Positions 1-64,000 of a stretch of 64,000 bases of DNA are shown piece by piece. Position 1 is the stretch's first letter, and every line of letters starts with the position of its first letter. The DNA comes from Mesorhizobium sp. ZC-5 (lineage in GTDB: Bacteria; Pseudomonadota; Alphaproteobacteria; Rhizobiales; Rhizobiaceae): positions 62,001 to 126,000 of the forward strand of contig NZ_JAOWPT010000011.1 in assembly GCF_025753855.1 (NCBI RefSeq), written 5' to 3'. The position numbers and the translations under genes are program-made. The notes under the pieces are model-generated. The model was not told the DNA's origin. It did not search any database and saw only the letters and a list, made by a program, of their open reading frames with translations.

Positions 1-987
1 CAAAACCCCGGCGCAAGCATCGAAGCCCAGTTCAGGCCTTTCCAACTCCTGATCAGCGGACCTGCCGGCCAGCGACCGATAGATTCACTGGTCCAGAATT
101 TCCGTGACATCCATCAAAGCCTCACATTGGCCGCCGCGATGCCAGGCCAGACGGAACGCGCCAACGCGAATCTCCAGCTGCAAATATCCAACCTGCGAGC
201 CAATGCGTCGCGTCTACCGAAGGTTCTTTCGAGGATGGTTCAAGGAGCTGCCGACGATTTCGAAGGGGATGCGGCCGAGACCTCCATAACGCAGCTAAAT
301 CAAAGGCTTGCCGAAACGGTGACCAAACCCTGCGAGGACGTGATCGCGAATCGTTTTCCTTTTGCTGGCAGCAGCGCTGAAGATGTGCCGATGGTGGATT
401 TTGCCAGGCTTTTCGCACCCAATGGCGTGATCGACAGATTTTTTGCCCAGAACCTCGCACCGCTTGCCGATATGAGCGGCCAGAACTGGGAATGGAAGCA
501 AGAAACCCGTCTTGGCCGCGAACTCTCAAAATCGACGCTGAAGCAATTTCAGCTCGCGGCGCAGATTCGCGACGCATTCTTCCCTATGGGAGGCTCGGTG
601 CCTGCCATAAACATCACGTTCACGCCCTTCTCGCTGCACGGCGAGGCCGATATGGCACTGCTCGACGTGAATGGTCAGGTAGTGCAGAGCTACCAGACCG
701 GTAACGCGCCGGGCATGGTGACCTGGCCGGGAGGTCTCGATTCCGGATCCGCGAACCTCAGCCTGACGCCAGAGCTTCCAGGGCGCGAATCCGTTATCAG
801 GTTCGATGGCTCCTGGGCGCTGAAGCGCCTGCTGGACAAGGGTACGATCACCCGGAACGGTGATAACCTGGAGGCGCGTTTCGTAATCGGCGGCCGTGAT
901 GTCGCTTACACGATCCAGATTAATTCAACTGGCAATCCGTTTTCGCTCCCGGCTATCTCCGGGTTCAACTGCCCCTCGGGATTCTGA
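1..987 (+). CDS. tssM: Type VI secretion membrane protein TssM (IcmF), C-terminal part
   Basis: The reading frame is open from the first base of the window, so only about the last 328 residues are present and the start lies outside. The visible part begins with a GASIEAQFRPF-type segment and ends with a beta-rich domain closing on NPFSLPAISGFNCPSGF; both are typical of the periplasmic C-terminal region of TssM/IcmF. In known systems TssM is an inner-membrane protein that spans the periplasm and joins TssL to the outer-membrane lipoprotein TssJ, forming the membrane complex of the contractile apparatus. The adjacent phosphatase and kinase genes, common regulators of type VI secretion, support the call. 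The rest of the structural cluster is expected to the left. Confidence 0.88.
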   Translation, partial: QNPGASIEAQFRPFQLLISGPAGQRPIDSLVQNFRDIHQSLTLAAAMPGQTERANANLQLQISNLRANASRLPKVLSRMVQGAADDFEGDAAETSITQLNQRLAETVTKPCEDVIANRFPFAGSSAEDVPMVDFARLFAPNGVIDRFFAQNLAPLADMSGQNWEWKQETRLGRELSKSTLKQFQLAAQIRDAFFPMGGSVPAINITFTPFSLHGEADMALLDVNGQVVQSYQTGNAPGMVTWPGGLDSGSANLSLTPELPGRESVIRFDGSWALKRLLDKGTITRNGDNLEARFVIGGRDVAYTIQINSTGNPFSLPAISGFNCPSGF

Positions 988-1193
988 ATGCTTGCGGACT
1001 TTCTTTGGCTGGGAAAGGTCGGCGTTAAAAGACCTTGAACTATGAATTCAGACTGCGGCAAAGATACCGCATCCACCGCTCAAACCACGGCTCGACTTAA
1101 TTTCTATACTCTAATGTTCTTGCGTGTGGCAGACTGGCATGCAGCGTGCCGGATAGAGCGCCGCGGACAGCGTCGAGAACGCCAGGAGGCAAT

Positions 1194-1976
1194 TTGAAAG
1201 ATGCCACCCTCCCCTTCGAAAGCTACGGCGTGAGCCATAAGGGCTGCGTGCGCCAGCTCAATGAGGACAGCTATCTGATGGAGCCTCAGAGTGGGCTTTG
1301 GCTGGTTGCGGACGGAATGGGTGGACATGACGCTGGTGAGGTTGCTTCTGCCAGCATCGTGGAGCACCTGGCGACCGTCGGTATCGCAAGTTCCGCGCCG
1401 GATCTTCGCGCCCGCTTCGAGGATCGCCTGAGCCGGGCTCATGCAGAAATACGCGGTATCTCCGAGGCGCGAGGGGTCACGATTGGCTCGACAGTTGCAG
1501 CCCTCCTGGCCATGGATGGCAGGTTTGCCTGCCTGTGGTCTGGCGACAGCCGTGTCTACCTGGTTCGCAACGGCGCGATCTCACAGATTTCGCGTGACCA
1601 CACCGAAGTCCAGGAGCTTCTCGACCGCGGCATGATCAGTCCTACCGAAGCGCGAACCTGGCCACGCCGCAACGTCATCACCCGGGCAGTCGGCGTCAGT
1701 GATGAAATCGTCGTCGATTTCCAGCAGGGGGAAATCTTACCGGGTGATGTTTTTGTCCTCAGCACCGACGGCCTGACAGCCCATGTCACCGACGCCGAGA
1801 TCGAGGCGGCGGTGGCATCAGCTGCACCGAAGGCAGCATGCGAGAAACTGCTCGCGGCAGTGCTCGCACGCGGCGGAACCGACAACGTCACCATAGTGCT
1901 TGTGCGGATTCGAGATGGACACAACGGCCGCTTTCCCGGTTCGGGTCTATCGGTGTCGGGGAGTCGGGATCGATGA
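1194..1976 (+). CDS. pppA: PP2C-family Ser/Thr protein phosphatase (PppA-like, T6SS regulation)
   Basis: This is a single-domain PP2C phosphatase of about 260 residues. Metal-binding motifs are visible in order: NEDS near the N-terminus, VADGMGGHDAGE, SGDSR in the middle, and the C-terminal GGTDNVTIVLVRI block. I chose the TTG at 1194 because AGGAGG lies four bases upstream; an in-frame GTG at 1146 would add 16 residues without homology. PppA reverses phosphorylation by PpkA in post-translational control of type VI secretion. The gene overlaps the kinase gene by four bases (ATGA), so the pair is probably translationally coupled. Unlike the TagF-PppA fusion of Agrobacterium, no TagF domain is attached here. 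Confidence 0.87.
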   Translation: MKDATLPFESYGVSHKGCVRQLNEDSYLMEPQSGLWLVADGMGGHDAGEVASASIVEHLATVGIASSAPDLRARFEDRLSRAHAEIRGISEARGVTIGSTVAALLAMDGRFACLWSGDSRVYLVRNGAISQISRDHTEVQELLDRGMISPTEARTWPRRNVITRAVGVSDEIVVDFQQGEILPGDVFVLSTDGLTAHVTDAEIEAAVASAAPKAACEKLLAAVLARGGTDNVTIVLVRIRDGHNGRFPGSGLSVSGSRDR

Positions 1977-4417
1977 GTGCCGACGACAAGACACGAATCT
2001 TGCCTGACATGGCCAACACCGATGTCGGCACCCAGCTCAGCGGCATCTACGAACTCGATGAGCGCATTGCTTCCGGAGGAATGGGCGAGGTCTTTCGCGG
2101 GCATAACATCCAGACCGGCGATCATGTTGCCATAAAGATCGTGCTGCCGGAGTTTGCTCGCGACCAGACCATCCTGTCGCTCTTCCGCAAGGAAGCGTCC
2201 ATCCTCAATCATCTGTCGCACGACGCGATCGTGCGATACCACGTGTTCACCATAGACCCCGGAATCGGTCGTCCGTATCTCGCGATGGAATTCGTGAACG
2301 GCGAGTCGCTGTTCGACATCATACGTCGCGGTCCCATGCCGACCGATGATGTGCGCAGGTTGTGCCATCGCCTCGCCTCGGGCCTGAGCTTCGTCCACGA
2401 AGCAGGTGCCGTGCACCGTGATCTCTCTCCAGACAACGTCATTTTGCCGGGAGGCAGGGTCGAGCGGGCAAAGATCATCGACTTCGGCATCGCCCGCTCG
2501 GCGACGGTGGGAGGCGAAACATTGATCGGTGGAAAATTCGCCGGCAAATACAATTACGTCTCTCCCGAGCAGTTGGGGCTCTGCGGCGGCGAGGTAAGCG
2601 AACGATCGGACATCTATAGTCTGGGGCTTGTTCTGGCGGCGGTGCTGCGCGGAAAGCCGCTTGAGATGAGCGGTTCGCAATTCGAAATCGTCGAGAAACG
2701 CCGAAGCGTTCCCGACCTGTCCGACATCGATGACGATCTGCGGCCGATGATCGAAACTATGTTGCAGCCCGATCCCATGGATCGTCCGACCGCCGCCGAA
2801 ATAGCCAGGATGACGCGGGACGACATGGACCTCGACGGCACGCTGGCGCCGAGATCGGCCAGCCAGCGCGATCGATCAACCGTCAGGCCGCAAACCAAGC
2901 AACCCACTTCCCGCGATCCCTGGGTCGACTCATCCTCTTCCGAAATCCCCGAGGATGCGCATGCCTTGGCTGCGCCACCGAGGACGGAGGTGCCCCCTTT
3001 CGTACCGCATATGCGGCCGGCGCATTTATCGCAACCGCGACGTATGCCTCCCCCTACGCCACTACCCCAAAAGCCTGCGGGAGAACGGCCTGGCCGGAAA
3101 CGGAATATCGCGATCGCATCGGCGGCGGCAGTGGTCCTACTGCTTGGTGGAGGCGCCTGGCTGGCAGGATTCCTGACGTCGCCTCCCGCCACGGATACCG
3201 GCGAAATATCGCAGCTGACGCCCAACCTTTCCACACCGCCCAAAACCGAAACCGCTGTGCCGGACAACGAGGCGGCTGAAAGTGCGGCACCATCCAAGAC
3301 CCAAGCCGAAACGCCGGATCCGTCACCTCCAGCGAACCAAACGGATATTGCAACCGCTCAAGATGCTCCGCCGCCGACCGACAAGATCGCGGATACTCCG
3401 GCCCCGATAGAGAAAGCAGATGTCCCGGTTCCACCGGTAGAGAAAGCAGACGTCCCGGTTTCGCCGGTAGAGGAGTCGACCACCGCAAATGAGCAAAGTC
3501 GCGTGGCCGTTCAAGCACCCGAGAGCAATGCAAAAACCGCAGCTCCTGAGATATCGGCGCAACCGTCACGCCAGACGGACACGACTGAGACCGAACGTCC
3601 GCAAGCTGACAAAACTGCACCCCCCGAAATCGAAACGTCGGCCTCCATTCCACCGACCGGCGAGTCCGATCTCGTCAAGGGACCAGGATCGACCGACGAG
3701 CAGCCTGCAAATAGCGAGCAGCAGGAAACAACGACGGCAATGAATATTCCAAAGCCGGAGATTCCGGCGACAGACGCCATCGACGACGTTGCCGAACGCA
3801 TATCCTGGCTGCGCAATTATAGCGGTGGAGACTGTTTCTATGCGTCGGCGACCGGGGCGACCGACAAGGCCATCGAGATCGAAGGATTTGGCACTGCGGT
3901 CGAACCATTCATGCAGATGATGGAAGCTTTTCGCGGACAATTTGGTATTGAGCCGGATGTCAATGTCCGGCTGATCGAGCCTGCGCAATGCCAGGTTACA
4001 CAATTCTTGCGCACGCTTGGCGCAACAGCGGCGGACAAGCCACACCTTACACTCGACCGAACATCGGTGCCGAATGGGTCGCCGATCAGCGGCACGCTTG
4101 AAACCCTTGGCGGGTTAAAGTCCAGCCTGATTCTGATCGATCACAAAGGAATGGCATTCAACCTTGATGAGCGCGTCGTCGTAGAGTCCGGGAGGGCGAC
4201 GTTCAGTATTCCGATCGGCCTCGGCGCCACAGATCAGGCTGCGGGGAAGGCCGTTCCTCAGATAATACTCGCCGTCACGGGGGGCAGTGACATCGCCACC
4301 GCCACATTCTCAAACCCGACGCCAGCGGCCGTCGCGCTGCCCAAAATCCTTGCTGAAATCCAGGAAAAGGGGCTCGAGTTTTCCGCGACGGCCAAATATT
4401 TCCGGCTTGGCGGGTAG
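1973..4417 (+). CDS. ppkA: Transmembrane Ser/Thr protein kinase, PpkA-like
   Basis: A protein of about 814 residues with an N-terminal Hanks-type kinase domain (roughly residues 20-285). It has the glycine loop SGGMGEVF, the VAIKI lysine, the HRDLSPDN catalytic loop, DFGIAR, and a SPEQ activation-segment end. A low-complexity linker leads to one membrane helix at about residues 376-400 (IASAAAVVLLLGGGAWLAGF). A long Pro/Thr/Glu-rich periplasmic stretch with short repeats follows, then a folded C-terminal region of about 200 residues (around 3780-4410) with two Cys. In type VI systems PpkA phosphorylates FHA proteins and triggers assembly. The start at 1973 overlaps the phosphatase stop. The C-terminal domain may be a periplasmic sensor; that is inference. 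Confidence 0.86.
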   Translation: MSADDKTRILPDMANTDVGTQLSGIYELDERIASGGMGEVFRGHNIQTGDHVAIKIVLPEFARDQTILSLFRKEASILNHLSHDAIVRYHVFTIDPGIGRPYLAMEFVNGESLFDIIRRGPMPTDDVRRLCHRLASGLSFVHEAGAVHRDLSPDNVILPGGRVERAKIIDFGIARSATVGGETLIGGKFAGKYNYVSPEQLGLCGGEVSERSDIYSLGLVLAAVLRGKPLEMSGSQFEIVEKRRSVPDLSDIDDDLRPMIETMLQPDPMDRPTAAEIARMTRDDMDLDGTLAPRSASQRDRSTVRPQTKQPTSRDPWVDSSSSEIPEDAHALAAPPRTEVPPFVPHMRPAHLSQPRRMPPPTPLPQKPAGERPGRKRNIAIASAAAVVLLLGGGAWLAGFLTSPPATDTGEISQLTPNLSTPPKTETAVPDNEAAESAAPSKTQAETPDPSPPANQTDIATAQDAPPPTDKIADTPAPIEKADVPVPPVEKADVPVSPVEESTTANEQSRVAVQAPESNAKTAAPEISAQPSRQTDTTETERPQADKTAPPEIETSASIPPTGESDLVKGPGSTDEQPANSEQQETTTAMNIPKPEIPATDAIDDVAERISWLRNYSGGDCFYASATGATDKAIEIEGFGTAVEPFMQMMEAFRGQFGIEPDVNVRLIEPAQCQVTQFLRTLGATAADKPHLTLDRTSVPNGSPISGTLETLGGLKSSLILIDHKGMAFNLDERVVVESGRATFSIPIGLGATDQAAGKAVPQIILAVTGGSDIATATFSNPTPAAVALPKILAEIQEKGLEFSATAKYFRLGG
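3407..3476 (+). repeat. 30-bp tandem repeat inside the kinase gene
   Basis: Two near-identical 30-bp units followed by a partial third encode a ten-residue repeat (EKADVPVPPV type) in the Pro/Glu-rich linker of the kinase. The repeat keeps frame, so copy-number changes would alter linker length without breaking the protein. Confidence 0.75.
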
Positions 4418-4515
4418 CATGGGCACCCATGGCACTTGGTCACCCGCATCCGTTCGGCCACTCCGCCACCTCGCAGGAAAACCGGAATAACTCTGCCGGG
4501 CCGCTCACCGCTCTA

Positions 4516-4935
4516 ATGGATATCCCAAGACTCACCACCATGGTCATGGCGTTTCTGGCAACCTTGCTGTTGCAGGGAGAGGCGCGGGCAGAATTCACGG
4601 TCTGCAATCAGACGCTCGATGTCGTCAATCTTGCTGTCGGCCAGGAGATCGACACCGCATTCCAGACGGACGGATGGTGGACGATCGGCGCAAATCAATG
4701 CGTCAACGTCATCCGCGAGGAACTGACCAACCGCTACATCTACGTCTATGCAACCGATGTTTTCGGGCACGCGATCCTGAGCGGTTCGACAGACATGTGT
4801 ATCGAGCGCCGGCGCTTCAGTATCCGCGGTATCGAAGAGTGCTGGCAGCGAGGTCACATAGCAGCACGGTTTTATGAGATCGACACGCTTGAACAGATCC
4901 GGTGGACCTTCTTCCTGACCGGGCGCAGTCCATGA
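4516..4935 (+). CDS. Secreted DUF1036-type protein of the T6SS locus
   Basis: About 139 residues. The chosen ATG begins a clear signal peptide (MDIPRLTTMVMAFLATLLL, cut after EARA); an earlier in-frame start at 4429 would place 29 polar residues before it. The mature part looks like DUF1036, with FTVCNQTLDVVNLAVG followed by a WWTIGANQC segment and further paired cysteines (MCIE, ECW), suggesting disulfides in the periplasm. DUF1036 proteins are small exported proteins of unknown role, often in alphaproteobacteria. The gene sits 98 bases after the kinase and overlaps the next gene by four bases, so it is very probably part of the same transcript. Family placement is from the motif pattern only. 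Confidence 0.7.
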   Translation: MDIPRLTTMVMAFLATLLLQGEARAEFTVCNQTLDVVNLAVGQEIDTAFQTDGWWTIGANQCVNVIREELTNRYIYVYATDVFGHAILSGSTDMCIERRRFSIRGIEECWQRGHIAARFYEIDTLEQIRWTFFLTGRSP

Positions 4936-7256
4936 CGCACGACATCGACGCCAGTTTCCGGTTGCGAAAGCAGGCGCTTGCGGCGCGGCGAAAGCGGGCG
5001 CGCTGGCGCAAAGTCTTCCTCGGGTTCGGTGTCTTCGCACTGCTGTCGATCGCCACCTCACTGTATTTGACAGCGGACTACTGGTCGTTCGGCGATTACG
5101 ACGAAGAACTGGAGGCAACAGAAGGAAGCGATGACATGCCAGCGGACGCGCCGGTTTATGTGCCGGCGATCGTCGACCTGGCGGGTGATCCGATGTGGAT
5201 CAACCTTTCGCGCGACAGCGCCACCGCGACGAAGGGCAGGTCGATCGCAAGGCCGGCGGACCTCGCCATCGATGGAATATCGCCGCAGATCGAGATCCTG
5301 TCGGATGCCATGCTGAGTTCCAGCGAACGCTTCATGACCACTATACCTTCGTCGCAGGAGGATTTCGCGTTCTTCCAGGCACAAAGAACTGCCGTATCAG
5401 CACCGGCGGATGATTTGCAGATCGATCTCCAACCATCGATAGAAGATGCGGATGCGGACGATTCCGAACCGGCAACCGATTCTTTCGTCGATCCAAGCGC
5501 AGGCTGGGGTGAAACCATCGATGCGGGCGAAGCCGACCTTCCCGCCTTCCAGAAAACCGAGATCGAGAACAACACCAACGTCGCGACGGTAACTCCCGAA
5601 TTCGAACGATTCGAGATGACCGAAGACATCTTCGTGAAAATTCTCAGCAACCGCAGTTTGGACAGCGTCGTCATCGAGGGGCATTTCACTGCCGAAGAAG
5701 CCAAGCTGGCTGGTGAAGCGATGAAGTTGCTTTTCAAGCGGGAAAGTCTGGAGCCCGGCTATGTCGTCGCCATGCGCGGGTACCGGTCGAGGCGAGAGAC
5801 ATTGACGCCTTCGCTGATGCAGATCTCGATCTACGCCAAGAACACGTTCGTCGGCACACTCGCGCGCAATTCGGCGGGCACCTTCGTATCAGGCGTCGAT
5901 CCGTGGGTACGCGATGACTTGTTCAACTATTCCGGCGCCCCCGAAGAAGGAGCGCATAAACGGCAATACCGGCTTCTCGATGCAATCTATTCAACCGCCG
6001 CCCGCAACAACGTGCCGACTGGCGTGATCGGCGAAGCGATCATGTATCTGTCACGCGGTCAGGATTTGAATGCCTTCGCCACCTATAACGAGCGCCTGGT
6101 GCTCATCTATTCGCAGACTGCGCGTGGCGAGGACGGCGCTGCCGGACGTGTACTGTACGCCGGTGTCCACGGTGCCGACAAAACTCTCGAATGTTTCGTC
6201 TTCCAGCAAAGCAACCGCGAGTTTGCCTGTGTCACAGGCGACGACCAGGTTCATTCGCTGACCGTCACCAACGGCATGGTCACACCTGTCAGCGGAGTCA
6301 TGACTTCCACTTTCGGCCCGCGCAAGCACCCGATCCTGGGTACCGTCCGCATCCACAAGGGTGTCGATTGGGCGGCGCCCACAGGCACCCCGATTTCCGC
6401 GGCGTTCGACGGCGAGATCGTCTTCCAGGGCAACGGCGGAGGTTACGGCAATCTGGTACGCATTTCCCACGCGAACGGCCGCGAGACGCGCTATGCGCAT
6501 ATGTCGCGCTTTGCGGCGAACACGAGCGTCGGTACCGTCGTCAAGGCCGGCGATATCATCGGCTATATCGGTACCACCGGCCTGTCGACAGGTCCGCATC
6601 TTCATTTCGAACTCTATCAAAACAGTCAGGCGATCGATCCATTGGGTACGGTAACGGTCGTCGCATCGGACGATTCCGCGGTCGAGGCGTTGACCAACCG
6701 CATCATCCACGTCGAAAGCGGCGGCAGCGCCCGCGCCAAGAATCCGCTGTCGTCAGCGACCGGCCTCGGCCAGTTCATCTCATCCACCTGGATCAGGATG
6801 ATGAACACCTACCGGCCGGATCTTGCGCGCAGTCTTTCGCGCGACGAACTCCTCGCCTTGCGTTTCGATCCGACAATCTCGCGTGAAATGGTGCGCAACC
6901 TGGCGCGGGAAGGCGAAGCCTATCTCAAGGCGCGAGGTCATCAGATCACCGCCGGACGGCTCTACCTTTGCCATTTCCTCGGCATGGAAGGCGCGCACGT
7001 TGTGCTCTCGGCGCCGGGCGAGTCCATGCTCGTCAACCTCCTCGGGTCGTCGGTCATCCAGGCTAATCCGTTCCTTACTGGCAAGAATGCGAGTTACGTT
7101 GCCAGTTGGGCCGAGCGGAAGATGAGCGGTCGCAGCACATTTACGCCACAGCCATCAACCACCGTCACGACGGAAGTCAGGCAGACCTCGCCGGAGTTCG
7201 AAAAATACAAGAAGGCGATCGCCGCGCTCGTGGAATCCGTAAAGAACACGATTTGA
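4932..7256 (+). CDS. Membrane-anchored M23 peptidase with C-terminal transglycosylase-like domain
   Basis: About 774 residues. An Arg/Lys-rich cytoplasmic N-terminus precedes one membrane helix (about residues 28-47), so the bulk lies in the periplasm. After an acidic linker and a middle domain comes a LytM/M23 metallopeptidase domain with its zinc ligands: His475 and Asp479 in HKGVDW, and HLHFE with His558. A following region from about residue 588 has ESGGSARAKNPLSSATGLGQF, resembling a lysozyme-like/SLT fold with Glu595 as candidate catalytic residue. Two wall-cutting activities in one anchored protein fit a role in opening peptidoglycan for the TssM-containing complex. The start overlaps the previous stop (ATGA). 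T6SS function is inferred from position. Confidence 0.8.
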   Translation: MTHDIDASFRLRKQALAARRKRARWRKVFLGFGVFALLSIATSLYLTADYWSFGDYDEELEATEGSDDMPADAPVYVPAIVDLAGDPMWINLSRDSATATKGRSIARPADLAIDGISPQIEILSDAMLSSSERFMTTIPSSQEDFAFFQAQRTAVSAPADDLQIDLQPSIEDADADDSEPATDSFVDPSAGWGETIDAGEADLPAFQKTEIENNTNVATVTPEFERFEMTEDIFVKILSNRSLDSVVIEGHFTAEEAKLAGEAMKLLFKRESLEPGYVVAMRGYRSRRETLTPSLMQISIYAKNTFVGTLARNSAGTFVSGVDPWVRDDLFNYSGAPEEGAHKRQYRLLDAIYSTAARNNVPTGVIGEAIMYLSRGQDLNAFATYNERLVLIYSQTARGEDGAAGRVLYAGVHGADKTLECFVFQQSNREFACVTGDDQVHSLTVTNGMVTPVSGVMTSTFGPRKHPILGTVRIHKGVDWAAPTGTPISAAFDGEIVFQGNGGGYGNLVRISHANGRETRYAHMSRFAANTSVGTVVKAGDIIGYIGTTGLSTGPHLHFELYQNSQAIDPLGTVTVVASDDSAVEALTNRIIHVESGGSARAKNPLSSATGLGQFISSTWIRMMNTYRPDLARSLSRDELLALRFDPTISREMVRNLAREGEAYLKARGHQITAGRLYLCHFLGMEGAHVVLSAPGESMLVNLLGSSVIQANPFLTGKNASYVASWAERKMSGRSTFTPQPSTTVTTEVRQTSPEFEKYKKAIAALVESVKNTI

Positions 7257-7321
7257 ACGATCACGCCCACCGCGGCGGGATCGTCTTTACGAACCGCGCA
7301 GCTAACACCGGCACCGGAGAA

Positions 7322-7846
7322 TTACTGAATCTTGATCCGCATTTCGACCCGCCGGTTGACCGGGTCGTACGGGTTGGCATTGCGCGGATGCGTTTCGCCC
7401 ATGCCGATCGCATTGATGCGAGAGGGTTCGATGCCGCTGGACAGAAGGAATGCAGTCACCGATTGCGCGCGCCGTTGCGAAAGCCCTTCATTGTAAACTT
7501 CCGAACCAGAGGCGTCAGTATGGCCTTCGACGACAAAGGTATGCGCCTTCAGGCGATTATCCTTCAATGCCTTAGCAAATTCGCCGAGTTTGACCCGAGC
7601 GTCCGGGACCAAATCCGCCGAATCGAGTTCGAAATTGACCGACATATCGAGGCCTGTTTGCACAGGCTGTTCAGCCTTGCTTTTGCATTCGTCTTCGGTG
7701 CCGACGCATATTCCGCGCGCGGCGCCCAAATCCGCCGCGTTGGCGAAAAATTTGACGATGTCTTCCGAAGACTGAAGCGGATCAGCCAATGCAGTTGAAG
7801 ATGTTAGCGCTGATAACAGCACAATGACCGAAGTACTTACCCGCAT
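7322..7846 (-). CDS. OmpA-domain periplasmic/outer-membrane protein
   Basis: 174 residues with a signal peptide (MRVSTSVIVLLSALTSSTALA) and a C-terminal OmpA-like peptidoglycan-binding domain from about residue 68. Diagnostic segments are VEGHTDASGS, LSQRRAQSVTAFLLSSGI, INAIGMGETHP and PVNRRVEMRI. A short Cys-containing stretch (GICVGTEDEC) precedes it; no lipobox Cys follows the signal peptide. Such domains bind the peptide of peptidoglycan and often accompany type VI loci (TssL/TagL-type anchoring). The gene is convergent with the M23/transglycosylase gene, 65 bases apart, so its link to the secretion system is positional only. Confidence 0.84.
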   Translation of the reverse strand: MRVSTSVIVLLSALTSSTALADPLQSSEDIVKFFANAADLGAARGICVGTEDECKSKAEQPVQTGLDMSVNFELDSADLVPDARVKLGEFAKALKDNRLKAHTFVVEGHTDASGSEVYNEGLSQRRAQSVTAFLLSSGIEPSRINAIGMGETHPRNANPYDPVNRRVEMRIKIQ

Positions 7847-8276
7847 AGCGGTGTCTCCAGTTTGAGAATCCGACTAACAACGGACGGGAATAGCTAAAGT
7901 AATTCGATGAAGATTTCCTGTCAACCAAAACGCTGATCGTTCAGTCATGGACACGCCTCCGCTGATATGCATGACACAACGTCCGAGCCACAAACTGCGT
8001 CATGATTTCTACCGGCCTCCTCGGCAGCGTTCCCTAAGACATAAAGCGAATCTCATAGACGAGTGTTTTCAGTGTCTTGCACACGTTACCAATGATATTT
8101 TCAGAACCTGATTTTGACTATGGTCTCGGAAATTTGGATTTTTGCTTGAAAATAAATCGGGATACGCTTCAGTCCAATCTCTGATTGGCGGCTAACGATT
8201 TGGCACCTGCGTCAACTTAAGCGAGCGTGCATCCGGCACCGGGTGTCGGCTGATCTAGCGGGAAGGCATCGCAACG
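7847..8276. other. Intergenic region between divergent genes, no gene seen
   Basis: About 430 bases with no convincing coding frame on either strand. It is more AT-rich than the flanks around 8080-8160 and must contain promoters for the divergent OmpA-domain gene and the gene at 8277. I could not single out a -35/-10 pair or operator with confidence. Confidence 0.5.
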
Positions 8277-8834
8277 ATGGTCAATGGGCTCCGGTTCAAG
8301 ACGGCAATTGATCTTTTCACAGCGTATCCGGCGGCCTCTCAAGACATGATCGCCGCACCAAACGATCAACCCTCACTTGAATTCTGCCGCGCCCTGCTCG
8401 CGAGCAAGGTACCTGAGGAGGCAATTACGTTTTGTGCATACCTGCTGCCTGGCCGAGCCGCGATCTGGTGGGGGCATGAGTGCCTGAGCCAGTTGTCGGA
8501 GCTGCTAGAAGAACAGGATCACCGGTTGCTGGCGCTTGTTCACGACTGGATCAGTGAACCACTGGAATACCGGTACCATGTTGCGTTGGACGAAGCGACG
8601 GCGACCGACCAACAGAGCCCCGCAGTCTGGATCGCCTTGGCAACGGGGCGGAGCGGTGACAGCACGGCTGCATATCCACGAACGCCTTTGACCGCCCGCG
8701 CCGTTAATGCCGGCATCCTGGCCGGGCTGGCACGAGTGGCAATAGCGGACCGCCTTTCCGTACTGACTGCCTTCGTGGAAATGGGCATTCAGTTGGCGGA
8801 GATTGAAAGCCTGAACGTCTCGAGCGGAGTTTGA
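8277..8834 (+). CDS. Conserved hypothetical protein, possibly DUF6931 (T6SS-associated)
   Basis: 185 residues, no signal peptide or membrane segment, mostly helical by eye and rich in Ala/Leu. Conserved-looking parts are the YPAASQDM segment near the N-terminus, FCRALLASKVPEEAITFCAYLLP and the aromatic RAAIWWGHECL. I have seen this pattern in soluble proteins encoded next to type VI genes (DUF6931), but cannot test that here. The next gene is convergent, four bases away. Function unknown; a role as cytosolic T6SS accessory protein is inference from position. Confidence 0.6.
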   Translation: MVNGLRFKTAIDLFTAYPAASQDMIAAPNDQPSLEFCRALLASKVPEEAITFCAYLLPGRAAIWWGHECLSQLSELLEEQDHRLLALVHDWISEPLEYRYHVALDEATATDQQSPAVWIALATGRSGDSTAAYPRTPLTARAVNAGILAGLARVAIADRLSVLTAFVEMGIQLAEIESLNVSSGV

Positions 8835-8838
8835 TGGC

Positions 8839-9390
8839 CTATCCTCTCACCCTTGGCCAGAAGAAACCCGTCCTCTGGCGGTAGGCTTCATAGGGGCCGG
8901 CCAGTGCCGTGGTCGAGAACTTCTTTTCCTCATCCCGGGCGGCAACCACGTAGATGGCGATCAATCCGGCGACCGGCACAACCGCCCAGATCGACCACGT
9001 GGCTATACCCCATCCGATCCAGAAGATTGCATATGAAGTGTAGAACGGGTGACGGACATACAAGTACGGCCCCTCCGTCACCAGGCTATCCGGGTTGTCG
9101 GCATCGAATGCGAAGCGGAGCCTTGCTGCTCGCGAGGCGGTAATCGCCCACCAGAACAGCGCAAGGCTGGCAATCTCCAAACCGAAACCAACGAGCTTCG
9201 CCCCTATCGGCTGCTTCTCGATCCACAAAATGCTGAGAAAAAACAGCGATGTCGCGATTACCACCGCGGAAATCAACATTGCGCCGGGCGGCATGGTCGC
9301 TGAATGGAAATGCGCCCGCATCGACCAGGTGTACTGGCCGACGATGGCGAGGCTCAGCACCGAAACGAGGAGGTCGAGAAAGAATGCCAT
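8839..9390 (-). CDS. Isoprenylcysteine carboxyl methyltransferase/PEMT-family membrane protein
   Basis: About 183 residues when started at MAFFLDLL; a longer in-frame version to 9609 lacks family character in the extra part. There are four to five hydrophobic helices. The family signature EGPYLYVRHPFYTSY is present at about residues 104-118, and the C-terminal EEKKFSTTALAGPYEAYRQRT block matches the SAM-binding end of the ICMT/phospholipid methyltransferase superfamily. Members methylate carboxyl groups or lipid headgroups at the membrane; the true substrate of bacterial ones is usually unknown. It stands alone between a convergent and a divergent gene. Confidence 0.78.
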   Translation of the reverse strand: MAFFLDLLVSVLSLAIVGQYTWSMRAHFHSATMPPGAMLISAVVIATSLFFLSILWIEKQPIGAKLVGFGLEIASLALFWWAITASRAARLRFAFDADNPDSLVTEGPYLYVRHPFYTSYAIFWIGWGIATWSIWAVVPVAGLIAIYVVAARDEEKKFSTTALAGPYEAYRQRTGFFWPRVRG

Positions 9391-9599
9391 CTGGTCGCTC
9401 CGGCAAGCATGAAAAAAATCCGTCGGCATATATACCGACGCTATTACAGGTTTATTCCGAACCCCGTCATGAAGGAAGAATATGCCGGCGAAGGCATGAT
9501 AATTCCGGTAATCCCATTCGCCAATCGCAAAAGTTAACGCGCCGTTGAACTTCCTTGTGCAATAGCTGGCTGAACAGTTCTTCGAGTTCCGCGTAAACA

Positions 9600-10460
9600 A
9601 TGGTCGCATCAGACCTCACGATCCGTACTGCGCAAGCAGACCTCCGCATCAGCCAGACCTCGGGAGATGGCCTGCCGGTTTTGCTTATCCATGGCTCCGG
9701 CGCTTCACGAAAGGTTTTTGCGCGGCAGTTCGAGAGCCCGCTTGCAGCGACAAACCGTCTGATCGCTTTCGATCTGCCTGGCCATGGCCAGTCGTCAGAC
9801 GCGCGCGATCCGTCAACCGCCTATTCGTTGCCCGGCCTCGCAATCTTGGCGGGCCAGGTTCTCGACCGGCTTGGCATTGGCCGTGCAGCGGTCTACGGCT
9901 GGTCGCTCGGCGGCCATGTCGCGATCGAACTGGCGAGCATCCATCCCGCAGTCGCCGGGCTGATGCTTTCGGGTGCTCCGCCCGTTGCCAAAGGGCTGCT
10001 GGAAATGCTGCGTGGTTTCCACGCCAACTGGGACATGCTGCTTGCTTCCAAGAAGATTTATTCGGAGCGTGATGCCTCACGTTTCGAACGACTCTGCTTC
10101 GGCGAGACGGGCAATCCTGCGTTCCTTCAGGACATCCTGCGCGCGGATGGACGGCTGCGCAATGCCGTCTCGCGAAGCATGATGAGCGGTGAAGGTGCCA
10201 ACCAGAAGCGAGTGGTCGAAGACGCCGAATTTCCCGTGGCTTTCGTGAATGGAGAAAACGATCCTTTCATCCGCCTCGGCTTTTTCAACACGCTCAACTG
10301 CGCATCGCTGTGGGAAGAGCCAATTGTCGTGGAAGGCGCCGGCCACGCGCCCTTCTGGGAGCGTCCGGAAGCGTTCAATGCGATCTTCTCGCGGTTCCTC
10401 AATGAGGTTTCTGCACAGGAAGCGCGTGGGTCGGAAAAACTGCGCCGCCGCTCGGCATAG
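9600..10460 (+). CDS. Alpha/beta-fold hydrolase
   Basis: 286 residues with the complete alpha/beta hydrolase triad. The nucleophile is Ser102 in GWSLGG, the acid is Asp221 in FVNGENDPF, and the base is His249 in EGAGHAPFWE. The oxyanion motif HGSGAS follows the first strand, and FDLPGHGQS is typical of the family. There is no signal peptide, so it is cytosolic. Many members hydrolyse esters or C-C bonds; the substrate cannot be told from sequence. It is monocistronic as far as visible, with a 140-base gap to the next gene. Confidence 0.85.
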   Translation: MVASDLTIRTAQADLRISQTSGDGLPVLLIHGSGASRKVFARQFESPLAATNRLIAFDLPGHGQSSDARDPSTAYSLPGLAILAGQVLDRLGIGRAAVYGWSLGGHVAIELASIHPAVAGLMLSGAPPVAKGLLEMLRGFHANWDMLLASKKIYSERDASRFERLCFGETGNPAFLQDILRADGRLRNAVSRSMMSGEGANQKRVVEDAEFPVAFVNGENDPFIRLGFFNTLNCASLWEEPIVVEGAGHAPFWERPEAFNAIFSRFLNEVSAQEARGSEKLRRRSA

Positions 10461-10602
10461 TCGTCGCCGAAGTTCGGCGAACGTTTCGAGGGCCCGCAAC
10501 TCATACTGGAATCAAAGTTGGTAGCCTTGTCAGATTGTGGAGGACACTTTCAGCCGATTGCTGATAGGTTATGGTCGCCGGTGCATGAAGCGGAGTTTCT
10601 TG

Positions 10603-11568
10603 ATGAGTAAGTGGCAGTCGTTCCGAATGATGGCACTGGCGGCGTCGACATCCCTCTTCGCTGGCGCCGGGGCACAAGCAGCCGATCTCGTCATCGCGAT
10701 GCCGAACTGGTCATCGGGCCAAGCAACGGCGAACATACTCAAGGTGGCGCTCAAGAAAGAATTCGGGGTCGAAGCCGACGCAGTCGAAATGGGCACGCTG
10801 ATCGCGTTTGCCGGCCTAAACTCGGGCACCGTCGATATTCACCCGGAAGTCTGGCTGCCCAACCTCGACAATCTGGTCAAGCAGTATGTCACCGACGCCG
10901 GCACGGTCGCGATCAGCCCGGTCGGCGTGCCCGCATGGCAAGGTATTTGCGCAAACCGCACCGCGGCCGACAAATACGGCATCAAGGACATTTCCGACCT
11001 CAGCGATCCGAAGAAGACAGCGGCCGTCGACACGGATGGAGACGGGCGCGGCGAGATGTGGATCGGCGCCCAGACCTGGTCCTCTACCTCCATCGAGCGC
11101 ATTCGCGCCAACAGCTATGGCTACGCCAAGACGGTTACACTGCTGGAGATGCCCGAGGATGTCGGCATGGCGGCGGTGGACGCTGCGGAGGCTACGGAGC
11201 AGCCGGTGGTGTTTGGTTGCTACGCGCCGCATGCAGTGTTCAAGCTGCACGATATCGTCAGGCTCACCGAACCGCCCTATGATCCGGCCAAATGGCAGAT
11301 CGTTCTGCCTTCCGAGGATCCGGCCTGGGAAACGAAGTCGAGCGCGCCAGTGGGCTGGGATACGGCCCATTATCACATCGCCTATGCGACAGCATTGCGA
11401 AAGGAGCATCCCGAGATCGTCAAGTTCCTGGAACGCGTCGATTTCAAGCCTGAGGAGTCGACTGAGATGAGCTACGCGCTCCAGGTCGAACGTCAGGATC
11501 CTTACGAGTTCGCCCAGCAATGGGTGACCAAGAACGATGCGCGCGTCAAAGGATGGGCCAAGCCATGA
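10603..11568 (+). CDS. Glycine betaine/choline-type ABC transporter substrate-binding protein (ProX/OpuAC)
   Basis: About 321 residues. The ATG at 10603 has GGAG seven bases upstream and opens a signal peptide (MSKWQSFRMMALAASTSLFAGAGAQA); an ATG at 10585 is the alternative. The mature protein starts ADLVIAMPNWSSGQATANIL and continues with the OpuAC pattern (GVEADAVEMGTLIAFAGLNSGTVDIHPEVW). Trp and Tyr residues typical of quaternary-ammonium boxes occur. No permease or ATPase gene is adjacent; the protein may serve a transporter encoded elsewhere. Its stop overlaps the start of the transpeptidase gene (ATGA), an unusual partnership that could link osmotic response with wall cross-linking (inference). 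Confidence 0.82.
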   Translation: MSKWQSFRMMALAASTSLFAGAGAQAADLVIAMPNWSSGQATANILKVALKKEFGVEADAVEMGTLIAFAGLNSGTVDIHPEVWLPNLDNLVKQYVTDAGTVAISPVGVPAWQGICANRTAADKYGIKDISDLSDPKKTAAVDTDGDGRGEMWIGAQTWSSTSIERIRANSYGYAKTVTLLEMPEDVGMAAVDAAEATEQPVVFGCYAPHAVFKLHDIVRLTEPPYDPAKWQIVLPSEDPAWETKSSAPVGWDTAHYHIAYATALRKEHPEIVKFLERVDFKPEESTEMSYALQVERQDPYEFAQQWVTKNDARVKGWAKP

Positions 11569-12284
11569 ACGTGAACCCGGAGGGCGCAAAAACGTGTTCG
11601 GGAGGCGGTCGCGGCGGCTTGCAACGCTTCTCTTTGGCGAAAGCTGCAATCCTGCTGGCCACAGGCTTGGCCTTCTCCGTTGGAGTGGCTCTGGCGGCGG
11701 GGACGCAGGTCTACAACCCCAAGACAGGGCAGTGGACGAACTACGATCGCACCCAGGCGTACAAATATTACCGGACGCACAAGCAGGTGCCGGAATCGTT
11801 TCGCATGCAGGTCGTCAAGTTCCGGACCGCCGAGCAGCCCGGCACGATCATCATCGATGGAAACCAGCACTTTCTCTACCTGGTGCAGCCGGGCCAGAAG
11901 GCGATCCGGTACGGAATAGGCGTTGGTCGGGACGGCTTCGGATGGGCAGGCATCGTGCGCGTGGGGCGCACGGCCGAATGGCCGACCTGGACGCCGCCCG
12001 CCGAAATGGTCGCCCGCGACCCCAACGCCAGGAAGTGGGCCAAAGGTCAGCCGGGAGGACCGGACAACCCACTCGGCGCGCGCGCGCTTTATCTCTACGA
12101 AGGCGACCAGGATACGATCTACCGCATCCACGGCACGCCGGAGCCATGGACGATCGGACTGGACGTGTCATCCGGATGCATCCGGATGAACAACGACGAC
12201 ATCGTCGACCTTCATTCCCGCATCCAGGTCGGGGCCAAGGTGATCGTGCTGATGCAGGGGGCGGCCCTCTACAAGGGCGTGTGA
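11565..12284 (+). CDS. L,D-transpeptidase (YkuD domain)
   Basis: About 239 residues. An N-terminal hydrophobic stretch (AAILLATGLAFSVGVALAAG) acts as signal peptide or anchor. The YkuD catalytic motif is intact: His in IHGTPEPW, then the SSGCIRM block with nucleophile Cys205. LDTs make 3-3 cross-links or attach proteins to peptidoglycan in the periplasm; Hyphomicrobiales carry many. The start overlaps the stop of the betaine-binding protein gene by four bases, so the two are coupled. The N-terminal region (NPKTGQWTNYDRTQAYKYYR) resembles other rhizobial LDTs of the ErfK/YbiS/YcfS/YnhG kind. Confidence 0.88.
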   Translation: MNVNPEGAKTCSGGGRGGLQRFSLAKAAILLATGLAFSVGVALAAGTQVYNPKTGQWTNYDRTQAYKYYRTHKQVPESFRMQVVKFRTAEQPGTIIIDGNQHFLYLVQPGQKAIRYGIGVGRDGFGWAGIVRVGRTAEWPTWTPPAEMVARDPNARKWAKGQPGGPDNPLGARALYLYEGDQDTIYRIHGTPEPWTIGLDVSSGCIRMNNDDIVDLHSRIQVGAKVIVLMQGAALYKGV

Positions 12285-12311
12285 AGTTCTGAAACCGGAG
12301 AGGGGTGGATC

Positions 12312-12638
12312 ATGACCATTGCGACCAACAAGGAGTTTTCTGCGCGACGCACCAACGTTCTACGGCTCGGTTCAGTTCTCCTCGCGGCTGTCGCAAGCGC
12401 CTGCACGAGCACGCCAACACCCGACCAGATGTCGAGGACGGCGGTGGAAACTGCGCCAGCCGACCTGCAACTGCTTTGCGCCAACGCGGCGGCGCAAGCC
12501 GGCGGCGTCGAAAGCAGCAAGGTGCTGCCGACGAGTTCGCGCAAACTCGATGCCAAGACCTACCAAGTGGACCTAAACGTCGGCGGAAAACCCGTCAGTT
12601 GCACCGTCGACACCGAAGGCAATGTAATATCGGTCTAG
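12312..12638 (+). CDS. Small putative lipoprotein
   Basis: 108 residues. A hydrophobic stretch (LRLGSVLLAAVASAC) ends in a cysteine that fits a lipobox, so the mature protein would be a lipid-anchored polypeptide of about 78 residues with one disulfide possible between two Cys (LLCANA and VSCTVD). The C-terminal half (KTYQVDLNVGGKPVSCTVDTEGNVISV) looks like a small beta domain. A GGAGAGG-like Shine-Dalgarno precedes the ATG, and the gene is 27 bases after the transpeptidase gene, so it may be the third gene of that operon. No function assigned. Confidence 0.66.
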   Translation: MTIATNKEFSARRTNVLRLGSVLLAAVASACTSTPTPDQMSRTAVETAPADLQLLCANAAAQAGGVESSKVLPTSSRKLDAKTYQVDLNVGGKPVSCTVDTEGNVISV

Positions 12639-12647
12639 GCTAGACCG
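12631..12647. repeat. Perfect 8-bp inverted repeat at the lipoprotein stop
   Basis: CGGTCTAG and CTAGACCG flank a single base and include the TAG stop codon. There is no T-run, so a terminator is doubtful; a protein-binding site is equally possible. Confidence 0.4.
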
Positions 12648-12977
12648 GAGACTTTGCGGCGGCTGGTTGCGCGTGCCCGGAATGCCTTCGCCGTTTTCGA
12701 CGAGAGAAAGCAGCGGAACATCCGGAACCAGCGTCACCGCCCCAGCTTGGCATCCTTAGTCGTCGACTCACTAGAAAAATGAAACCGGCATCCGTCACTC
12801 TGGATACCGTTCCCCACGGGTTGATCCGTGCGGCTGTCTGCGATAACATGACAATCGTAGTTAAGTTTTAGCCGCGGACGCAGCAAGGGCCACTCTTCAC
12901 GCGCGGCGCCATCAAAACCTTTGAAACTCCGTACGGAGCGCCTGGCCGGCCTCTGTGTGAAATGGCGTCCGCAACGA
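12648..12977 (+). promoter_or_regulatory. Upstream region of the siderophore biosynthesis operon
   Basis: A 330-base gap that must hold the promoter of the asb operon. No coding frame is supported. The most AT-rich part is around 12840-12872. I looked for Fur, Irr and RirA-like boxes and found no clear inverted repeat. Confidence 0.45.
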
Positions 12978-14747
12978 ATGATCGACAAGAATCAGATTGT
13001 AGCAGAGCAGGCAATTTTTAGAAGCTTCGCAAACAGCTATCTGCGCGAGCTGAATCCCGGGATCCCGGTTTTCCATCGCATCGGCGAACGGAATTTCGAC
13101 TGCGTCGAGATTTCCCTGCCGTCGCGGCATGCGGTTCTTCGCATCGAAATCAAATCCCGATCGCTGTGCGGAATGCACCTCTTTGGACAAATCTGGATTC
13201 GTCAGGATGCCGGTCCGAACTGGCGCGAGATAGAACCCATCCTGGCCTTGCATCTGCTTGTGCTCGGCGCCCGGGATGGCGGATCGGCGACACACCGGCA
13301 GATCGATGTGGAGCTCATCGAGAGGATTTTCCTCAGCTGCCAGGCAACGAAACGTTATCTCGACGCGGCCGGGGAAACGCCGTCTTCGCCGGTCGGCTTC
13401 ATTGCCGCGGAGCAATCCTTGTATTTTGGGCATCCGCTGCATCCGACGCCCAAAAGCCTGCAAGGCATGACCGACTGGCAGCAAGCCGCCTATGCCCCTG
13501 AGCTACACGGCCGGTTTCAGCTAACCTATTTCGCCGCCGCCGACTTCGTCCGCGCGGATTCCGCCGGCCTTCCAGTGGCTTCCATCGTCGAATCCCTTCT
13601 GGGAAATGACGCCGGCAAAGTCGCCGCCGGCAACGGCGAAATGCTTCTGCCCATGCACCCGCTCCAGGCGGAGGCGCTGATGCTCGACCCTGCGGTGCGG
13701 GAACTGATGGCATTGGGACACATCCGGCATCTCGGTCCGGCAGGGCCGACGTTCACGGCAACCTCCTCGGTACGCACCGTCTACAGTGACGCCGCCGCCT
13801 GGATGCCGAAATTCTCGCTGCCCGTCCGCATCACCAACTCCAAGCGCGTGAACCGCCGGCACGAGCTGGAGGCCGGCGTGGCAGTGGCGCGTCTTTTCCA
13901 ACGCGCCGGGATCAACACTTTCGATCCGCATCTCGGCTTCCTCCACGACAGCGCATATCTGACGCTGGATTTTCCCGGGCAGGCAGAGAGCGGGTTCGAG
14001 GTCATCTTCCGCGAGAACCCGTTCCGGGGCCGGGCGAACGATCCTGTGATAACAGTGTCGGCGCTGACGGCCGAACCGCGCCCGGGAGACAGTTCGCTGT
14101 TCGAAAGCGTCATCCTGCGTGTCGCACATGACCATGATGTCTCCGTGCGGCAAGCGTGCCGGCGCTGGTTCGAATGCTATCTCGATTGTGCGCTTGATCC
14201 GCTGGTCAAACTCTACGACCGATTCGGCGTCGCGCTGGAGGCACATCAGCAGAACAGCTTGCTGGATCTGTCGCAGCGGGGGCTGCCGAGCCGATACCTC
14301 TATCGAGACAGCCAGGGATTCTACCTCTCGAACAGCTTCAAGGCACGGTGGTATAGCCTGGTGCCGGAGATCGTCCAGATCCGCGGTCTTTTCTTCGATG
14401 ATCGTGAAATTCGCGAACGGTTCTCCTACTACCTCATCGTCAACCAGATCTTCTCTGTCGTCGCGCGTGCCGGACACGACGGCCTGGCGAGCGAGGCCGA
14501 GTTGCTCGGCATTCTGCGCGCGCGGCTAAAGAAGCTGGCGGCGGAACTGACAGGGGCTGGCGGCGAGTTCGCGGCTGGACTGCTGAACAAGCCGACGATC
14601 ACCGCGAAGGCCAACCTGGCGATACGGCTCCAGAATGTTGATGAACTGGCCGCCGACGGCACCACGATCTACACACATTTTCCCAATCCGCTGAGCCGCG
14701 TCGGGCTGTTCATGACCGCCGAGACGGCACATGCCATTGCCTCTTGA
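12978..14747 (+). CDS. asbA: NRPS-independent siderophore synthetase, AsbA-like (petrobactin)
   Basis: About 589 residues, IucA/IucC family. The ATG at 12978 is chosen because family similarity starts at once (IVAEQAIFRSFANSYLREL, close to the AsbA N-terminus); an ATG at 12921 would add 19 residues. Family landmarks: LLPMHPLQAEALML, the TATSSVRTVYS nucleotide-binding stretch, ITNSKRVNRR, and ALEAHQQNSLLDL; the C-terminus is FhuF-like. In petrobactin synthesis AsbA adenylates citrate and condenses it with a spermidine amine. The gene overlaps asbB by 17 bases and leads a five-gene operon in the exact asb order, which is the main reason to prefer AsbA over aerobactin-type IucA. Confidence 0.9.
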   Translation: MIDKNQIVAEQAIFRSFANSYLRELNPGIPVFHRIGERNFDCVEISLPSRHAVLRIEIKSRSLCGMHLFGQIWIRQDAGPNWREIEPILALHLLVLGARDGGSATHRQIDVELIERIFLSCQATKRYLDAAGETPSSPVGFIAAEQSLYFGHPLHPTPKSLQGMTDWQQAAYAPELHGRFQLTYFAAADFVRADSAGLPVASIVESLLGNDAGKVAAGNGEMLLPMHPLQAEALMLDPAVRELMALGHIRHLGPAGPTFTATSSVRTVYSDAAAWMPKFSLPVRITNSKRVNRRHELEAGVAVARLFQRAGINTFDPHLGFLHDSAYLTLDFPGQAESGFEVIFRENPFRGRANDPVITVSALTAEPRPGDSSLFESVILRVAHDHDVSVRQACRRWFECYLDCALDPLVKLYDRFGVALEAHQQNSLLDLSQRGLPSRYLYRDSQGFYLSNSFKARWYSLVPEIVQIRGLFFDDREIRERFSYYLIVNQIFSVVARAGHDGLASEAELLGILRARLKKLAAELTGAGGEFAAGLLNKPTITAKANLAIRLQNVDELAADGTTIYTHFPNPLSRVGLFMTAETAHAIAS

Positions 14748-16437
14748 TCTCCACGGCACGCCAGAGCGGCGCGTCATGCGCCAACTGGCCGAGGCCCTAA
14801 TCTATGAAGGCTTGGTCGATTGCGCGGTGTCCTGGCGCGGTAGCAAATGCCGCTTCGAATGGCGACATGACGGCGGCGGGATGCGCTGCTCAGGATATAT
14901 CGGCGCCTTCGGCCGAATCAGGATTGTTCCCGAAACCATCGAGCACCGCGAAAGCGGTCAATGGCAGCAGGCAACGCTCGGCGCCCTCCTGGCAAGCACG
15001 CGAGTTTGTCCCGAACGTCACGCACAACTCGCATTCGAACTCGAACAAACGCTGGACTTCAGCATTTGGAACGACAGCAACCTTCCTCCTCGACCGCGCC
15101 GGGATCTGCCGTTTGCGCAACTCGACAGCGCAATGGACGAGGGCCATCCCTATCACCCGTGCTTCAAAGCGCGCACCGGCTTCGATGTCGACGATCATGC
15201 AGGATATGGCCCGGAAGCTGGCAACACCTTCCGGCTGGCCTGGCTGGCGATCGCGCCGGAGCGCCTGCACTCGGCGTTTCCCGCGGATGAACAGGGCTTC
15301 TGGCAGCAGGAACTAGGCGCCGAAACCTATTCGGTGCTCAACGCGCGTCGTGCCCGGCTTAGCGATAACGCAGGGCGGTTCGGTCTTATGCCCTTGCACC
15401 CCTGGCAGTGGAAAGCGTTACAGGAGTCGGACCTTTCGCGCTGGCTGGCCGAGGGTTCCGCCGGCTTCCTCGGCCATGCCGGCGACCGCTACACCGCCAG
15501 CCAATCGGTGCGGACGCTTTTTAATCATGACCATCCGCAACGCGCCAATCTCAAACTGCCGATGAACCTCGTCAACTCGTCGGCCATACGCATCGTCGAA
15601 CCCCATTCGGTATGCAGCGCGCCAACGATCAGCCGCTGGCTCCAGGGCATCGTCGCCGGCGATCCGCTATTTGCGGAGCGCTACCCACTCACCCTCCTCG
15701 GTGAATATGCCGGCACGATCGCCGACCGAGACGGACCGCTCGCAGGCCAGGTCGCTGCGATCTGGCGCGAGGACGTGACGGGTTTCCTGGAGCCGGGCGA
15801 AGCCGCCGTGCCACTCAACGCGCTGATGGTGCTTGAGGAGGACGGCCGGCCGTTCGTCGCCGACTGGGTCGACCGCTACGGTCTGGAAGCCTGGCTCGAT
15901 AAGCTTGTCGACACCGTGGTTATGCCGGCCTGGCACCTGCTTGTTTGCCACGGCATCGCAACCGAAGCACATGGCCAGAACCTCATCCTGATCCACCGCG
16001 ACGGGTGGCCGGTGCGGCTGGCGATGCGCGACTTCCATGACAGCGTCGAATATGTGCCGGGCTTCCTGCGCGACCCCGAGATCGCTCCCGACTTCCTCAC
16101 CTTGAACCCGGCCTATCGCAACGCCGCGCCCAACGAATATTACTGGATGGAGCACCCCAAAATGCTGGGCGAGCTCTTCGTCGATTGCCTGTTCATCTAC
16201 AACCTAGCCGAGATCTCGCATCTGCTGCGGCACAGCTACGGCCTCGACGAGGCAGGTATCTGGTCCGATATCGGAAGCCGAATGCGAGCCCATTCGCTTG
16301 AATGTGGATTGGCGGATCGGCAAGACGCGCTCGGACTTTTTCAGCCCCGCATGCGCACGGAATCCCTGCTCCGGCGCAAGCTCTCGCCACCGGGCACGGA
16401 ATGCGCCCACGAAATCCCCAATAGCCTGGCAGCCTGA
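14731..16437 (+). CDS. asbB: NRPS-independent siderophore synthetase, AsbB-like (petrobactin)
   Basis: 568 residues, second IucA/IucC-family synthetase of the operon. Motifs: MPLHPWQWKALQ, TASQSVRTLFN, NLVNSSAIRI and the strong HGIATEAHGQNLILI block followed by MRDFHDSVEY. The N-terminus (VMRQLAEALIYEGLV) fits AsbB better than AsbA. AsbB catalyses the second amide bond, joining the spermidinyl arm to the citrate core. It starts 17 bases inside asbA and is followed by asbC after 11 bases, so the operon is compact. It is somewhat shorter than the Bacillus protein (about 610 residues). Confidence 0.9.
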   Translation: MPLPLDLHGTPERRVMRQLAEALIYEGLVDCAVSWRGSKCRFEWRHDGGGMRCSGYIGAFGRIRIVPETIEHRESGQWQQATLGALLASTRVCPERHAQLAFELEQTLDFSIWNDSNLPPRPRRDLPFAQLDSAMDEGHPYHPCFKARTGFDVDDHAGYGPEAGNTFRLAWLAIAPERLHSAFPADEQGFWQQELGAETYSVLNARRARLSDNAGRFGLMPLHPWQWKALQESDLSRWLAEGSAGFLGHAGDRYTASQSVRTLFNHDHPQRANLKLPMNLVNSSAIRIVEPHSVCSAPTISRWLQGIVAGDPLFAERYPLTLLGEYAGTIADRDGPLAGQVAAIWREDVTGFLEPGEAAVPLNALMVLEEDGRPFVADWVDRYGLEAWLDKLVDTVVMPAWHLLVCHGIATEAHGQNLILIHRDGWPVRLAMRDFHDSVEYVPGFLRDPEIAPDFLTLNPAYRNAAPNEYYWMEHPKMLGELFVDCLFIYNLAEISHLLRHSYGLDEAGIWSDIGSRMRAHSLECGLADRQDALGLFQPRMRTESLLRRKLSPPGTECAHEIPNSLAA

Positions 16438-16448
16438 GGAACAGATAC

Positions 16449-17720
16449 ATGATCAGAATCAACGATACGGTCTTTGATCAGGCCTACTTCAATGACGCAT
16501 CGGAGCGCATGGCAGCGGCCGCGCAACTCGACAAGCGCGCAGGCGAGCGTTTCGCGGTGTGCTTCTCGGAAGCACAAGACTGGCTGGCGTTCTTCTTCGC
16601 CGCCCGCGCCGCCGGCGTCAGCGTCTTGCCTCTGCATCCCTCGACGCCGTATGCGGCGGCGCGCCGCCAGGCGGAGACGGCGAAGTGTAACTGGCTGTTC
16701 TACAACCGGCAGGAAGGCGAGCCTGTCTGCGAGGAGCATGCGGACGAGCCCGGGCAGCTCTTGCAGATGAGTTCCGGCACGACCGGCGAACCGAAATGCA
16801 TCGCGCGACCGTGGGAAGACATCGGCGACGAGATCGACAGTTACACGGCGGCATTTGTTGAACCGGAGGATATGACGCCATTGATCGCCTGTCCAACCAC
16901 GCATTCCTATGGCCTGATCTGCGGCATACTGATGGCGCTGAAGCGCGGCCAGATGCCGACCATACTGGATACAGGCAATCCCAAATTCCTGCTGCGCAAG
17001 CTGCGCGAAACCGAGCGGCCGTACCTGATCTCGTCACCGGCGATTCTGCATACCCTTGCGCGACTGCTACCGGCCGGCGAGCAGATACACGCGACGATGA
17101 CCTCCGGCACCCTTTTGCCCGAACCGTGGTTCAAAACGATCCGCGGCAAATCCAGGCACATGTTCCAGCAATACGGCTGCTCCGAAGCCGGCTGCATCGC
17201 GATAAATCCGGACGTTCAGGCGGCCAATGAGGTCGGTTATGTGCTGCCGCGCTTCTCGTTGCGAGGCCCTGGCACACAGGGCGCCCCCAAGGAGATCGCG
17301 GTCCAGCACGCAGGTGTGACGGTGGAGACCCGCGACCTCGGCTATCGCCGCGACGACGGCATGTTGGTGTTCCTGTCGCGCCTCGATGATCTGATCAACG
17401 TGTCGGGCCTCAACGTGTATCCGAAGGAAGTCGAGGACGTGGTCATGACCTTCGCCGGCATTGGTGATGCCGTCGTGTTCCGCAAGCAGGACGCATTTGC
17501 CGGCGAGCGTGTCGCGCTGCTGTTCAGCGCCGAACAGACGGTCGACCAGAGGCAGCTTCGGCAATGGTGCGCCGAGCGGCTGGTGGCGCACCAGATGCCG
17601 ACCGAGGTCCTCCAGGTCGAGCGCATCCCGCGTCAAGCCAATGGCAAGATCAGCCGGCGCGAGGTGGCTGCCCGTCACGACGCGGGCGAATTCCAGGCGG
17701 CTCGGACGGAGGCGGCGTGA
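16449..17720 (+). CDS. asbC: 3,4-dihydroxybenzoate-type AMP ligase, AsbC-like
   Basis: 423 residues, ANL adenylating superfamily. The ATP loop reads MSSGTTGEPK, the hinge region DLGYRRDDGMLVFLSRLDDL with NVSGLNVYPKEVEDV, and the C-terminal catalytic lysine sits in QANGKISRREV. The N-terminus (NDTVFDQAYF, then ERFAVCFSEAQDWLAFFFA and PLHPSTPYAAA) resembles AsbC closely. AsbC activates 3,4-dihydroxybenzoate and loads it on the AsbD carrier. GAGGA precedes the ATG by about nine bases. The stop is joined to the next start as TGATG. At this length it is a stand-alone ligase without condensation domain. Confidence 0.9.
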   Translation: MIRINDTVFDQAYFNDASERMAAAAQLDKRAGERFAVCFSEAQDWLAFFFAARAAGVSVLPLHPSTPYAAARRQAETAKCNWLFYNRQEGEPVCEEHADEPGQLLQMSSGTTGEPKCIARPWEDIGDEIDSYTAAFVEPEDMTPLIACPTTHSYGLICGILMALKRGQMPTILDTGNPKFLLRKLRETERPYLISSPAILHTLARLLPAGEQIHATMTSGTLLPEPWFKTIRGKSRHMFQQYGCSEAGCIAINPDVQAANEVGYVLPRFSLRGPGTQGAPKEIAVQHAGVTVETRDLGYRRDDGMLVFLSRLDDLINVSGLNVYPKEVEDVVMTFAGIGDAVVFRKQDAFAGERVALLFSAEQTVDQRQLRQWCAERLVAHQMPTEVLQVERIPRQANGKISRREVAARHDAGEFQAARTEAA

Positions 17721-19063
17721 TGACTTACGATCAATTATTCGGCGCGATCGAAACCGTCCTGCGCGACAAGCTCGGCCACCCGCATATGGATGGCTTCGCG
17801 CCTCAAGCGAGGCTGAACGAGGATCTCTATCTCGACTCCGTTCTGATCCTCGAAATCATGCTCGCTCTCGAACTCGACCACGGCATCGCATTATCCGAGG
17901 AGGTCATCAGCCGCCAGGATCTTGATACCGTGGACGACCTCGTACGGCTGTTCATCCAGGAAATCGAAACCGATCCGGAAGAGGTGGAACCGGCCAAGGA
18001 ACTGGTTCTCATCCGCGCCGAAAGGGAAGCCGCCGAGCGGATCGGCGTGCACGGCGAGGACTACGTCGACATCAAGGTTCACTGCTTCGTCAGCAGCGTC
18101 TGCCACGCGGTAAAGCAGAAACTTCTCGATCACCGGCTGTTCTTCTTCGGTGTATGGGATGCGGGTTTCGCCATCGATGAGAGCTGGCGGCTGGCGTACC
18201 ACGCACCTGAAATCAACCACGACTTCTTTCGTGACTGGTTCGAGCGCCTCTATGGCCCAGAGATTCGCCAATGGTACCGGGTAGACGACACCAAGTTGGG
18301 CAATCTGGCGACGATGCTGGAACTGCTGGAGCGCAAGAAGCCGAGCGAATACCTGATGGTCATGCTCGATCTCTTCCATCTGCCCGAGCGCGAGAACAAG
18401 TTCAACCAGAACCCGTTCCCGCACTACCTGATGCTGGAGAAAACCGACGATCTCGAGGTGTGGATGGTTCTCGATCCCGATTTCCGCTGGGAAGGCAGGA
18501 TCGACAGGCAGAAGGTCATCGACGCCATCATGCAGCCGACCGTTGCGGGCGGCTTCATCTTCGACGCCGCCGACATCAGGAAACCGTCCGCTGTCGATGT
18601 GCGCGACTACTTCCTTGCCTGCTTCCATGAGGACGACAATCTGTTGACACGCGCCACCCGCGATATCGTCCGCGCGCATGTCGAGGGACGTGATGGTGTC
18701 AACCTGACCGATTTGTCGACGGCGCTGCGCGAACTGCCGGTCATCTCGATCCGCAAGTACGCGCTGGAGCATGGCTTCGCCTTTTTCTGGCGATCGCTGC
18801 AGCTCTCCAACGCCGGATTCGAAACGATCTGTGACGATATCGAGTCCCTGATCCAAGGGTTCAAGGCGCTTCATTACGCGATCATGAAGCTCAGCCGAAC
18901 AGGCGACGAAGCCCTGGCGGCGGGAATATTCGAAAAGCTCGATGAGTTGGACGCGATGGAGCGCTCCCTGAAGGGCCGTCTCGCGCAAACCTACAGGGTG
19001 TGGTGCGACACGCGCGGCCTCCTGCATGCTCCGCGCCACGATGTGGAGGAAGCCGTCGCATGA
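17720..19063 (+). CDS. asbDE: Fused acyl carrier (AsbD-like) and petrobactin condensation protein (AsbE-like)
   Basis: About 447 residues in one frame. Residues 1-80 form an aryl/acyl carrier domain with the phosphopantetheine serine Ser40 in LYLDSVLILE. From about residue 95 to the end is an AsbE-type domain, recognisable by HCFVSSVCHAVKQKLLDHR, FFFGVWDAGF, APEINHDFF, MVMLDLFHLPERENKF and NPFPHYLMLEKTD. In Bacillus anthracis these are separate genes of about 91 and 327 residues; their summed length matches this protein. The carrier holds the 3,4-dihydroxybenzoyl group and AsbE transfers it to the spermidine arms. GGAGG lies upstream of the ATG, and the start is coupled to the asbC stop. A frameshift artefact is unlikely because a natural-looking linker joins both halves. 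Confidence 0.87.
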   Translation: MTYDQLFGAIETVLRDKLGHPHMDGFAPQARLNEDLYLDSVLILEIMLALELDHGIALSEEVISRQDLDTVDDLVRLFIQEIETDPEEVEPAKELVLIRAEREAAERIGVHGEDYVDIKVHCFVSSVCHAVKQKLLDHRLFFFGVWDAGFAIDESWRLAYHAPEINHDFFRDWFERLYGPEIRQWYRVDDTKLGNLATMLELLERKKPSEYLMVMLDLFHLPERENKFNQNPFPHYLMLEKTDDLEVWMVLDPDFRWEGRIDRQKVIDAIMQPTVAGGFIFDAADIRKPSAVDVRDYFLACFHEDDNLLTRATRDIVRAHVEGRDGVNLTDLSTALRELPVISIRKYALEHGFAFFWRSLQLSNAGFETICDDIESLIQGFKALHYAIMKLSRTGDEALAAGIFEKLDELDAMERSLKGRLAQTYRVWCDTRGLLHAPRHDVEEAVA

Positions 19064-19905
19064 GATTGTCGCTTTGCACGATCACGTTCCGCCATCACCT
19101 GCTGTCGCTGGAAGATATTGCGCGATGGGCGGCGGCGAACGATTTCCAGGGTATCGAACTGTGGGGCGCGCACGCGCGCAACATGCAGCATATGACCGAC
19201 CGCAATGCGGCGTGGATGGCGGGGTTCGGGCTTTCCGTGCCCATGCTCAGCGACTATCTGCCTCTTGACGACGATCTGGCATCGCTGCGTCACGCCACGT
19301 CGAACCTCTGCCGTCTGGCCGGCCGTTGGGGGGCTGGCAAGGTGCGCACATTCGCCGGCAAATCGGCCAGCGGGGATACATCGCCCGAAGCCCGGTGGCG
19401 GTTATCGGCCCGGCTCAAGGACGCCTGCATGATGGCGCAGGACCAGGGTTGCCAGATACTGGTCGAAACACATCCGGGAACGCTTGCCGATACGCTGACG
19501 TCGACGCAGCGACTGATCGAGGAGGTCGACCATCCGGCCCTCGGCATCAATTTCGATACCTTGCATGTCTGGGAAGGTGGCGATGATCCGATCGCCGCGC
19601 ACCGCGCCCTGCTGCCGCATATCCGGCACTACCATCTGAAGAATGTGCGCGCGCGCGCCGATCTCGCGGTGTTCGAGCCGGCGAATGTTTACGCGGCAGC
19701 TGGAAGGCGGGCCGGGATGACGGCACTGTTCGACGGCGCCGTCGACTATCTGGAATTCCTGGACGAACTGCCGGAGCACGACGAGGTCGACGCTTCGCTG
19801 GAATGGTTCGGCGGCGATTGCTTCAACATCCTCGCCAATGACGCGCGCAACATGCGCTTGCTGCGTGCCGACCGAGAAGCGCCGATCCGATCCGGAGCGG
19901 CATAA
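19060..19905 (+). CDS. asbF: 3-dehydroshikimate dehydratase, AsbF-like
   Basis: 281 residues, xylose-isomerase-like TIM barrel. The N-terminus (LSLCTITFRHHLLS, then FQGIELWGAHARN) is highly characteristic of AsbF. Residues that fit the divalent-metal ligands of this family are Glu136 (VETHPGT), Asp166 (NFDTLHVWE), His192 (HYHLKN) and Glu248 (SLEWFGG). The enzyme converts 3-dehydroshikimate to 3,4-dihydroxybenzoate, the petrobactin catechol, from the shikimate pathway. The start overlaps the asbDE stop by four bases with GGAGGA upstream. A hairpin terminator follows 27 bases after the stop. Presence of this gene is what distinguishes the operon from aerobactin- or 2,3-dihydroxybenzoate-type clusters. 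Confidence 0.92.
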   Translation: MRLSLCTITFRHHLLSLEDIARWAAANDFQGIELWGAHARNMQHMTDRNAAWMAGFGLSVPMLSDYLPLDDDLASLRHATSNLCRLAGRWGAGKVRTFAGKSASGDTSPEARWRLSARLKDACMMAQDQGCQILVETHPGTLADTLTSTQRLIEEVDHPALGINFDTLHVWEGGDDPIAAHRALLPHIRHYHLKNVRARADLAVFEPANVYAAAGRRAGMTALFDGAVDYLEFLDELPEHDEVDASLEWFGGDCFNILANDARNMRLLRADREAPIRSGAA

Positions 19906-19931
19906 ACCGCCCCACTTCAGGCGGAATTGCA

Positions 19932-19966
19932 AAGGCTGGCGCGAGTCTCCCCGCGCCAGCCTTTTT
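19932..19966. terminator. Bidirectional rho-independent terminator between asbF and the TonB receptor
   Basis: A 12-bp perfect stem (19932-19943 with 19952-19963) with an 8-base loop, followed by a T-run on the plus strand and with A-residues in front that give a T-run on the minus strand. It lies between convergent genes and can serve both. Confidence 0.9.
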
Positions 19967-19971
19967 CGATG

Positions 19972-22062
19972 TCAGAACCGCGCCGTGGCGCTCAACCGGA
20001 ACGAACGGCCGGGATCATAGTGCGGCATTACACCGTCGAAATCCTGCCCGTAGGCTGCGCGGTCCGTGTAGTTTTCGTCGAAGATATTGAGGGCGTCCGC
20101 CCGCAACGTGAAGTTCGGGCGCGAGGGCGGCGTCCATTCGAGGAAAGCATTCACCACCTCATAGCCGGGCAGTTCCTTCTTGGCGCTGGTTGGATCGGTC
20201 GGATGCCGCACCATCGTGCCGTCGTAGGCGAGTGCGATCTCGACGTCGCCGCCGACTTTCAGTCCCCAGTCGTCGAACGTGTAACCCGCACCGATCATGA
20301 TGATCTGCCCGAGCGGCGTCGTCAGGTAGCGGCCGATCTCGGAATCGGCGGGCACATCGTCGACATCGGCATCGATGTCGGCGTATTTCACGCTGACGAA
20401 GCCGGCATCCCAATCGTAGCGTCCGCCGATTTCCCAGCCTTTGGAGACGAGATCGAGGGTTCGGATCGACGTCAGTTCGGGAACGGGTGCGCCGCGTCCG
20501 AATACCGGCAGGCGTGCGTCGCTGATATCGGTGCGGAACACGTTCGCCTCGAAGGTGAAGCCGTTGTAACGCGCCTCCAGACCGGCGGTATAGTTGTTGG
20601 AAGTCACCGGCTCGGGGCCGCCGCCATAAGTCCAGAGCGGGTTCTGCAGATAGTTTTCCGCCAGCGGAACAGCGCCCCAGACATGCGAGGTGCCGGCCTT
20701 GACCGTCAGGAATTCAGGCAGCAGGTCGTATTCGCCCGAGATGTTGCCGCTGATACCGGCGTTCTTCCACTCCGTACCGTCGACGCCGGTGAACCATTGG
20801 TGGTCGGCGCGCCCCCCAAACGAGATCCTGGCCCGGTCGAAGGGCTCCAGGCGCGCCTGGGCATAGGCGCCGACATTCGTGGCGCGTTCATCGGTGAAGA
20901 ACGGCGCCGTCGCGTTCTTGTAGTCCAGGTCGGCCTTGTCGTTGTAGAAATCGAAGCCGGCAGTGACGCTGCCCATGTCGAGCGCAAACCGGTTTTCCAC
21001 CTTGCCGTTGAAGCTGCTGGTCGCGCCCTCGGTCGGCGACACAATGTCGGGGTCGAAGCGGTCCGTTTCCAGAGTTCCTATCTGTGTGCGGCTGTAAGCG
21101 AACACGATCTTGGGGTCCCACCATCCTTCAGGTGTTGTATCCGTATAGGTGAAGACAGTGTTCTGGCGTTGTAGGTCGTAGTTCCGGACTTCAGGCTCCG
21201 CGCCGCGGTTGATGTAGACATTGGCGCGATAGGGACGCAGCGCGTTGTCGCGCACCTGCTCGTGGCTGAGCTCGAAGCGATGGCCATCGACAGCCTCATA
21301 GGCGATCTTGCCCAGCCCACTGATGAGGTCGGTGCCCGTCCCCAGCATTTCGTCGCCATTGCCGGAGGTGAAATTGCCACCATGGCCGTAGTTGATGTAG
21401 CCGAGATATTCGAACCCGTTCTGCTGGCCGAAGGCGCTCACGCCGGTGGTGAATGTCTCGCTGTTGGTGTCCCAGATGCCGGTGACGAAACCGCCGAAAT
21501 TGCGGCCAGGCTCCAGCAAGTCGACAGCGTCCTTGGTCTCGAACCCGAGCGAACCTGCGAGCGCGGCTGGACCGGCATCGGCCGGTGCGACGCCCGCCTG
21601 CACCGATGCAGCCTTCAGGAGCGCCGGATCGAGCAGATATGTGCCGTTGTGGTGGAATACCTTGTTGTTCTGTCGTGACCCGTCGACGGTCACAGCCAGA
21701 TTGTTCTCGTCGACGCCGTTGACGTAGATCTTCTGCGTGCTGGGGATCGCCCCGCCTACAGCGATTTGCGGCTCGCCGGAGAACACCTCCCTCAAGTCCT
21801 GCGGTTTCTTGCGGTCGATCTCCTCCTGGTCGATGGTGATCAGATCGGCGCCGGCCGTGGCGTTCGCGCCCGCACCCACGTCGACAACGACAACGGTATC
21901 GAGTTGCGTCACTCCGCCAGGAGCCGGGCTTTCTCCTTCTTCTTCGCTCGAGGTTCGCGATTCCGCTTCCCGCGCCGGAGCCGACTGTGCCAGCGCGTCG
22001 GGACACACAAAAAAGGACATCGCTGTACTAACGGTCAGCGCGCGCAGAATATCGGATGACAT
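19972..22062 (-). CDS. TonB-dependent ferric-siderophore outer-membrane receptor
   Basis: About 696 residues from the ATG at 22062; an in-frame start at 22152 adds 30 residues before the signal peptide. The precursor carries a signal sequence ending in DALAQS. The plug domain begins near residue 50 (TQLDTVVVVDVG, then DLREVFSGEPQIAVGG and KIYVNGVDENNLAVTVDG), followed by a 22-strand-type barrel. The C-terminus (NFTLRADALNIFDENYTDRAAYG to RSFRLSATARF, ending in Phe) is classic. It should take the ferric siderophore across the outer membrane with TonB energy. Its position at the end of the minus-strand uptake set, facing asbF, points to petrobactin or a relative as ligand; that is inference. 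Confidence 0.88.
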   Translation of the reverse strand: MSSDILRALTVSTAMSFFVCPDALAQSAPAREAESRTSSEEEGESPAPGGVTQLDTVVVVDVGAGANATAGADLITIDQEEIDRKKPQDLREVFSGEPQIAVGGAIPSTQKIYVNGVDENNLAVTVDGSRQNNKVFHHNGTYLLDPALLKAASVQAGVAPADAGPAALAGSLGFETKDAVDLLEPGRNFGGFVTGIWDTNSETFTTGVSAFGQQNGFEYLGYINYGHGGNFTSGNGDEMLGTGTDLISGLGKIAYEAVDGHRFELSHEQVRDNALRPYRANVYINRGAEPEVRNYDLQRQNTVFTYTDTTPEGWWDPKIVFAYSRTQIGTLETDRFDPDIVSPTEGATSSFNGKVENRFALDMGSVTAGFDFYNDKADLDYKNATAPFFTDERATNVGAYAQARLEPFDRARISFGGRADHQWFTGVDGTEWKNAGISGNISGEYDLLPEFLTVKAGTSHVWGAVPLAENYLQNPLWTYGGGPEPVTSNNYTAGLEARYNGFTFEANVFRTDISDARLPVFGRGAPVPELTSIRTLDLVSKGWEIGGRYDWDAGFVSVKYADIDADVDDVPADSEIGRYLTTPLGQIIMIGAGYTFDDWGLKVGGDVEIALAYDGTMVRHPTDPTSAKKELPGYEVVNAFLEWTPPSRPNFTLRADALNIFDENYTDRAAYGQDFDGVMPHYDPGRSFRLSATARF

Positions 22063-22229
22063 CAACTGAATTCCCCTCGACAACTTGTGGCCCCCGCCGC
22101 CGCGAACGCGCCAGCTTCCGACTGCCTTAGCGCATCGTGGTGTTGTCGACAATAAAGTTGATAAAAAAAATCCAGTTTATGCAAGCTACTGTAACTACTG
22201 TGCTCTTCAGAACACACCAGGTTTACATG
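22063..22229 (-). promoter_or_regulatory. Leader region of the TonB receptor gene
   Basis: 167 bases between the ATPase gene and the receptor. It contains an AT-rich stretch at 22151-22185 and a perfect 10-bp palindrome TTGTCGACAA (22143-22152). It may hold a separate iron-responsive promoter, but I saw no clear match to a known iron box. Confidence 0.4.
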
Positions 22230-22988
22230 TCATGTGTGGTGCAGCACCGCCAACCGCCCCGCGACCCGCTCCACCAGCATGGGAAAGCCGAAAATGCTCT
22301 CCAGGACGTCCGGTCTGATGATCGCCTCGGTATCCCCCGAGGCTACGACGGCGCCGTCCTTCATTGCCACGATCCGGTCTGCATGAGCCGCCGCGTGATT
22401 GATGTCGTGGAGCACGATGAGCACGGTCTTTCCGTGCTCGTCCCCAATGCGTCGCAGCGTCCGCATGAGGTTTCTGGCGTGGAACATGTCCAGGTTGTTC
22501 AACGGCTCGTCCAGAAGGATGTAGTCCGTTCCCTGACAGAAGGTCATGGCGACAAGGGCGCGCTGCCGTTGTCCGCCCGATAGGGTATCGATGAAGCGCA
22601 GCGACAGATCGCCGAGGTCGAACTGTTCCAGAGATGCCGCGACGATTTCCCGGTCCTGCGCCGTCAATCTTCCGCGGTGATGCGGGAAACGGCCGAAACC
22701 CACCAGTTCGGCGACGCGCAGGCGGCTTGCGACGCCAGGATCCTGGCGCAGGATGGCCATGACCTTCGCCAGTTCGCGGCTTGGCGTCGTGTCGACCGCC
22801 AGTCCGTCGACGGTGATGCGGCCGCTTTGGAGAGGTTGCAGGCGGGCAATCAGCGACAGCAGGCTAGACTTGCCGGCGCCATTGGGGCCGACAAGCGCCG
22901 TGACCCCGCCTTTCGGCACCGTAAGGTTCACATCGTTGAGGATGCCGCTGCCGCCAAGGGTCAGGGATACGCCTGAAATCTCGATCAT
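22230..22988 (-). CDS. Iron-siderophore ABC transporter ATP-binding protein
   Basis: 252 residues. Walker A is GPNGAGKSS, the signature LSGGQRQRA, Walker B YILLDEPLNNLD, and the switch His lies in VLHDINHAAAHADR; the overall pattern is that of FecE/FepC/YclP-type ATPases. Start at 22988 overlaps the permease stop by four bases (ATGA). It powers import of the ferric siderophore from the periplasm together with the two FecCD-type permeases upstream. A much longer open frame runs into the permease on this strand but has no homology upstream of MIEISGV. Confidence 0.9.
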   Translation of the reverse strand: MIEISGVSLTLGGSGILNDVNLTVPKGGVTALVGPNGAGKSSLLSLIARLQPLQSGRITVDGLAVDTTPSRELAKVMAILRQDPGVASRLRVAELVGFGRFPHHRGRLTAQDREIVAASLEQFDLGDLSLRFIDTLSGGQRQRALVAMTFCQGTDYILLDEPLNNLDMFHARNLMRTLRRIGDEHGKTVLIVLHDINHAAAHADRIVAMKDGAVVASGDTEAIIRPDVLESIFGFPMLVERVAGRLAVLHHT

Positions 22989-23959
22989 CGTCGGCCCGAT
23001 GCAAACAGAATGGCAAGGAACACGATTCCACCGGCGAACTCCACTACGATGCCGAGGCTGCCCTCTCCCCCGAGAGCGTGCTGAAGCACGGTCTGGCCGC
23101 CCACGAGCACGATTATCGCCGTCAACGCCGCCGCCGGAATAAGCACGGCGTGCCGGTTGGTACCGACGATGCGTTGGGCGAGTGAAACGACCAGCAGCCC
23201 CAGAAACGCCATCGGCCCAACCAACGCCGTTGATGCCGACACCAGCGCGGCGACAAGAACGAGAAGCCCGGCGGCGGTGACGCGCCATGCAACGCCAAGC
23301 CCGATTGCGGTGTCCGAGCCCAGCGCGAGCACATCGAGAACATGCCGCGCCCGCCATGCGATGAAGGTGCCCGCCACCGTAATCGCGGCAGCGAGCAGCA
23401 GCAGTTCGGGTTCCACCGCGTTGAAGCTTGCGAAGACCGCACCTTGCAGCACCGCGAAATCGTTGGGATCGATGAGCCTGGCCAGCAACGTCGTCAGGGA
23501 GCGGAAAAGTACACTGAGCACGACGCCGGTCAGCAACATCAGCGTCAGATCGAATTGGCGGCGCAGCATCGGCAGGAACAGCACAAGCGCCAAACACGTC
23601 ATCGCCATGAAATTGCCGAGGAAGTGCAAGCGGGGATCGATGCCGGCAAAACCGAAGCCGCTCAGCGTAAAGACAAGCGCGGTCTGGCAGAAGATGTAGA
23701 GCGCATCCAACCCCATGATCGACGGGGTGATGATGCGGTTTGCGCAAACGGTCTGGAACACGACCGTCGAAACCGCCACCGCCACGCCGACCACGACCAT
23801 GGCCGCCAGGCGGACCGAGCGCAATTCGAGCACAAAGGCCAGGTTGCCGCGCAAGCCGATCGTCATGTACGCCAGACAGGCCAGCAATGCCGCCGCCGCC
23901 ATGATCGCCACGCGGAAATCGGGCCGCACCATGTCGCGTTGCACGGCGGTTTCAGTCAT
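22985..23959 (-). CDS. FecCD-family siderophore ABC permease (second of pair)
   Basis: 324 residues, about nine hydrophobic helices. It has the FecCD pattern: SVRLAAMVVVGVAVAVSTVVFQTV, an NRIITPSIMGLDALY stretch, ALGSDTAIGLGV for ATPase contact, and VGPMAFLGLLVVSLAQ. Together with the neighbouring permease it forms the channel for the ferric siderophore. The start overlaps the preceding gene by eight bases; the stop overlaps the ATPase gene by four. The N-terminus from MTETAVQRD is preferred; an upstream in-frame Met lies inside the other permease. Confidence 0.9.
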   Translation of the reverse strand: MTETAVQRDMVRPDFRVAIMAAAALLACLAYMTIGLRGNLAFVLELRSVRLAAMVVVGVAVAVSTVVFQTVCANRIITPSIMGLDALYIFCQTALVFTLSGFGFAGIDPRLHFLGNFMAMTCLALVLFLPMLRRQFDLTLMLLTGVVLSVLFRSLTTLLARLIDPNDFAVLQGAVFASFNAVEPELLLLAAAITVAGTFIAWRARHVLDVLALGSDTAIGLGVAWRVTAAGLLVLVAALVSASTALVGPMAFLGLLVVSLAQRIVGTNRHAVLIPAAALTAIIVLVGGQTVLQHALGGEGSLGIVVEFAGGIVFLAILFASGRR

Positions 23960-24932
23960 TGCGGTTTCGGCCGAGCAACAGGATGAGGAAAAGTACCGCG
24001 CCGACGACGCCAAGAACCGTGCCGACCGGCACTTCGTAGGGGAAGCGGATCAGCCTGCCGATCATATCGCAGGCAAGCACCAGCGCCGCGCCCCCTCCGG
24101 CGACCCACGGCAGGGTGTGGCGGAGATTTTCCCCGGCGAAGCGGGATACGATGTTGGGCACGACAAGACCGACGAAAGGGATGGTCCCGACAACGACCAC
24201 GATGAGCGCGGTGACGGCCGAGACGATGACCAGGCCGAACCGCAGCACGCCGGCATAGTTGAGGCCAAGCCCGATGCTGGCGTCCCTGCCCATCGAAAGA
24301 ATCGTCAACCTGTCGGCGGTCCACAAGGCCAGCGCGACCAGCGCGCCCGCAACCCACAACAGTTCATAGCGTCCGCGCAGGATGCCGGAAAACTCGCCCG
24401 TCATCCATACTTCGACATATTGCAGGAGGTCCAATCTCCAGGCCAAGAAGGTGGCGACGGCACCGATGACGCCGCCATAAACGAGCCCGAAAAGGGCGAC
24501 GAGGAAAGGCTGCGTGGGCGGCAGCCTGTGGGCAAGCATGAGAAATAAAGATGTTCCCGCGAGCGCGGTCGCGGCAGCACCCGCGGCCTTCCAGCCAAGC
24601 GCGGCATTCGGCCAGACCAGCGTCACGACCAGTATGCCGAGTGCAGCCGATTGCGCGGTCCCGGCCGTCGCCGGCTCGACGAAACGGTTGCGGGCAAGTG
24701 TCTGCATCACAAGGCCGGCGATGGCCAGTGCGCTGCCGGCCAGGAGGGCGGCCAGTGTGCGCGGCAGCCGGCTGACCATCACCAGCCGCAAGGCTTCCGG
24801 ATCGGAAACGAGGCTGCGGATGGACAGGTTGGTGACGCCGACGAACAGGCTGCCGACAAACAGCGCAGCCAGGGTTGCGATGGCGATGGCCTGAAAGGCG
24901 AAGCCTGGGCGGCCGATGGTGGCAGCTGTCAT
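23952..24932 (-). CDS. FecCD-family siderophore ABC permease (first of pair)
   Basis: 326 residues with the FecCD hallmarks: RLPRTLAALLAGSALAIAGLVMQTLARNRFVEPATAG in the second helix region, MGRDASIGLGLNYAGVLR and GTIPFVGLVVPNIVSRFAG. It should pair with the next permease to form a hetero-dimeric channel. Its start overlaps the binding-protein stop by four bases, so binding protein, two permeases and ATPase make one coupled operon, the same order as fatBCD/yclNOPQ-like petrobactin uptake systems. Confidence 0.9.
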   Translation of the reverse strand: MTAATIGRPGFAFQAIAIATLAALFVGSLFVGVTNLSIRSLVSDPEALRLVMVSRLPRTLAALLAGSALAIAGLVMQTLARNRFVEPATAGTAQSAALGILVVTLVWPNAALGWKAAGAAATALAGTSLFLMLAHRLPPTQPFLVALFGLVYGGVIGAVATFLAWRLDLLQYVEVWMTGEFSGILRGRYELLWVAGALVALALWTADRLTILSMGRDASIGLGLNYAGVLRFGLVIVSAVTALIVVVVGTIPFVGLVVPNIVSRFAGENLRHTLPWVAGGGAALVLACDMIGRLIRFPYEVPVGTVLGVVGAVLFLILLLGRNRND

Positions 24933-25831
24933 TGCGTCTGCGAGAAGGCGTCTCGGATCGTCTCGAGCACGCGCTGCATCGACCGGACGCCGCCCGCCGC
25001 GATGTAGAAATCCGCTGCCGGCACGTGGATAATCTGCTTCTTCTTCCAAGCCGTGGTTTCGGCCACCAGTTCGTTGTCGAGCGTCGCCATCGCGTTCTGC
25101 TCGCCCGACCCGATCGCCGCGGCGCGGTCAAGCACGATGAGCCAGTCCGGGTTGGCATCGCGAACGAACTCGAAGGAAATCGCCTCACCATGGGTGGCGG
25201 CCTCGACATCCTCGACGGCAGGCGGGAGCTCGAGCGCCGCGTGCACCCAACCGAAGCGGGAGCCCTTGCCGTATGCCGTCACTTTCGGGCCGCTCGTCAT
25301 CAGGATCAGCGCCTTGCCCTTGCCTTTGACTGCCTCGCGTGTCGACACGAGCAAGGCGTCGAGTTCTGCGGCAAGCGCGGTGGCCTCGGCCTGTTTGTCG
25401 ACCAGGGCACCATACGCCGCGAGGCGCTGTTTGGCCTGCGCGAACAGGTCGTCGCCGTCCATCGTCATATCGATGGTCTGCGCAATCCGGCTGGTGGCGG
25501 CCAGTTGCGGCGAGGAGCGCCCGCCGAGAATGATCAAGTCCGGCGCCAGTGCGCTCAGGGCCTCCATGTCAGGTTCGAAGATGGTGCCGACGACTTCGGC
25601 GCCATCCTTTAACCGGGCGAGTTCCGGCACGTAGAGATTCTCGGGCAGGCCGGCGATCTTCACCCCAAGGCTGTCGAGCGTATCGACCGCCGCTATGTCG
25701 AAGACGGCGAGCGTCTGCGGCGTCTCGCCGACGCTCACCGGTCCCTTTGCCGTCTCGATTTCGGTACCTGTCGCCTGAGCGAGGAAAAGAGCCAATGCGG
25801 GCAGCGACAGGGCTGATGTGAACCATCTCAT
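24929..25831 (-). CDS. Periplasmic ferric-siderophore-binding protein (FatB/YclQ-like)
   Basis: 300 residues with an N-terminal hydrophobic export signal (WFTSALSLPALALFLAQATG). The two-lobed class III binding-protein pattern is seen: VSVGETPQTLAVFDIAAVDTLDSLGV, EALSALAPDLIILGGRSS, ALILMTSGPKVTAYGKGSRFG, and ANPDWLIVLDRAAAIG. This arrangement resembles the petrobactin/catecholate binders of the YclQ-FatB branch. It delivers the iron complex to the permeases encoded immediately downstream. Ligand assignment rests on the neighbouring asb operon. Confidence 0.87.
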   Translation of the reverse strand: MRWFTSALSLPALALFLAQATGTEIETAKGPVSVGETPQTLAVFDIAAVDTLDSLGVKIAGLPENLYVPELARLKDGAEVVGTIFEPDMEALSALAPDLIILGGRSSPQLAATSRIAQTIDMTMDGDDLFAQAKQRLAAYGALVDKQAEATALAAELDALLVSTREAVKGKGKALILMTSGPKVTAYGKGSRFGWVHAALELPPAVEDVEAATHGEAISFEFVRDANPDWLIVLDRAAAIGSGEQNAMATLDNELVAETTAWKKKQIIHVPAADFYIAAGGVRSMQRVLETIRDAFSQTQ

Positions 25832-25857
25832 GAGCGAGTTCCGGATCGAATGGCCGC

Positions 25858-26142
25858 TCAGCCTTGCCAGGCCAGCGGCTGCAGATTTTCGCGAAAGGCA
25901 AAGCGGACAAGATGCGATTCGATGACCTGCTTGGTCTCGCTCAGCGCCTCGGCGTCCGCAGCTTCAACCCGTATCTCCAGTTCCTTCGGGCCGGCGTCCA
26001 TCTTGGCGGTGCCGCAGGAAAAGCGGCACTCTCCACGCCCATCGCCATATTCCACCTCAACCTTGTGCGCGAAATGTTTGCAGAGCTGCTGGAGGTATTT
26101 GTCCGCATATGGCGTTTCGCAATGCGCTGTCGCGGTGAGCAT
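25858..26142 (-). CDS. DUF2218 protein at the head of the siderophore uptake operon
   Basis: 94 residues. The pattern TATAHCETPYADKYLQQLCKHFAHKVEVEY with GRGECRFSCGTAKM and VIESHLVRFAFRE is that of DUF2218, a small cytosolic family often encoded beside iron and siderophore uptake genes. Three conserved cysteines and several His could bind metal or support ferric reduction, but no function has been shown to my knowledge. It is 26 bases upstream of the binding-protein gene on the same strand and thus is probably the first gene of the uptake transcript. Confidence 0.83.
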   Translation of the reverse strand: MLTATAHCETPYADKYLQQLCKHFAHKVEVEYGDGRGECRFSCGTAKMDAGPKELEIRVEAADAEALSETKQVIESHLVRFAFRENLQPLAWQG

Positions 26143-26150
26143 CGAGGCCT

Positions 26151-26168
26151 CTTAATATGAGAATTAAG
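26151..26168. promoter_or_regulatory. Inverted repeat, candidate iron-responsive operator
   Basis: CTTAAT and ATTAAG arms flank a 6-base spacer, nine bases upstream of the DUF2218 start. The AT-rich dyad with a central TGAGA resembles Fur-type boxes more than RirA boxes. Assignment is tentative. Confidence 0.5.
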
Positions 26169-26399
26169 CTCCACTTATCGCAAACCCCACTTTCAGGCAA
26201 GGTTACGACGGGTGGTCCCCCTGTCAGCATCTGTCAGGAATATTTTCTCCCCTTTATCCCCACCCTTCCAACCACCCGCATAATCCTTCTCACAGTTTGG
26301 AAGGAACGGCGATGGACTGGACTGCGGCAATCGAGAAGAACCGGGAGGCGCTGAAGCGCATCCTGGCCGCACTCGTCGCCATGGCCGGGCTCGCCGGCG

Positions 26400-26455
26400 C
26401 TGACCCCGGATTCCCCTCCCCCTTGCGGGGAGGGGTTAGGGGTGGGGGTACCCTT
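26400..26455. repeat. GC-rich palindromic repeat element (first)
   Basis: CCCCTCCCCCTTGCGGGG is followed by GAGGGGTTAGGGGTGGGGG, a dispersed intergenic repeat type common in alphaproteobacterial genomes. Here it lies inside a coding frame and is read through as a Pro/Gly-rich insert (SPLRGGVRGGG). Confidence 0.65.
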
Positions 26456-26549
26456 CCCCGCCATCTCCACCGCGCCGTGCTCCGTTTGCTGCGTCCGGCC
26501 GAAGCGGCGACGCGGCGGCTGATCATCGTGGCGGCGCGCGGCATTATCG

Positions 26550-26720
26550 TTCCGCCCCCTCCACCACGCTCCGCGTGGTCCCCTCCCCCGTAAACGGGAG
26601 AGGATCAAGGTCGTGCCGGCTTCACCGCTTCGGATCCTCCCTTGCACAGCGGGGGAGGGGGACCGCCGAAGGCGGTGGAGGGGGCAGAGCGACAGTCTCC
26701 GGCGGTGGAGGGGGCATCGC
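26550..26720. repeat. Cluster of GC-rich palindromic repeats (second)
   Basis: Contains a CCACGC/GCGTGG stem within CCCTCC arms (26558-26590), a CCGCCGAAGGCGG stem, and two direct copies of GGCGGTGGAGGGGGCA at 26671-26686 and 26701-26716 (period 30). This block stops and frame-shifts the host gene. Confidence 0.65.
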
Positions 26721-27270
26721 AAAACCGCACGTCACCCGTCCGCTCACCCTGCCGCTTTTCGACCGGCTTCCGCGCTGGAATATCCGCGCCCGCCGTCCGG
26801 CCGCCAACAGCGTGCCGCGCATCTCGGTGCCCGGCATTACCACGCCGTTTCCCATCGTGCCCCGCCGCATGCCAGCGCCCGGCGACCCGGTCGACACCAC
26901 GCGCCTCGGCCGCCGGCTCGCCACACTTTCCTCGGCTCTCGACGGCCAGCCGCGCCAGGCAAAACGCTTCGCCCGCTGGCGCGCGCGCCGCGACGCGATC
27001 CGCGCGGAGGAAAAAAGCCGTGACACCACCACGCAAAGTGGCCATCTCCCACAAGTCGGCCGCCGGCCGCATCGGAACTGGCCACTGCGCCCCGGCCGCC
27101 CGCCCGGCTGGCGCCGAAAGCCAGACCACGAGGTCCACGAGGTTCTTGACGTCGTCCACGGCTTGGCCTTCTGGGCGCTGGAGCGTCGCGACACCTCCTG
27201 ACGGAGTCCGCCAGGAAAGGCCGTCAGATAGGCTAGGTCTGTTTACCGATAGGTCGCGAAGGACGCCGGG

Positions 27271-27364
27271 TCACTCCCACTCCATTATATCCTAGCACAT
27301 AAACCTTTGATTTCAATCAGGAATAATCTTTCAAATTTTTTGCATACCGTCAAAAATACCGTCA
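27271..27364. other. Candidate island attachment end: guaA 3'-like sequence plus short direct repeats
   Basis: On the minus strand 27285-27271 reads Met-Glu-Trp-Glu-stop, and its last 12 bases equal the usual end of guaA (Glu-Trp-Glu-stop), a known integration site of genomic islands. No guaA body is present. Seventy bases further right two direct copies of ATACCGTCA occur at 27344-27352 and 27356-27364 (period 12), like arm-type sites near integrases. No integrase gene is visible in the window. Inference only. Confidence 0.35.
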
Positions 27365-27678
27365 CAAAACTGCCTAAATCCAAATCTGCGACAGAACAGG
27401 TCGCTGTATCCGAACACCGCCGATCTCCGCACGGTTCAAGTGTTCCTCTCGCATACGCATGTTGCGCCGCGCTGCTCTTAAGCAGAGAGTTTACACATGG
27501 CAGAAAAGTTGGTCGAGGCCGGTCTTGAGATCGATACTGGAGAGTGGGCTCACGCGTCGGTTCGAACAGAGCGACAGGGCTACACATCCACTGGGCATGG
27601 TTTGCGGTTCATACGCCGCACGAGTGAACGCTGGCTGGGTGCGTCGTTCCTGCTGGCAAGTCACCCCACGCTTCACGG
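27286..27678. other. Spacer between possible attachment site and IS6 element
   Basis: About 390 bases. The part up to 27400 is clearly more AT-rich than its surroundings, which suggests foreign origin. Short open frames exist on both strands but none shows a recognisable family or a convincing ribosome site. I see no gene here. Confidence 0.5.
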
Positions 27679-28496
27679 GGCTCTGTCGCAAACGGCACGG
27701 TAACGTTGTCTGGAGCATGAAAGCTCTTCCATTTCAGGGGAGCTCGTCGATGTTCAGTGGCCGCCACTTCGACCAAACGGCAATCCTGCTGTGCGTACGC
27801 TGGTATCTGGCTTATAATCTCAGCCTTCGTGATCTGGAAGTGATGATGGCCGAGCGCGGCATTCACGTCGACCATTCCACGGTCCATCGTTGGGTCGTTC
27901 ATTTCGCGCCGCTGCTGCTTGAACGCTTCAACCGGAGAAAACGTTCGGTCACCGGCAAGTGGCACGTTGATGAAACTTATATCCGGGTGCGCGGCCGCTG
28001 GATGTATCTCTACCGCGCCGTCGACAGCGTGGGCGACACGGTCGAGTTCTTCTTCAGCGAAAACCGTGATCTGCCGACCACCAAGCGCTTCATCCGCAAA
28101 GCGCTGAACCGTCATGGCCGACCAGATCGTATCGTCATTGATGGTAACCAGACTAACCGGGAAGCAATCATTGCGTGCGATGGCGAGAGCCGGCTTCGGG
28201 ATCGCAACGGCTACTGAAGCGGATCCGCATCCGGCAAAGTCCATACTTGAACAACAGGATCGAACAGGACCATCGTCGAATCAAGCGCCGGATCCGGCCC
28301 ATGCTCGGCTTCAAAATCGACCACCTGCGCAGCAACCATCCTGTGCGGCATTGAAATGATTTACATGATGCGGAAACGACAGGCGAGGTACGCGCACAAT
28401 CCAGCACCGTCACTTGTCGAACAGTTTGAAGTCCTGGCCGCGTAAAAAATGAGCAGAAGCCTTTCCGCGTCTCACCTTCGAGTTTGCGACAGAGCC
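27679..28496 (+). mobile_element. IS6-family insertion sequence, 818 bp
   Basis: Perfect 15-bp terminal inverted repeats: GGCTCTGTCGCAAAC at 27679-27693 and its complement at 28482-28496. Length and a single transposase gene fit the IS6 family. The 8 bases outside the two ends differ, so no target duplication remains; together with the truncated IS6 copy on its right this suggests a deletion after replicative transposition. Confidence 0.9.
27717..28445 (+). pseudogene. IS6-family transposase, frameshifted
   Basis: The gene fills the IS (about 240 codons, normal for the family). The first 166 codons are intact: zinc/HTH region, first catalytic Asp in WHVDETYIRVRGRW and second Asp in IVIDGNQTN. 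After RLRDRNGY the frame stops at 28217; a single-base indel near 28210 shifts the rest. The shifted frame continues with LKRIRIRQSPYLNNRIEQDHRRI, which contains the third catalytic residue (Glu), and a second indel near 28335 returns to the first frame for IEMIYMMRKRQARYAHNPAP and the end at 28445. The full DDE triad is therefore encoded but not in one frame, so the element is probably inactive unless frameshifting occurs. Confidence 0.88.
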
Positions 28497-28584
28497 ACGG
28501 AAACCGGTAGTAGAGCCAAACGGCTCGCGCGATGATCTCCGGCGGAAAGCGATGGTTCTTGTAACGGGCAGCGGCTTCAGACAT
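28497..28584 (-). pseudogene. 5' remnant of a second IS6-family transposase
   Basis: On the minus strand the first 29 codons (MSEAAARYKNHRFPPEIIA, then RAVWLYYRFP) are the typical N-terminus of an IS6-family transposase. They run directly into the right inverted repeat of the IS at 28496 and are cut off there. The rest of this gene is not found on the other side of the IS, so it was deleted. A GGGGCTGTCACA-like sequence near 28630 may be its outer terminal repeat. Confidence 0.78.
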
Positions 28585-28717
28585 GTGCCGATGCCTAGCG
28601 TCAAACCTTTACCGAGAAGACAATGTGACAGCCCCGTCCAGGCTCATTCCAGGTTTCCGTTACCATCGATAGAGTGGATTGGTTGCGTATAGGCAGCGCG
28701 GCTCAGTCGCAATCTCG

Positions 28718-29089
28718 CTACGACGTCGCGATGGGTTGAAGGGAAGGAATTTCCTTCAGCAGTTCGCGCAGCATCGCCACGAAAAGAACGACGATCGGCG
28801 ATTTTTCCGCCTCGGCCTTCCGATAGAGGCTGAACTCCCGCATCATCGCCGACCAGGTGCCGCCAAGTTTTACCAGCGTACCATCGCGCAGGTCTTTCTC
28901 GAAGGCGTGGATCGGACCCGCGGCAATCCGGTCCGATGACAAGACAAGTGCCTTGGTGGCAGAGATCGAGGCGGTCGAGATCACATTTTTCGGTACCGCC
29001 ACGCCGTCGCGGCGGACCCATTCGTCGAAGCGCACCCGCAGGATGCCGCCGACGTCCGGCATCACCCAGGCGTAGCCGGCAAGCATCTT
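28718..29089 (-). pseudogene. LysR-family regulator, C-terminal fragment
   Basis: About 122 codons equal to the end of a LysR effector-binding domain: AWVMPDVGGILRVRFDEWV, STASISATKALVLSSDRIAA, LVKLGGTWSAMMREFSLYRK and the closing VAMLRELLKEI helix. The HTH domain and first half of the effector domain are absent; at about 29090 the sequence changes to the NACHT-like fragment in another frame. A Met happens to open the fragment, but it would be only a third of a LysR protein. Confidence 0.72.
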
Positions 29090-29687
29090 CGGCTTCCGCC
29101 TCTTCTCCAGTTGCCTCTTTACGAAGGCGTTCGTGCGGGAGGAGCTCGTTGATCAGTGCCTGGTCAATTGAGGGACGCCACGCATAGGGGCGGCTTGAAA
29201 TATAAATGTGCGCCCGTTGCAGCGCTCCCTGGAGACGTGCCGCGAAGGCGCCAATCGCCGATTCGAATGCACGCGGCTCGGAAAGACGGATTTCGTCGAC
29301 AGAGTCGAGGAAGAACCAAGCTTCGTCGGACCCGTGCAGCCAAGCTTCGAACGATCCTGAAGACCCCACCTCGAAGGCGGAGCCAAAGGTGTCATCGATG
29401 TCTTCAAGCCGCAGGAAAAATGACGGCTGACCAGCGCTGGCCATGCGTTCAGCCGCTGATTTCAGCTCATAGGTTTTACCTGCGCCGGCATCAGCGAGGA
29501 TGATGACGCGGTGTTGATCGAGGAGGTTTTGCCAGGTCTTGCGATCGCCGCGACTTAAGCTTGGCCATAGTTGGTCAAGCGGGACCTCGTCCGTCAGATA
29601 GGGCGCCGGGACCGGTGTAAAGCCGCGCTGTAGCGCGGAACTGCCGACATCAAATATTATCGTGCACGAAGCTTGCGACCGCGCTGG
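29090..29687 (-). pseudogene. NACHT/STAND-type NTPase fragment
   Basis: An open minus-strand frame from 29687 encodes SSALQRGFTPVPAPYLTDEV, then a Walker A loop in ILADAGAGKTYELKSAAERMA, a Walker B-like AWFFLDSVDEIRLSEPRAF and HIYISSRPYAWRP, the layout of NACHT-family NTPases. Such proteins often act in antiphage defence. No ATG, GTG or TTG start is available upstream of 29444 in this frame, and the homology ends at about 29090 where the LysR fragment begins, so both ends are damaged. It is a relic of a larger gene. Confidence 0.68.
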
Positions 29688-30119
29688 TCACGGCACCACG
29701 CAACAAGGGGCGCAATCGCGACTGGCCATAGGCTAACATTACTTCGCAAGTAGATACCCCCTCCCTTTTGACGGAACATAACAGTTTCTCACGCACTGAC
29801 TAGACTGACGCCGCAAGTCGAAATTAACCTCTCTTTTCGCACCCGATGGATAACGCCCGTTCTCAGATAGGTCCCAAGGGCGACCGTTTGTCGTGGCTGC
29901 CCGTCTAAATGAAGAATGGCAGCTATCAGGATGGCCGGCGCGAGCAACGAAAGGCAACAACGGGCGCGTTGCGGCCTGGCAGGTTCGGGGCCGAGAGCAG
30001 ACCGGCAGCTTCGGGCCTGCGAATATTCTAGAGCGGATCAGGTGTGGGCATTGTCGGAACCTGACCCTTACAACAAACTGCAATGCCTGGATAAGGTCAG
30101 TTGCGGTCGTGACGCTGCG
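29688..30119. other. Intergenic region, no gene seen
   Basis: About 430 bases between the NACHT relic and the DUF1488 gene. Open frames on the plus strand are continuous but lack family character and a ribosome site. I see no supported feature. Confidence 0.45.
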
Positions 30120-30386
30120 TTACAGGAAATCGCTTCGTGTCAGCAGGTAGACGTTCCTGCGGCCGTGCGAATAGGCTTTTTGCGCGACGGCATGGATTTT
30201 ATCGCGGGCGCTGTCGAATGCCGCCAGATAGCCCGCTTCGGCCGTCGGTGCAGCCGATTTGGCGGTTGCGAGCGCGTCGAGTTCGACCCCGAAGGGTATT
30301 TCAAACATGCCGTCATGGCCGATAAAGCGGACACGCTGCCCGGCTTCGTCGTAACTGCGGCTTCGGTTTGGAAAAGTCAGTGTCAT
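30120..30386 (-). CDS. DUF1488-family small protein
   Basis: 88 residues. The start MTLTFPNRSRSYDEAGQRVRF, followed by GHDGMFEIPFGVELDALA, is the DUF1488 pattern; the C-terminus contains AYSHGRRNVYLLTRSDF. Soluble and without signal. DUF1488 proteins are frequent in Hyphomicrobiales, often next to stress genes, with unknown role. It is followed on the same strand by no close gene and preceded 16 bases upstream by the hypothetical gene ending at 30402. Confidence 0.78.
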   Translation of the reverse strand: MTLTFPNRSRSYDEAGQRVRFIGHDGMFEIPFGVELDALATAKSAAPTAEAGYLAAFDSARDKIHAVAQKAYSHGRRNVYLLTRSDFL

Positions 30387-30401
30387 GATCTCAAGCTCCG
30401 G

Positions 30402-30698
30402 TTAGAACCGCGTGGCAAACGTCTGCCGGAGACTCGATGCCCGGCGTCTCCTAGCATTGCGCGCATTAAGAAAGATCATCGTCGAGGTGGCTTCGGTTTC
30501 GCCGAGGCCGGCCATCGGCCGGCCTTCCAGCTCCGCCGGCGCGCCGCTGAAAACGTGATAGATCGTCCACGACTTGTCCGGTTCGACCCGTCGACCGTAA
30601 TGGTGGCTCATGTCGCCGTGATCCGGCGCGCCGCCTTCGTTTTCCCAAATGCCCAGTTCGCGCGCTTTGGAATCTTCTCGATGGTTATAGTCGTTCAT
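30402..30698 (-). CDS. Small hypothetical protein
   Basis: About 98 residues from the ATG at 30698, which has GAGAGG upstream. The sequence is polar and His/Glu-rich in the first half (NDYNHREDSKARELGIWENEG, YGRRVEPDKSWTIYHVFSG), and contains a GRPMAGLGETEATSTMIFLN segment; the C-terminus is Arg-rich. The WTIYHVFSG and GETEA parts look like a small folded domain known from other rhizobial stress-associated hypothetical proteins, but I do not recognise a family. It probably shares a transcript with the DUF1488 gene. Confidence 0.6.
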   Translation of the reverse strand: MNDYNHREDSKARELGIWENEGGAPDHGDMSHHYGRRVEPDKSWTIYHVFSGAPAELEGRPMAGLGETEATSTMIFLNARNARRRRASSLRQTFATRF

Positions 30699-30770
30699 GA
30701 CGGCACCTCTCAATGTGGGATAAAAGCCCGCAGCAGCCGATGGGGTAGCTGGCGCTGCGGAAAGATTGCG

Positions 30771-30893
30771 CTACCAGGCACCGCCAAAAAACGTCGAATA
30801 GACGATGACGACGAGCGCGGCAGCGACCGCAACCCGGATCAAAAAGCTGCGGTAATCGAAAACAAAAATATCTGGCGTAAGGTGATTTTTCAC
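30771..30893 (-). CDS. 40-residue single-helix membrane microprotein (GTG start)
   Basis: A GTG codon at 30893 has GGAGG six bases upstream. The product starts MKNHLTPDIFVFDYRSFLIR and continues into a hydrophobic helix VAVAAALVVIVYSTFFGG, ending AW. This is one membrane segment with a short soluble N-terminus, resembling small stress-linked rhizobial membrane peptides. It lies 73 bases upstream of the gene starting at 30698 on the same strand. The ribosome site, the amphipathic layout and the position support a real gene despite its size. Confidence 0.6.
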   Translation of the reverse strand: MKNHLTPDIFVFDYRSFLIRVAVAAALVVIVYSTFFGGAW

Positions 30894-31063
30894 GGGTGGC
30901 CTCCTTTGTAATTTGATTATCGGCCAGAAATTTACCCTACCACACAGATAATGATCTGTGCCGCGCAAAACAATTTTAAATAAATATTCGCCGCCGGGCT
31001 TTTTTTGATAAATTACTGCCCGAGGCAATACTTTTAATATTTCGCGCTCGCGAATTAAATGTC

Positions 31064-31088
31064 TGGCACTCCTATCAATCGAGTGCCA
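31064..31088. promoter_or_regulatory. CIRCE operator (HrcA site) before groES
   Basis: TGGCACTC and GAGTGCCA separated by 9 bases, the CIRCE arrangement. It lies 58 bases upstream of the groES start and predicts HrcA repression and heat induction of this groESL copy. Confidence 0.9.
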
Positions 31089-31145
31089 ATGAGCGTATGA
31101 AGGTGTGTGGCTGCCCAATGCGCCGGCCGCAGAAAGAATTCCCAA

Positions 31146-31478
31146 ATGAAATTCCGGCCACTTCACGACCGCGTCGTCATTCGACGTGCGGAAGGCGATA
31201 TCAAATCCAAAGGCGGGATCATCATTCCCGACAATGCCAAGGAAAAACCCCAGCAAGGCGAAGTCGTCGTCGTCGGACCGGGTTCCCGCGACGAAAGCGG
31301 CAAGCTCGTTCCGCTGGATGTCGCCCCTGGCGACATCGTGCTTTTCGGCAAATGGTCAGGCACCGAAATCAAGATCGACAATGAGGATCTGCTGATCGTC
31401 AAGGAGGCCGACATCATGGCCATCGTCGACAGGCCGAAGGCGGACAAGTCGAAGGCGGCTGAAAAGAAAGCCGCCTGA
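31146..31478 (+). CDS. groES: Co-chaperonin GroES
   Basis: 110 residues, a little longer than the usual 95-104 owing to a Lys/Ala-rich tail ([13 protein letters not shown]). Conserved parts are [12 protein letters not shown], the mobile loop [32 protein letters not shown] and [15 protein letters not shown]. It caps the GroEL ring. The ATG follows AAAGAATT-type weak spacing, but similarity leaves no doubt on the start. It is 49 bases ahead of groEL under one CIRCE site. Rhizobia usually have several groESL operons; this one lies in an accessory context. Confidence 0.95.
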
Positions 31479-31503
31479 TCGCAATCTTCGCCCGCAAAAT
31501 TAA

Positions 31504-33156
<1,653 letters not shown>

Positions 33157-33228
33157 CCGATGCCTCAACCCTTCGGCCATCGCGGCCTGAAGACGAAACC
33201 GAAGCAGGAAACCGGAAGGACCATCTCC

Positions 33229-33621
33229 ATGGCCGTGCAGAACAACACCAAACAATCCCTGGCGCAGCGCTGGGAAAGCTATCAGCCCTCCAAATCGGTG
33301 GTTGCCTGGGCATGCGTTGCGACCGCGATTGCAACCATGTTCATCGGCTTCAGCTGGGGCGGATGGGTCACCGGCGGCACCTCGCGGACACTGGCGACGA
33401 CTGCCGGCGACGTGGCGCGCGGCGAACTCGCTTCGGTCGTCTGCGTCGAGAAGTTCAAGGCCGCTCCTGATTCGGCCGCCAAGCTCATCGAGCTCAATGC
33501 CATAACCGACAGCTACAAGCGGCGGCAGTTCGTCGAGACCGGTGGCTGGGCCACCATGCCTGGGCAGACATCTCCAGACCGGCGTGCCGCCGAAGGTTGT
33601 GCCCTCGCGCTCGCAATCTGA
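33229..33621 (+). CDS. Small single-helix membrane protein downstream of groEL
   Basis: About 130 residues from MAVQNNTKQSLAQRW; GGAAGGA lies upstream. One membrane helix at about residues 24-42 (VVAWACVATAIATMFIGFSWGGW) is followed by an extracytoplasmic part with two Cys (VVCVEKF, GCALALAI), LIELNAITDSYKRRQFVETGGWATMPG and a PDRRAAEGC end. Related proteins accompany stress chaperonin genes in Hyphomicrobiales. Probably in the groESL transcript (73 bases after groEL). No function assigned. Confidence 0.72.
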   Translation: MAVQNNTKQSLAQRWESYQPSKSVVAWACVATAIATMFIGFSWGGWVTGGTSRTLATTAGDVARGELASVVCVEKFKAAPDSAAKLIELNAITDSYKRRQFVETGGWATMPGQTSPDRRAAEGCALALAI

Positions 33622-33692
33622 CCTCTCGCGACAAGACCAACCGCCGGGCATACGCTCGGCGGACTTTTTCCCACCGAGCAAGGAACCTGACG

Positions 33693-33860
33693 ATGATCGC
33701 CTATCAACCCAAACCCAGTGTATCGCCTGTCCTTAAAGAGACCGAGGAAAACCGGTTCGAGCGTATTCGCAAGGAGATCGCGGACAGGCATCGCAAAGCC
33801 GATACCGATGGAACACGCCGCCGTGACAGGCAAACGGCGGAGGATAACCGTCTCATCTAG
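33693..33860 (+). CDS. 55-residue charged small protein
   Basis: AAGGA precedes the ATG at 33693. The product starts MIAYQPKPSVSPVLKETEEN and is Arg/Asp-rich (FERIRKEIADRHRKADTDG), likely one long helix in its middle. No family recognised. It sits between two other small genes on the same strand and is probably cotranscribed with them. Support is ribosome site, codon use and context only. Confidence 0.5.
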   Translation: MIAYQPKPSVSPVLKETEENRFERIRKEIADRHRKADTDGTRRRDRQTAEDNRLI

Positions 33861-33888
33861 GGGCGAAAACGAGACCCGTGAGAAATGC

Positions 33889-34167
33889 ATGTCGACCCGC
33901 ACCACCCACTCCGTCGTCCACTTCTCCGCGCCCTTCGCACTGCGCGGGGTCGACGAGATCCTGCCGCCCGGCGATTATGCGATCGACGAGGACGAAGAAC
34001 TCATCGATGGAATTTCCTGGCTCGCCTATCGGCGCGTCGCGACGTTCATCCATTTTCCTTCGGTGGCGTCGAACAGCAGGACAAGCCAACTGATTGCGAT
34101 CGATCATGCCGAACTCGAAGCGGCGTTACAGCAGGATCGGACAAAAGAGCATGATGGATCAAGATAG
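33889..34167 (+). CDS. Conserved rhizobial hypothetical protein (about 92 residues)
   Basis: Starts MSTRTTHSVVHFSAPFALRG with VDEILPPGDYAIDEDEELIDGISWLAYRRV and a hydrophobic strand segment TFIHFP. The 'FxLxGVDxxLPPGDYxVxxDEELIDGxS' layout is one I recognise from many Mesorhizobium/Bradyrhizobium hypothetical proteins, without known function. No signal or membrane helix. It overlaps the next gene by 17 bases, supporting a shared transcript. Confidence 0.68.
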   Translation: MSTRTTHSVVHFSAPFALRGVDEILPPGDYAIDEDEELIDGISWLAYRRVATFIHFPSVASNSRTSQLIAIDHAELEAALQQDRTKEHDGSR

Positions 34168-34408
34168 GCAGAAATTGCCAGTCCATCGTTTTGCGATTGG
34201 CCAGACCGTCCGCCTGCAGAGCAGCTTTGACATGGCTCTCAGGACCGCTGAACTTTACCGCATCACCGGCACGCTGCCCTCGCGGGACAATTCACCGCAA
34301 TACCGCATCCGCAGCGACCAGGAGCGGCACGAGCGGGTTACGACCGAAGACAGCCTTGAGGAAGTGGAAACGCCTCAAGGCGGCGCTACCCCGAACAAAG
34401 GAGCCTAA
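34151..34408 (+). CDS. Small hypothetical protein (about 85 residues)
   Basis: Starts MMDQDRQKLPVHRFAIGQTV and contains FDMALRTAELYRITGTLPSRDNS followed by PQYRIRSDQERHERVTTEDSLEE. The pattern 'F-G-x-V-x-L ... Y-R-I ... P-x-Y-R-I-R-x-x-E-x-x-E-R' occurs widely in Hyphomicrobiales small proteins next to chaperonin or stress genes. Probably a small beta-barrel fold. It overlaps the upstream gene and lies three bases before the next start. Confidence 0.66.
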   Translation: MMDQDRQKLPVHRFAIGQTVRLQSSFDMALRTAELYRITGTLPSRDNSPQYRIRSDQERHERVTTEDSLEEVETPQGGATPNKGA

Positions 34409-34411
34409 AAA

Positions 34412-34555
34412 ATGGCCAAAGGCCAGCAACGCAGCAATCGCGAAATTCGTAAACCGAAGAAGCAGAAGGCGGCGGCAAAACCTGAAAGCACGTTTGGCAG
34501 CCAGATCAAACTCGCTGCAAATGCAAACGCTCCGGGTGGCAAGGACAAGCGCTGA
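34412..34555 (+). CDS. 47-residue basic small protein
   Basis: AAAGGAG precedes the ATG. The sequence MAKGQQRSNREIRKPKKQKA and the rest (AAKPESTFGSQIKL to GKDKR) is strongly basic, disordered-looking, and of a kind seen in many rhizobial genomes as a conserved small hypothetical protein. The basic N-terminal half could bind nucleic acid; that is a guess. It follows the previous stop by three bases. Confidence 0.66.
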   Translation: MAKGQQRSNREIRKPKKQKAAAKPESTFGSQIKLAANANAPGGKDKR

Positions 34556-34585
34556 CTGCTGGCGTAATCTGCCGAGATCGCATCG

Positions 34586-34840
34586 ATGAAGGTAGTGATC
34601 GAATTCTACCGCACCCGCAGTTCCGATGACGCGCATGCACTCGTTGGGCGCGAGGTGCGGGAGGCACACGATGTTGCCGATGCCATCGAATTCGGACAGC
34701 GCCTGTCACAGACTCTCGATATGCCGCAGCGACCTGACGCGATGACCATAATCGACGCAGACGGCGAAACACTCCATTCCTGTGTTGTCGACGCCGATGC
34801 AATCAACAAAGGCGATCATCATGAAACGCCAGAACAATGA
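34586..34840 (+). CDS. Small hypothetical protein (84 residues)
   Basis: MKVVIEFYRTRSSDDAHALVG, then DVADAIEFGQRLSQTLDMPQRPDAMTIIDADGETLHSCVV. The layout (strand, helix, strand, helix, strand) suggests a small alpha/beta fold; similar short proteins occur in Hyphomicrobiales stress clusters. No family name known to me. It follows the basic protein gene by 30 bases. Confidence 0.62.
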   Translation: MKVVIEFYRTRSSDDAHALVGREVREAHDVADAIEFGQRLSQTLDMPQRPDAMTIIDADGETLHSCVVDADAINKGDHHETPEQ

Positions 34841-34979
34841 ATTTCGCGACGGCTATCAGGGCATGTTCGAGGGTTCCGCTTTCTGTCGGCACGGGCGCGT
34901 TGGCAATGCCGGGCAGGATGGACCTGCGTGCAGCGGATTTCCTCAGTGCCTTCGACGCAGCGGGCCGTTCAGCCGATGA
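34821..34979 (+). CDS. Possible very small gene, uncertain
   Basis: An ATG at 34821 with AAAGG upstream opens a 52-codon frame (MKRQNNEFRDGYQGMFEGS...). A second frame from 34837 to 35067 (MNFATAIRACS..., with MDLRAADFLSAFDAAGRSAD inside) overlaps it and the following gene. The two may be parts of one gene broken by an indel near 34900, or neither is real. Listed because the 180 bases between the 84-residue gene and the transglutaminase gene hold nothing better. Confidence 0.25.
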   Translation: MKRQNNEFRDGYQGMFEGSAFCRHGRVGNAGQDGPACSGFPQCLRRSGPFSR

Positions 34980-35060
34980 AATCGCACGTGAAGTCTATCC
35001 TCATGGCCACTGCACGTCCTACATGCTGACAGGCGCAGTTTTTCCGTTAGGCGCACCCGC

Positions 35061-35879
35061 ATGTTGATCCGCTATGGCTATGAGATCACGCTGACCTGCC
35101 AGCAGCCCACTGCGTTGGTATGCCTGCTATCAGTCCACGAGGATCGGGCGGCCGATATCAGAAATCCGGAAACGACGTTCACCACTCCCGACGTTCCGGT
35201 ATCGACCTACCTCGATCTGTTCGGCAACCGATGCCGGCGCCTCGTCGCACCGGCCGGCGACCTGACGATGTGGGGTGACGCCACGATCAAGGACGACGGC
35301 AAACCGGACCGAGTGCTCCCTGAAGCCCGGGAACTCGCGGTGCCGGAACTGCCAGACGATTGCCTTGTCTACCTTATGGGCAGTCGCTATTGCGAGACCG
35401 ACCGGCTCAGCCAGATTGCATGGGACCTATTCGGCACGATCCCGCCCGGCTGGGGCCGCGTGCAGGCGATCTGCGATTTCGTCCATGCCCACATCCATTT
35501 CGACTACATGCAGGCTCGCGCGACGCGGACGGCTTTCGAGACATTTAACGAACGCGTCGGCGTCTGTCGCGACTTCGCGCATCTGGCGCTGACTTTCTGC
35601 CGCTGCCTCAACATTCCCGCCCGCTATGTCAACGGCCATCTCGGTGACATCGGCGTCCCAGTCGCCGATCCGATGGACTTTAGCGCTTGGATCGAGGTGT
35701 TCCTCGATGGTACATGGCACACCTTCGATCCGCGCAACAACGTCCCGCGGATCGGCAGGATTGTGGTGGCGCGCGGCCGAGATGCAGCCGACATACCTCT
35801 CATCAATTCCTTCGGACCGCATGTCCTGAAATCGTTTCGGGTATGGACTTACGAGGTGCCGAACCTGCAACGCACCTAA
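35061..35879 (+). CDS. Transglutaminase-like (cysteine protease fold) protein
   Basis: 272 residues. The N-terminal half is a beta-rich bacterial transglutaminase-associated domain (IRYGYEITLTCQQPTALVCLL, then STYLDLFGNRCRRL). The C-terminal half has the core motif GVCRDFAHLALTFCRCLNIPARYVNGHLGD with Cys169 as nucleophile, and GTWHTFDPRNN with Asp223. The usual catalytic His (H-A-W-x-E) is replaced: the segment reads DFSAWIEV with Ser208 at the His position. It may be inactive, or use another His such as His220. No signal peptide. It closes the run of small genes on this strand. Confidence 0.82.
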   Translation: MLIRYGYEITLTCQQPTALVCLLSVHEDRAADIRNPETTFTTPDVPVSTYLDLFGNRCRRLVAPAGDLTMWGDATIKDDGKPDRVLPEARELAVPELPDDCLVYLMGSRYCETDRLSQIAWDLFGTIPPGWGRVQAICDFVHAHIHFDYMQARATRTAFETFNERVGVCRDFAHLALTFCRCLNIPARYVNGHLGDIGVPVADPMDFSAWIEVFLDGTWHTFDPRNNVPRIGRIVVARGRDAADIPLINSFGPHVLKSFRVWTYEVPNLQRT

Positions 35880-35890
35880 GCGCATCTCGC

Positions 35891-35986
35891 ATGAAGCCCA
35901 GAGACAAGAAGGCTAACAATCGGCGAGCGATGGCCAGCCATAAGCGTCACCGGAGACATCAAGGTCCAGTGCAGCCAACCAGATAG
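35891..35986 (+). CDS. Possible 31-residue basic peptide
   Basis: MKPRDKKANNRRAMASHKRH and a short basic tail, from an ATG twelve bases after the transglutaminase stop. Similar very basic short frames occur by chance in GC-rich DNA; there is no good ribosome site. Low confidence. Confidence 0.22.
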   Translation: MKPRDKKANNRRAMASHKRHRRHQGPVQPTR

Positions 35987-36039
35987 TCCGCTGAATAAGC
36001 ATTCCCGACGGTTACTCGCTGGGGCTGAGATGTCTTCAA

Positions 36040-36897
36040 ATGGCGACCAAGATCTCCAGCATGGTCACCCGCGATGTCTGCCTCTTGGGAGGCAAAGTTT
36101 GGCTCTATGGCCGACACAGAGGCGCGCTGCTGACTGGCATCCTTTGGCGCCGTGTATGGACGGCTCTCCGTTGGCAAGGGGTTCTTGAGCTTTGCCGTTG
36201 CTGGTTGGTGCGGCCATGTATCCGACCTGTAGGTGCGGCTATCCATGTGCCGCTGGCCATAATCGGTCCGCATATCTCCCAGTCGTTCGAACTAATGCGC
36301 CATATCCCCAGCCTGATCGAGGGGGAAGACTACCGATCAACTGCCGAAATGTCTCCCAATGCCCTATTTTTCCTCGATCGAAAGGGGCGACTGGTGCATG
36401 CCAATCGTCCCGGACGCACGTTGCACAGCGAAGCATCAATCGTGCGGGTCGATCGTGATGGGCACTTTCACCTCCACGACCCGCAGGCTGAGAGGGCACT
36501 GCACGCCACACTGGGCGCGATTGCAAGGGCTGACTTCCAGAAGCTGCGGGGGAATTTCCTAATTAGTCGTACAAACGGTCTGCCCGTGGAGGCGACGATA
36601 GCCCCGATTGAGCGCAACGCCACGCCACTCATTTTCGATCAGATATTCGAAAACCTTCCGATTGCTACGCTGGTGTTGAAGAGCCAGTCCGACGCAGCCA
36701 CCCTGCTCGAGGGCTGTGGACTGACCCCCGCGGAGTTGGCGCTGGCCCAATCGATAGCCAAAGGACTGTCTCCCCGCGAACTTGCCGACAGTAAGGGCAT
36801 CAGCATCAATACGGTGAGGACGCAGCTAAAAGCGGTCTACTCAAAGACCGGGACTACCCGTCAAAGCCAGCTCGTGGCACTGATGCTGCGCGGATAG
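36040..36897 (+). CDS. LuxR-type HTH transcriptional regulator, probably N-terminally truncated
   Basis: The C-terminal 65 residues are a LuxR HTH: LTPAELALAQSIAKGLSPRELADSKGISINTVRTQLKAVYSKTG, then SQLVALML. Before it lies a PAS-like middle region from about 36330 (MSPNALFFLDRKGRLVHANRPGRTL, VDRDGHFHLHDPQAERAL). The first 70-80 residues (rich in Trp, Arg and Cys) look out of frame or unrelated; relatives are usually 360-380 residues with a longer N-terminal domain. The likely functional start is unclear, so the left limit is uncertain. Target genes unknown; it stands alone with a terminator 195 bases downstream. Confidence 0.62.
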   Translation: MATKISSMVTRDVCLLGGKVWLYGRHRGALLTGILWRRVWTALRWQGVLELCRCWLVRPCIRPVGAAIHVPLAIIGPHISQSFELMRHIPSLIEGEDYRSTAEMSPNALFFLDRKGRLVHANRPGRTLHSEASIVRVDRDGHFHLHDPQAERALHATLGAIARADFQKLRGNFLISRTNGLPVEATIAPIERNATPLIFDQIFENLPIATLVLKSQSDAATLLEGCGLTPAELALAQSIAKGLSPRELADSKGISINTVRTQLKAVYSKTGTTRQSQLVALMLRG

Positions 36898-37091
36898 TTC
36901 GCTACAGACGTCCACGTCGAGCTCCTGAGACGGGCCAAGACGGGTCTGACGAACAACCTTTTCATTGGCGATAAAATCACGTCGGATCACCCATATGGGT
37001 GACGTGTGACGTCCAGACATATGCGACAGGATCGTACACGTCGTGCCAGGGCATCGACGGGTACCACTAAATCGGAATATTGCCAACTTTA

Positions 37092-37130
37092 GCGGGAGCC
37101 GGTCAGGCCCCGACGGCTCCCGCCATTTTT
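37092..37130 (+). terminator. Rho-independent terminator
   Basis: Perfect 10-bp stem GCGGGAGCCG (37092-37101) with CGGCTCCCGC (37114-37123), 12-base loop, then CA and five T. Orientation fits plus-strand transcripts such as the LuxR-type gene. Confidence 0.85.
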
Positions 37131-37209
37131 AAAATCGCTACGATGCGAATGGCCCGCACCTTAGCGCGGCGGCTGCGACGATGTACATGCTGCCACAGTA
37201 GTACAACTG

Positions 37210-38262
37210 CTAAACAAAGATACGCGTTGCGTTGGCCCGCGCCCACTCCTTGGCCTCCGGCGAGGCGGACCATTTGATCGCGTTCAGCATCAATCGCCGA
37301 AAGCTCGGATGCGACCAAGCATTATTGTCGTGGCCGGGCTGTATGTAGACCACTGGCGTGTTCTCGGCGGTCTTGACCCAGCCCGCGAGGTTGCTGCCCG
37401 GCGGGTGGCCTTCGCCGGCGTTGGCGCCGTTCGGCGCATGGGCGAATTTTTCCACTGTCGGCTCGAAATCGGTACGCAGAAGCGGATGCACCGAATCTTC
37501 CAGGATGGGACAGAGATACGGCTCATCGACGATGTCGAAGTCGCCCACGCCTTCGGTGATGGGATGGGCGGTGTCGACAACGGTGATACGCTGTTCGGTG
37601 CCCTGGCGGTAGCCGGACTTGGGATAGTCTTTGCCGCGCACATTCTTCACTCCCAGACCCCAGTCGGCCGCCGCGCCCATCATCTCGATGTAGGCGTTGG
37701 TGCCGTTGACACCTGCGGGCCAACTGTGGACCCATGAAGCGAGCGCGTGGTGGAAGAGAACGAAACCCTTGTCACCATTGGTCAGCAGCTGCTTCAGATC
37801 GGCCTGCAGCTTTTCCGATGGCGGCGGATAGTCGTAGGTTGACCTCCCGTTCGGCCCCATGCCGGTCATCTTGCGGCCGGCGAAGGCGTCGTAGAACAGG
37901 AAGACGTCGAAATCCTCGGCCAACGCCGGATCGAAGAAATACTCCGCCGCCGGATGCTCGACATGGCACCAGGTGATCTCCTCGCCAAAAGTGTCCAGCA
38001 TGCGGAACAGATTCTCACGGTCGAAGGCATGGTAGCTCGAGATGAATAGCACCCGGATTGGGCCATAGCCGCCTTGTTGCGGGAGCCCCTGCGTGCCGGT
38101 GCTGTTGATTGGCGCGCCTGTGCCCCTGGGACCAAGCGGCTCGTTGGCGCCGGCCGTAGTTTGCGCCTTCGCCACGATCGGCAGCGCCGCCGCAGCAGCG
38201 ACGCCGCCGAACAGCGTACGGCGTGATAAACCCTTGATAGGGCTACCTTTATGGTCCGTCAT
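37210..38262 (-). CDS. Tat-exported ThuA-like domain protein
   Basis: 350 residues. A twin-arginine signal (LSRRTLFGGVAAAAALPIVAKA) predicts folded export. The mature part is a ThuA/glutamine-amidotransferase-like alpha/beta fold: IRVLFISSYHAFDRENLFRML, FDVFLFYDAF, GDKGFVLFHHALASW, ITVVDTAHPITEGVGDF, PVVYIQPGHDNNAW and FRRLMLNAIKWSA. ThuA-like proteins occur in sugar-utilisation clusters (trehalose in Sinorhizobium) with no settled biochemical role. Here it ends the TRAP transporter operon, which points to processing of a periplasmic carbohydrate or acid derivative (inference). Confidence 0.82.
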   Translation of the reverse strand: MTDHKGSPIKGLSRRTLFGGVAAAAALPIVAKAQTTAGANEPLGPRGTGAPINSTGTQGLPQQGGYGPIRVLFISSYHAFDRENLFRMLDTFGEEITWCHVEHPAAEYFFDPALAEDFDVFLFYDAFAGRKMTGMGPNGRSTYDYPPPSEKLQADLKQLLTNGDKGFVLFHHALASWVHSWPAGVNGTNAYIEMMGAAADWGLGVKNVRGKDYPKSGYRQGTEQRITVVDTAHPITEGVGDFDIVDEPYLCPILEDSVHPLLRTDFEPTVEKFAHAPNGANAGEGHPPGSNLAGWVKTAENTPVVYIQPGHDNNAWSHPSFRRLMLNAIKWSASPEAKEWARANATRIFV

Positions 38263-38376
38263 CGTAAATCTCCTCTACTTCGGTGGATTGTCAGCATGGA
38301 CGGCGGACTCCTCCGCCGCGCTCAAGCGGAGCGCCAGCATGTTGCAAGCTCCTTGCTTGCGGGGCTCTTGCAGATT

Positions 38377-39021
38377 TCAGGTCGTTTCGTAGCCGCGGGT
38401 TTTGACCTCGGACTTTGCCTTGCCGCCCAGTTCGGCGAGCCACTCTTCGTGGGTCATGGGCTGCGAGAACATCGGAAAATTCTTGGCGCAGGCGTGGTCC
38501 TGCTCCTCCTGGCTCAGTGCCGCCGTGCAGTCTGTGAGCGTGACGACGCTGTAGCCCTTCTCGTATGCGACACGCATGGTCGATTCGACACAGCAATTCG
38601 TCAGGAAGCCGCTGAGCGCGATGTCGGTGATGGCCCGGCTGCGCAGGATGAAATCGAGATTGGTGCTCTCGAAGCCGCAGAGTCCGCGCTTACCCTCGAC
38701 CACGATGTCGCCCGCGTCGGGGGTCAGCACGTCGACGATCTGCGAGCCCCACTCGCCCTTGAGGAACGAGTTCGAGTCGACCACGCCCTTCAGGATCCCG
38801 TAAGGCTCTTGCCGCAGTTCGCCATAGCCGGTGGCGAAGCTGATCGGCACGTGCAGGATCGTTGCACCGAGCCCGCGCGCCTTGTTCACGGTCTCGACCG
38901 TGTTCTGCAGCATGTTGGTCTTGTCCATCACGGGCTTCACCGCGTCGTGGAGCGTACCGCCAGGCGTGGTGAAATCGTTCTGGAATTCGATCAAGACCAG
39001 GGCTGTATTCTTGGGATTCAT
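38377..39021 (-). CDS. Isochorismatase-like cysteine hydrolase
   Basis: 214 residues. The triad of the cysteine-hydrolase family is present: Asp in VLIEFQNDFTTPGG, Lys in VVEGKRGLCGF and Cys in ALSGFLTNCCVESTMRVAYEKGY. Such enzymes hydrolyse amides (biuret, nicotinamide, carbamoyl groups) or vinyl ethers. Start at 39021 is supported by an immediately matching N-terminus (MNPKNTALVLIEFQNDF). It lies between the TRAP permease gene (35 bases) and the ThuA-like gene on the same strand. The substrate is unknown; a role in degrading the TRAP cargo is inferred. Confidence 0.84.
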   Translation of the reverse strand: MNPKNTALVLIEFQNDFTTPGGTLHDAVKPVMDKTNMLQNTVETVNKARGLGATILHVPISFATGYGELRQEPYGILKGVVDSNSFLKGEWGSQIVDVLTPDAGDIVVEGKRGLCGFESTNLDFILRSRAITDIALSGFLTNCCVESTMRVAYEKGYSVVTLTDCTAALSQEEQDHACAKNFPMFSQPMTHEEWLAELGGKAKSEVKTRGYETT

Positions 39022-39056
39022 TCTACGATCTCCATGGGTTGAGCAGTGTGCTTGCC

Positions 39057-40340
39057 CTAACGGTGACTGGGATAGACCCAGTCCCGCAGGAACAGGGTGA
39101 TCGGTGGGAAGTAGGTGATGATGAGCAGGCACACGCAGATCACCAGAACGAAACCCACGAGCCGCGTGATGATCTGATCGAGGGAAATGCCGGCGACCTG
39201 GCAGGCCGCGAACAGATTCACTCCGAAGGGCGGCGTGATCATGCCCATCGCCAGATTGACCACCATGACCAGACCGAAATGGACGGGATCGATGCCGAGA
39301 CTGATGGCGATCGGTGCGAGGATGGGCGACAGCACGATCACCGCCGAGTTCGTCTCGATGAACATGCCGATCACGAACAAAGCGAGATTGACGCCGAGCA
39401 GGAACATGTAGGGGTTGCTCAAATTCTCGATCAGCCAGGCCGCCATATGATCCGGCACGTTGGCTCGGGTGATGAGGTAGCTGAACACGCCTGCATTCGC
39501 GATGATGAACATCACGACCGCCGACGAGATGACGGACTTCTCAAGCGCCACGACTAGGTCGCGTGGCCGCAGTTCCCGATAGAGAAACATGCCGACGACG
39601 ATCGCCGCAAAAACCGCAACGATCGACGCCTCCGTCGGCGTCGTCGCACCGCTGTAGATCCCTCCGAGAATGACAACCGGAAGCATAAGCGCGGGAAGAG
39701 CCTGCCAGGTCGCCTTGAAGAAGGAAAGCCTGCCATCGAGGTCCTGCTTTCCGTAACCCCTAATGCGGGCCGTTATGAGGACATAGCCTATCAGCGCGCC
39801 ACTGATGAGGATGCCGGGGCCGAAACCGGCAATGAAGAGTTCGCCGACCGACACCTGCGCGGTGACGCCGTAGAGGATCATCGGAATGGACGGCGGAATG
39901 ATGACGCCGAGTTCGGCCGAAGTTGCCTGCAACGCGGCCGCATAGTTCACCGGATAGCCATGCCGCACCAGCGCCGGGATAAGGATTGCGCCGATGGCGA
40001 AAGTGGTCGCGATGGACGAACCCGAAATTGCGGCAAAGAGCATGCAGGTGAGCACGCAGGTCGCGGCGAGACCGCCCTGAACGCCGCCGACGATGGACTT
40101 GGCGAAATTCACCAGCCGAAGCGAAATCCCGCCCCGCTCCATGATGTTGCCGGCAAGGATGAAGAAGGGGATCGCCGCCAGGGGAAACTTGTCGATGGCG
40201 CTGTACATCTCCTTCGGCAGGATCAGCAGCGAAGAATTCGTGGTGTAGAGATAGAGGATATTCGCCAGGCCGATGGAAATTGCGACGGAAACGGAGAACG
40301 CAAGACCGAGGCACATGACGATGAGAAGAAGAATCGGCAT
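39057..40340 (-). CDS. dctM: TRAP transporter large permease (DctM)
   Basis: 427 residues with about 12 membrane segments. DctM landmarks are FPLAAIPFFILAGNIMERGGIS, GGVQGGLAATCVLTCMLFAAISGSSIATT, TSAELGVIIPPSIPMILYG and GMITPPFGVNLFAACQVAG. It carries organic acids or similar anions with Na+ gradient in a complex with DctQ. The gene begins ten bases after dctQ. Part of the operon dctP-dctQ-dctM-hydrolase-ThuA on the minus strand. Confidence 0.93.
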   Translation of the reverse strand: MPILLLIVMCLGLAFSVSVAISIGLANILYLYTTNSSLLILPKEMYSAIDKFPLAAIPFFILAGNIMERGGISLRLVNFAKSIVGGVQGGLAATCVLTCMLFAAISGSSIATTFAIGAILIPALVRHGYPVNYAAALQATSAELGVIIPPSIPMILYGVTAQVSVGELFIAGFGPGILISGALIGYVLITARIRGYGKQDLDGRLSFFKATWQALPALMLPVVILGGIYSGATTPTEASIVAVFAAIVVGMFLYRELRPRDLVVALEKSVISSAVVMFIIANAGVFSYLITRANVPDHMAAWLIENLSNPYMFLLGVNLALFVIGMFIETNSAVIVLSPILAPIAISLGIDPVHFGLVMVVNLAMGMITPPFGVNLFAACQVAGISLDQIITRLVGFVLVICVCLLIITYFPPITLFLRDWVYPSHR

Positions 40341-40350
40341 TTTGCTCGCC

Positions 40351-40848
40351 TCACTGCGCGGTTTCGAGTTCTTCGTGCTTGGGCTCTAGATAGTTTCCAA
40401 TCACGGCGATCATCGCCAATGCGGAACCGATCGGCAGCGAGATATAGGCCCAGAACATCTTCAGCGGCTCCAGGCCGATGATCGTTTGGACATTGCCCGC
40501 CATCAGGGAGAATCGCATCCCCCACCAGGTGAGTGTGATGAGAAACGCCAGCGTGACGGCCGTTATGAAAATCTCAAGCTTGGGCCGGAACCAGGGAGAG
40601 GACTTGCGATACATCAGATCTACCGAGATCATGGCGCCGCGCCGGAATGCGATCGGGATACCCATGAAGACCATCCAGATCAGCAGTATCCGGATTGATA
40701 CCTCACTCCAGGGAGTGGGCAGCTTGAGCACGAACCGGGTGAATATCTGCATGAGGCCGATCATTGAGGCGATGCCGAACAGCGTGCAGGCCAGCCACAA
40801 TGTCGCATGCGTCAAGATACGTTCGCAGCGTAGGAACTCTTCTCTCAT
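40351..40848 (-). CDS. dctQ: TRAP transporter small permease (DctQ)
   Basis: 165 residues with four membrane helices (ATLWLACTLFGIASMIGLMQIFTRF, ISIRILLIWMVFMGIPIAFRRGAMI, IFITAVTLAFLITLTWWGMRF, MFWAYISLPIGSALAMIAVIGN). The EVSIRILLIWMVFMG and RRGAMISVD parts are typical of DctQ. It partners DctM. The start at 40848 gives a short hydrophilic N-terminus before the first helix. Confidence 0.9.
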   Translation of the reverse strand: MREEFLRCERILTHATLWLACTLFGIASMIGLMQIFTRFVLKLPTPWSEVSIRILLIWMVFMGIPIAFRRGAMISVDLMYRKSSPWFRPKLEIFITAVTLAFLITLTWWGMRFSLMAGNVQTIIGLEPLKMFWAYISLPIGSALAMIAVIGNYLEPKHEELETAQ

Positions 40849-40943
40849 CTTTGGCTAACTCTGCGTGAAAGGTAGGCGACCCGCCGGCGGCAAGGCGCAA
40901 GGTGAAACCTCAAGCAGAGCTTCACCGACCGGTCGTTTCCGAT

Positions 40944-41924
40944 TTATTTCTGAGCGGCTTGGATTTCTTGCAAGGTGGCGCCGAAGCGCTCGCTGAAGTC
41001 AGCATAGACCGGCGCCAGCGCGTCGATGAATTTCTGCTTGTCGACATTCTCCACGACCTCGACGCCCTTGCTCTTCAGGTATTCGATCCCGACCTTTTCA
41101 TCTGCATCGACACGCGCTCGATTGGCCGCGGCCGCAACCTTCGCCGCCTCCTTGAAGGCGGTCTTGTCTTCGTCCGAAAGAGCCTCCCACTTCCCCGCAT
41201 TCATCAGGAAGACGGCGGGAGAAAAGACATGGCCCGTCATCGACACATATTTCTGCACTTCGTCGAAGTGGTTTGCGACGATCACCGAAAGCGGGTTTTC
41301 CTGGCCGTCGACGACACCCTGCTGGAGTGCCGCGAAAACTTCGGTAAGCGCCATCGGCGTGGGGATTACGCCGAACTCCTTGTAGGCTTCGATGTGGATC
41401 GGATTTTCCATGGTCCGCATCTTCAGGCCAGCCAGGTCTTCCGGCGTGCTGATGGCCAGTTTGTTGTTCGTCATGTTGCGGAAACCGTTGTCCGCCCATG
41501 CGAGCGCGTGGATGCCATGGTTGTCGAATTGTCCGAGCAGGCCCTCCCCGATCGGGCCATCGAGAACGGCGCGCGCGTTGTCGTAGTCCTTGAAGAGGAA
41601 GGGCACGTCCAGCACCGCGACCTCGGGAACGAAGTTCGGAACCGGGCCGGTCGAGGTGAAGGTCAAGTCCACCGTCCCGAGCTGGACGGCCTCGACCGAC
41701 TCGCGCTCCGCGCCCAGCGAGCCGTTGTAGAAGGTCTCGACCCGATAGCGGTCGCTGGTGCGTTTGGTGACTTCCTCGGCGAATGTGTCGATCGCCACCC
41801 CGAAATGCGAATCCTTCTGGAACGGAATGCCGATGCGCAGCGTCTCCTGCGCTGACGCCCAGCTCGCGAGCAGATTGGCGGCCGCAGCAGCGCAGACCAG
41901 TACAGCATTCCTCTTGAAACCCAT
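40944..41924 (-). CDS. dctP: TRAP transporter substrate-binding protein (DctP)
   Basis: 326 residues from the ATG at 41924, which has GGGAGG upstream and opens a signal peptide (MGFKRNAVLVCAAAAANLLASWASA). DctP pattern: TLRIGIPFQKDSHFGVAIDTFAEEV, RYRVETFYNGSLGAERESVEAVQLGTVDLTFTST, LKMRTMENPIHIEAYKEFG and PTPMALTEVFAALQQGVVDGQENP. The conserved Arg of the carboxylate clamp is in KMRTMENP, so the ligand probably has a carboxyl group. First gene of the minus-strand operon, divergent from the aldolase operon. Confidence 0.92.
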   Translation of the reverse strand: MGFKRNAVLVCAAAAANLLASWASAQETLRIGIPFQKDSHFGVAIDTFAEEVTKRTSDRYRVETFYNGSLGAERESVEAVQLGTVDLTFTSTGPVPNFVPEVAVLDVPFLFKDYDNARAVLDGPIGEGLLGQFDNHGIHALAWADNGFRNMTNNKLAISTPEDLAGLKMRTMENPIHIEAYKEFGVIPTPMALTEVFAALQQGVVDGQENPLSVIVANHFDEVQKYVSMTGHVFSPAVFLMNAGKWEALSDEDKTAFKEAAKVAAAANRARVDADEKVGIEYLKSKGVEVVENVDKQKFIDALAPVYADFSERFGATLQEIQAAQK

Positions 41925-42152
41925 CGAAAAACCTCCCTTGGCGCGAATGAACCCAAGCGCATTCGCGCGTTGATTTCCCAAAGAATATTTGAAGTACATA
42001 TTATGTCAATCTTCTATTTTATTTGTGCTATAATAATACAAATAGATCACTTAGAGTTCTATAATAATACTTTTATTACTATGTTGACTAGTAAATTTTA
42101 GATCAATAGAAACGTTCTGCAAACTCACACCTTTTCAGGGAGGATTACACAA
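41925..42152. promoter_or_regulatory. Divergent promoter region with AT-rich dyad
   Basis: Very AT-rich stretch (about 42000-42110) between the TRAP and aldolase operons. It holds a dyad TAATAA-N5-TTATTA (42062-42078) and a second TATAATAATAC copy near 42030. A similar TAATAATAC-containing dyad lies before the GMC operon (50128-50145). These are candidate sites for the GntR-type regulator encoded at 45974. Confidence 0.5.
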
Positions 42153-43151
42153 ATGAGGATTTTTTTTGCTGCTACGGCTGCGTGTTTGATTGCGGCCATG
42201 GCCGCGCCTGTCGCCCTTGCGCAGGACGATCTAGCGGCGAAAGCCGGCCAGGACAGCGGTGCCCGTGACAATGCCCTGCCCGGCGCGGTCAACCAGGGCC
42301 CGTTCGACAAGTCTACATGGACGTACGGGAAGACCTTCGATGCGCCGGCCGATTCGGCGATCTGGAATCCCGTCAAGCTCAAGATGATGCGGGGCGAGAA
42401 GGTCACCGGCGGCACCGTCTTTGCCGGCACCGACCCCGCAATCTATTGCGCCATGGCCAATGCGGGCTACGACTTCATCTGGGTCGAGATGCAGCACAGC
42501 TCGAAGGACTGGGAAGAGGTGGGCCGCATGTGGGCGACCTGCCCCCACGCGAAGGCAGTCCCCGGCGTGCGGGTTGCCTATACCGACGAGCGTGAAATCC
42601 AGCATGCCCTCGATGCCGGCGCCCTGGTTCTCGTCGTCCCAACCGTGGACAGCGAGGCTGAAGCGATCGAAGCCCGCAACTGGGCGTTCTTCCCGCCACT
42701 CGGGCGGCGCAGCAACGGTGGCGGCCAGGCCTTCGGCGACGCCATGTGGGGCAAGGTCCCCGGCGGTTATCGGCAGACCATCAACGACAATCTGGTCTTC
42801 ATTCCGATGATCGAAACGCTCGACGGTCTTCAGGAAGTCGACAAGATCGCCAAGGTCGAAGGCGTGGACGGCATCTTCGCCGCAAGCGGCGATCTAGGCA
42901 ACTTCACCGGCTACAAGCGGGATGTCGGCGATCCGGACTACGAGCGTGTGATCAACATGGTGCATGACGCCGCCATAAGCGCCAGCGTGCGTCTTTGCGG
43001 GCCCCTTTCCTGGAAGGATCGTCCGGACTTCACCTGCTTCCAGGCAGGCACCGAGACCGGCGCCATCACGCGCGGCGTCAAGGAAGAGCTGGGCGATCTC
43101 GTCGACACGCAGGGCAAGCCCGAAGTCGGGCCTTTCGCTTCCACGAAGTAG
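42153..43151 (+). CDS. Exported HpcH/HpaI-family aldolase/lyase-like protein
   Basis: 332 residues with GGGAGG before the ATG. An unusual feature for this cytosolic family is a clear signal peptide (MRIFFAATAACLIAAMAAPVALA, cut before QDD). After about 50 residues of linker the HpcH/HpaI barrel follows: NPVKLKMMRGEKVTGGTVFAGTD, YDFIWVEMQHSSKDW, CPHAKAVPGVRVAYTDEREIQHALDAGALVLVVPTVDS, VFIPMIETLDGLQEVDKIAKVEGVDGIFAASGDLGNFTG. The Glu (MIETLDGL) and Asp (SGDLG) that bind the divalent metal are kept. Family members cleave 2-keto-3-deoxy acids to pyruvate and an aldehyde. It heads the operon with garR and gckA, which would process tartronate semialdehyde. Confidence 0.82.
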   Translation: MRIFFAATAACLIAAMAAPVALAQDDLAAKAGQDSGARDNALPGAVNQGPFDKSTWTYGKTFDAPADSAIWNPVKLKMMRGEKVTGGTVFAGTDPAIYCAMANAGYDFIWVEMQHSSKDWEEVGRMWATCPHAKAVPGVRVAYTDEREIQHALDAGALVLVVPTVDSEAEAIEARNWAFFPPLGRRSNGGGQAFGDAMWGKVPGGYRQTINDNLVFIPMIETLDGLQEVDKIAKVEGVDGIFAASGDLGNFTGYKRDVGDPDYERVINMVHDAAISASVRLCGPLSWKDRPDFTCFQAGTETGAITRGVKEELGDLVDTQGKPEVGPFASTK

Positions 43152-43184
43152 AAAGGGCAGTCCCCCCTACCAACAAAAAACGCG

Positions 43185-43204
43185 GCCGGCAGTTTGCTGC
43201 CGGC
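43185..43204 (+). repeat. Intercistronic hairpin after the aldolase gene
   Basis: GCCGGCAG and CTGCCGGC around a 4-base loop, without T-run, between aldolase and reductase genes. It may stabilise the upstream mRNA or act as partial attenuator. Confidence 0.5.
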
Positions 43205-43295
43205 GCGCCTGTCGGCGGTCACGCACACACATGGGCGGCTTGTGCTGCCGGCGACAAGAAATTTCGCCTTCATGAAGGACAGCAGGAGAGTGCAG

Positions 43296-44183
43296 ATGAA
43301 GATCGGATTCATTGGCCTTGGCATCATGGGCCGTCCGATAGCCGGTCATATTGTCGATGGTGGACATCAGATGGCGATCTACAGCCGGAGTTCGCCGCCG
43401 AGCGATCTGCTCGAGAAGGGTGCCGTCGTCTGCGCTTCGTCGCGCGAGGTCGCCGAACGGGCCGACGTCATCATCGTGATGGTTCCCGATACGCCGGATG
43501 TCGAAGCCGTCCTGTTCTCCAGGGGCGGCGTTGCCGATGGCCTGACCGACGGCAAGACCGTTATAGACATGAGTTCGATTTCGCCGATAGCCACCAAGGA
43601 ATTTGCTGCCCGCATCGCCGAGAAAGGCTGCGACTATCTCGACGCCCCTGTGTCGGGCGGAGAGGTCGGAGCCAAGGCGGCGACTTTGTCGATCATGGTC
43701 GGCGGCACGCAGGAAACCTTCGACCGCGTCAAGCCGCTCTTCGATCTTGTGGGCAAGAACATAACCCTCGTAGGAAGCGTCGGCGACGGCCAGACGGCCA
43801 AGGTCGCGAACCAGATCATCGTCGCGGTGACCATAGAAGCCGTAGGAGAGGCATTGCTCTTCGCGTCGAAGGCGGGCGCCGATCCCGCGCGTGTGCGGGC
43901 CGCCCTGATGGGAGGCTTTGCCTCGTCTCGGATTCTGGAAGTACATGGCGAGCGGATGATCAAGCGCAGCTTCGATCCCGGTTTCAAGGTCGAGCTGCAT
44001 CAGAAGGATCTGAACCTCGCGCTGGAAGGAGCGCGACAGCTTCGGTTGGCGTTGCCGAATACCGCAACCTGTCAGCAACTCTTCAGCGTCTGCGCGGCGC
44101 ACGGGGGCTCCCTCCGGGATCACTCGGCCATGGTGAATGCGCTCGAGATCATGGCGGACCACGAAATAGCTTCGGCTACCTGA
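43296..44183 (+). CDS. garR: 2-hydroxy-3-oxopropionate (tartronate semialdehyde) reductase
   Basis: 295 residues; AGGAG lies upstream of the ATG at 43296. Beta-hydroxyacid dehydrogenase signatures: IGFIGLGIMGRPIAGHIVDGG (NAD(P) site), LDAPVSGGEVGAKAATLSIMVGG (substrate site), and the catalytic Lys in GDGQTAKVANQIIVA. The enzyme reduces tartronate semialdehyde to D-glycerate, which the next gene product phosphorylates. 3-Hydroxyisobutyrate dehydrogenase is an alternative, but the neighbouring glycerate kinase favours GarR/GlxR. Confidence 0.86.
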   Translation: MKIGFIGLGIMGRPIAGHIVDGGHQMAIYSRSSPPSDLLEKGAVVCASSREVAERADVIIVMVPDTPDVEAVLFSRGGVADGLTDGKTVIDMSSISPIATKEFAARIAEKGCDYLDAPVSGGEVGAKAATLSIMVGGTQETFDRVKPLFDLVGKNITLVGSVGDGQTAKVANQIIVAVTIEAVGEALLFASKAGADPARVRAALMGGFASSRILEVHGERMIKRSFDPGFKVELHQKDLNLALEGARQLRLALPNTATCQQLFSVCAAHGGSLRDHSAMVNALEIMADHEIASAT

Positions 44184-44240
44184 CGTCCATCCAATCCCGT
44201 CATCTGCCACCCGGACGTACCATCCCACAAAAGGCAAATC

Positions 44241-45515
44241 GTGCCAAACGATCACGCAGACATAAGCAGGGAAATCACGCGCCTGAGCGATCGGGAGATC
44301 CTGCACAAGATGTTCTACTCGGCCTTGAAGGTCGCCTCTCTCGAGGGGAAATTCGCGAATCGTCTTCCGAACCCGCCCAAGGGCCGCACCATCGTGATCG
44401 GAGCGGGCAAGGCTTCGTCTGACATGGCGCAAGCTTTCGAAGAGGCTTGGAACCGGCCCTGCGAAGGACTGGTCGTCACCCGCTACGGCCATGCGGTCAA
44501 AACCCGCTATGTGGAGGTTATCGAAGCAAGCCACCCGGTCCCCGACGCGGCGGGCGAACAGGCCGCACAACGTATTCTAGACCTTGCGCGCTCCGCGGGG
44601 CCGGACGACCTGGTCGTCTGCATGATCTCCGGCGGGGCTTCGGCACTGCTATCGCTTCCGGTGCCGGGTATCACCCTGGCAGACAAGCAGGCGCTGACGG
44701 AGGTCATGTTGCGATCCGGCGCGCCGATCGGCGCCATGAACAAGGTCCGCAAAAGCCTCTCGGCAATCAAGGGCGGCCGCCTGGCAGCTGCCGCCCTCCC
44801 CGCCAGCATCATGACCTATCTGATCTCCGACGTGCCGGGCGACGATCCGTCCGTCATAGGATCCGGCCCGACGATCTTTGCCGCGCCGGAATCGGATGGC
44901 GCACTGGAAATTCTCGAAGAATATCAGATTGAAATCTCGCCCAGGATCCGCTCGGCCATCCTGCAGAACCGCCATTCGAATGGCGTGGGGTTGAAGAACG
45001 ATGCGCATTTCCTCGCCACGCCGAAAATGGCGCTCGACGCCGCGGCGGCGGAAGCACGAAAGCTCGGGGTGACGCCGCTGATTCTCGGAGACGCAATCGA
45101 GGGCGAAGCGCGGGAGGTCGCCACCGTATTTGCCGGGCTCGCTCGATCGGTGATCGCTTATGGGGAGCCGGTGGGGAAGCCCTGCGTGCTGATTTCCGGC
45201 GGAGAGACGACGGTGACGGTCAAGGGGAATGGCCGCGGTGGACGCAATGCGGAGTTTCTTCTGGCTCTGATGTGCCAGTTGCAATCGCAGCCCGGTACGT
45301 CGGCCATCGCCTGCGATACCGACGGCATCGATGGGTCGGAAGACAACGCCGGTGCGTGGTTCGACAGCCAGGCGCTTCAGGATCCCGTGCATATGGCCCG
45401 CGCCTATCTTCAGAACAACGACGCCTATTCCTACTTCAACCTGAAAGACAGGCTTGTCATCACTGGACCGACGCACACGAACGTGAACGATTTCCGGGCA
45501 GTACTCATAAGATAG
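44241..45515 (+). CDS. gckA: Glycerate 2-kinase (MOFRL family)
   Basis: 424 residues starting with GTG. The glycerate-kinase (GckA/TtuD) pattern is clear: RTIVIGAGKASSDMAQAFEE, GLVVTRYGHAV, EASHPVPDAAGEQAAQRIL, LVVCMISGGASALLSLPVPGITLADKQ, and the C-terminal MOFRL domain with KPCVLISGGETTVTV, GRGGRNAEFLLALM and DTDGIDGSEDNAGAW. It makes 2-phosphoglycerate from glycerate and ATP, feeding lower glycolysis. It is the third gene of the plus-strand catabolic operon. Confidence 0.92.
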   Translation: MPNDHADISREITRLSDREILHKMFYSALKVASLEGKFANRLPNPPKGRTIVIGAGKASSDMAQAFEEAWNRPCEGLVVTRYGHAVKTRYVEVIEASHPVPDAAGEQAAQRILDLARSAGPDDLVVCMISGGASALLSLPVPGITLADKQALTEVMLRSGAPIGAMNKVRKSLSAIKGGRLAAAALPASIMTYLISDVPGDDPSVIGSGPTIFAAPESDGALEILEEYQIEISPRIRSAILQNRHSNGVGLKNDAHFLATPKMALDAAAAEARKLGVTPLILGDAIEGEAREVATVFAGLARSVIAYGEPVGKPCVLISGGETTVTVKGNGRGGRNAEFLLALMCQLQSQPGTSAIACDTDGIDGSEDNAGAWFDSQALQDPVHMARAYLQNNDAYSYFNLKDRLVITGPTHTNVNDFRAVLIR

Positions 45516-45540
45516 GTAGAATCCGACAACGGAGTGAACG

Positions 45541-45834
45541 ATGATTGCGCTGAATGTGATCTACACCGTCAAGGAGGGGAAGATGGACGAAGTCCTGCGC
45601 CTCCTCGCACGCATGAAGGATCTTGTAAAAGCGAAAGAGCCAGGTTGTGTCCTATACCAGGTGTCCAAATCGCAATCGGATGAAAATATCCTCCTCCTCT
45701 ACGAAGTGTATAAGGACCAACTGGCACTGGATGCCCATGGTAACACGGGCCACTTTGAGGAGATCGTCAAGAAAGAAGTCGTACCAAGGCTCGAGAGCCG
45801 GGTGAGGACTGCTTTCGACGTCACCATTGAATGA
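45541..45834 (+). CDS. ABM-domain putative quinol monooxygenase
   Basis: 97 residues, one antibiotic-biosynthesis monooxygenase (ABM) ferredoxin-like domain: MIALNVIYTVKEGKMDEVLR, KDLVKAKEPGCVLYQVSKS, ILLLYEVYKDQLALDAHGNTGHFEEIV. YgiN-like proteins oxidise quinols; many are uncharacterised. It lies 25 bases after the glycerate kinase gene and ends the operon. Confidence 0.8.
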   Translation: MIALNVIYTVKEGKMDEVLRLLARMKDLVKAKEPGCVLYQVSKSQSDENILLLYEVYKDQLALDAHGNTGHFEEIVKKEVVPRLESRVRTAFDVTIE

Positions 45835-45973
45835 TCTGATTTTCTACCGAAGCTGCAAGGCTCCGGTGGAATCGAGACGAGCTTTCCGGACGCGGCGCGC
45901 ACGGTCAGCGCGATTTTAGACTAGGCTTGCGATCGGAAAATTCGATCGCCACCGCGATACCGGACATCCAATC

Positions 45974-46777
45974 TCAGGTCATCATCTGAAGCGGCATGGT
46001 TATCACCAGGGGACTGGATGCGAGTTGGTAGTGCGCGTTCTCGATCCCTTCGCGGATCACCTGGGTCATCGCCTCGCAAGCGCTACACGCATCCTGGTCC
46101 GCGATCGCTTCCAGCACCTTTCCGTGACGGTCGATGGAGACCTGCAACCTTTCTACGCTGTCCACCGGCGCGCTGATCTGGAACGAGCAACGGATAGCAG
46201 CCTCTATGACGCTGCTGAAGGACTGCATGAAGGGATTGCCCGAGGCCAGCAGCACCTGCTGGTGAAATCCGAGGTCGGGTTCGGCGTAGCTCTCGCGCGT
46301 ATGACGGGGAGCACTCATGCGCCCGAGAAACTGCCGCATGTCGTCGAGATGTTCGTCCGTTCGCCTGATCGCCGCAAACGCGGCGGCCGCCGGTTCGACC
46401 GCCTGACGGACTTCGTAGATATTCTGCAAGAAAATGTCGTTGACCCCAAGTTCGACCCGCCAGGTCAGCACCTGGGGATCGTACATATTCCAATGACCTT
46501 CGTGCAGCACACGTGTGCCGACCTTCGTCTTGGAAATGAGAAAGCCTTTGGCTGTCAGGGTCTTTATGGCTTCTCGAAGCGCGGTCCGCGACACGCCGTA
46601 TTTGTCGATGAGGTCGGCTTCGTTGGGAAGCAGCGAATCTGGCGGCAGGTCACCGCGCAGAATCCCGAGTGCGATGTCGTGAGTGACCAGCGAATGGGCA
46701 GATCGGACCTGCCCATCGGAGAACAGTCGCGGCATAAGCGCCGCCGATGTTCCCGCAACGGATTCATGGATCGTCAT
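45974..46777 (-). CDS. GntR-family regulator (FadR subfamily, FCD domain)
   Basis: 267 residues. A winged helix of GntR type at about residues 30-100 (ALGILRGDLPPDSLLPNEADLIDKYGVSRTALREAIKTLTAKGFLISKTKVGTRVL, then WNMYDPQVLTWR) is followed by an all-helical FCD domain with the usual metal/effector residues (Asp in EPDLGFHQQVLLASGN, plus His residues further on). The close relatives are regulators of sugar-acid use such as DgoR/LgoR/KdgR. Convergent with the aldolase operon and placed between the two arms of the cluster, it is the likely local regulator. Confidence 0.88.
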   Translation of the reverse strand: MTIHESVAGTSAALMPRLFSDGQVRSAHSLVTHDIALGILRGDLPPDSLLPNEADLIDKYGVSRTALREAIKTLTAKGFLISKTKVGTRVLHEGHWNMYDPQVLTWRVELGVNDIFLQNIYEVRQAVEPAAAAFAAIRRTDEHLDDMRQFLGRMSAPRHTRESYAEPDLGFHQQVLLASGNPFMQSFSSVIEAAIRCSFQISAPVDSVERLQVSIDRHGKVLEAIADQDACSACEAMTQVIREGIENAHYQLASSPLVITMPLQMMT

Positions 46778-47517
46778 GGAATTTCCTCCTCGTCAAGTGC
46801 ATCAAGCGGTTTGCCGCCCGCCAGCGCTTGAGTTCCGCATCCTCAAGCCCCGAAGTTGCCGTGCTCTTTAGTGGCAGTCTCCCTTCTGATTGTTCTAGGC
46901 CCCGATGGCGCACTCACGCACGCTGCTTTCCTTTTCGGATACCGTCTTCATGCGCCGCGCAAATATCGAGCGGGAACGAGATGGTGGCGAATTTGGAATC
47001 TCTTAGAGGTTGAGAGGTTGGCGTAGGCACCGTCACCCCTCCATCCACCAATCCCTGCAACCGTTTATGCCAGTTCATGGTGACGCCGGCTCTATGCTGC
47101 GTCTTCTTCATCGCGTTACGAAAATCCCCGCGCAAGCCCTCCGAGAAAGGGCCTGACGCGTGGCTTCCACCAAGTGGAAAGTAGCAAGGTTTGTCAGACA
47201 ATAAGCACATCTGACCTGCTAGCCAAACTGTTTCCGGGCGTACCAGAGTGAGGCCATCCGAGGTCACCCCTTGTAACGCCGGGTTCGGTCGGTGGTGAAG
47301 CGCACTTCAAGACCAAAGGAGGAGAAGCGCTCACCGGTGCTGACCAACATGGTGAGCGTGAATCGACGCGATCGCGACATTGTCGATCCTGCGGAAGCGA
47401 TGGCGACAAAAACCAGACGCCTGTCAAACGCCTGCGAAGACGTTTGTCGTGATGGACTGCCTATGCACCGGCCTGGCGTCGCCTGCGCTTTTGAGAGTTC
47501 TCCTACACAGTTCGAAC
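46778..47517. other. Intergenic region, no supported gene
   Basis: About 740 bases between the GntR gene and the GMC gene end. Short frames exist on both strands (for example minus 46914-47267) but none has a family pattern or ribosome site. Its mixed composition suggests degraded sequence. I see no feature I can name. Confidence 0.45.
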
Positions 47518-49287
47518 TCAGCTGGGCGCAAGCGGTCCTGGATTCTTAAGATATCTGTTCTTCACGGCGTCAGCGGCCCACAGTGCTAGAGCACCGACCG
47601 GCCCTGTCGGGTTTTTCCCGGAATTGTGGCTGAAGGACGTGGCACCCAGGACGAAGACGTTCGGAACGTCCCAGGATTGCAGATATTGATTGAGGGCACT
47701 GGTGCTCCGGTCGGTTCCCATCAAAGCGCCCCCCATGTTGTGCGTGCTTTGATATGGCACGATCGAATAGGGACCGCTCTTGGTGTTGCGCGTGAACGAT
47801 TTCGGGTTGAGTGTCTTGGCCATCTCAACCGCCACATCCGCCGCATGGTTCGACATCTTGTATTCGTTTTCGGTGTAGTCGAACGTCATGCGCAGCAACG
47901 GTCTGCCAAAGGCATCTTTGTAGGTTGGATCGAGATCGAGATAGTTCTGCTTGTAGGCCATGACGGCCCCCGAGCCGCCGATGCCCATGGTGTGGTTGTA
48001 GCTGCGGGCGACAGCCGCCTTCCACTCGGAGCCCCATTTCGGCGTTCCTTTCGGCGTCGGATGATAGCCGATGGGCCGGGCGCCCTGATGTCCGGCACTC
48101 AATTGGTGGCCGCCAATGAAACCCAATTCGGCGAAATCATAGACGTCCCCGTTGAAATCATCGCAGACCGACGACGTGCCGCCCGTCGCCATGAACGGAT
48201 TCATGTGTGTGTTCTCGTCGAAATAGAGCGTTGCGCCACCGCTGTTCGTATATGTGTAGCCGCGCCCGACGACGCCTTGTCCGGTCGCCGGATCATAGGG
48301 TTGGCCAATCCCTGAAAGCAGCATGAGGTGCACGTTCGAGAGCTGATAGGCGGAGAGGATGATGAGATCCGCCGGTTGCTCGATCTCGTTGCCTCGGGCG
48401 TCGAGATAGGTGACGCTGACTGCCTTCTTGCCGGTTGAATCGAGATTGATCTTGAGCACGCGGGATCGTGTTCGAAGCTCGAAATTGGGGTTCTTTTTCG
48501 CGAGGGGAATGACGGTGAAGTGCGGGCTCGCCTTGGCGTTGGCCTCGCAGCCGAACTGTTCGCAGAAGCCGCAATAATGGCACTGTCCGAAGTCAATGCC
48601 GTCAGGATTGGTGTAAGGCTGAGACGCTGTCGAGGATGGCTGAGGGAAAGGATGAAGGCCCCTTTCCCGGGCTGCCTTCTCGAACAGCAGATTGGCTTGC
48701 GTCCGGACCAGCGGCTCCGTCGGATACTCACTTTTGCGTAGGCCCTCGAAGGGATTTCCACCTTCAACGATCTTGCCGTTGAGATTGCCTGCCTTGCCCG
48801 AAGTGCCGCAGAGCATCTCGAATTTTTCATAGTAGGGCTCAAGCTCGGCGTATGTCACACCCCAGTCCTGAAGCTGCATGTCCGCGGGGATGATGCTTTT
48901 GCCATACCTGTCGACCGTCCGCGTATACGCCTCATGATCCCACTCCATCCACCGCCATGTGATACCAGCCCAGTGGACGCCGGCGCCACCGACACCATCG
49001 CCTGGCAGGAAGGAGCCGAGCCGCCGCATCGGAAGAGCGGTCTGCGAGGTGTTGTTGCGGAATGTGATCGTTTCCTTGGTAACGTCCTGCATCAACTCGT
49101 TTCGACGCACGTAGCGGACCTCGTCGTCCTTGGTGACGCTGACGAAATCCGGGTCGGTGTCGCGCTGTATGCCGCGCTCCAGAGCCACGATACGCAGACC
49201 GGTATCGGCAAGCTCCTTGGCCATGATGCCGCCCGTCCAACCTAGGCCGACGATCACGATGTCAACAGGTTTCAACTTTGTCGCCAT
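47518..49287 (-). CDS. GMC-family dehydrogenase, gluconate 2-dehydrogenase flavoprotein-like
   Basis: 589 residues. The FAD fold starts at once (VDIVIVGLGWTGGIMAKELADTGLRIVALERG). Further GMC features: GSFLPGDGVGGAGVHWAGITWR, a Cys-rich CHYCGFCEQFGCEANAK insert typical of gluconate/sorbitol dehydrogenase alpha subunits, DLIILSAYQLSNVHLMLLSGIG, and the C-terminal active-site region FSHNSGKNPTGPVGALALWAAD. It likely oxidises a polyol or sugar acid at the periplasmic face with the small subunit encoded just upstream; Tat signal of that partner may carry it out. A cytochrome c subunit is not next to it. Confidence 0.88.
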   Translation of the reverse strand: MATKLKPVDIVIVGLGWTGGIMAKELADTGLRIVALERGIQRDTDPDFVSVTKDDEVRYVRRNELMQDVTKETITFRNNTSQTALPMRRLGSFLPGDGVGGAGVHWAGITWRWMEWDHEAYTRTVDRYGKSIIPADMQLQDWGVTYAELEPYYEKFEMLCGTSGKAGNLNGKIVEGGNPFEGLRKSEYPTEPLVRTQANLLFEKAARERGLHPFPQPSSTASQPYTNPDGIDFGQCHYCGFCEQFGCEANAKASPHFTVIPLAKKNPNFELRTRSRVLKINLDSTGKKAVSVTYLDARGNEIEQPADLIILSAYQLSNVHLMLLSGIGQPYDPATGQGVVGRGYTYTNSGGATLYFDENTHMNPFMATGGTSSVCDDFNGDVYDFAELGFIGGHQLSAGHQGARPIGYHPTPKGTPKWGSEWKAAVARSYNHTMGIGGSGAVMAYKQNYLDLDPTYKDAFGRPLLRMTFDYTENEYKMSNHAADVAVEMAKTLNPKSFTRNTKSGPYSIVPYQSTHNMGGALMGTDRSTSALNQYLQSWDVPNVFVLGATSFSHNSGKNPTGPVGALALWAADAVKNRYLKNPGPLAPS

Positions 49288-49313
49288 AACATCCTCCCGG
49301 TATGGACCGTCGT

Positions 49314-50045
49314 CTAACTGAAATCCTGGATACTTTGCGGCTCTACCGGATATGGCTTGTTGCGATACTCGAGTATCGCATCCGTATAGATATTGCCGAC
49401 GCCCGGAAAACCGATCATCTTCCAGACCGCCTTGTCCGTGTTGCCGCCATGGATGGGATCGCCAAAATATCCCTCCTGGGTCAGCGACCAGAGATGGCCG
49501 AAGAAAATCTTCGCCGGCACCGTCGCGAGCGTTGCCTTGCCCTCGTCCAGTTCCTTCAGGATTGCATCCCGATCACCCAAGGACAGTGCGGCAAAGTTCT
49601 TCTGATGCTTTTCGAGCGCATAGGCATCGACGTCGGCGATGCCGGCCTTGATCAGTTCAGCGGGTGTAAAGGGCAGTTGATATCCCTGCTCAGGCTCGCC
49701 CTCCTGAAAAGGCCCCTGGAGATAAAGCCGCGCGCCGCTGCCATAGGCGCCGCCCAGTTGCCGATCGATATAGATGACAACCCCTGATTCCACTGCTCCC
49801 GGCCCAGTGGAATCCGACGGGATCAACACATCGATGGCCGCCTCGATAAATCCGCCTTCGTCGAGATTGAGGAACACGTAGCCTGGCCGTGAACCCAGCG
49901 CAGGAGCGGCGTGGCCGTGCCCCATCGCGGTGGTCTCCGCAGCGATGGCGACGCCGGGGATCGTCGTCGAGACGCTCGCCACGCCGATGACCTTCAGAAA
50001 GTTGCGCCGGTCGACCGCACACTCATCATCATTCCGCTTTGACAT
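49314..50045 (-). CDS. Gluconate 2-dehydrogenase subunit 3-like protein (Tat signal)
   Basis: 243 residues with GGAGG before the ATG at 50045. The N-terminus has a twin-arginine motif (DRRNFLKVIGVASVSTTIPGVAIA). The mature part fits the small (gamma) subunit: YVFLNLDEGGFIEAAIDVLIPSDSTGPGAVESGVVIYIDRQLGG, GYQLPFTPAELIKAGI and FGHLWSLTQEGYFGDPIHGGN, ending KMIGFPGVGNIYTDAI. It is needed for export and assembly of the flavoprotein subunit encoded 26 bases downstream. Confidence 0.87.
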   Translation of the reverse strand: MSKRNDDECAVDRRNFLKVIGVASVSTTIPGVAIAAETTAMGHGHAAPALGSRPGYVFLNLDEGGFIEAAIDVLIPSDSTGPGAVESGVVIYIDRQLGGAYGSGARLYLQGPFQEGEPEQGYQLPFTPAELIKAGIADVDAYALEKHQKNFAALSLGDRDAILKELDEGKATLATVPAKIFFGHLWSLTQEGYFGDPIHGGNTDKAVWKMIGFPGVGNIYTDAILEYRNKPYPVEPQSIQDFS

Positions 50046-50192
50046 CGCCTCCTCCTCACGAATGTCGCCCCGATGTAGAGGCAAGTTATATGAATATATA
50101 TTCGAGTCAAATGAAAGTAATTCGTAATATTATTCTTTAATAATACTAATTAAATTCCACGGAAAATCTCCGCTTGGCTGTCCTTAGATGTG
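50046..50192 (-). promoter_or_regulatory. AT-rich promoter region of the GMC operon
   Basis: Contains a perfect dyad TATTATT-N4-AATAATA (50128-50145). The TAATAATAC half-site also occurs in the divergent TRAP/aldolase promoter region, which suggests one regulator for both. Confidence 0.5.
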
Positions 50193-50363
50193 TCAAACGG
50201 CTTCCAAAACTGACCCTCGATCGGCGTCCGATAGCAGATCGCCGACGATCCTCGGCGGCTCGTGCTGGCGCTTGATGCCTGTCGCAATGACCTCGTCATA
50301 GGCGCCCCGCATCCCGTAGAGCTTCAGCGTGCCCATCAGTTCCAGAACCTGCGTGCGTTCCAT
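50193..50363 (-). pseudogene. istB: IS21-family IstB, 5' remnant
   Basis: Starts MERTQVLELMGTLKLYGMRGAYDEV with IKRQHEPPRIVGDLLSDAD, the known N-terminus of IstB helper ATPases, with GGAGG-like sequence upstream. After about 47 codons the homology ends and the frame stops at 50193; the ATPase domain is missing. It directly follows the istA remnant on the same strand, as in intact IS21 elements. Confidence 0.8.
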
Positions 50364-50880
50364 CAGCTTGCCCTCCTGAGGCTGTCGTAGCGGGCGCAGT
50401 CGGCTTGCGGCTCGTGTTGCAGACGAAGAGCGTCCGGGGTGAGAATGGTGCCTACCGGCGCCGGATCGCGCTGCCGCGCCAGGATGTTGATGATGACGGC
50501 GGATGAGCAGACATTCTGATCGAGCGCGTTCCGGCAGGCAGCCTCCACGGCATCGATGCCGTCGGTCAACACCGTGGCCAGGATCGACACCATCTGCCGA
50601 TACCGTCATGCGCGGCTTTTTATCGGCGTCGGATACGCTCCATCGCTGGTGGCAGAGCCCAGTCCCGGAATGGCGCGCCGTTGCGCAGCGCACTGGGCTT
50701 GCGGGCAAGTACAGGGACGTAATGCCAGGGATCGTAGATCGTCTTGTTCCGCCCGAAGGAGCGGGCATGTTCGGCGACGACCACGCCGTCCTGGCGGATG
50801 ACGATCCGATCCGCATCAGCATGGATGTCGACCGGGCGGCCGACCGCCGTCGACACACCGCCTCATGCTCAACTGGCTCG
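50363..50880 (-). pseudogene. istA: IS21-family IstA, 3' remnant with frameshift
   Basis: Two minus-strand pieces: 50620-50880 encodes YDPWHYVPVLARKPSALRNG and APFRDWALPPAMERIRR, and 50363-50593 encodes MVSILATVLTDGIDAVEAAC, NILARQRDPAPVGTILTPDA and DCARYDSLRRAS. Both are the C-terminal region of IstA transposases, in different frames, so a frameshift lies near 50600-50620. The DDE core and N-terminus are absent; the left cut is near 50880. Confidence 0.78.
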
Positions 50881-50984
50881 CAAACGTTAATTCTCAAACA
50901 CCCTCTTAGCCCAGCCCCCACCTGTTGCAGGTTGTAAGGTCCACATGTGGCGGCAGAAGACCTTCGGTCTGACGGTGTGCAGGT

Positions 50985-51389
50985 TCATCTCGCCCGTTGC
51001 CAGCGATAGAGAATGTCAGGTTCGCGCTCTTCGTTGTCGCGACCGTCAGTCTCCTTGATCGCAATGAAGCCGCGCTTCTCATAGAAGCGGCGAGCGAGGG
51101 CGTTTTTCTGAAAAGTCCAAAGTTGCAAGCCTGGAAAAGCTGCTTTCGCGCGCTGCAGAAGGGCATCGCCGGCTCCTCGCCCCTGGTGCTGTGGGAGCAC
51201 ATAGAGCTGATCGATCCAGCCTTCGCGGAAAGCGACAATGCCGATCGTCTCGCCGTCAGCCGCGCCCCAGACCTCGCACTCCACGAAGACATGTTTCCTG
51301 AAGTAGGCGCGATCCCCTTCTGGTGTGTGGAGCCCTGCGAGCCAGGGAAGGCGCTCGTCGAAGGCGGCACGGCCGTTGGTTGAGATGCG
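50985..51389 (-). pseudogene. GNAT acetyltransferase, 5'-truncated
   Basis: The frame is open from 51389 and ends at 50985. It reads NGRAAFDERLPWLAGLHTPEGDRAYFRKHVF, then GIVAFREGWIDQLYVLPQHQGRGAGDALLQRAK (the acetyl-CoA loop is QGRGAG), LQLWTFQKNALARRFYEKRGF and the final DGRDNEEREPDILYRW. The first strand and helix of the fold, and a start codon for a complete protein, are missing where the IS6 remnant begins. A Met at 51284 could start a 99-residue stump containing the CoA site. Confidence 0.68.
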
Positions 51390-51433
51390 TCAGCGACGAG
51401 TGTGCATCTAGCGCGGTCGCAAACAATAACTGG

Positions 51434-51795
51434 TGTTCCGATCGACGTACATCGGCGTTGATCATCCGACGATCCATCGCTGGGTCATTCATTTCGCGCC
51501 GCGGCTTCCGGACCCCTTCAACCGCAGCAAGCGTGCCGTTACCGGCAAATGGCATGCGGACGAGACCTATATCAAGGTCCGCGGGCGGTGGATGTATCTC
51601 GACCGTGCCATCGACGGCGTCGGCGACACGGTCGAATTCTGGTTCAGCGAGCATCGCGCTCTGCCGGCGGCCAAGCGCTTTTTCAAGAAAGCTCTGGAGC
51701 ACCATGGCCCGGCCCGATCGCATTGTCATCGATGGCAGCCAGGCCAATCACGAGGCCATCGTTTCCTGCGATGCGGCAAATCGATTGAGGGACAG
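51434..51795 (+). pseudogene. IS6-family transposase remnant
   Basis: Encodes VDHPTIHRWVIHFAPRLPDP, GKWHADETYIKVRGRWMYLDRAIDGVGDTVEFWFSEHR and, after a frameshift near 51710, RPDRIVIDGSQANHEAIVSC. It lacks both ends, the third catalytic residue and terminal repeats. It is the same family and orientation as the IS at 27679, but a different, older-looking copy. Confidence 0.82.
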
Positions 51796-51870
51796 CCGCC
51801 TTCTTGGCTATGCGAGGAGCGCCGGCCCATTACGGCATCTAGCGCACGAAGGATTGCCCGTCGGCGATTG

Positions 51871-52767
51871 CTACGCTCCATTTGTCAACTGGCGGTTGCC
51901 GATGCTGGCGTACATGCCGCTTGTGCGGAAATCGGTGGGATTGGCCCCGAAGGCGCGCCGAAACACTTTTGCGAAGTAGTTCGGGTCTCCGAATCCGCAC
52001 ATCGCCGAAACGTCCTTCACCGGCAAGTTCGCCGCCGTGGTGAGCAACTTGACTGCCCGGTCGAGCCGCTTCTGCATCACATATTCGGCTGGAGGTATGC
52101 CCTCTTGCGCAGCGAAAACCCGTGAGAAGTGCGCCCGGCTCAGCCCCGACAATTTCGCCAGCTCGCTGACTGGCAATGAGTGGTGCAGATGGGCGCCAAT
52201 GTGGTCCATCACTCGGGTCAGCACGGAGTTCGCCATCGTTTCGCTGGCATGCTGGCCGAATATGTCGTCGTAGAGCGCCATTGTCGCTTCATAGGAGATG
52301 GCCGACGCCCGCGCAGGCGTTGCCCCATCGCCAGTGACCAGGCGCAGCGTACAATCGGCCAGATGATCTATCGTCTTCGATTGCAGCTTGAACACCGGGC
52401 CAGTTACAGACAGCACCTCTCTGTGAATCCGCAGCGCCTCGGAACCGTTCATTGAGATCCAGAAGAACTCCCATCTGCCACCCGGCTCGACCCAGTAGCG
52501 GTGCGCATGCGGGATCATCAACAGCATGGTCTCGCCGGGAAGTATGCGGTAACTGCGGTTGCCATAGCGCAGATTTCCAGCACCACCGATCGTGTGCTGC
52601 AACACCGTAAAAGGCGTTTGCCCGCGCCGTCGGCCATTCCAATCATAGTTCGCATCATCGCGGATTTCGTAGCCCGTGCTGGTCGGCATCGTGTGCAGCC
52701 GCTGCCGGAATCGCGGCAGCGACACCATCCGCATGGTTGGCCCAAGATCAATCAATTTTTGCAGCAC
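51871..52767 (-). CDS. agpT: AraC-family activator, AgpT-like
   Basis: 298 residues. N-terminal cupin-type sensor region (NLRYGNRSYRILPGETMLLMIPHAHRYWVEPGG) and a C-terminal double HTH: LPVSELAKLSGLSRAHFSRVFAAQEGIPPAEYVMQKRLDRAVKLL, then NLPVKDVSAMCGFGDPNYFAKVFRRAFGANPTDFR. It is divergent from the alpha-galactosidase operon with about 200 bases between, the same layout as agpT and agpA-type genes for alpha-galactosides in Sinorhizobium meliloti, where AgpT activates the operon. Symbol is assigned on that synteny. Confidence 0.8.
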   Translation of the reverse strand: MLQKLIDLGPTMRMVSLPRFRQRLHTMPTSTGYEIRDDANYDWNGRRRGQTPFTVLQHTIGGAGNLRYGNRSYRILPGETMLLMIPHAHRYWVEPGGRWEFFWISMNGSEALRIHREVLSVTGPVFKLQSKTIDHLADCTLRLVTGDGATPARASAISYEATMALYDDIFGQHASETMANSVLTRVMDHIGAHLHHSLPVSELAKLSGLSRAHFSRVFAAQEGIPPAEYVMQKRLDRAVKLLTTAANLPVKDVSAMCGFGDPNYFAKVFRRAFGANPTDFRTSGMYASIGNRQLTNGA

Positions 52768-52968
52768 AAAATTACCCTAGAAAGCACAATCGTTATCTAT
52801 TCATCGTGAGCGATGTCCGCATAATGGCCTCCAATTAACATTCTGCTCGGGAATGGCCAGAAAGCGATGCCAAAGCCAAGCGCCTCACGGTTTGCGGCAA
52901 TTATCGCAGTTTGATGAACCGATTTTACCTATCGGTCAAGAAAACGACAGAGGCGAGGCAGGAAAGAT
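52768..52968. promoter_or_regulatory. Divergent promoter region agpT / agaL1
   Basis: About 200 bases expected to carry the operator of the AraC-type activator. No clear direct repeat pair could be picked by eye. A GAGGCAGGAAAG Shine-Dalgarno lies just before the agaL1 start. Confidence 0.5.
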
Positions 52969-54435
52969 ATGAGCAGTTTCAAGATCGCCATCATCGGCGC
53001 CGGCAGCATCGGCTTCACCAAGAAGCTGTTCACGGACATCCTGTGCGTGCCGGAATTTCGCGATATCGAAGTGGCGCTGACCGATATCAGCGAGCATAAT
53101 CTACGCATGATCAAAACGATCCTCAGTCGGATCGTTGCGGCCAACGAACTGCCCACCAAGGTGACCGCCACGACAGACCGTCGCAAGGCGATCGAGGGCG
53201 CCCGCTACATCATCAATTGCGTTCGTGTCGGCGGCCTGGAGGCCTACGCCGACGACATCCGCATCCCACTGAAATACGGCGTCGACCAGTGCGTCGGCGA
53301 TACGATATGCGCCGGCGGCATTCTTTACGGCCAGCGCAACATCCCCGTCATCCTCGATTTCTGCAAGGACATCCGTGAAGTCGCCGAGCCGGGCGCCAAG
53401 TTCCTCAACTACGCCAACCCGATGGCCATGAACACCTGGGCGGCAATCGAGTACGGCAAGGTCGACACGGTCGGCCTGTGTCACGGCGTCCAGCATGGCG
53501 GCGAGCAGATCGCAGAAATCCTTGGCGCCGAGGACGGCGAACTGGATTTCATCTGCTCGGGCATCAACCACCAGACCTGGTTCGTCGACGTGCGCTTGAA
53601 CGGCCGCAAGATCGGCAGAGATGAACTGGTCTCGGCATTCGAGGCGCATCCGGTCTTTTCGCAGCAGGAAAAGCTGCGCATCGACGTGTTGAAGCGCTTC
53701 GGCGTTTATTCGACCGAGAGCAACGGACACCTGTCCGAATACCTGCCGTGGTATCGCAAGCGGCCCGATGAAATTACCCGCTGGATTGACATGTCGGATT
53801 GGATACATGGCGAGACCGGCGGCTACCTGCGCTACTCGACCGAGAACCGCAACTGGTTCGAGACCGAGTATCCGCAATTCCTCGAAAGCGCTTCGGCTCC
53901 GCTCGACTTCAAGGCGCGATCCAACGAACACGCGAGCCATATCCTGGAGGCGCTGGAGACGGGCCGGGTCTATCGCGGCCACTTCAACCTGAAGAACAAC
54001 GGCGTCATCACCAACCTGCCGCCCGACGCGATCATCGAATCGCCCGGTTTCGTCGACCGCTTCGGCATCAACATGGTGGCCGGCATCACGCTGCCGGAAG
54101 CCTGCGCGGCAACCTGCATCGCATCGATCAACGTGCAGCGCATGTCGGTGCATGCGGCGATCGCCGGCGACATCGATCTGCTGAAACTTGCTGTCCTGCA
54201 CGATCCGCTGGTCGGCGCGATCTGCACCCCTGACGAGGTATGGCAGATGGTTGACGAAATGGTCGTCGCCCAGGCCGAATGGCTGCCGCAGTACGCCCAC
54301 GCAATCGACGCGGCGAAGGATCGGCTCAGCCGATCGACCGTCCAGACTCGCACCTGGAATGGCGCCGCACGCCGTCCGGTCCGCTCGATCGAAGAACTGC
54401 GCGCCGACAAGGCGGACAAGCAGGCTGCCGAGTAA
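52969..54435 (+). CDS. agaL1: GH4 alpha-galactosidase (first copy)
   Basis: 488 residues, glycoside hydrolase family 4. The NAD site is IAIIGAGSIGFTKKLFTDIL; GH4 hallmarks are LNYANPMAMNTWAAIEYG, and the Mn-binding Cys and His in VGLCHGVQHGG and GINHQTWFVDV. GH4 enzymes cleave by an oxidation-elimination mechanism needing NAD+, Mn2+ and a reductant. Being cytosolic, it acts on imported alpha-galactosides (melibiose, raffinose). It starts the operon with the matching transporter genes and a second GH4 gene at its end. Confidence 0.88.
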   Translation: MSSFKIAIIGAGSIGFTKKLFTDILCVPEFRDIEVALTDISEHNLRMIKTILSRIVAANELPTKVTATTDRRKAIEGARYIINCVRVGGLEAYADDIRIPLKYGVDQCVGDTICAGGILYGQRNIPVILDFCKDIREVAEPGAKFLNYANPMAMNTWAAIEYGKVDTVGLCHGVQHGGEQIAEILGAEDGELDFICSGINHQTWFVDVRLNGRKIGRDELVSAFEAHPVFSQQEKLRIDVLKRFGVYSTESNGHLSEYLPWYRKRPDEITRWIDMSDWIHGETGGYLRYSTENRNWFETEYPQFLESASAPLDFKARSNEHASHILEALETGRVYRGHFNLKNNGVITNLPPDAIIESPGFVDRFGINMVAGITLPEACAATCIASINVQRMSVHAAIAGDIDLLKLAVLHDPLVGAICTPDEVWQMVDEMVVAQAEWLPQYAHAIDAAKDRLSRSTVQTRTWNGAARRPVRSIEELRADKADKQAAE

Positions 54436-54541
54436 TTCGCGGCGCGAAACAAACGCGTCGTTGAGGACGGGGCGCGCATCGCGCCTCGATGAGGAGGAGC
54501 CGGACGATCCATCCGGCGATAAAAACGGGAGTGAACTGTCG

Positions 54542-56629
54542 ATGAAAACGAAATCTGGACTGGGCCGCCGTGCGGCCCTGCTGATCGGAATTTCGGCGTT
54601 TGCCGTGCAATCCTACGCCTCTGAGCCCACTGAGGTGCCGCAGCAGCCGGAGTTCCCCGCGCAGGGCAAGATAACCTACGTCCCGCGTGATTCGATCCTC
54701 GAGTTCAAGGCGCTGCCCGAATACAAGGAGCCGGCCTGGGTGACGGAAAATTTCGTCAAGACCGGCAAGCTGCCATCGGTGGCAGAGCGCCTGCCAAAAG
54801 AGCCGATGGTCTTCAAAACCGGCAATGCGCCTGACGGAGTGGGCGTCTACGGCGACACGATGCGCCACGTCATCGGCGGCCGCCCGGAGGGCTGGAACTA
54901 CAGCGCCGGCCAGACGCAAGGCTGGGGCGGCATCGACATCGGCATGTCCGAGTGCCTGACGCGCACCGCGCCGTTGTTCCAGATCGAAGCCAAGGACATG
55001 GAGCCACTGCCGAACCTCGCCAAGAGCTGGTCGTGGTCTGACGACGGCAAGGTTCTCACCATGAAGTTGGTCAAGGGCGCGAAGTGGTCCGACGGCGATC
55101 CGTTCGATTCCGAGGACATCATGTTCTATTGGGAGGATAACGTTCTCGACTCCAACGTGACGCCGCTCAACGCTGCTTCGCCGGAAACCTTCGGCACGGG
55201 AACCACGCTCAAGGCGATCGACAAATATACGATCGAATGGACCTTCAAGGAATCGTTCCCGCGCCAGCACCTCTACGCCATGGCATATGGCACGTTCTGC
55301 CCAGGTCCGGCGCATATCCTGAAAACGAAACACCCCAAGTACAACAAGGATATGACCTACGAGCAATACAAGAACGGCTGGCCGGCCGACTTCATGAACA
55401 TGCCGGTGATGGGCGCTTGGGCGCCGGTGGCCTATCGTCCGGACGATATCATCGTGCTGCGGCGCAATCCGTACTACTGGAAGGTCGACGAGGCCGGTAA
55501 CCAGCTTCCCTACCTGAACGAGCTACACTACAAATTGTCGACATGGGCCGACCGCGATGTACAGACAATCGCGGGCTCCGCCGACTTCTCCAATCTGGAA
55601 CAGCCGGAGAACTTTGTCGAATCGCTGAAGCGCGCAGCCGAGGAAACCGCTCCCGCCCGTCTCGCATTCGGGCCGCGTGTCATCGGCTACAATCTCTACC
55701 TCAACTTCTCCGGCAATGGCTGGGGCGAGCCGGACGCTCGTGGCCAGGCGATCCGCGAGCTGAACCGCAATCTCGATTTCCGCAAGGCTGTCACCATGGC
55801 GTTGGATCGGAAGGCGCTCGGCGAATCGCTGGTCAAAGGCCCATTCACGGCGATCTACCCCGGCGGCCTTTCGTCGGCGACGAGCTTTTACGACCGCGCA
55901 TCGACCGTCTACTATCCGTTCGACGTGGAAGGCGCCAAGGCGCTGCTAGAAAAGCTCGGTCTCAAGGATACGGACGGCAATGGTTTTGTGAACTTCCCTG
56001 CCGACAAAGGCGGCAAGGATGTCGAGATCGTGATGCTCGGCAATTCCGACTACACCACCGACAAGAGCCTTGCCGAAGGCGTCATCGGACAGATGGAAAA
56101 GCTCGGAATTCGCGTCGTGCTGAACTCGCTGGACGGCAAGCAATTTGACGCCAGCCGCTATTCCGGCCGGTATGACTGGATGGTCATGCGCAACGAAGCC
56201 GAGCGCGCCTCGGTGGTGCAGGACACGCCTGAGCTTGCGGCGACCGGCCCGCGCACCAGTGATCATCATCGCGCACCGGAAGGCGGCCAGCTCGACCTGA
56301 TGCCCTTCGAGCAGGAGCTTGTCGATACGGTCAACACGTTCATCGCCAGCAGTGACGATGCGGAGCGTGCGAACCTGATGAAGCAGTATCAGAAGGTGGT
56401 CACGGCCAATCTCGATACGATCGGCCTCACGGAATATCCGGGCGCGCTGATCATCAACAAGCGCTTCGCCAACATTCCCGTCGGCGCGCCGATCTTCATG
56501 TTCAACTGGGCTGAGGACACGATCATCCGCGAGCGCGTCTTCGTGCCTCAGGACAAGCAGGCTGACTTCGAACTTTTCGAGGAAACCCTGCCGGGCAAGC
56601 CGGGAGTGGGTGAAGGCCCGGCTAGCTGA
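54542..56629 (+). CDS. agpA: Alpha-galactoside ABC transporter substrate-binding protein (family 5)
   Basis: 695 residues, large for the peptide/nickel (family 5) class. The ATG at 54542 starts a signal peptide (MKTKSGLGRRAALLIGISAF, then AVQSYASE). Family 5 pattern: GMSECLTRTAPLFQIEAKDMEPLPNLAKSWSWSDDGKVLTMKLVKGAKWSDGDPFDSEDIMFYWED, then FRKAVTMALDRKALGESLVKGPF. In S. meliloti AgpA binds melibiose and raffinose despite its peptide-type fold. It is 106 bases after agaL1 and followed by a hairpin that probably raises its mRNA level relative to the permeases. Confidence 0.84.
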   Translation: MKTKSGLGRRAALLIGISAFAVQSYASEPTEVPQQPEFPAQGKITYVPRDSILEFKALPEYKEPAWVTENFVKTGKLPSVAERLPKEPMVFKTGNAPDGVGVYGDTMRHVIGGRPEGWNYSAGQTQGWGGIDIGMSECLTRTAPLFQIEAKDMEPLPNLAKSWSWSDDGKVLTMKLVKGAKWSDGDPFDSEDIMFYWEDNVLDSNVTPLNAASPETFGTGTTLKAIDKYTIEWTFKESFPRQHLYAMAYGTFCPGPAHILKTKHPKYNKDMTYEQYKNGWPADFMNMPVMGAWAPVAYRPDDIIVLRRNPYYWKVDEAGNQLPYLNELHYKLSTWADRDVQTIAGSADFSNLEQPENFVESLKRAAEETAPARLAFGPRVIGYNLYLNFSGNGWGEPDARGQAIRELNRNLDFRKAVTMALDRKALGESLVKGPFTAIYPGGLSSATSFYDRASTVYYPFDVEGAKALLEKLGLKDTDGNGFVNFPADKGGKDVEIVMLGNSDYTTDKSLAEGVIGQMEKLGIRVVLNSLDGKQFDASRYSGRYDWMVMRNEAERASVVQDTPELAATGPRTSDHHRAPEGGQLDLMPFEQELVDTVNTFIASSDDAERANLMKQYQKVVTANLDTIGLTEYPGALIINKRFANIPVGAPIFMFNWAEDTIIRERVFVPQDKQADFELFEETLPGKPGVGEGPAS

Positions 56630-56639
56630 TCCAAGCTTT

Positions 56640-56680
56640 CCTCCCCTTCGGTCGCCCACAACGGGCGGTCGTTGGGGAGG
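56640..56680 (+). repeat. Intercistronic hairpin after agpA
   Basis: CCTCCCC (56640-56646) pairs with GGGGAGG (56674-56680), with an inner CGCCC/GGGCG pair. It has no T-run. Such structures after binding-protein genes commonly stabilise the upstream message. Confidence 0.7.
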
Positions 56681-56748
56681 CAGCGATCCGGGTGCGACGA
56701 GGTCGACGCAGATTTCATGAAGCGGACATCACGAAAGGGACAACGGCA

Positions 56749-57762
56749 ATGTTGAGGTTCCTCGCCATGCGGATCGCCTCCGCGATCCCGCTGCTGTTCA
56801 TCCTGAGCATCGTGACGTTCGCCATCATCCAGGCCCCTCCGGGCGACTACGGCGACTACATCCGCTCCCAGGCAATCAACCAGGGAGGCGCGTCCTACGA
56901 GGAAGCGGAGGCCCAGGCCCAGGCGTACCGGATCGCCAATGGTCTCGATAAGCCTCTGCCCGTTCAGTACATGAACTGGCTGGTCGGCATCGTCACCCGC
57001 GGGGACTTCGGCCACAGCCTGTTCTACAACAAGCCGGTCGGCGACGTGGTCGCCGAGCGGCTTCCCCGCACGCTGATCCTGGCCTTGGTCTGCCACCTCC
57101 TGGCTTCCGCAATTGGTATCGCCTTCGGCATTCTTGCTGCGACCCGCCAGTATTCCTGGGTCGATACGCTGGTGTCGGGCATTTCGTTCCTGGGCATGAC
57201 CGTGCCGCGTTTCCTGATGGCGCTGATCATGGTCTATCTGCTTGTGTTCCATTTCAATGTTTCGGAGATCAACAACTTCTTCTCCTCACGCTACGGCGGT
57301 GCGCCGTGGTCCTGGGCGAAATTCGTCGATCTGTTGAAACACGTCTGGCCGGTCATTGCGATCGCGGTGTTCGGCGGGCTTGCCTACAACATGCGCGTAA
57401 TGCGTGGCAATCTGCTCGACACGCTAAATGCTCAATATATCGAGACGGCGCGCGCCAAGGGATTGAGCGAACGTCAAGTGATCATGCGCCACGCGGTGCC
57501 CAATGCACTTCATCCACTGATCATGTACCAGGGGGTGGCGCTTCCCTACATGCTGACGGGCGAAATCGAGGTGGCGATCATCTTTGGGCTGGCGACCGTT
57601 GGTCCCGCAATTGTCGGCTCCATGCAGGTCGGCGACGTCTATGTGACGGCGACGTTCATGATGGTTCTGGCGGCGACGCTGATCGCCGGCAACATCATCG
57701 CCGACATGCTGCTGGCTCTGGTTGATCCAAGGGTGCGCATCGGGGGAGGCAGACAGTCATGA
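56749..57762 (+). CDS. agpB: ABC transporter permease (DppB-like), alpha-galactoside uptake
   Basis: 337 residues with six membrane helices. DppB-type landmarks: FLAMRIASAIPLLFILSIVTFAIIQAPPGDY, GDFGHSLFYNKPVGDVVAERLPRTLILAL and the ATPase-contact loop DTLNAQYIETARAKGLSERQVIMRHAVPNALHPLI. The start follows AAAGGGAC-type weak spacing; an ATG upstream at 56719 is in another frame. Its stop overlaps agpC by four bases. Confidence 0.87.
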   Translation: MLRFLAMRIASAIPLLFILSIVTFAIIQAPPGDYGDYIRSQAINQGGASYEEAEAQAQAYRIANGLDKPLPVQYMNWLVGIVTRGDFGHSLFYNKPVGDVVAERLPRTLILALVCHLLASAIGIAFGILAATRQYSWVDTLVSGISFLGMTVPRFLMALIMVYLLVFHFNVSEINNFFSSRYGGAPWSWAKFVDLLKHVWPVIAIAVFGGLAYNMRVMRGNLLDTLNAQYIETARAKGLSERQVIMRHAVPNALHPLIMYQGVALPYMLTGEIEVAIIFGLATVGPAIVGSMQVGDVYVTATFMMVLAATLIAGNIIADMLLALVDPRVRIGGGRQS

Positions 57763-58937
57763 GCCTGACCTCCGAAGCACCATTGAGTGTCGAGCCGGGG
57801 CCGCATGGGCACCTTCAAGCACCAGCCGAGCCAACCGGCCCGACGATTGTCGTGCCACCTGCCCAAAAGAGCGAGAGCTATCTGGCACTCGTCTGGCGCC
57901 GCCTCCGGCGCTCATGGACCGGAGTGCTCGGCCTGATCCTCGTCGTTGCCCTTCTCTTGATGGCGTTCTTTGCGGACTTCCTCTCGCCAGTCGACCCGAA
58001 GGTGACGGGAATCGCCTTCGCACCGCCGCAGTCGATCAACTTTCGCGACAAGGACGGCAATTTCAGCTTTGCGCCGCGCAGCTACCAGAACAGGGAAGGC
58101 GAGGAACTCGATCCAATCACCTTCCAGCCGATCGTCGGCCCCGACTACGACAACCCGCAGTGGCTGGGTCTCTTCGTCAAGGGCGCGCCATACAAGCTGC
58201 TCGGCTTTATTCCGGCAGAGCGTCATCTCTTCGGCGCCACCGATGGCAGCTCCGTTCATCTGCTCGGCACCGACAAGTTTGGCCGCGATGTACTGTCGCG
58301 CATCTTCTATGGCTCGCGCATCTCGCTGATGATCGCCCTGACGGTGGTCGCCATCATTACCATCATCGGCACGACGGTCGGTATGGTGTCCGGCTATTTC
58401 GGCGGCCGTTTCGACGCGTGGATGCAATGGTTCGTCGACCTTGTTCTGGCGTTCCCGCAGTTGCCGCTCTACTTGGCGCTGACCTCGCTGATTCCGGTGA
58501 CGGCGCCGACCAATGTCTTCCTCGCTTTCGTCATCTTCGTCATGTCGGCGCTCGGTTGGGCGCAGCTGTCTCGCGAGGTGCGCGGCAAGACGCTGGCGCT
58601 GGCGCGCATCGACTATGTGCGAGCCGCCATCGCCATCGGCGCCACCGACCGTCGCATCATCGTCCAGCACATCTTGCCCAACGTGATGAGCCACGTGATC
58701 GTGGCTATCACCTTGGCGATCCCGAGCGTGGTGCTGCTGGAATCCTTCCTCGGCTTCCTTGGCTTTGCGGTAAAGCCGCCGCTGATCTCCTGGGGCCTGA
58801 TGCTTCAGGACACGGCGACCTATTCGGTGATCGGATCCTACCCGTGGATCCTTGCGCCGGTGGGAGCGGTGCTGATCACCGTGTTCGCATTCAACGCGCT
58901 GGGCGATGGCCTGCGCGATGCAATCGATCCTTACTGA
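57759..58937 (+). CDS. agpC: ABC transporter permease (DppC-like), alpha-galactoside uptake
   Basis: 392 residues. After a cytosolic N-terminus and the first helix comes a long periplasmic loop of about 100 residues, then the core with FGRDVLSRIFYGSRISLMIALTVVAI and the contact loop EVRGKTLALARIDYVRAAIAIGATDRRIIVQHILPNVMSHV. The large loop makes it longer than usual DppC (about 300). It starts within the agpB stop. Confidence 0.87.
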   Translation: MSLTSEAPLSVEPGPHGHLQAPAEPTGPTIVVPPAQKSESYLALVWRRLRRSWTGVLGLILVVALLLMAFFADFLSPVDPKVTGIAFAPPQSINFRDKDGNFSFAPRSYQNREGEELDPITFQPIVGPDYDNPQWLGLFVKGAPYKLLGFIPAERHLFGATDGSSVHLLGTDKFGRDVLSRIFYGSRISLMIALTVVAIITIIGTTVGMVSGYFGGRFDAWMQWFVDLVLAFPQLPLYLALTSLIPVTAPTNVFLAFVIFVMSALGWAQLSREVRGKTLALARIDYVRAAIAIGATDRRIIVQHILPNVMSHVIVAITLAIPSVVLLESFLGFLGFAVKPPLISWGLMLQDTATYSVIGSYPWILAPVGAVLITVFAFNALGDGLRDAIDPY

Positions 58938-58951
58938 AGGCGGACCGGACA

Positions 58952-60616
<1,665 letters not shown>

Positions 60617-60634
60617 CAGAGCACGAGGTCAAAA

Positions 60635-62008
60635 ATGGCTAGACAACCCAAGATCGCATTCATCGGCGCCGGTTCGACGGTGTTCATGAAGAACATCGTC
60701 GGCGACGTGTTGCAACGGCCGGCGCTCGCCGGCGCGACCATCGCGTTGATGGACATCAATCCCGAGCGGCTGGAGGAAAGTGAAGTCGTGACCGGCAAGC
60801 TGGCCAAGTCGCTCGGTGCCTCGGCCAAGGTTGAGACGCATTCCAACCAGAAGCGGGCGCTGGCGAGCGCCGACTTCGTCGTCGTCGCCTTTCAGATTGG
60901 CGGATTCGAGCCCTGCACGGTGACCGATTTCGAAGTGCCGAAGAAGTATGGCCTGCGCCAGACGATCGCCGATACTCTGGGTGTCGGAGGCATCATGCGT
61001 GGCCTGCGCACCGTGCCGCATTTGTGGTCGATCTGCGAAGACATGCTGGAAGTCTGCCCTGAAGCAATCCTCCTGCAATACGTGAACCCTATGGCGATCA
61101 ACACCTGGGCGATCGCGGAAAAATATCCGACCATCAGGCAGGTGGGCCTGTGTCACTCGGTGCAGGGCACAGTCTACGAACTGGCACGCGACCTCGACAT
61201 CCCGGTCGAGCAAATCCGTTACCGCGCGGCCGGCATTAACCACATGGCCTTCTACTTGAAATTCGAGCATCGCCAGCCGGACGGTGGCTACCGTGATCTC
61301 TACCCCGAGCTCGTGCGCGGTTACCGCGAGGGCCGCTTCCCAAAACCCAGCCACTGGAACCCGCGCTGCCCCAACAAGGTGCGTTACGAGATGCTGACGC
61401 GGCTCGGCTATTTCGTCACCGAAAGTTCGGAGCACTTCGCCGAATACACGCCCTATTTCATCAAGGACGGGCGTCCGGATCTCATCGAGAAGTTCGGCAT
61501 TCCGCTCGACGAATATCCGAAGCGTTGCATCGAGCAGGTCGCACGCTGGAAAAGCGTCGCCGACGCCTATCGGGAGGCGGAAAAGATCGAGGTCGAGGAT
61601 AGCCGTGAATATGCTTCTTCGATCATGAACTCGGTGTGGACCGGCGAGCCGTCGGTGATTTACGGCAATGTTCGAAACAATGGCTGCATCACGTCGCTGC
61701 CCGAGAATTGCGCCGCCGAGGTACCGTGCCTGGTCGATGCGTCGGGCATTCAGCCCACCTGCATTGGCGCGCTGCCGCCGCAGCTGACTGCGCTGATCCG
61801 GACCAACATCAACGTTCAGGAACTGACTGTGCAGGCGCTGATGACGGAGAACCGCGAACATCTCTACCACGCTGCAATGATGGATCCGCACACCGCCGCC
61901 GAGCTTGATCTGGACCAGATCTGGAACCTCGTCGACGATCTGCTTACCGAACATGGTGCGTGGATCCCGAAATGGGCGCGGGTTTCTAAACGCAGTCGCG
62001 CCGCTTGA
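60635..62008 (+). CDS. agaL2: GH4 alpha-galactosidase (second copy)
   Basis: 457 residues, GH4. NAD site KIAFIGAGSTVFMKNIVGDVL; LQYVNPMAINTWAIAEKYP; metal Cys/His in VGLCHSVQGT and GINHMAFYLKFEH. It is only distantly similar to the first copy, resembling MelA/AgaL2-type enzymes. Two GH4 genes bracketing one transporter reproduce the agaL1...agaL2 order of Sinorhizobium. The different active-site surroundings suggest a different preferred alpha-galactoside. Confidence 0.87.
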   Translation: MARQPKIAFIGAGSTVFMKNIVGDVLQRPALAGATIALMDINPERLEESEVVTGKLAKSLGASAKVETHSNQKRALASADFVVVAFQIGGFEPCTVTDFEVPKKYGLRQTIADTLGVGGIMRGLRTVPHLWSICEDMLEVCPEAILLQYVNPMAINTWAIAEKYPTIRQVGLCHSVQGTVYELARDLDIPVEQIRYRAAGINHMAFYLKFEHRQPDGGYRDLYPELVRGYREGRFPKPSHWNPRCPNKVRYEMLTRLGYFVTESSEHFAEYTPYFIKDGRPDLIEKFGIPLDEYPKRCIEQVARWKSVADAYREAEKIEVEDSREYASSIMNSVWTGEPSVIYGNVRNNGCITSLPENCAAEVPCLVDASGIQPTCIGALPPQLTALIRTNINVQELTVQALMTENREHLYHAAMMDPHTAAELDLDQIWNLVDDLLTEHGAWIPKWARVSKRSRAA

Positions 62009-62437
62009 CCGGAAACAAAAGATCGGCTGGCGTTGAGGCGCCGAACCTGAACAACGTGGTCGAATCCCATGACGGCCCGACGAACTCGCATCCGCGCGCG
62101 TCGATTGCCGGTCCTTCCTTTCCCCATCCGCCCGTCGGCCAGCGGATCGATCGCGCCATATACCGGCGATGAGCGCGATGAGGCCAAAGAAGGTATTTCG
62201 TGGGCGGCTTCCGACCCGGATCAAGGCATTCGGTGCATCGCCGCTTTTCTCACGCCCCGGTACAGCCGGAAGGAGGCGGCAAGTCACGGATGTATTAACG
62301 GCTACGCCAAGAGCGCGTGAAGCATGATATGATCCGAAGACCGGGGCAGCAGATTGCTGCAAGTCTTCAGAAACGTTCGTGGCCCGCGAGCCCGTCGGCC
62401 GACAGGAAACGCTGGATCTTGCCGGCCGACATTTTGG
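62009..62437. other. Intergenic region at the convergent end of the agp operon
   Basis: About 430 bases between agaL2 and the convergent desulfinase-like gene. No convincing coding frame or clear terminator hairpin with T-run was seen. Confidence 0.45.
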
Positions 62438-63532
62438 CTACTTCGCCGCGTCGGCGAGGCGGCGCGCCTCGGCCAGCGGTTCATGCGCAACCCAGTCCGG
62501 CACGCTGAAGTCGTTCGGGATGAAGCCCCATTTCAGCAGGAAGTTCTTCTGGTCTTCCAGCAGGCCGATCAGTTCCGGCGTCAGGTTGGGCTCCAGCACT
62601 TGGGCGACGTTCGGCGAATAGGCGGCATCCACCCATTCCTCGCCGAGGCTGGAATCGCGGGCGATCTGGCGCTTGGCGTCGACTGGGTTGGCGTGGGCCC
62701 AGCGGGCCGTCTTGATGGCGCGCGCCAGATAGCGCGCCACGACGTCCGGGCGGTTGTCCAGCAGTTCGCCACGCACCGTGAAGGCGACCGGCGCCAGGTT
62801 GTTGATGCGGCTCTTGCGGTCCGGGAAGGCGCTGACATCGGTCACCACATGCGCGTCGAGCAGCGCCGCTAGTTCGACGCCCTGGCTCGACTGGTAGATG
62901 GCGTCGACCTCACCGGTCAGAAGCGCGCGCAGTTCCGGCCCTTGGCGCCGACGGGTGACGCGCGACGAGAAATGCGAGCTGCTCAGCGCGCCGGCTTCCG
63001 GCGGCTTGCCGACCAGCGGTTCGCTGAGCACGATATCGACGAAGGTCACGTCGTCATAGCCGAGCCCGACGCTTTCCAGCGCCGTCAGATAGCCGCGCAG
63101 CGCCGTGGCGCGCGGGAAGTCGACCGGATCGTTCGGCCGCTTGATCAGGCCGAGACGCTTGCCCTTCAGATCGGCGGCCGTCTTGATGCCCGATTCCGGC
63201 AGCGCCAGGACCGAGGAGTAGTGGTCGATCCAGGAGAGGCCGATGATGCGGAGGTTCTGCCCCTTCGACTTCGATGTGATCGGCGGGATGTTGCCGCCCT
63301 CGCGGAACAGGTTCGGATGCGACTGGTCGTAATGCGCCTCGCGCACCTTGCGGTCGGGATGCGAGCGGATCGAGTGCAGCGTGATGTCGGAGCCCTGGAA
63401 TTCCTGCTCGTAGTCGCCGCGGGCGAGCGCGATGCTGGCGGCGGAGGGAACGGGGCAGACGGTGTACCAGACGTCCTGCGAGTTCTGCTGCGCGTCCGAC
63501 TGGCGCGCGCCGACAGGGGTGGCGATGTTCAT
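62438..63532 (-). CDS. DszB-like sulfinate desulfinase / SsuA-fold protein
   Basis: 364 residues with the fold of aliphatic-sulfonate binding proteins but no signal peptide, so cytosolic. The residues that form the active site of DszB (2'-hydroxybiphenyl-2-sulfinate desulfinase; Cys27, His60, Arg70) have counterparts at Cys26 in YTVCPVPSA, His67 in EAHYDQSH and Arg77 in FREGGNIPP, with the same 10-residue His-Arg spacing. DLKGKRLGLIKRPNDPVDF and TGEVDAIYQSSQG, and the closing KNFLLKWGFIPNDFSV also resemble DszB. It lies 15 bases after a DszC-like gene. It may release sulfite from an aromatic sulfinate; a plain binding protein is the alternative. Confidence 0.7.
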   Translation of the reverse strand: MNIATPVGARQSDAQQNSQDVWYTVCPVPSAASIALARGDYEQEFQGSDITLHSIRSHPDRKVREAHYDQSHPNLFREGGNIPPITSKSKGQNLRIIGLSWIDHYSSVLALPESGIKTAADLKGKRLGLIKRPNDPVDFPRATALRGYLTALESVGLGYDDVTFVDIVLSEPLVGKPPEAGALSSSHFSSRVTRRRQGPELRALLTGEVDAIYQSSQGVELAALLDAHVVTDVSAFPDRKSRINNLAPVAFTVRGELLDNRPDVVARYLARAIKTARWAHANPVDAKRQIARDSSLGEEWVDAAYSPNVAQVLEPNLTPELIGLLEDQKNFLLKWGFIPNDFSVPDWVAHEPLAEARRLADAAK

Positions 63533-63547
63533 GGCAAGGTCCTTTTG

Positions 63548-64000
63548 CTAGACGATGAGGGCTTGGCGCGGCGGCGTGCGGCCATTGAGGACGAAGTCGC
63601 CGATGTAGTGGTATTTCCACACTTCGGGATCGTGGAGCGTGTGGGTGCGGGCGTTGCGCCAGTGACGGTGCAGGTTCCATTTCTCGTCGGCCGCGCTTGT
63701 GCCGGCGAGCGCGAAGAGGTCGTTACCGACCTTGACGCAGACGGCGGAGGCCGCGGCCTTGGCAGCGGCGACGAGGATCGCCAGCCGGATCGTCGCGGCC
63801 TCGTCCAGCGGTCCGGCCAGCACGCGGTCGAATGTGTCGGCCGCATGCAGCAGAAGCGCATGCGCGGCTTCCGTCTCGACGAAGAGCTCGCCGACGCGAC
63901 GGATGATGTGCGGGTCGTCGCCGGCGCGTTCGAGGTCGGCCCCATACCAAGGCCGCGAGCGCTCGCGCACATAAGCGGTCGTGTCGGCCAGCGCCTCCTG
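63548..64000 (-). CDS. Acyl-CoA dehydrogenase-fold monooxygenase (DszC/SfnB-like), C-terminal part
   Basis: The frame runs off the right edge, so only the last 150 codons are present. It reads ALADTTAYVRERSRPWYGAD, DPHIIRRVGELFVETEAAHALLLHAADTFDRVL, AILVAAAKAAASAVCVKVGNDLFALAGTSAA and KWNLHRHWRNARTHTLHDPEVWKYHYIGDFVLNG. The last block is the C-terminal flavin/substrate helix bundle of DszC- and SfnB-type monooxygenases. These use reduced flavin from a partner reductase to oxidise organosulfur compounds. Encoded just upstream of the DszB-like gene. Confidence 0.78.
   Translation of the reverse strand, partial: QEALADTTAYVRERSRPWYGADLERAGDDPHIIRRVGELFVETEAAHALLLHAADTFDRVLAGPLDEAATIRLAILVAAAKAAASAVCVKVGNDLFALAGTSAADEKWNLHRHWRNARTHTLHDPEVWKYHYIGDFVLNGRTPPRQALIV

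Follow-up and report, generated by a model that had tools for sequence, protein, structure and literature searches.

A 64,000-nucleotide stretch of Mesorhizobium sp. ZC-5 DNA (hereafter the window) very probably holds a petrobactin-family siderophore locus whose triamine is most likely homospermidine, left unacetylated. Synthesis genes encoding AsbA, AsbB, AsbC, a fused AsbD-AsbE, and AsbF occupy positions 12978-19905 on the forward strand, and uptake genes encoding a TonB-dependent receptor, a complete FecCD-type ABC importer, and a DUF2218 protein occupy positions 19972-26142 on the reverse strand. Each of these genes is an open frame at the coordinates given below. The full asbA-F set reported in a first-pass annotation is borne out by Pfam and NCBIfam families and by matches to solved structures, and homology backs its reading of the locus as one for petrobactin-type 3,4-catecholate synthesis plus uptake. 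The order asbA-asbB-asbC-asbD/E-asbF requires one amendment – the genes are in place, but D and E are a single gene. The span 12978..26142 also holds, with position 26142 now recognized as the start codon of the DUF2218 gene, which had gone unnamed.

Synthesis genes

The synthesis operon begins with asbA (12978..14747, +), which encodes an IucA/IucC-type NIS synthetase with Pfam IucA_IucC and FhuF matches. Among solved proteins, IucA and AcsD come closest to it. Its start ATG falls within a stretch conserved in an alignment of 11 sequences, and the protein carries GHPxHPxxK, which we take to be a NIS synthetase motif. A second NIS synthetase with the same Pfam families is encoded by asbB (14731..16437, +). 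The asbC product (16449..17720, +; Pfam AMP-binding; PRK08308 above cut-off) is a predicted 3,4-dihydroxybenzoate-AMP ligase, its substrate suggested by gene context, and asbF (19060..19905, +; Pfam AP_endonuc_2) encodes a predicted 3-dehydroshikimate dehydratase that would supply 3,4-dihydroxybenzoate. Searches against known proteins matched AsbB to solved AsbB (3to3, E 3.5e-95) and AsbF to solved AsbF (3dx5, E 4.9e-67), with the acidic and His motifs of the latter retained. The window thus encodes the petrobactin-type components – two IucA/IucC-type NIS synthetases, an AsbC ligase, an AsbD carrier, a DUF6005 AsbE and, by homology, AsbF.

The fused gene asbDE (17720..19063, +) joins an aryl carrier protein to AsbE (DUF6005, E 1.5e-142). 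Its PP-binding match reaches 17.5 bits, under the Pfam cut-off of 20.8, and its N-terminus matches NCBIfam AsbD with E 1e-14 and 54.7 bits, under the cut-off of 100. The carrier Ser40 within a DS motif and the candidate triad residues Cys122, His235, Asp252, and Asp254 are invariant in 43 of 43 sequences. Together with a published description of DUF6005 as papain-like (PMC10318531), these conserved residues suggest that the AsbE half is probably a papain-like cysteine acyltransferase, though a Pfam search of AsbDE at E values up to 10 returned neither a BtrH nor a C39 match. We considered the D-E fusion as a possible novelty and rejected it, because the fusion is common among relatives and is described in PMC11317620.

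Uptake genes and operon layout

The first-pass annotation correctly placed a TonB receptor and a FecCD-type ABC importer opposite the asb genes, as Pfam matches on the reverse strand attest. The uptake operon starts with a gene for an MllG-like DUF2218 protein (25858..26142, –; PF09981, E 4.4e-30), homologues of which occur in 62 of the loci of the best 80 of 148 relatives and which, by position, is probably the counterpart of Sinorhizobium fredii c14010. It continues with a FatB/YclQ-like periplasmic binding protein (24929..25831, –; Peripla_BP_2; 8bf6, E 6.1e-52; YclQ 3gfv, E 1.4e-44), two FecCD permeases (23952..24932, –, PF01032 E 1.1e-60; 22985..23959, –, PF01032 E 1.1e-44), a FatE-like ATP-binding subunit (22230..22988, –), and an FprA-like outer-membrane receptor (19972..22062, –; Pfam Plug and barrel). 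The ATP-binding subunit starts at about 22988, inside the longer ORF 22230-23747(–), of which it forms residues 253-495. Compared with the S. fredii USDA 205 cluster, the receptor is 55%, the ATP-binding subunit 67%, and the periplasmic binding protein 71% identical. The earlier statement that no exporter is visible is borne out: a scan of 40 other window ORFs gave no exporter family, and the annotated shared ORFs beside the clusters of the best 80 of 148 relatives included no recognizable conserved exporter.

A strong hairpin (19931..19964, no strand assigned; 13-pair stem, –30.4 kcal/mol, z –3.6) separates the two convergent operons and is likely a bidirectional terminator; it is missing from the list of a separate consensus scan. 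The DNA flanking the locus differs from that of 10 near loci, save for ~70 bp 5' of asbA in nine of them, and in parts resembles rhizobial plasmids.

Three putative iron-regulator boxes lie upstream of these genes. A weak RirA/IRO-like candidate, TGA-N9-TTA (12849..12863, +), precedes asbA within promoter DNA that is conserved across the 11 sequences aligned; relative to TGA-N9-TCA, six of the 11 have at most one mismatch and the other five have two. Ahead of the receptor gene, the candidate RirA/IRO-like box (22159..22173, –) is one of four such AT-rich sites in the window and recurs at the same place, with at most one mismatch, in every one of the 10 promoters aligned, that of the window included. 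The candidate RirA-like box upstream of the DUF2218 gene (26158..26172, –) is likewise present in all 10 promoters of its alignment, that of the window among them, with at most one mismatch and at a distance of 30-32 bases 5' of the start. From these motifs we infer that RirA-like boxes may regulate the locus.

Distribution among relatives

We surveyed related loci in the best 80 of 148 relatives. Genes for AsbA, AsbB, AsbC, and AsbDE occur together in 79 of the 80, and with asbF as well in 60; the sequence of one relative (L094) stops just past asbDE, so its lack of asbF is uninformative. The comparison across relatives proposed at the outset found all 11 parts together in 31 of these 80 loci, S. 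fredii USDA 205 included, and in 29 of them each part is at least 35% identical. Identity of the parts is 76-93% in L033-L039, the seven complete Mesorhizobium loci closest to this one. This identity and the recurrence of the 11 parts indicate that the locus is not a chance assemblage. The convergent two-operon layout without FecI/FecR is found in nine of the best 80, all Mesorhizobium or Paramesorhizobium, and a locus from the genus of ZC-5 (L040) has asbA-F without uptake genes at that site.

An AsbDE match is present in 38 of 395 sampled family genomes, though three of these matches are only 39% identical and possibly have another function. We therefore softened a view of the locus as rare. 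These matches and the related-locus search agree with the initial impression of a Mesorhizobium-like genome. In a tree of 48 sequences (the window and 47 of the 80 loci; length-filtered AsbA, AsbB, AsbC, and AsbDE), which serves as a rough guide, a sister relation to Aminobacter has a support of 0.66.

Polyamine supply

The first-pass annotation had named spermidine or another polyamine as the backbone; genome evidence leans away from spermidine and toward homospermidine. In the ZC-5 draft genome, AdoMet_dc was not found and neither Spermine_synth nor nspC/CASDC gave a match over cut-off. Among the 38 AsbDE-bearing genomes of the 395-genome family sample, 37 have a homospermidine synthase and 10 have the carboxyspermidine (CASDC) route, counts obtained by comparing rows by eye (Fisher p 0.002 and 0.025, respectively, with relatedness ignored). 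The lean to homospermidine thus follows from the lack of a recognized spermidine route in the ZC-5 genome and from a homospermidine synthase in all but one of the 38. The compounds rhodopetrobactin and methylolanthanin, whose clusters are homologous, also contain homospermidine (PMC7857480, PMC11317620).

The one exception among the 38 genomes is the ZC-5 draft itself, in which a homospermidine synthase probe found no match. This is most likely due to an assembly gap, because a gene near the synthase in a sister genome (PabB by our reading) also has only a 31% match in ZC-5; the gene may alternatively have been lost, and the absences of spermidine genes could share the assembly-gap cause. Comparing 9 kb of DNA with the sister genome recovered short pieces only (40 of 271 candidates scored), and we do not count this as proof of a gap. 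Two PF16653 matches in the ZC-5 genome were rejected as homospermidine synthases by judgement, on length and sequence, and no PF01916 match (a deoxyhypusine synthase-like route) was found.

Proposed pathway and product

In the pathway that we infer, AsbF would convert 3-dehydroshikimate to 3,4-dihydroxybenzoate, AsbC would load this onto the carrier half of AsbDE, and the AsbE half would transfer it to a triamine – most likely homospermidine, left unacetylated. AsbA and AsbB would attach two aryl-triamine arms to citrate. The ferric complex would re-enter by way of the TonB receptor, followed by the binding protein and then the FecCD importer, with the DUF2218 protein probably aiding intracellular iron handling or release. 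Of the candidate products, a petrobactin analogue built on homospermidine and lacking acetyl groups is the most likely, with a predicted [M+H]+ of 747.392. Computed masses for petrobactin, a mixed form, and methylolanthanin are m/z 719.361, 733.377, and 799.424, and that for rhodopetrobactin B, 831.413, lies 11 ppm from the 831.4228 given in PMC13251462.

It seems rather unlikely that the product is instead authentic petrobactin, a bis-spermidine citrate with two 3,4-dihydroxybenzoate groups; ZC-5 would then take up spermidine from its plant or soil surroundings or make it by a pathway that escaped notice in the draft. In favour are the homology of AsbB and AsbF to solved petrobactin enzymes, the possibility of spermidine import, and a CASDC-type gene in some AsbDE-bearing family genomes (the 10 of 38 above); yet that gene occurs in just one of the seven closest, and no gene for spermidine synthesis passed its cut-off in the ZC-5 genome. 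The S. fredii product is termed petrobactin (PMC8822346, PMC12815270), but the main text of PMC8822346 contains neither ‘mass spectrometry’ nor ‘spermidine’, so the name seems to be based on genes and siderophore assays.

The lack of a rhodopetrobactin-type acetyltransferase in the window makes an acetylated rhodopetrobactin-like compound or a methylolanthanin-type lanthanophore improbable, even though the D-E fusion and the DUF2218 gene are common to those clusters (PMC11317620): a search with members of their GNAT group found no homologue in the window, and 13 loci among the best 80 of 148 relatives carry a rhodopetrobactin-type GNAT gene. We regard it as slightly less probable still that the locus is a cassette, silent or acquired recently, yielding no product under normal conditions; the dissimilar flanks and their plasmid-like parts would lend this some credence. 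All frames are open, and nine relatives share both the gene order and two promoter boxes, so selection is favoured.

Returning to the unacetylated homospermidine product, we see an even chance that rhizobial asb loci of this kind make an undescribed ‘homopetrobactin’ (C36H54N6O11) rather than petrobactin, because most sampled AsbDE-bearing Rhizobiaceae have a homospermidine synthase and lack the CASDC route. If so, the name petrobactin as applied to S. fredii-like strains would need re-examination. Whether rhizobial ‘petrobactin’ is built on homospermidine is open to a simple test by mass spectrometry.

Comparison with known systems

The locus had been presented as a surprise in such bacteria, a view that does not survive comparison with the literature. 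PMC8822346 describes an fprA, c14010, asb, and fat locus in S. fredii and Aminobacter, and PMC11317620 describes homologous clusters in Rhodopseudomonas and Methylobacterium. All components of the fprA-c14010-asbABCDEF-fatBDCE locus of S. fredii CCBAU45436 and Aminobacter aminovorans, as given in PMC8822346, are also present here, the receptor (FprA-like) and the importer (FatBDCE-like) among them. Identities to the components of the S. fredii USDA 205 cluster (L060) are 52-71%, and D and E are fused there too. The locus type is therefore already known from related rhizobia, but its layout here differs – the S. fredii and Aminobacter genes are described as one polycistron beside FecI/FecR, whereas ZC-5 has two convergent operons without FecI/FecR. 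The adjacent sigma-factor genes are reported to control the S. fredii locus, and misregulation to harm nodulation (PMC8822346).

The rhodopetrobactin cluster of Rhodopseudomonas palustris and the mll cluster of Methylobacterium share the AsbD-E fusion and DUF2218 with the ZC-5 locus, along with a citrate plus aryl acid logic and the homospermidine backbone that we predict here. Their GNAT acetyltransferase and their kind of sigma/anti-sigma genes are both absent from the window, and asbB and asbC, fused in mll, are separate (PMC11317620). Relative to Bacillus anthracis asbABCDEF, whose solved AsbF and AsbB are matched by the proteins here, D and E are fused, an outer-membrane receptor is added, and the predicted triamine is different. 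To the known systems this branch adds a convergent layout without FecI/FecR, no gene in the window for a rhodopetrobactin-type acetyltransferase, and no recognized spermidine route in the draft genome. A siderophore system so far known from few rhizobia is thereby extended to one branch of Mesorhizobium, in which the adjacent sigma-factor genes are lacking.

Gene content of the locus

Two convergent operons occupy positions 12978-26142, with synthesis genes on the plus strand and uptake genes on the minus strand. The synthesis side comprises asbA (12978-14747), asbB (14731-16437), asbC (16449-17720), asbDE, which encodes AsbD and AsbE as a single protein (17720-19063), and asbF (19060-19905), with neighbours overlapping or separated by short gaps. 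The minus-strand operon starts upstream with a DUF2218 gene (26142-25858), followed by genes for a periplasmic binding protein, two FecCD permeases, an ATP-binding subunit, and a TonB-dependent receptor (end at 19972). We infer that each side is one transcript; 167 bases precede the receptor gene, which may have a promoter of its own. A 13-pair hairpin between the operon ends (-30.4 kcal/mol, z -3.6), absent from the list of the consensus scan, could stop transcription from both directions.

Pfam and NCBIfam bore out the gene assignments of the first-pass annotation, which had proposed a petrobactin-type synthesis and uptake locus. In searches against solved structures, AsbF matched solved AsbF (3dx5) over nearly its full length and AsbB matched solved AsbB (3to3), while the nearest solved relatives of AsbA were IucA and AcsD rather than AsbB. 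AsbF contains the motifs ETHP, INFDTLH, HYHLKN, and SLEWFG, which we take to carry the metal and substrate residues. The binding protein's top solved matches were 8bf6, 8b7x, 4mx8, YclQ (3gfv), and enterochelin-binding proteins. Only part of the receptor aligned with solved enterobactin- and heme-type receptors, but it is 55% identical to the asb-adjacent receptor of S. fredii USDA 205. His23, His26, and His77 of DUF2218 are invariant in 38 of 38 aligned members and represent a possible metal or siderophore site.

Four AsbDE residues (Cys122, His235, Asp252, and Asp254) are invariant across 43 of 43 sequences. Passages of PMC10318531 present DUF6005 as papain-like, link it to siderophores, and place BtrH, an acyl carrier protein:aminoglycoside acyltransferase, in a group near C39. 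Based on this conservation and precedent, the AsbE half would use Cys-His-Asp chemistry to move the acyl group off the carrier half and onto the triamine.

Distribution and regulation among relatives

To place the locus among its relatives, we kept the best 80 of 148 AsbDE matches from a scan of named genomes and counted parts by direct tblastn of the loci, with flanks of up to 10 kb (some shorter). Among these 80 loci, asbC and asbDE are universal, asbA and asbB are present in 79 each, asbF in 61, DUF2218 in 62, the receptor in 59, and the binding protein in 55; 31 contain all 11 parts. The arrangement of asbA-F facing receptor, ATPase, permeases, binding protein, and DUF2218 recurs in nine (L033-L039, L041, and L042), every one from Mesorhizobium or Paramesorhizobium. 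The M. albiziae locus (L040:11119-21350) has asbA-F without receptor, importer, or DUF2218.

Within the fetched flanks, asbF was not found in 18 of 79 informative clusters (L049-L052, L054, L069, L081, L085, L088, L089, L096, L102, and L107-L112), which form several separate groups in Neorhizobium, Rhizobium, Rhodopseudomonas, and Methylobacterium. These clusters may use a different aryl acid (4-hydroxybenzoate, for example) or encode asbF elsewhere.

FecI-like and FecR-like genes accompany 52 and 46 of the best 80 loci; the names follow from their sequences and from how a Neorhizobium plasmid cluster is annotated. Searches of the window and the 10 near-relative loci (L033-L042) at E limits of 1 and 0.001 recovered neither; window matches had E values of 0.09 or worse. 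The AT-rich box GGATTTTTTTTATCA upstream of the receptor gene differs at one position from TGA-N9-TCA, the motif quoted for RirA in a passage of PMC8822346. The window has 296 sites within one mismatch of this motif, so such sites are common, but just four AT-rich ones of this kind. All 10 aligned promoters (the window and nine relatives) retain the receptor box at the same place, and a box before DUF2218 is likewise retained in 10 of 10; before asbA, six of 11 have at most one mismatch. RirA probably controls the locus directly, with no FecI step encoded nearby.

A GNAT acetyltransferase gene occurs in 13 of the best 80 loci, and no homologue was found in the window. The first-pass annotation had seen no exporter, which fits our scan of 40 further window ORFs, none of an exporter family. 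Nor was an exporter recognized among the relatives' shared neighbours, many of which are antisense shadows and which are annotated in part.

Polyamine supply and predicted product

No spermidine route exceeded cut-offs in the ZC-5 genome: AdoMet decarboxylase was not found, and the best spermidine synthase and carboxyspermidine decarboxylase (CASDC) scores were 22.1 bits versus 22.9 and 28.9 bits versus 409. In a sample of 395 genomes of the family, 38 have an AsbDE match, 317 a homospermidine synthase, and 174 a CASDC match at E 1e-60 (82 above the model cut-off). Of the 38 AsbDE-bearing genomes, the tables list 10 with CASDC and 37 with homospermidine synthase; the sole genome lacking the synthase is ZC-5 itself. 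That absence looks like an assembly gap, since a putative pabB gene in the same 9-kb region of a sister genome also lacks a close match in ZC-5; the assembly is rated 100% complete. Together with the description of S. meliloti in PMC13293326 as a spermidine producer 'unlike most rhizobia', the missing spermidine route and the synthase distribution favour homospermidine as the probable siderophore arms. Citrate with two homospermidine arms and two 3,4-dihydroxybenzoates would give a computed [M+H]+ of 747.392.

Genomic setting and known systems

Flanking DNA showed no similarity to the sequence available for 10 near loci, apart from a stretch of at most ~70 bp before asbA that nine of them share. 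A third of the left flank matches plasmids from five Mesorhizobium records at 76%; on the right, 449 records match somewhere, and the best-listed matches span 8-10%, chiefly groES-groEL. This dissimilarity to near loci and resemblance to plasmids point to a possible mobile cassette, which may sit on an accessory replicon. Positions 1-7300 belong to a type VI secretion region, with genes for IcmF, a PP2C phosphatase, a protein kinase, and an M23 peptidase, and are largely similar to Mesorhizobium plasmids. A transposase ORF just past the asb locus (27459-28217) contains part of an IS240-type DDE domain; groEL lies at 31528-33156, and groES and groEL also occur in the matched plasmid regions.

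This kind of locus is already known. Passages of PMC8822346 describe an asb locus and its mutants and report it in 245 alphaproteobacterial genomes, PMC12815270 makes further use of that locus, and sections of PMC11317620 and PMC13251462 describe methylolanthanin and rhodopetrobactin relatives. The portions of PMC8822346 and PMC12815270 consulted contain no Mesorhizobium asb locus. Within the searched literature, the Mesorhizobium branch, the locus layout, and the predicted product are modest additions to these systems.
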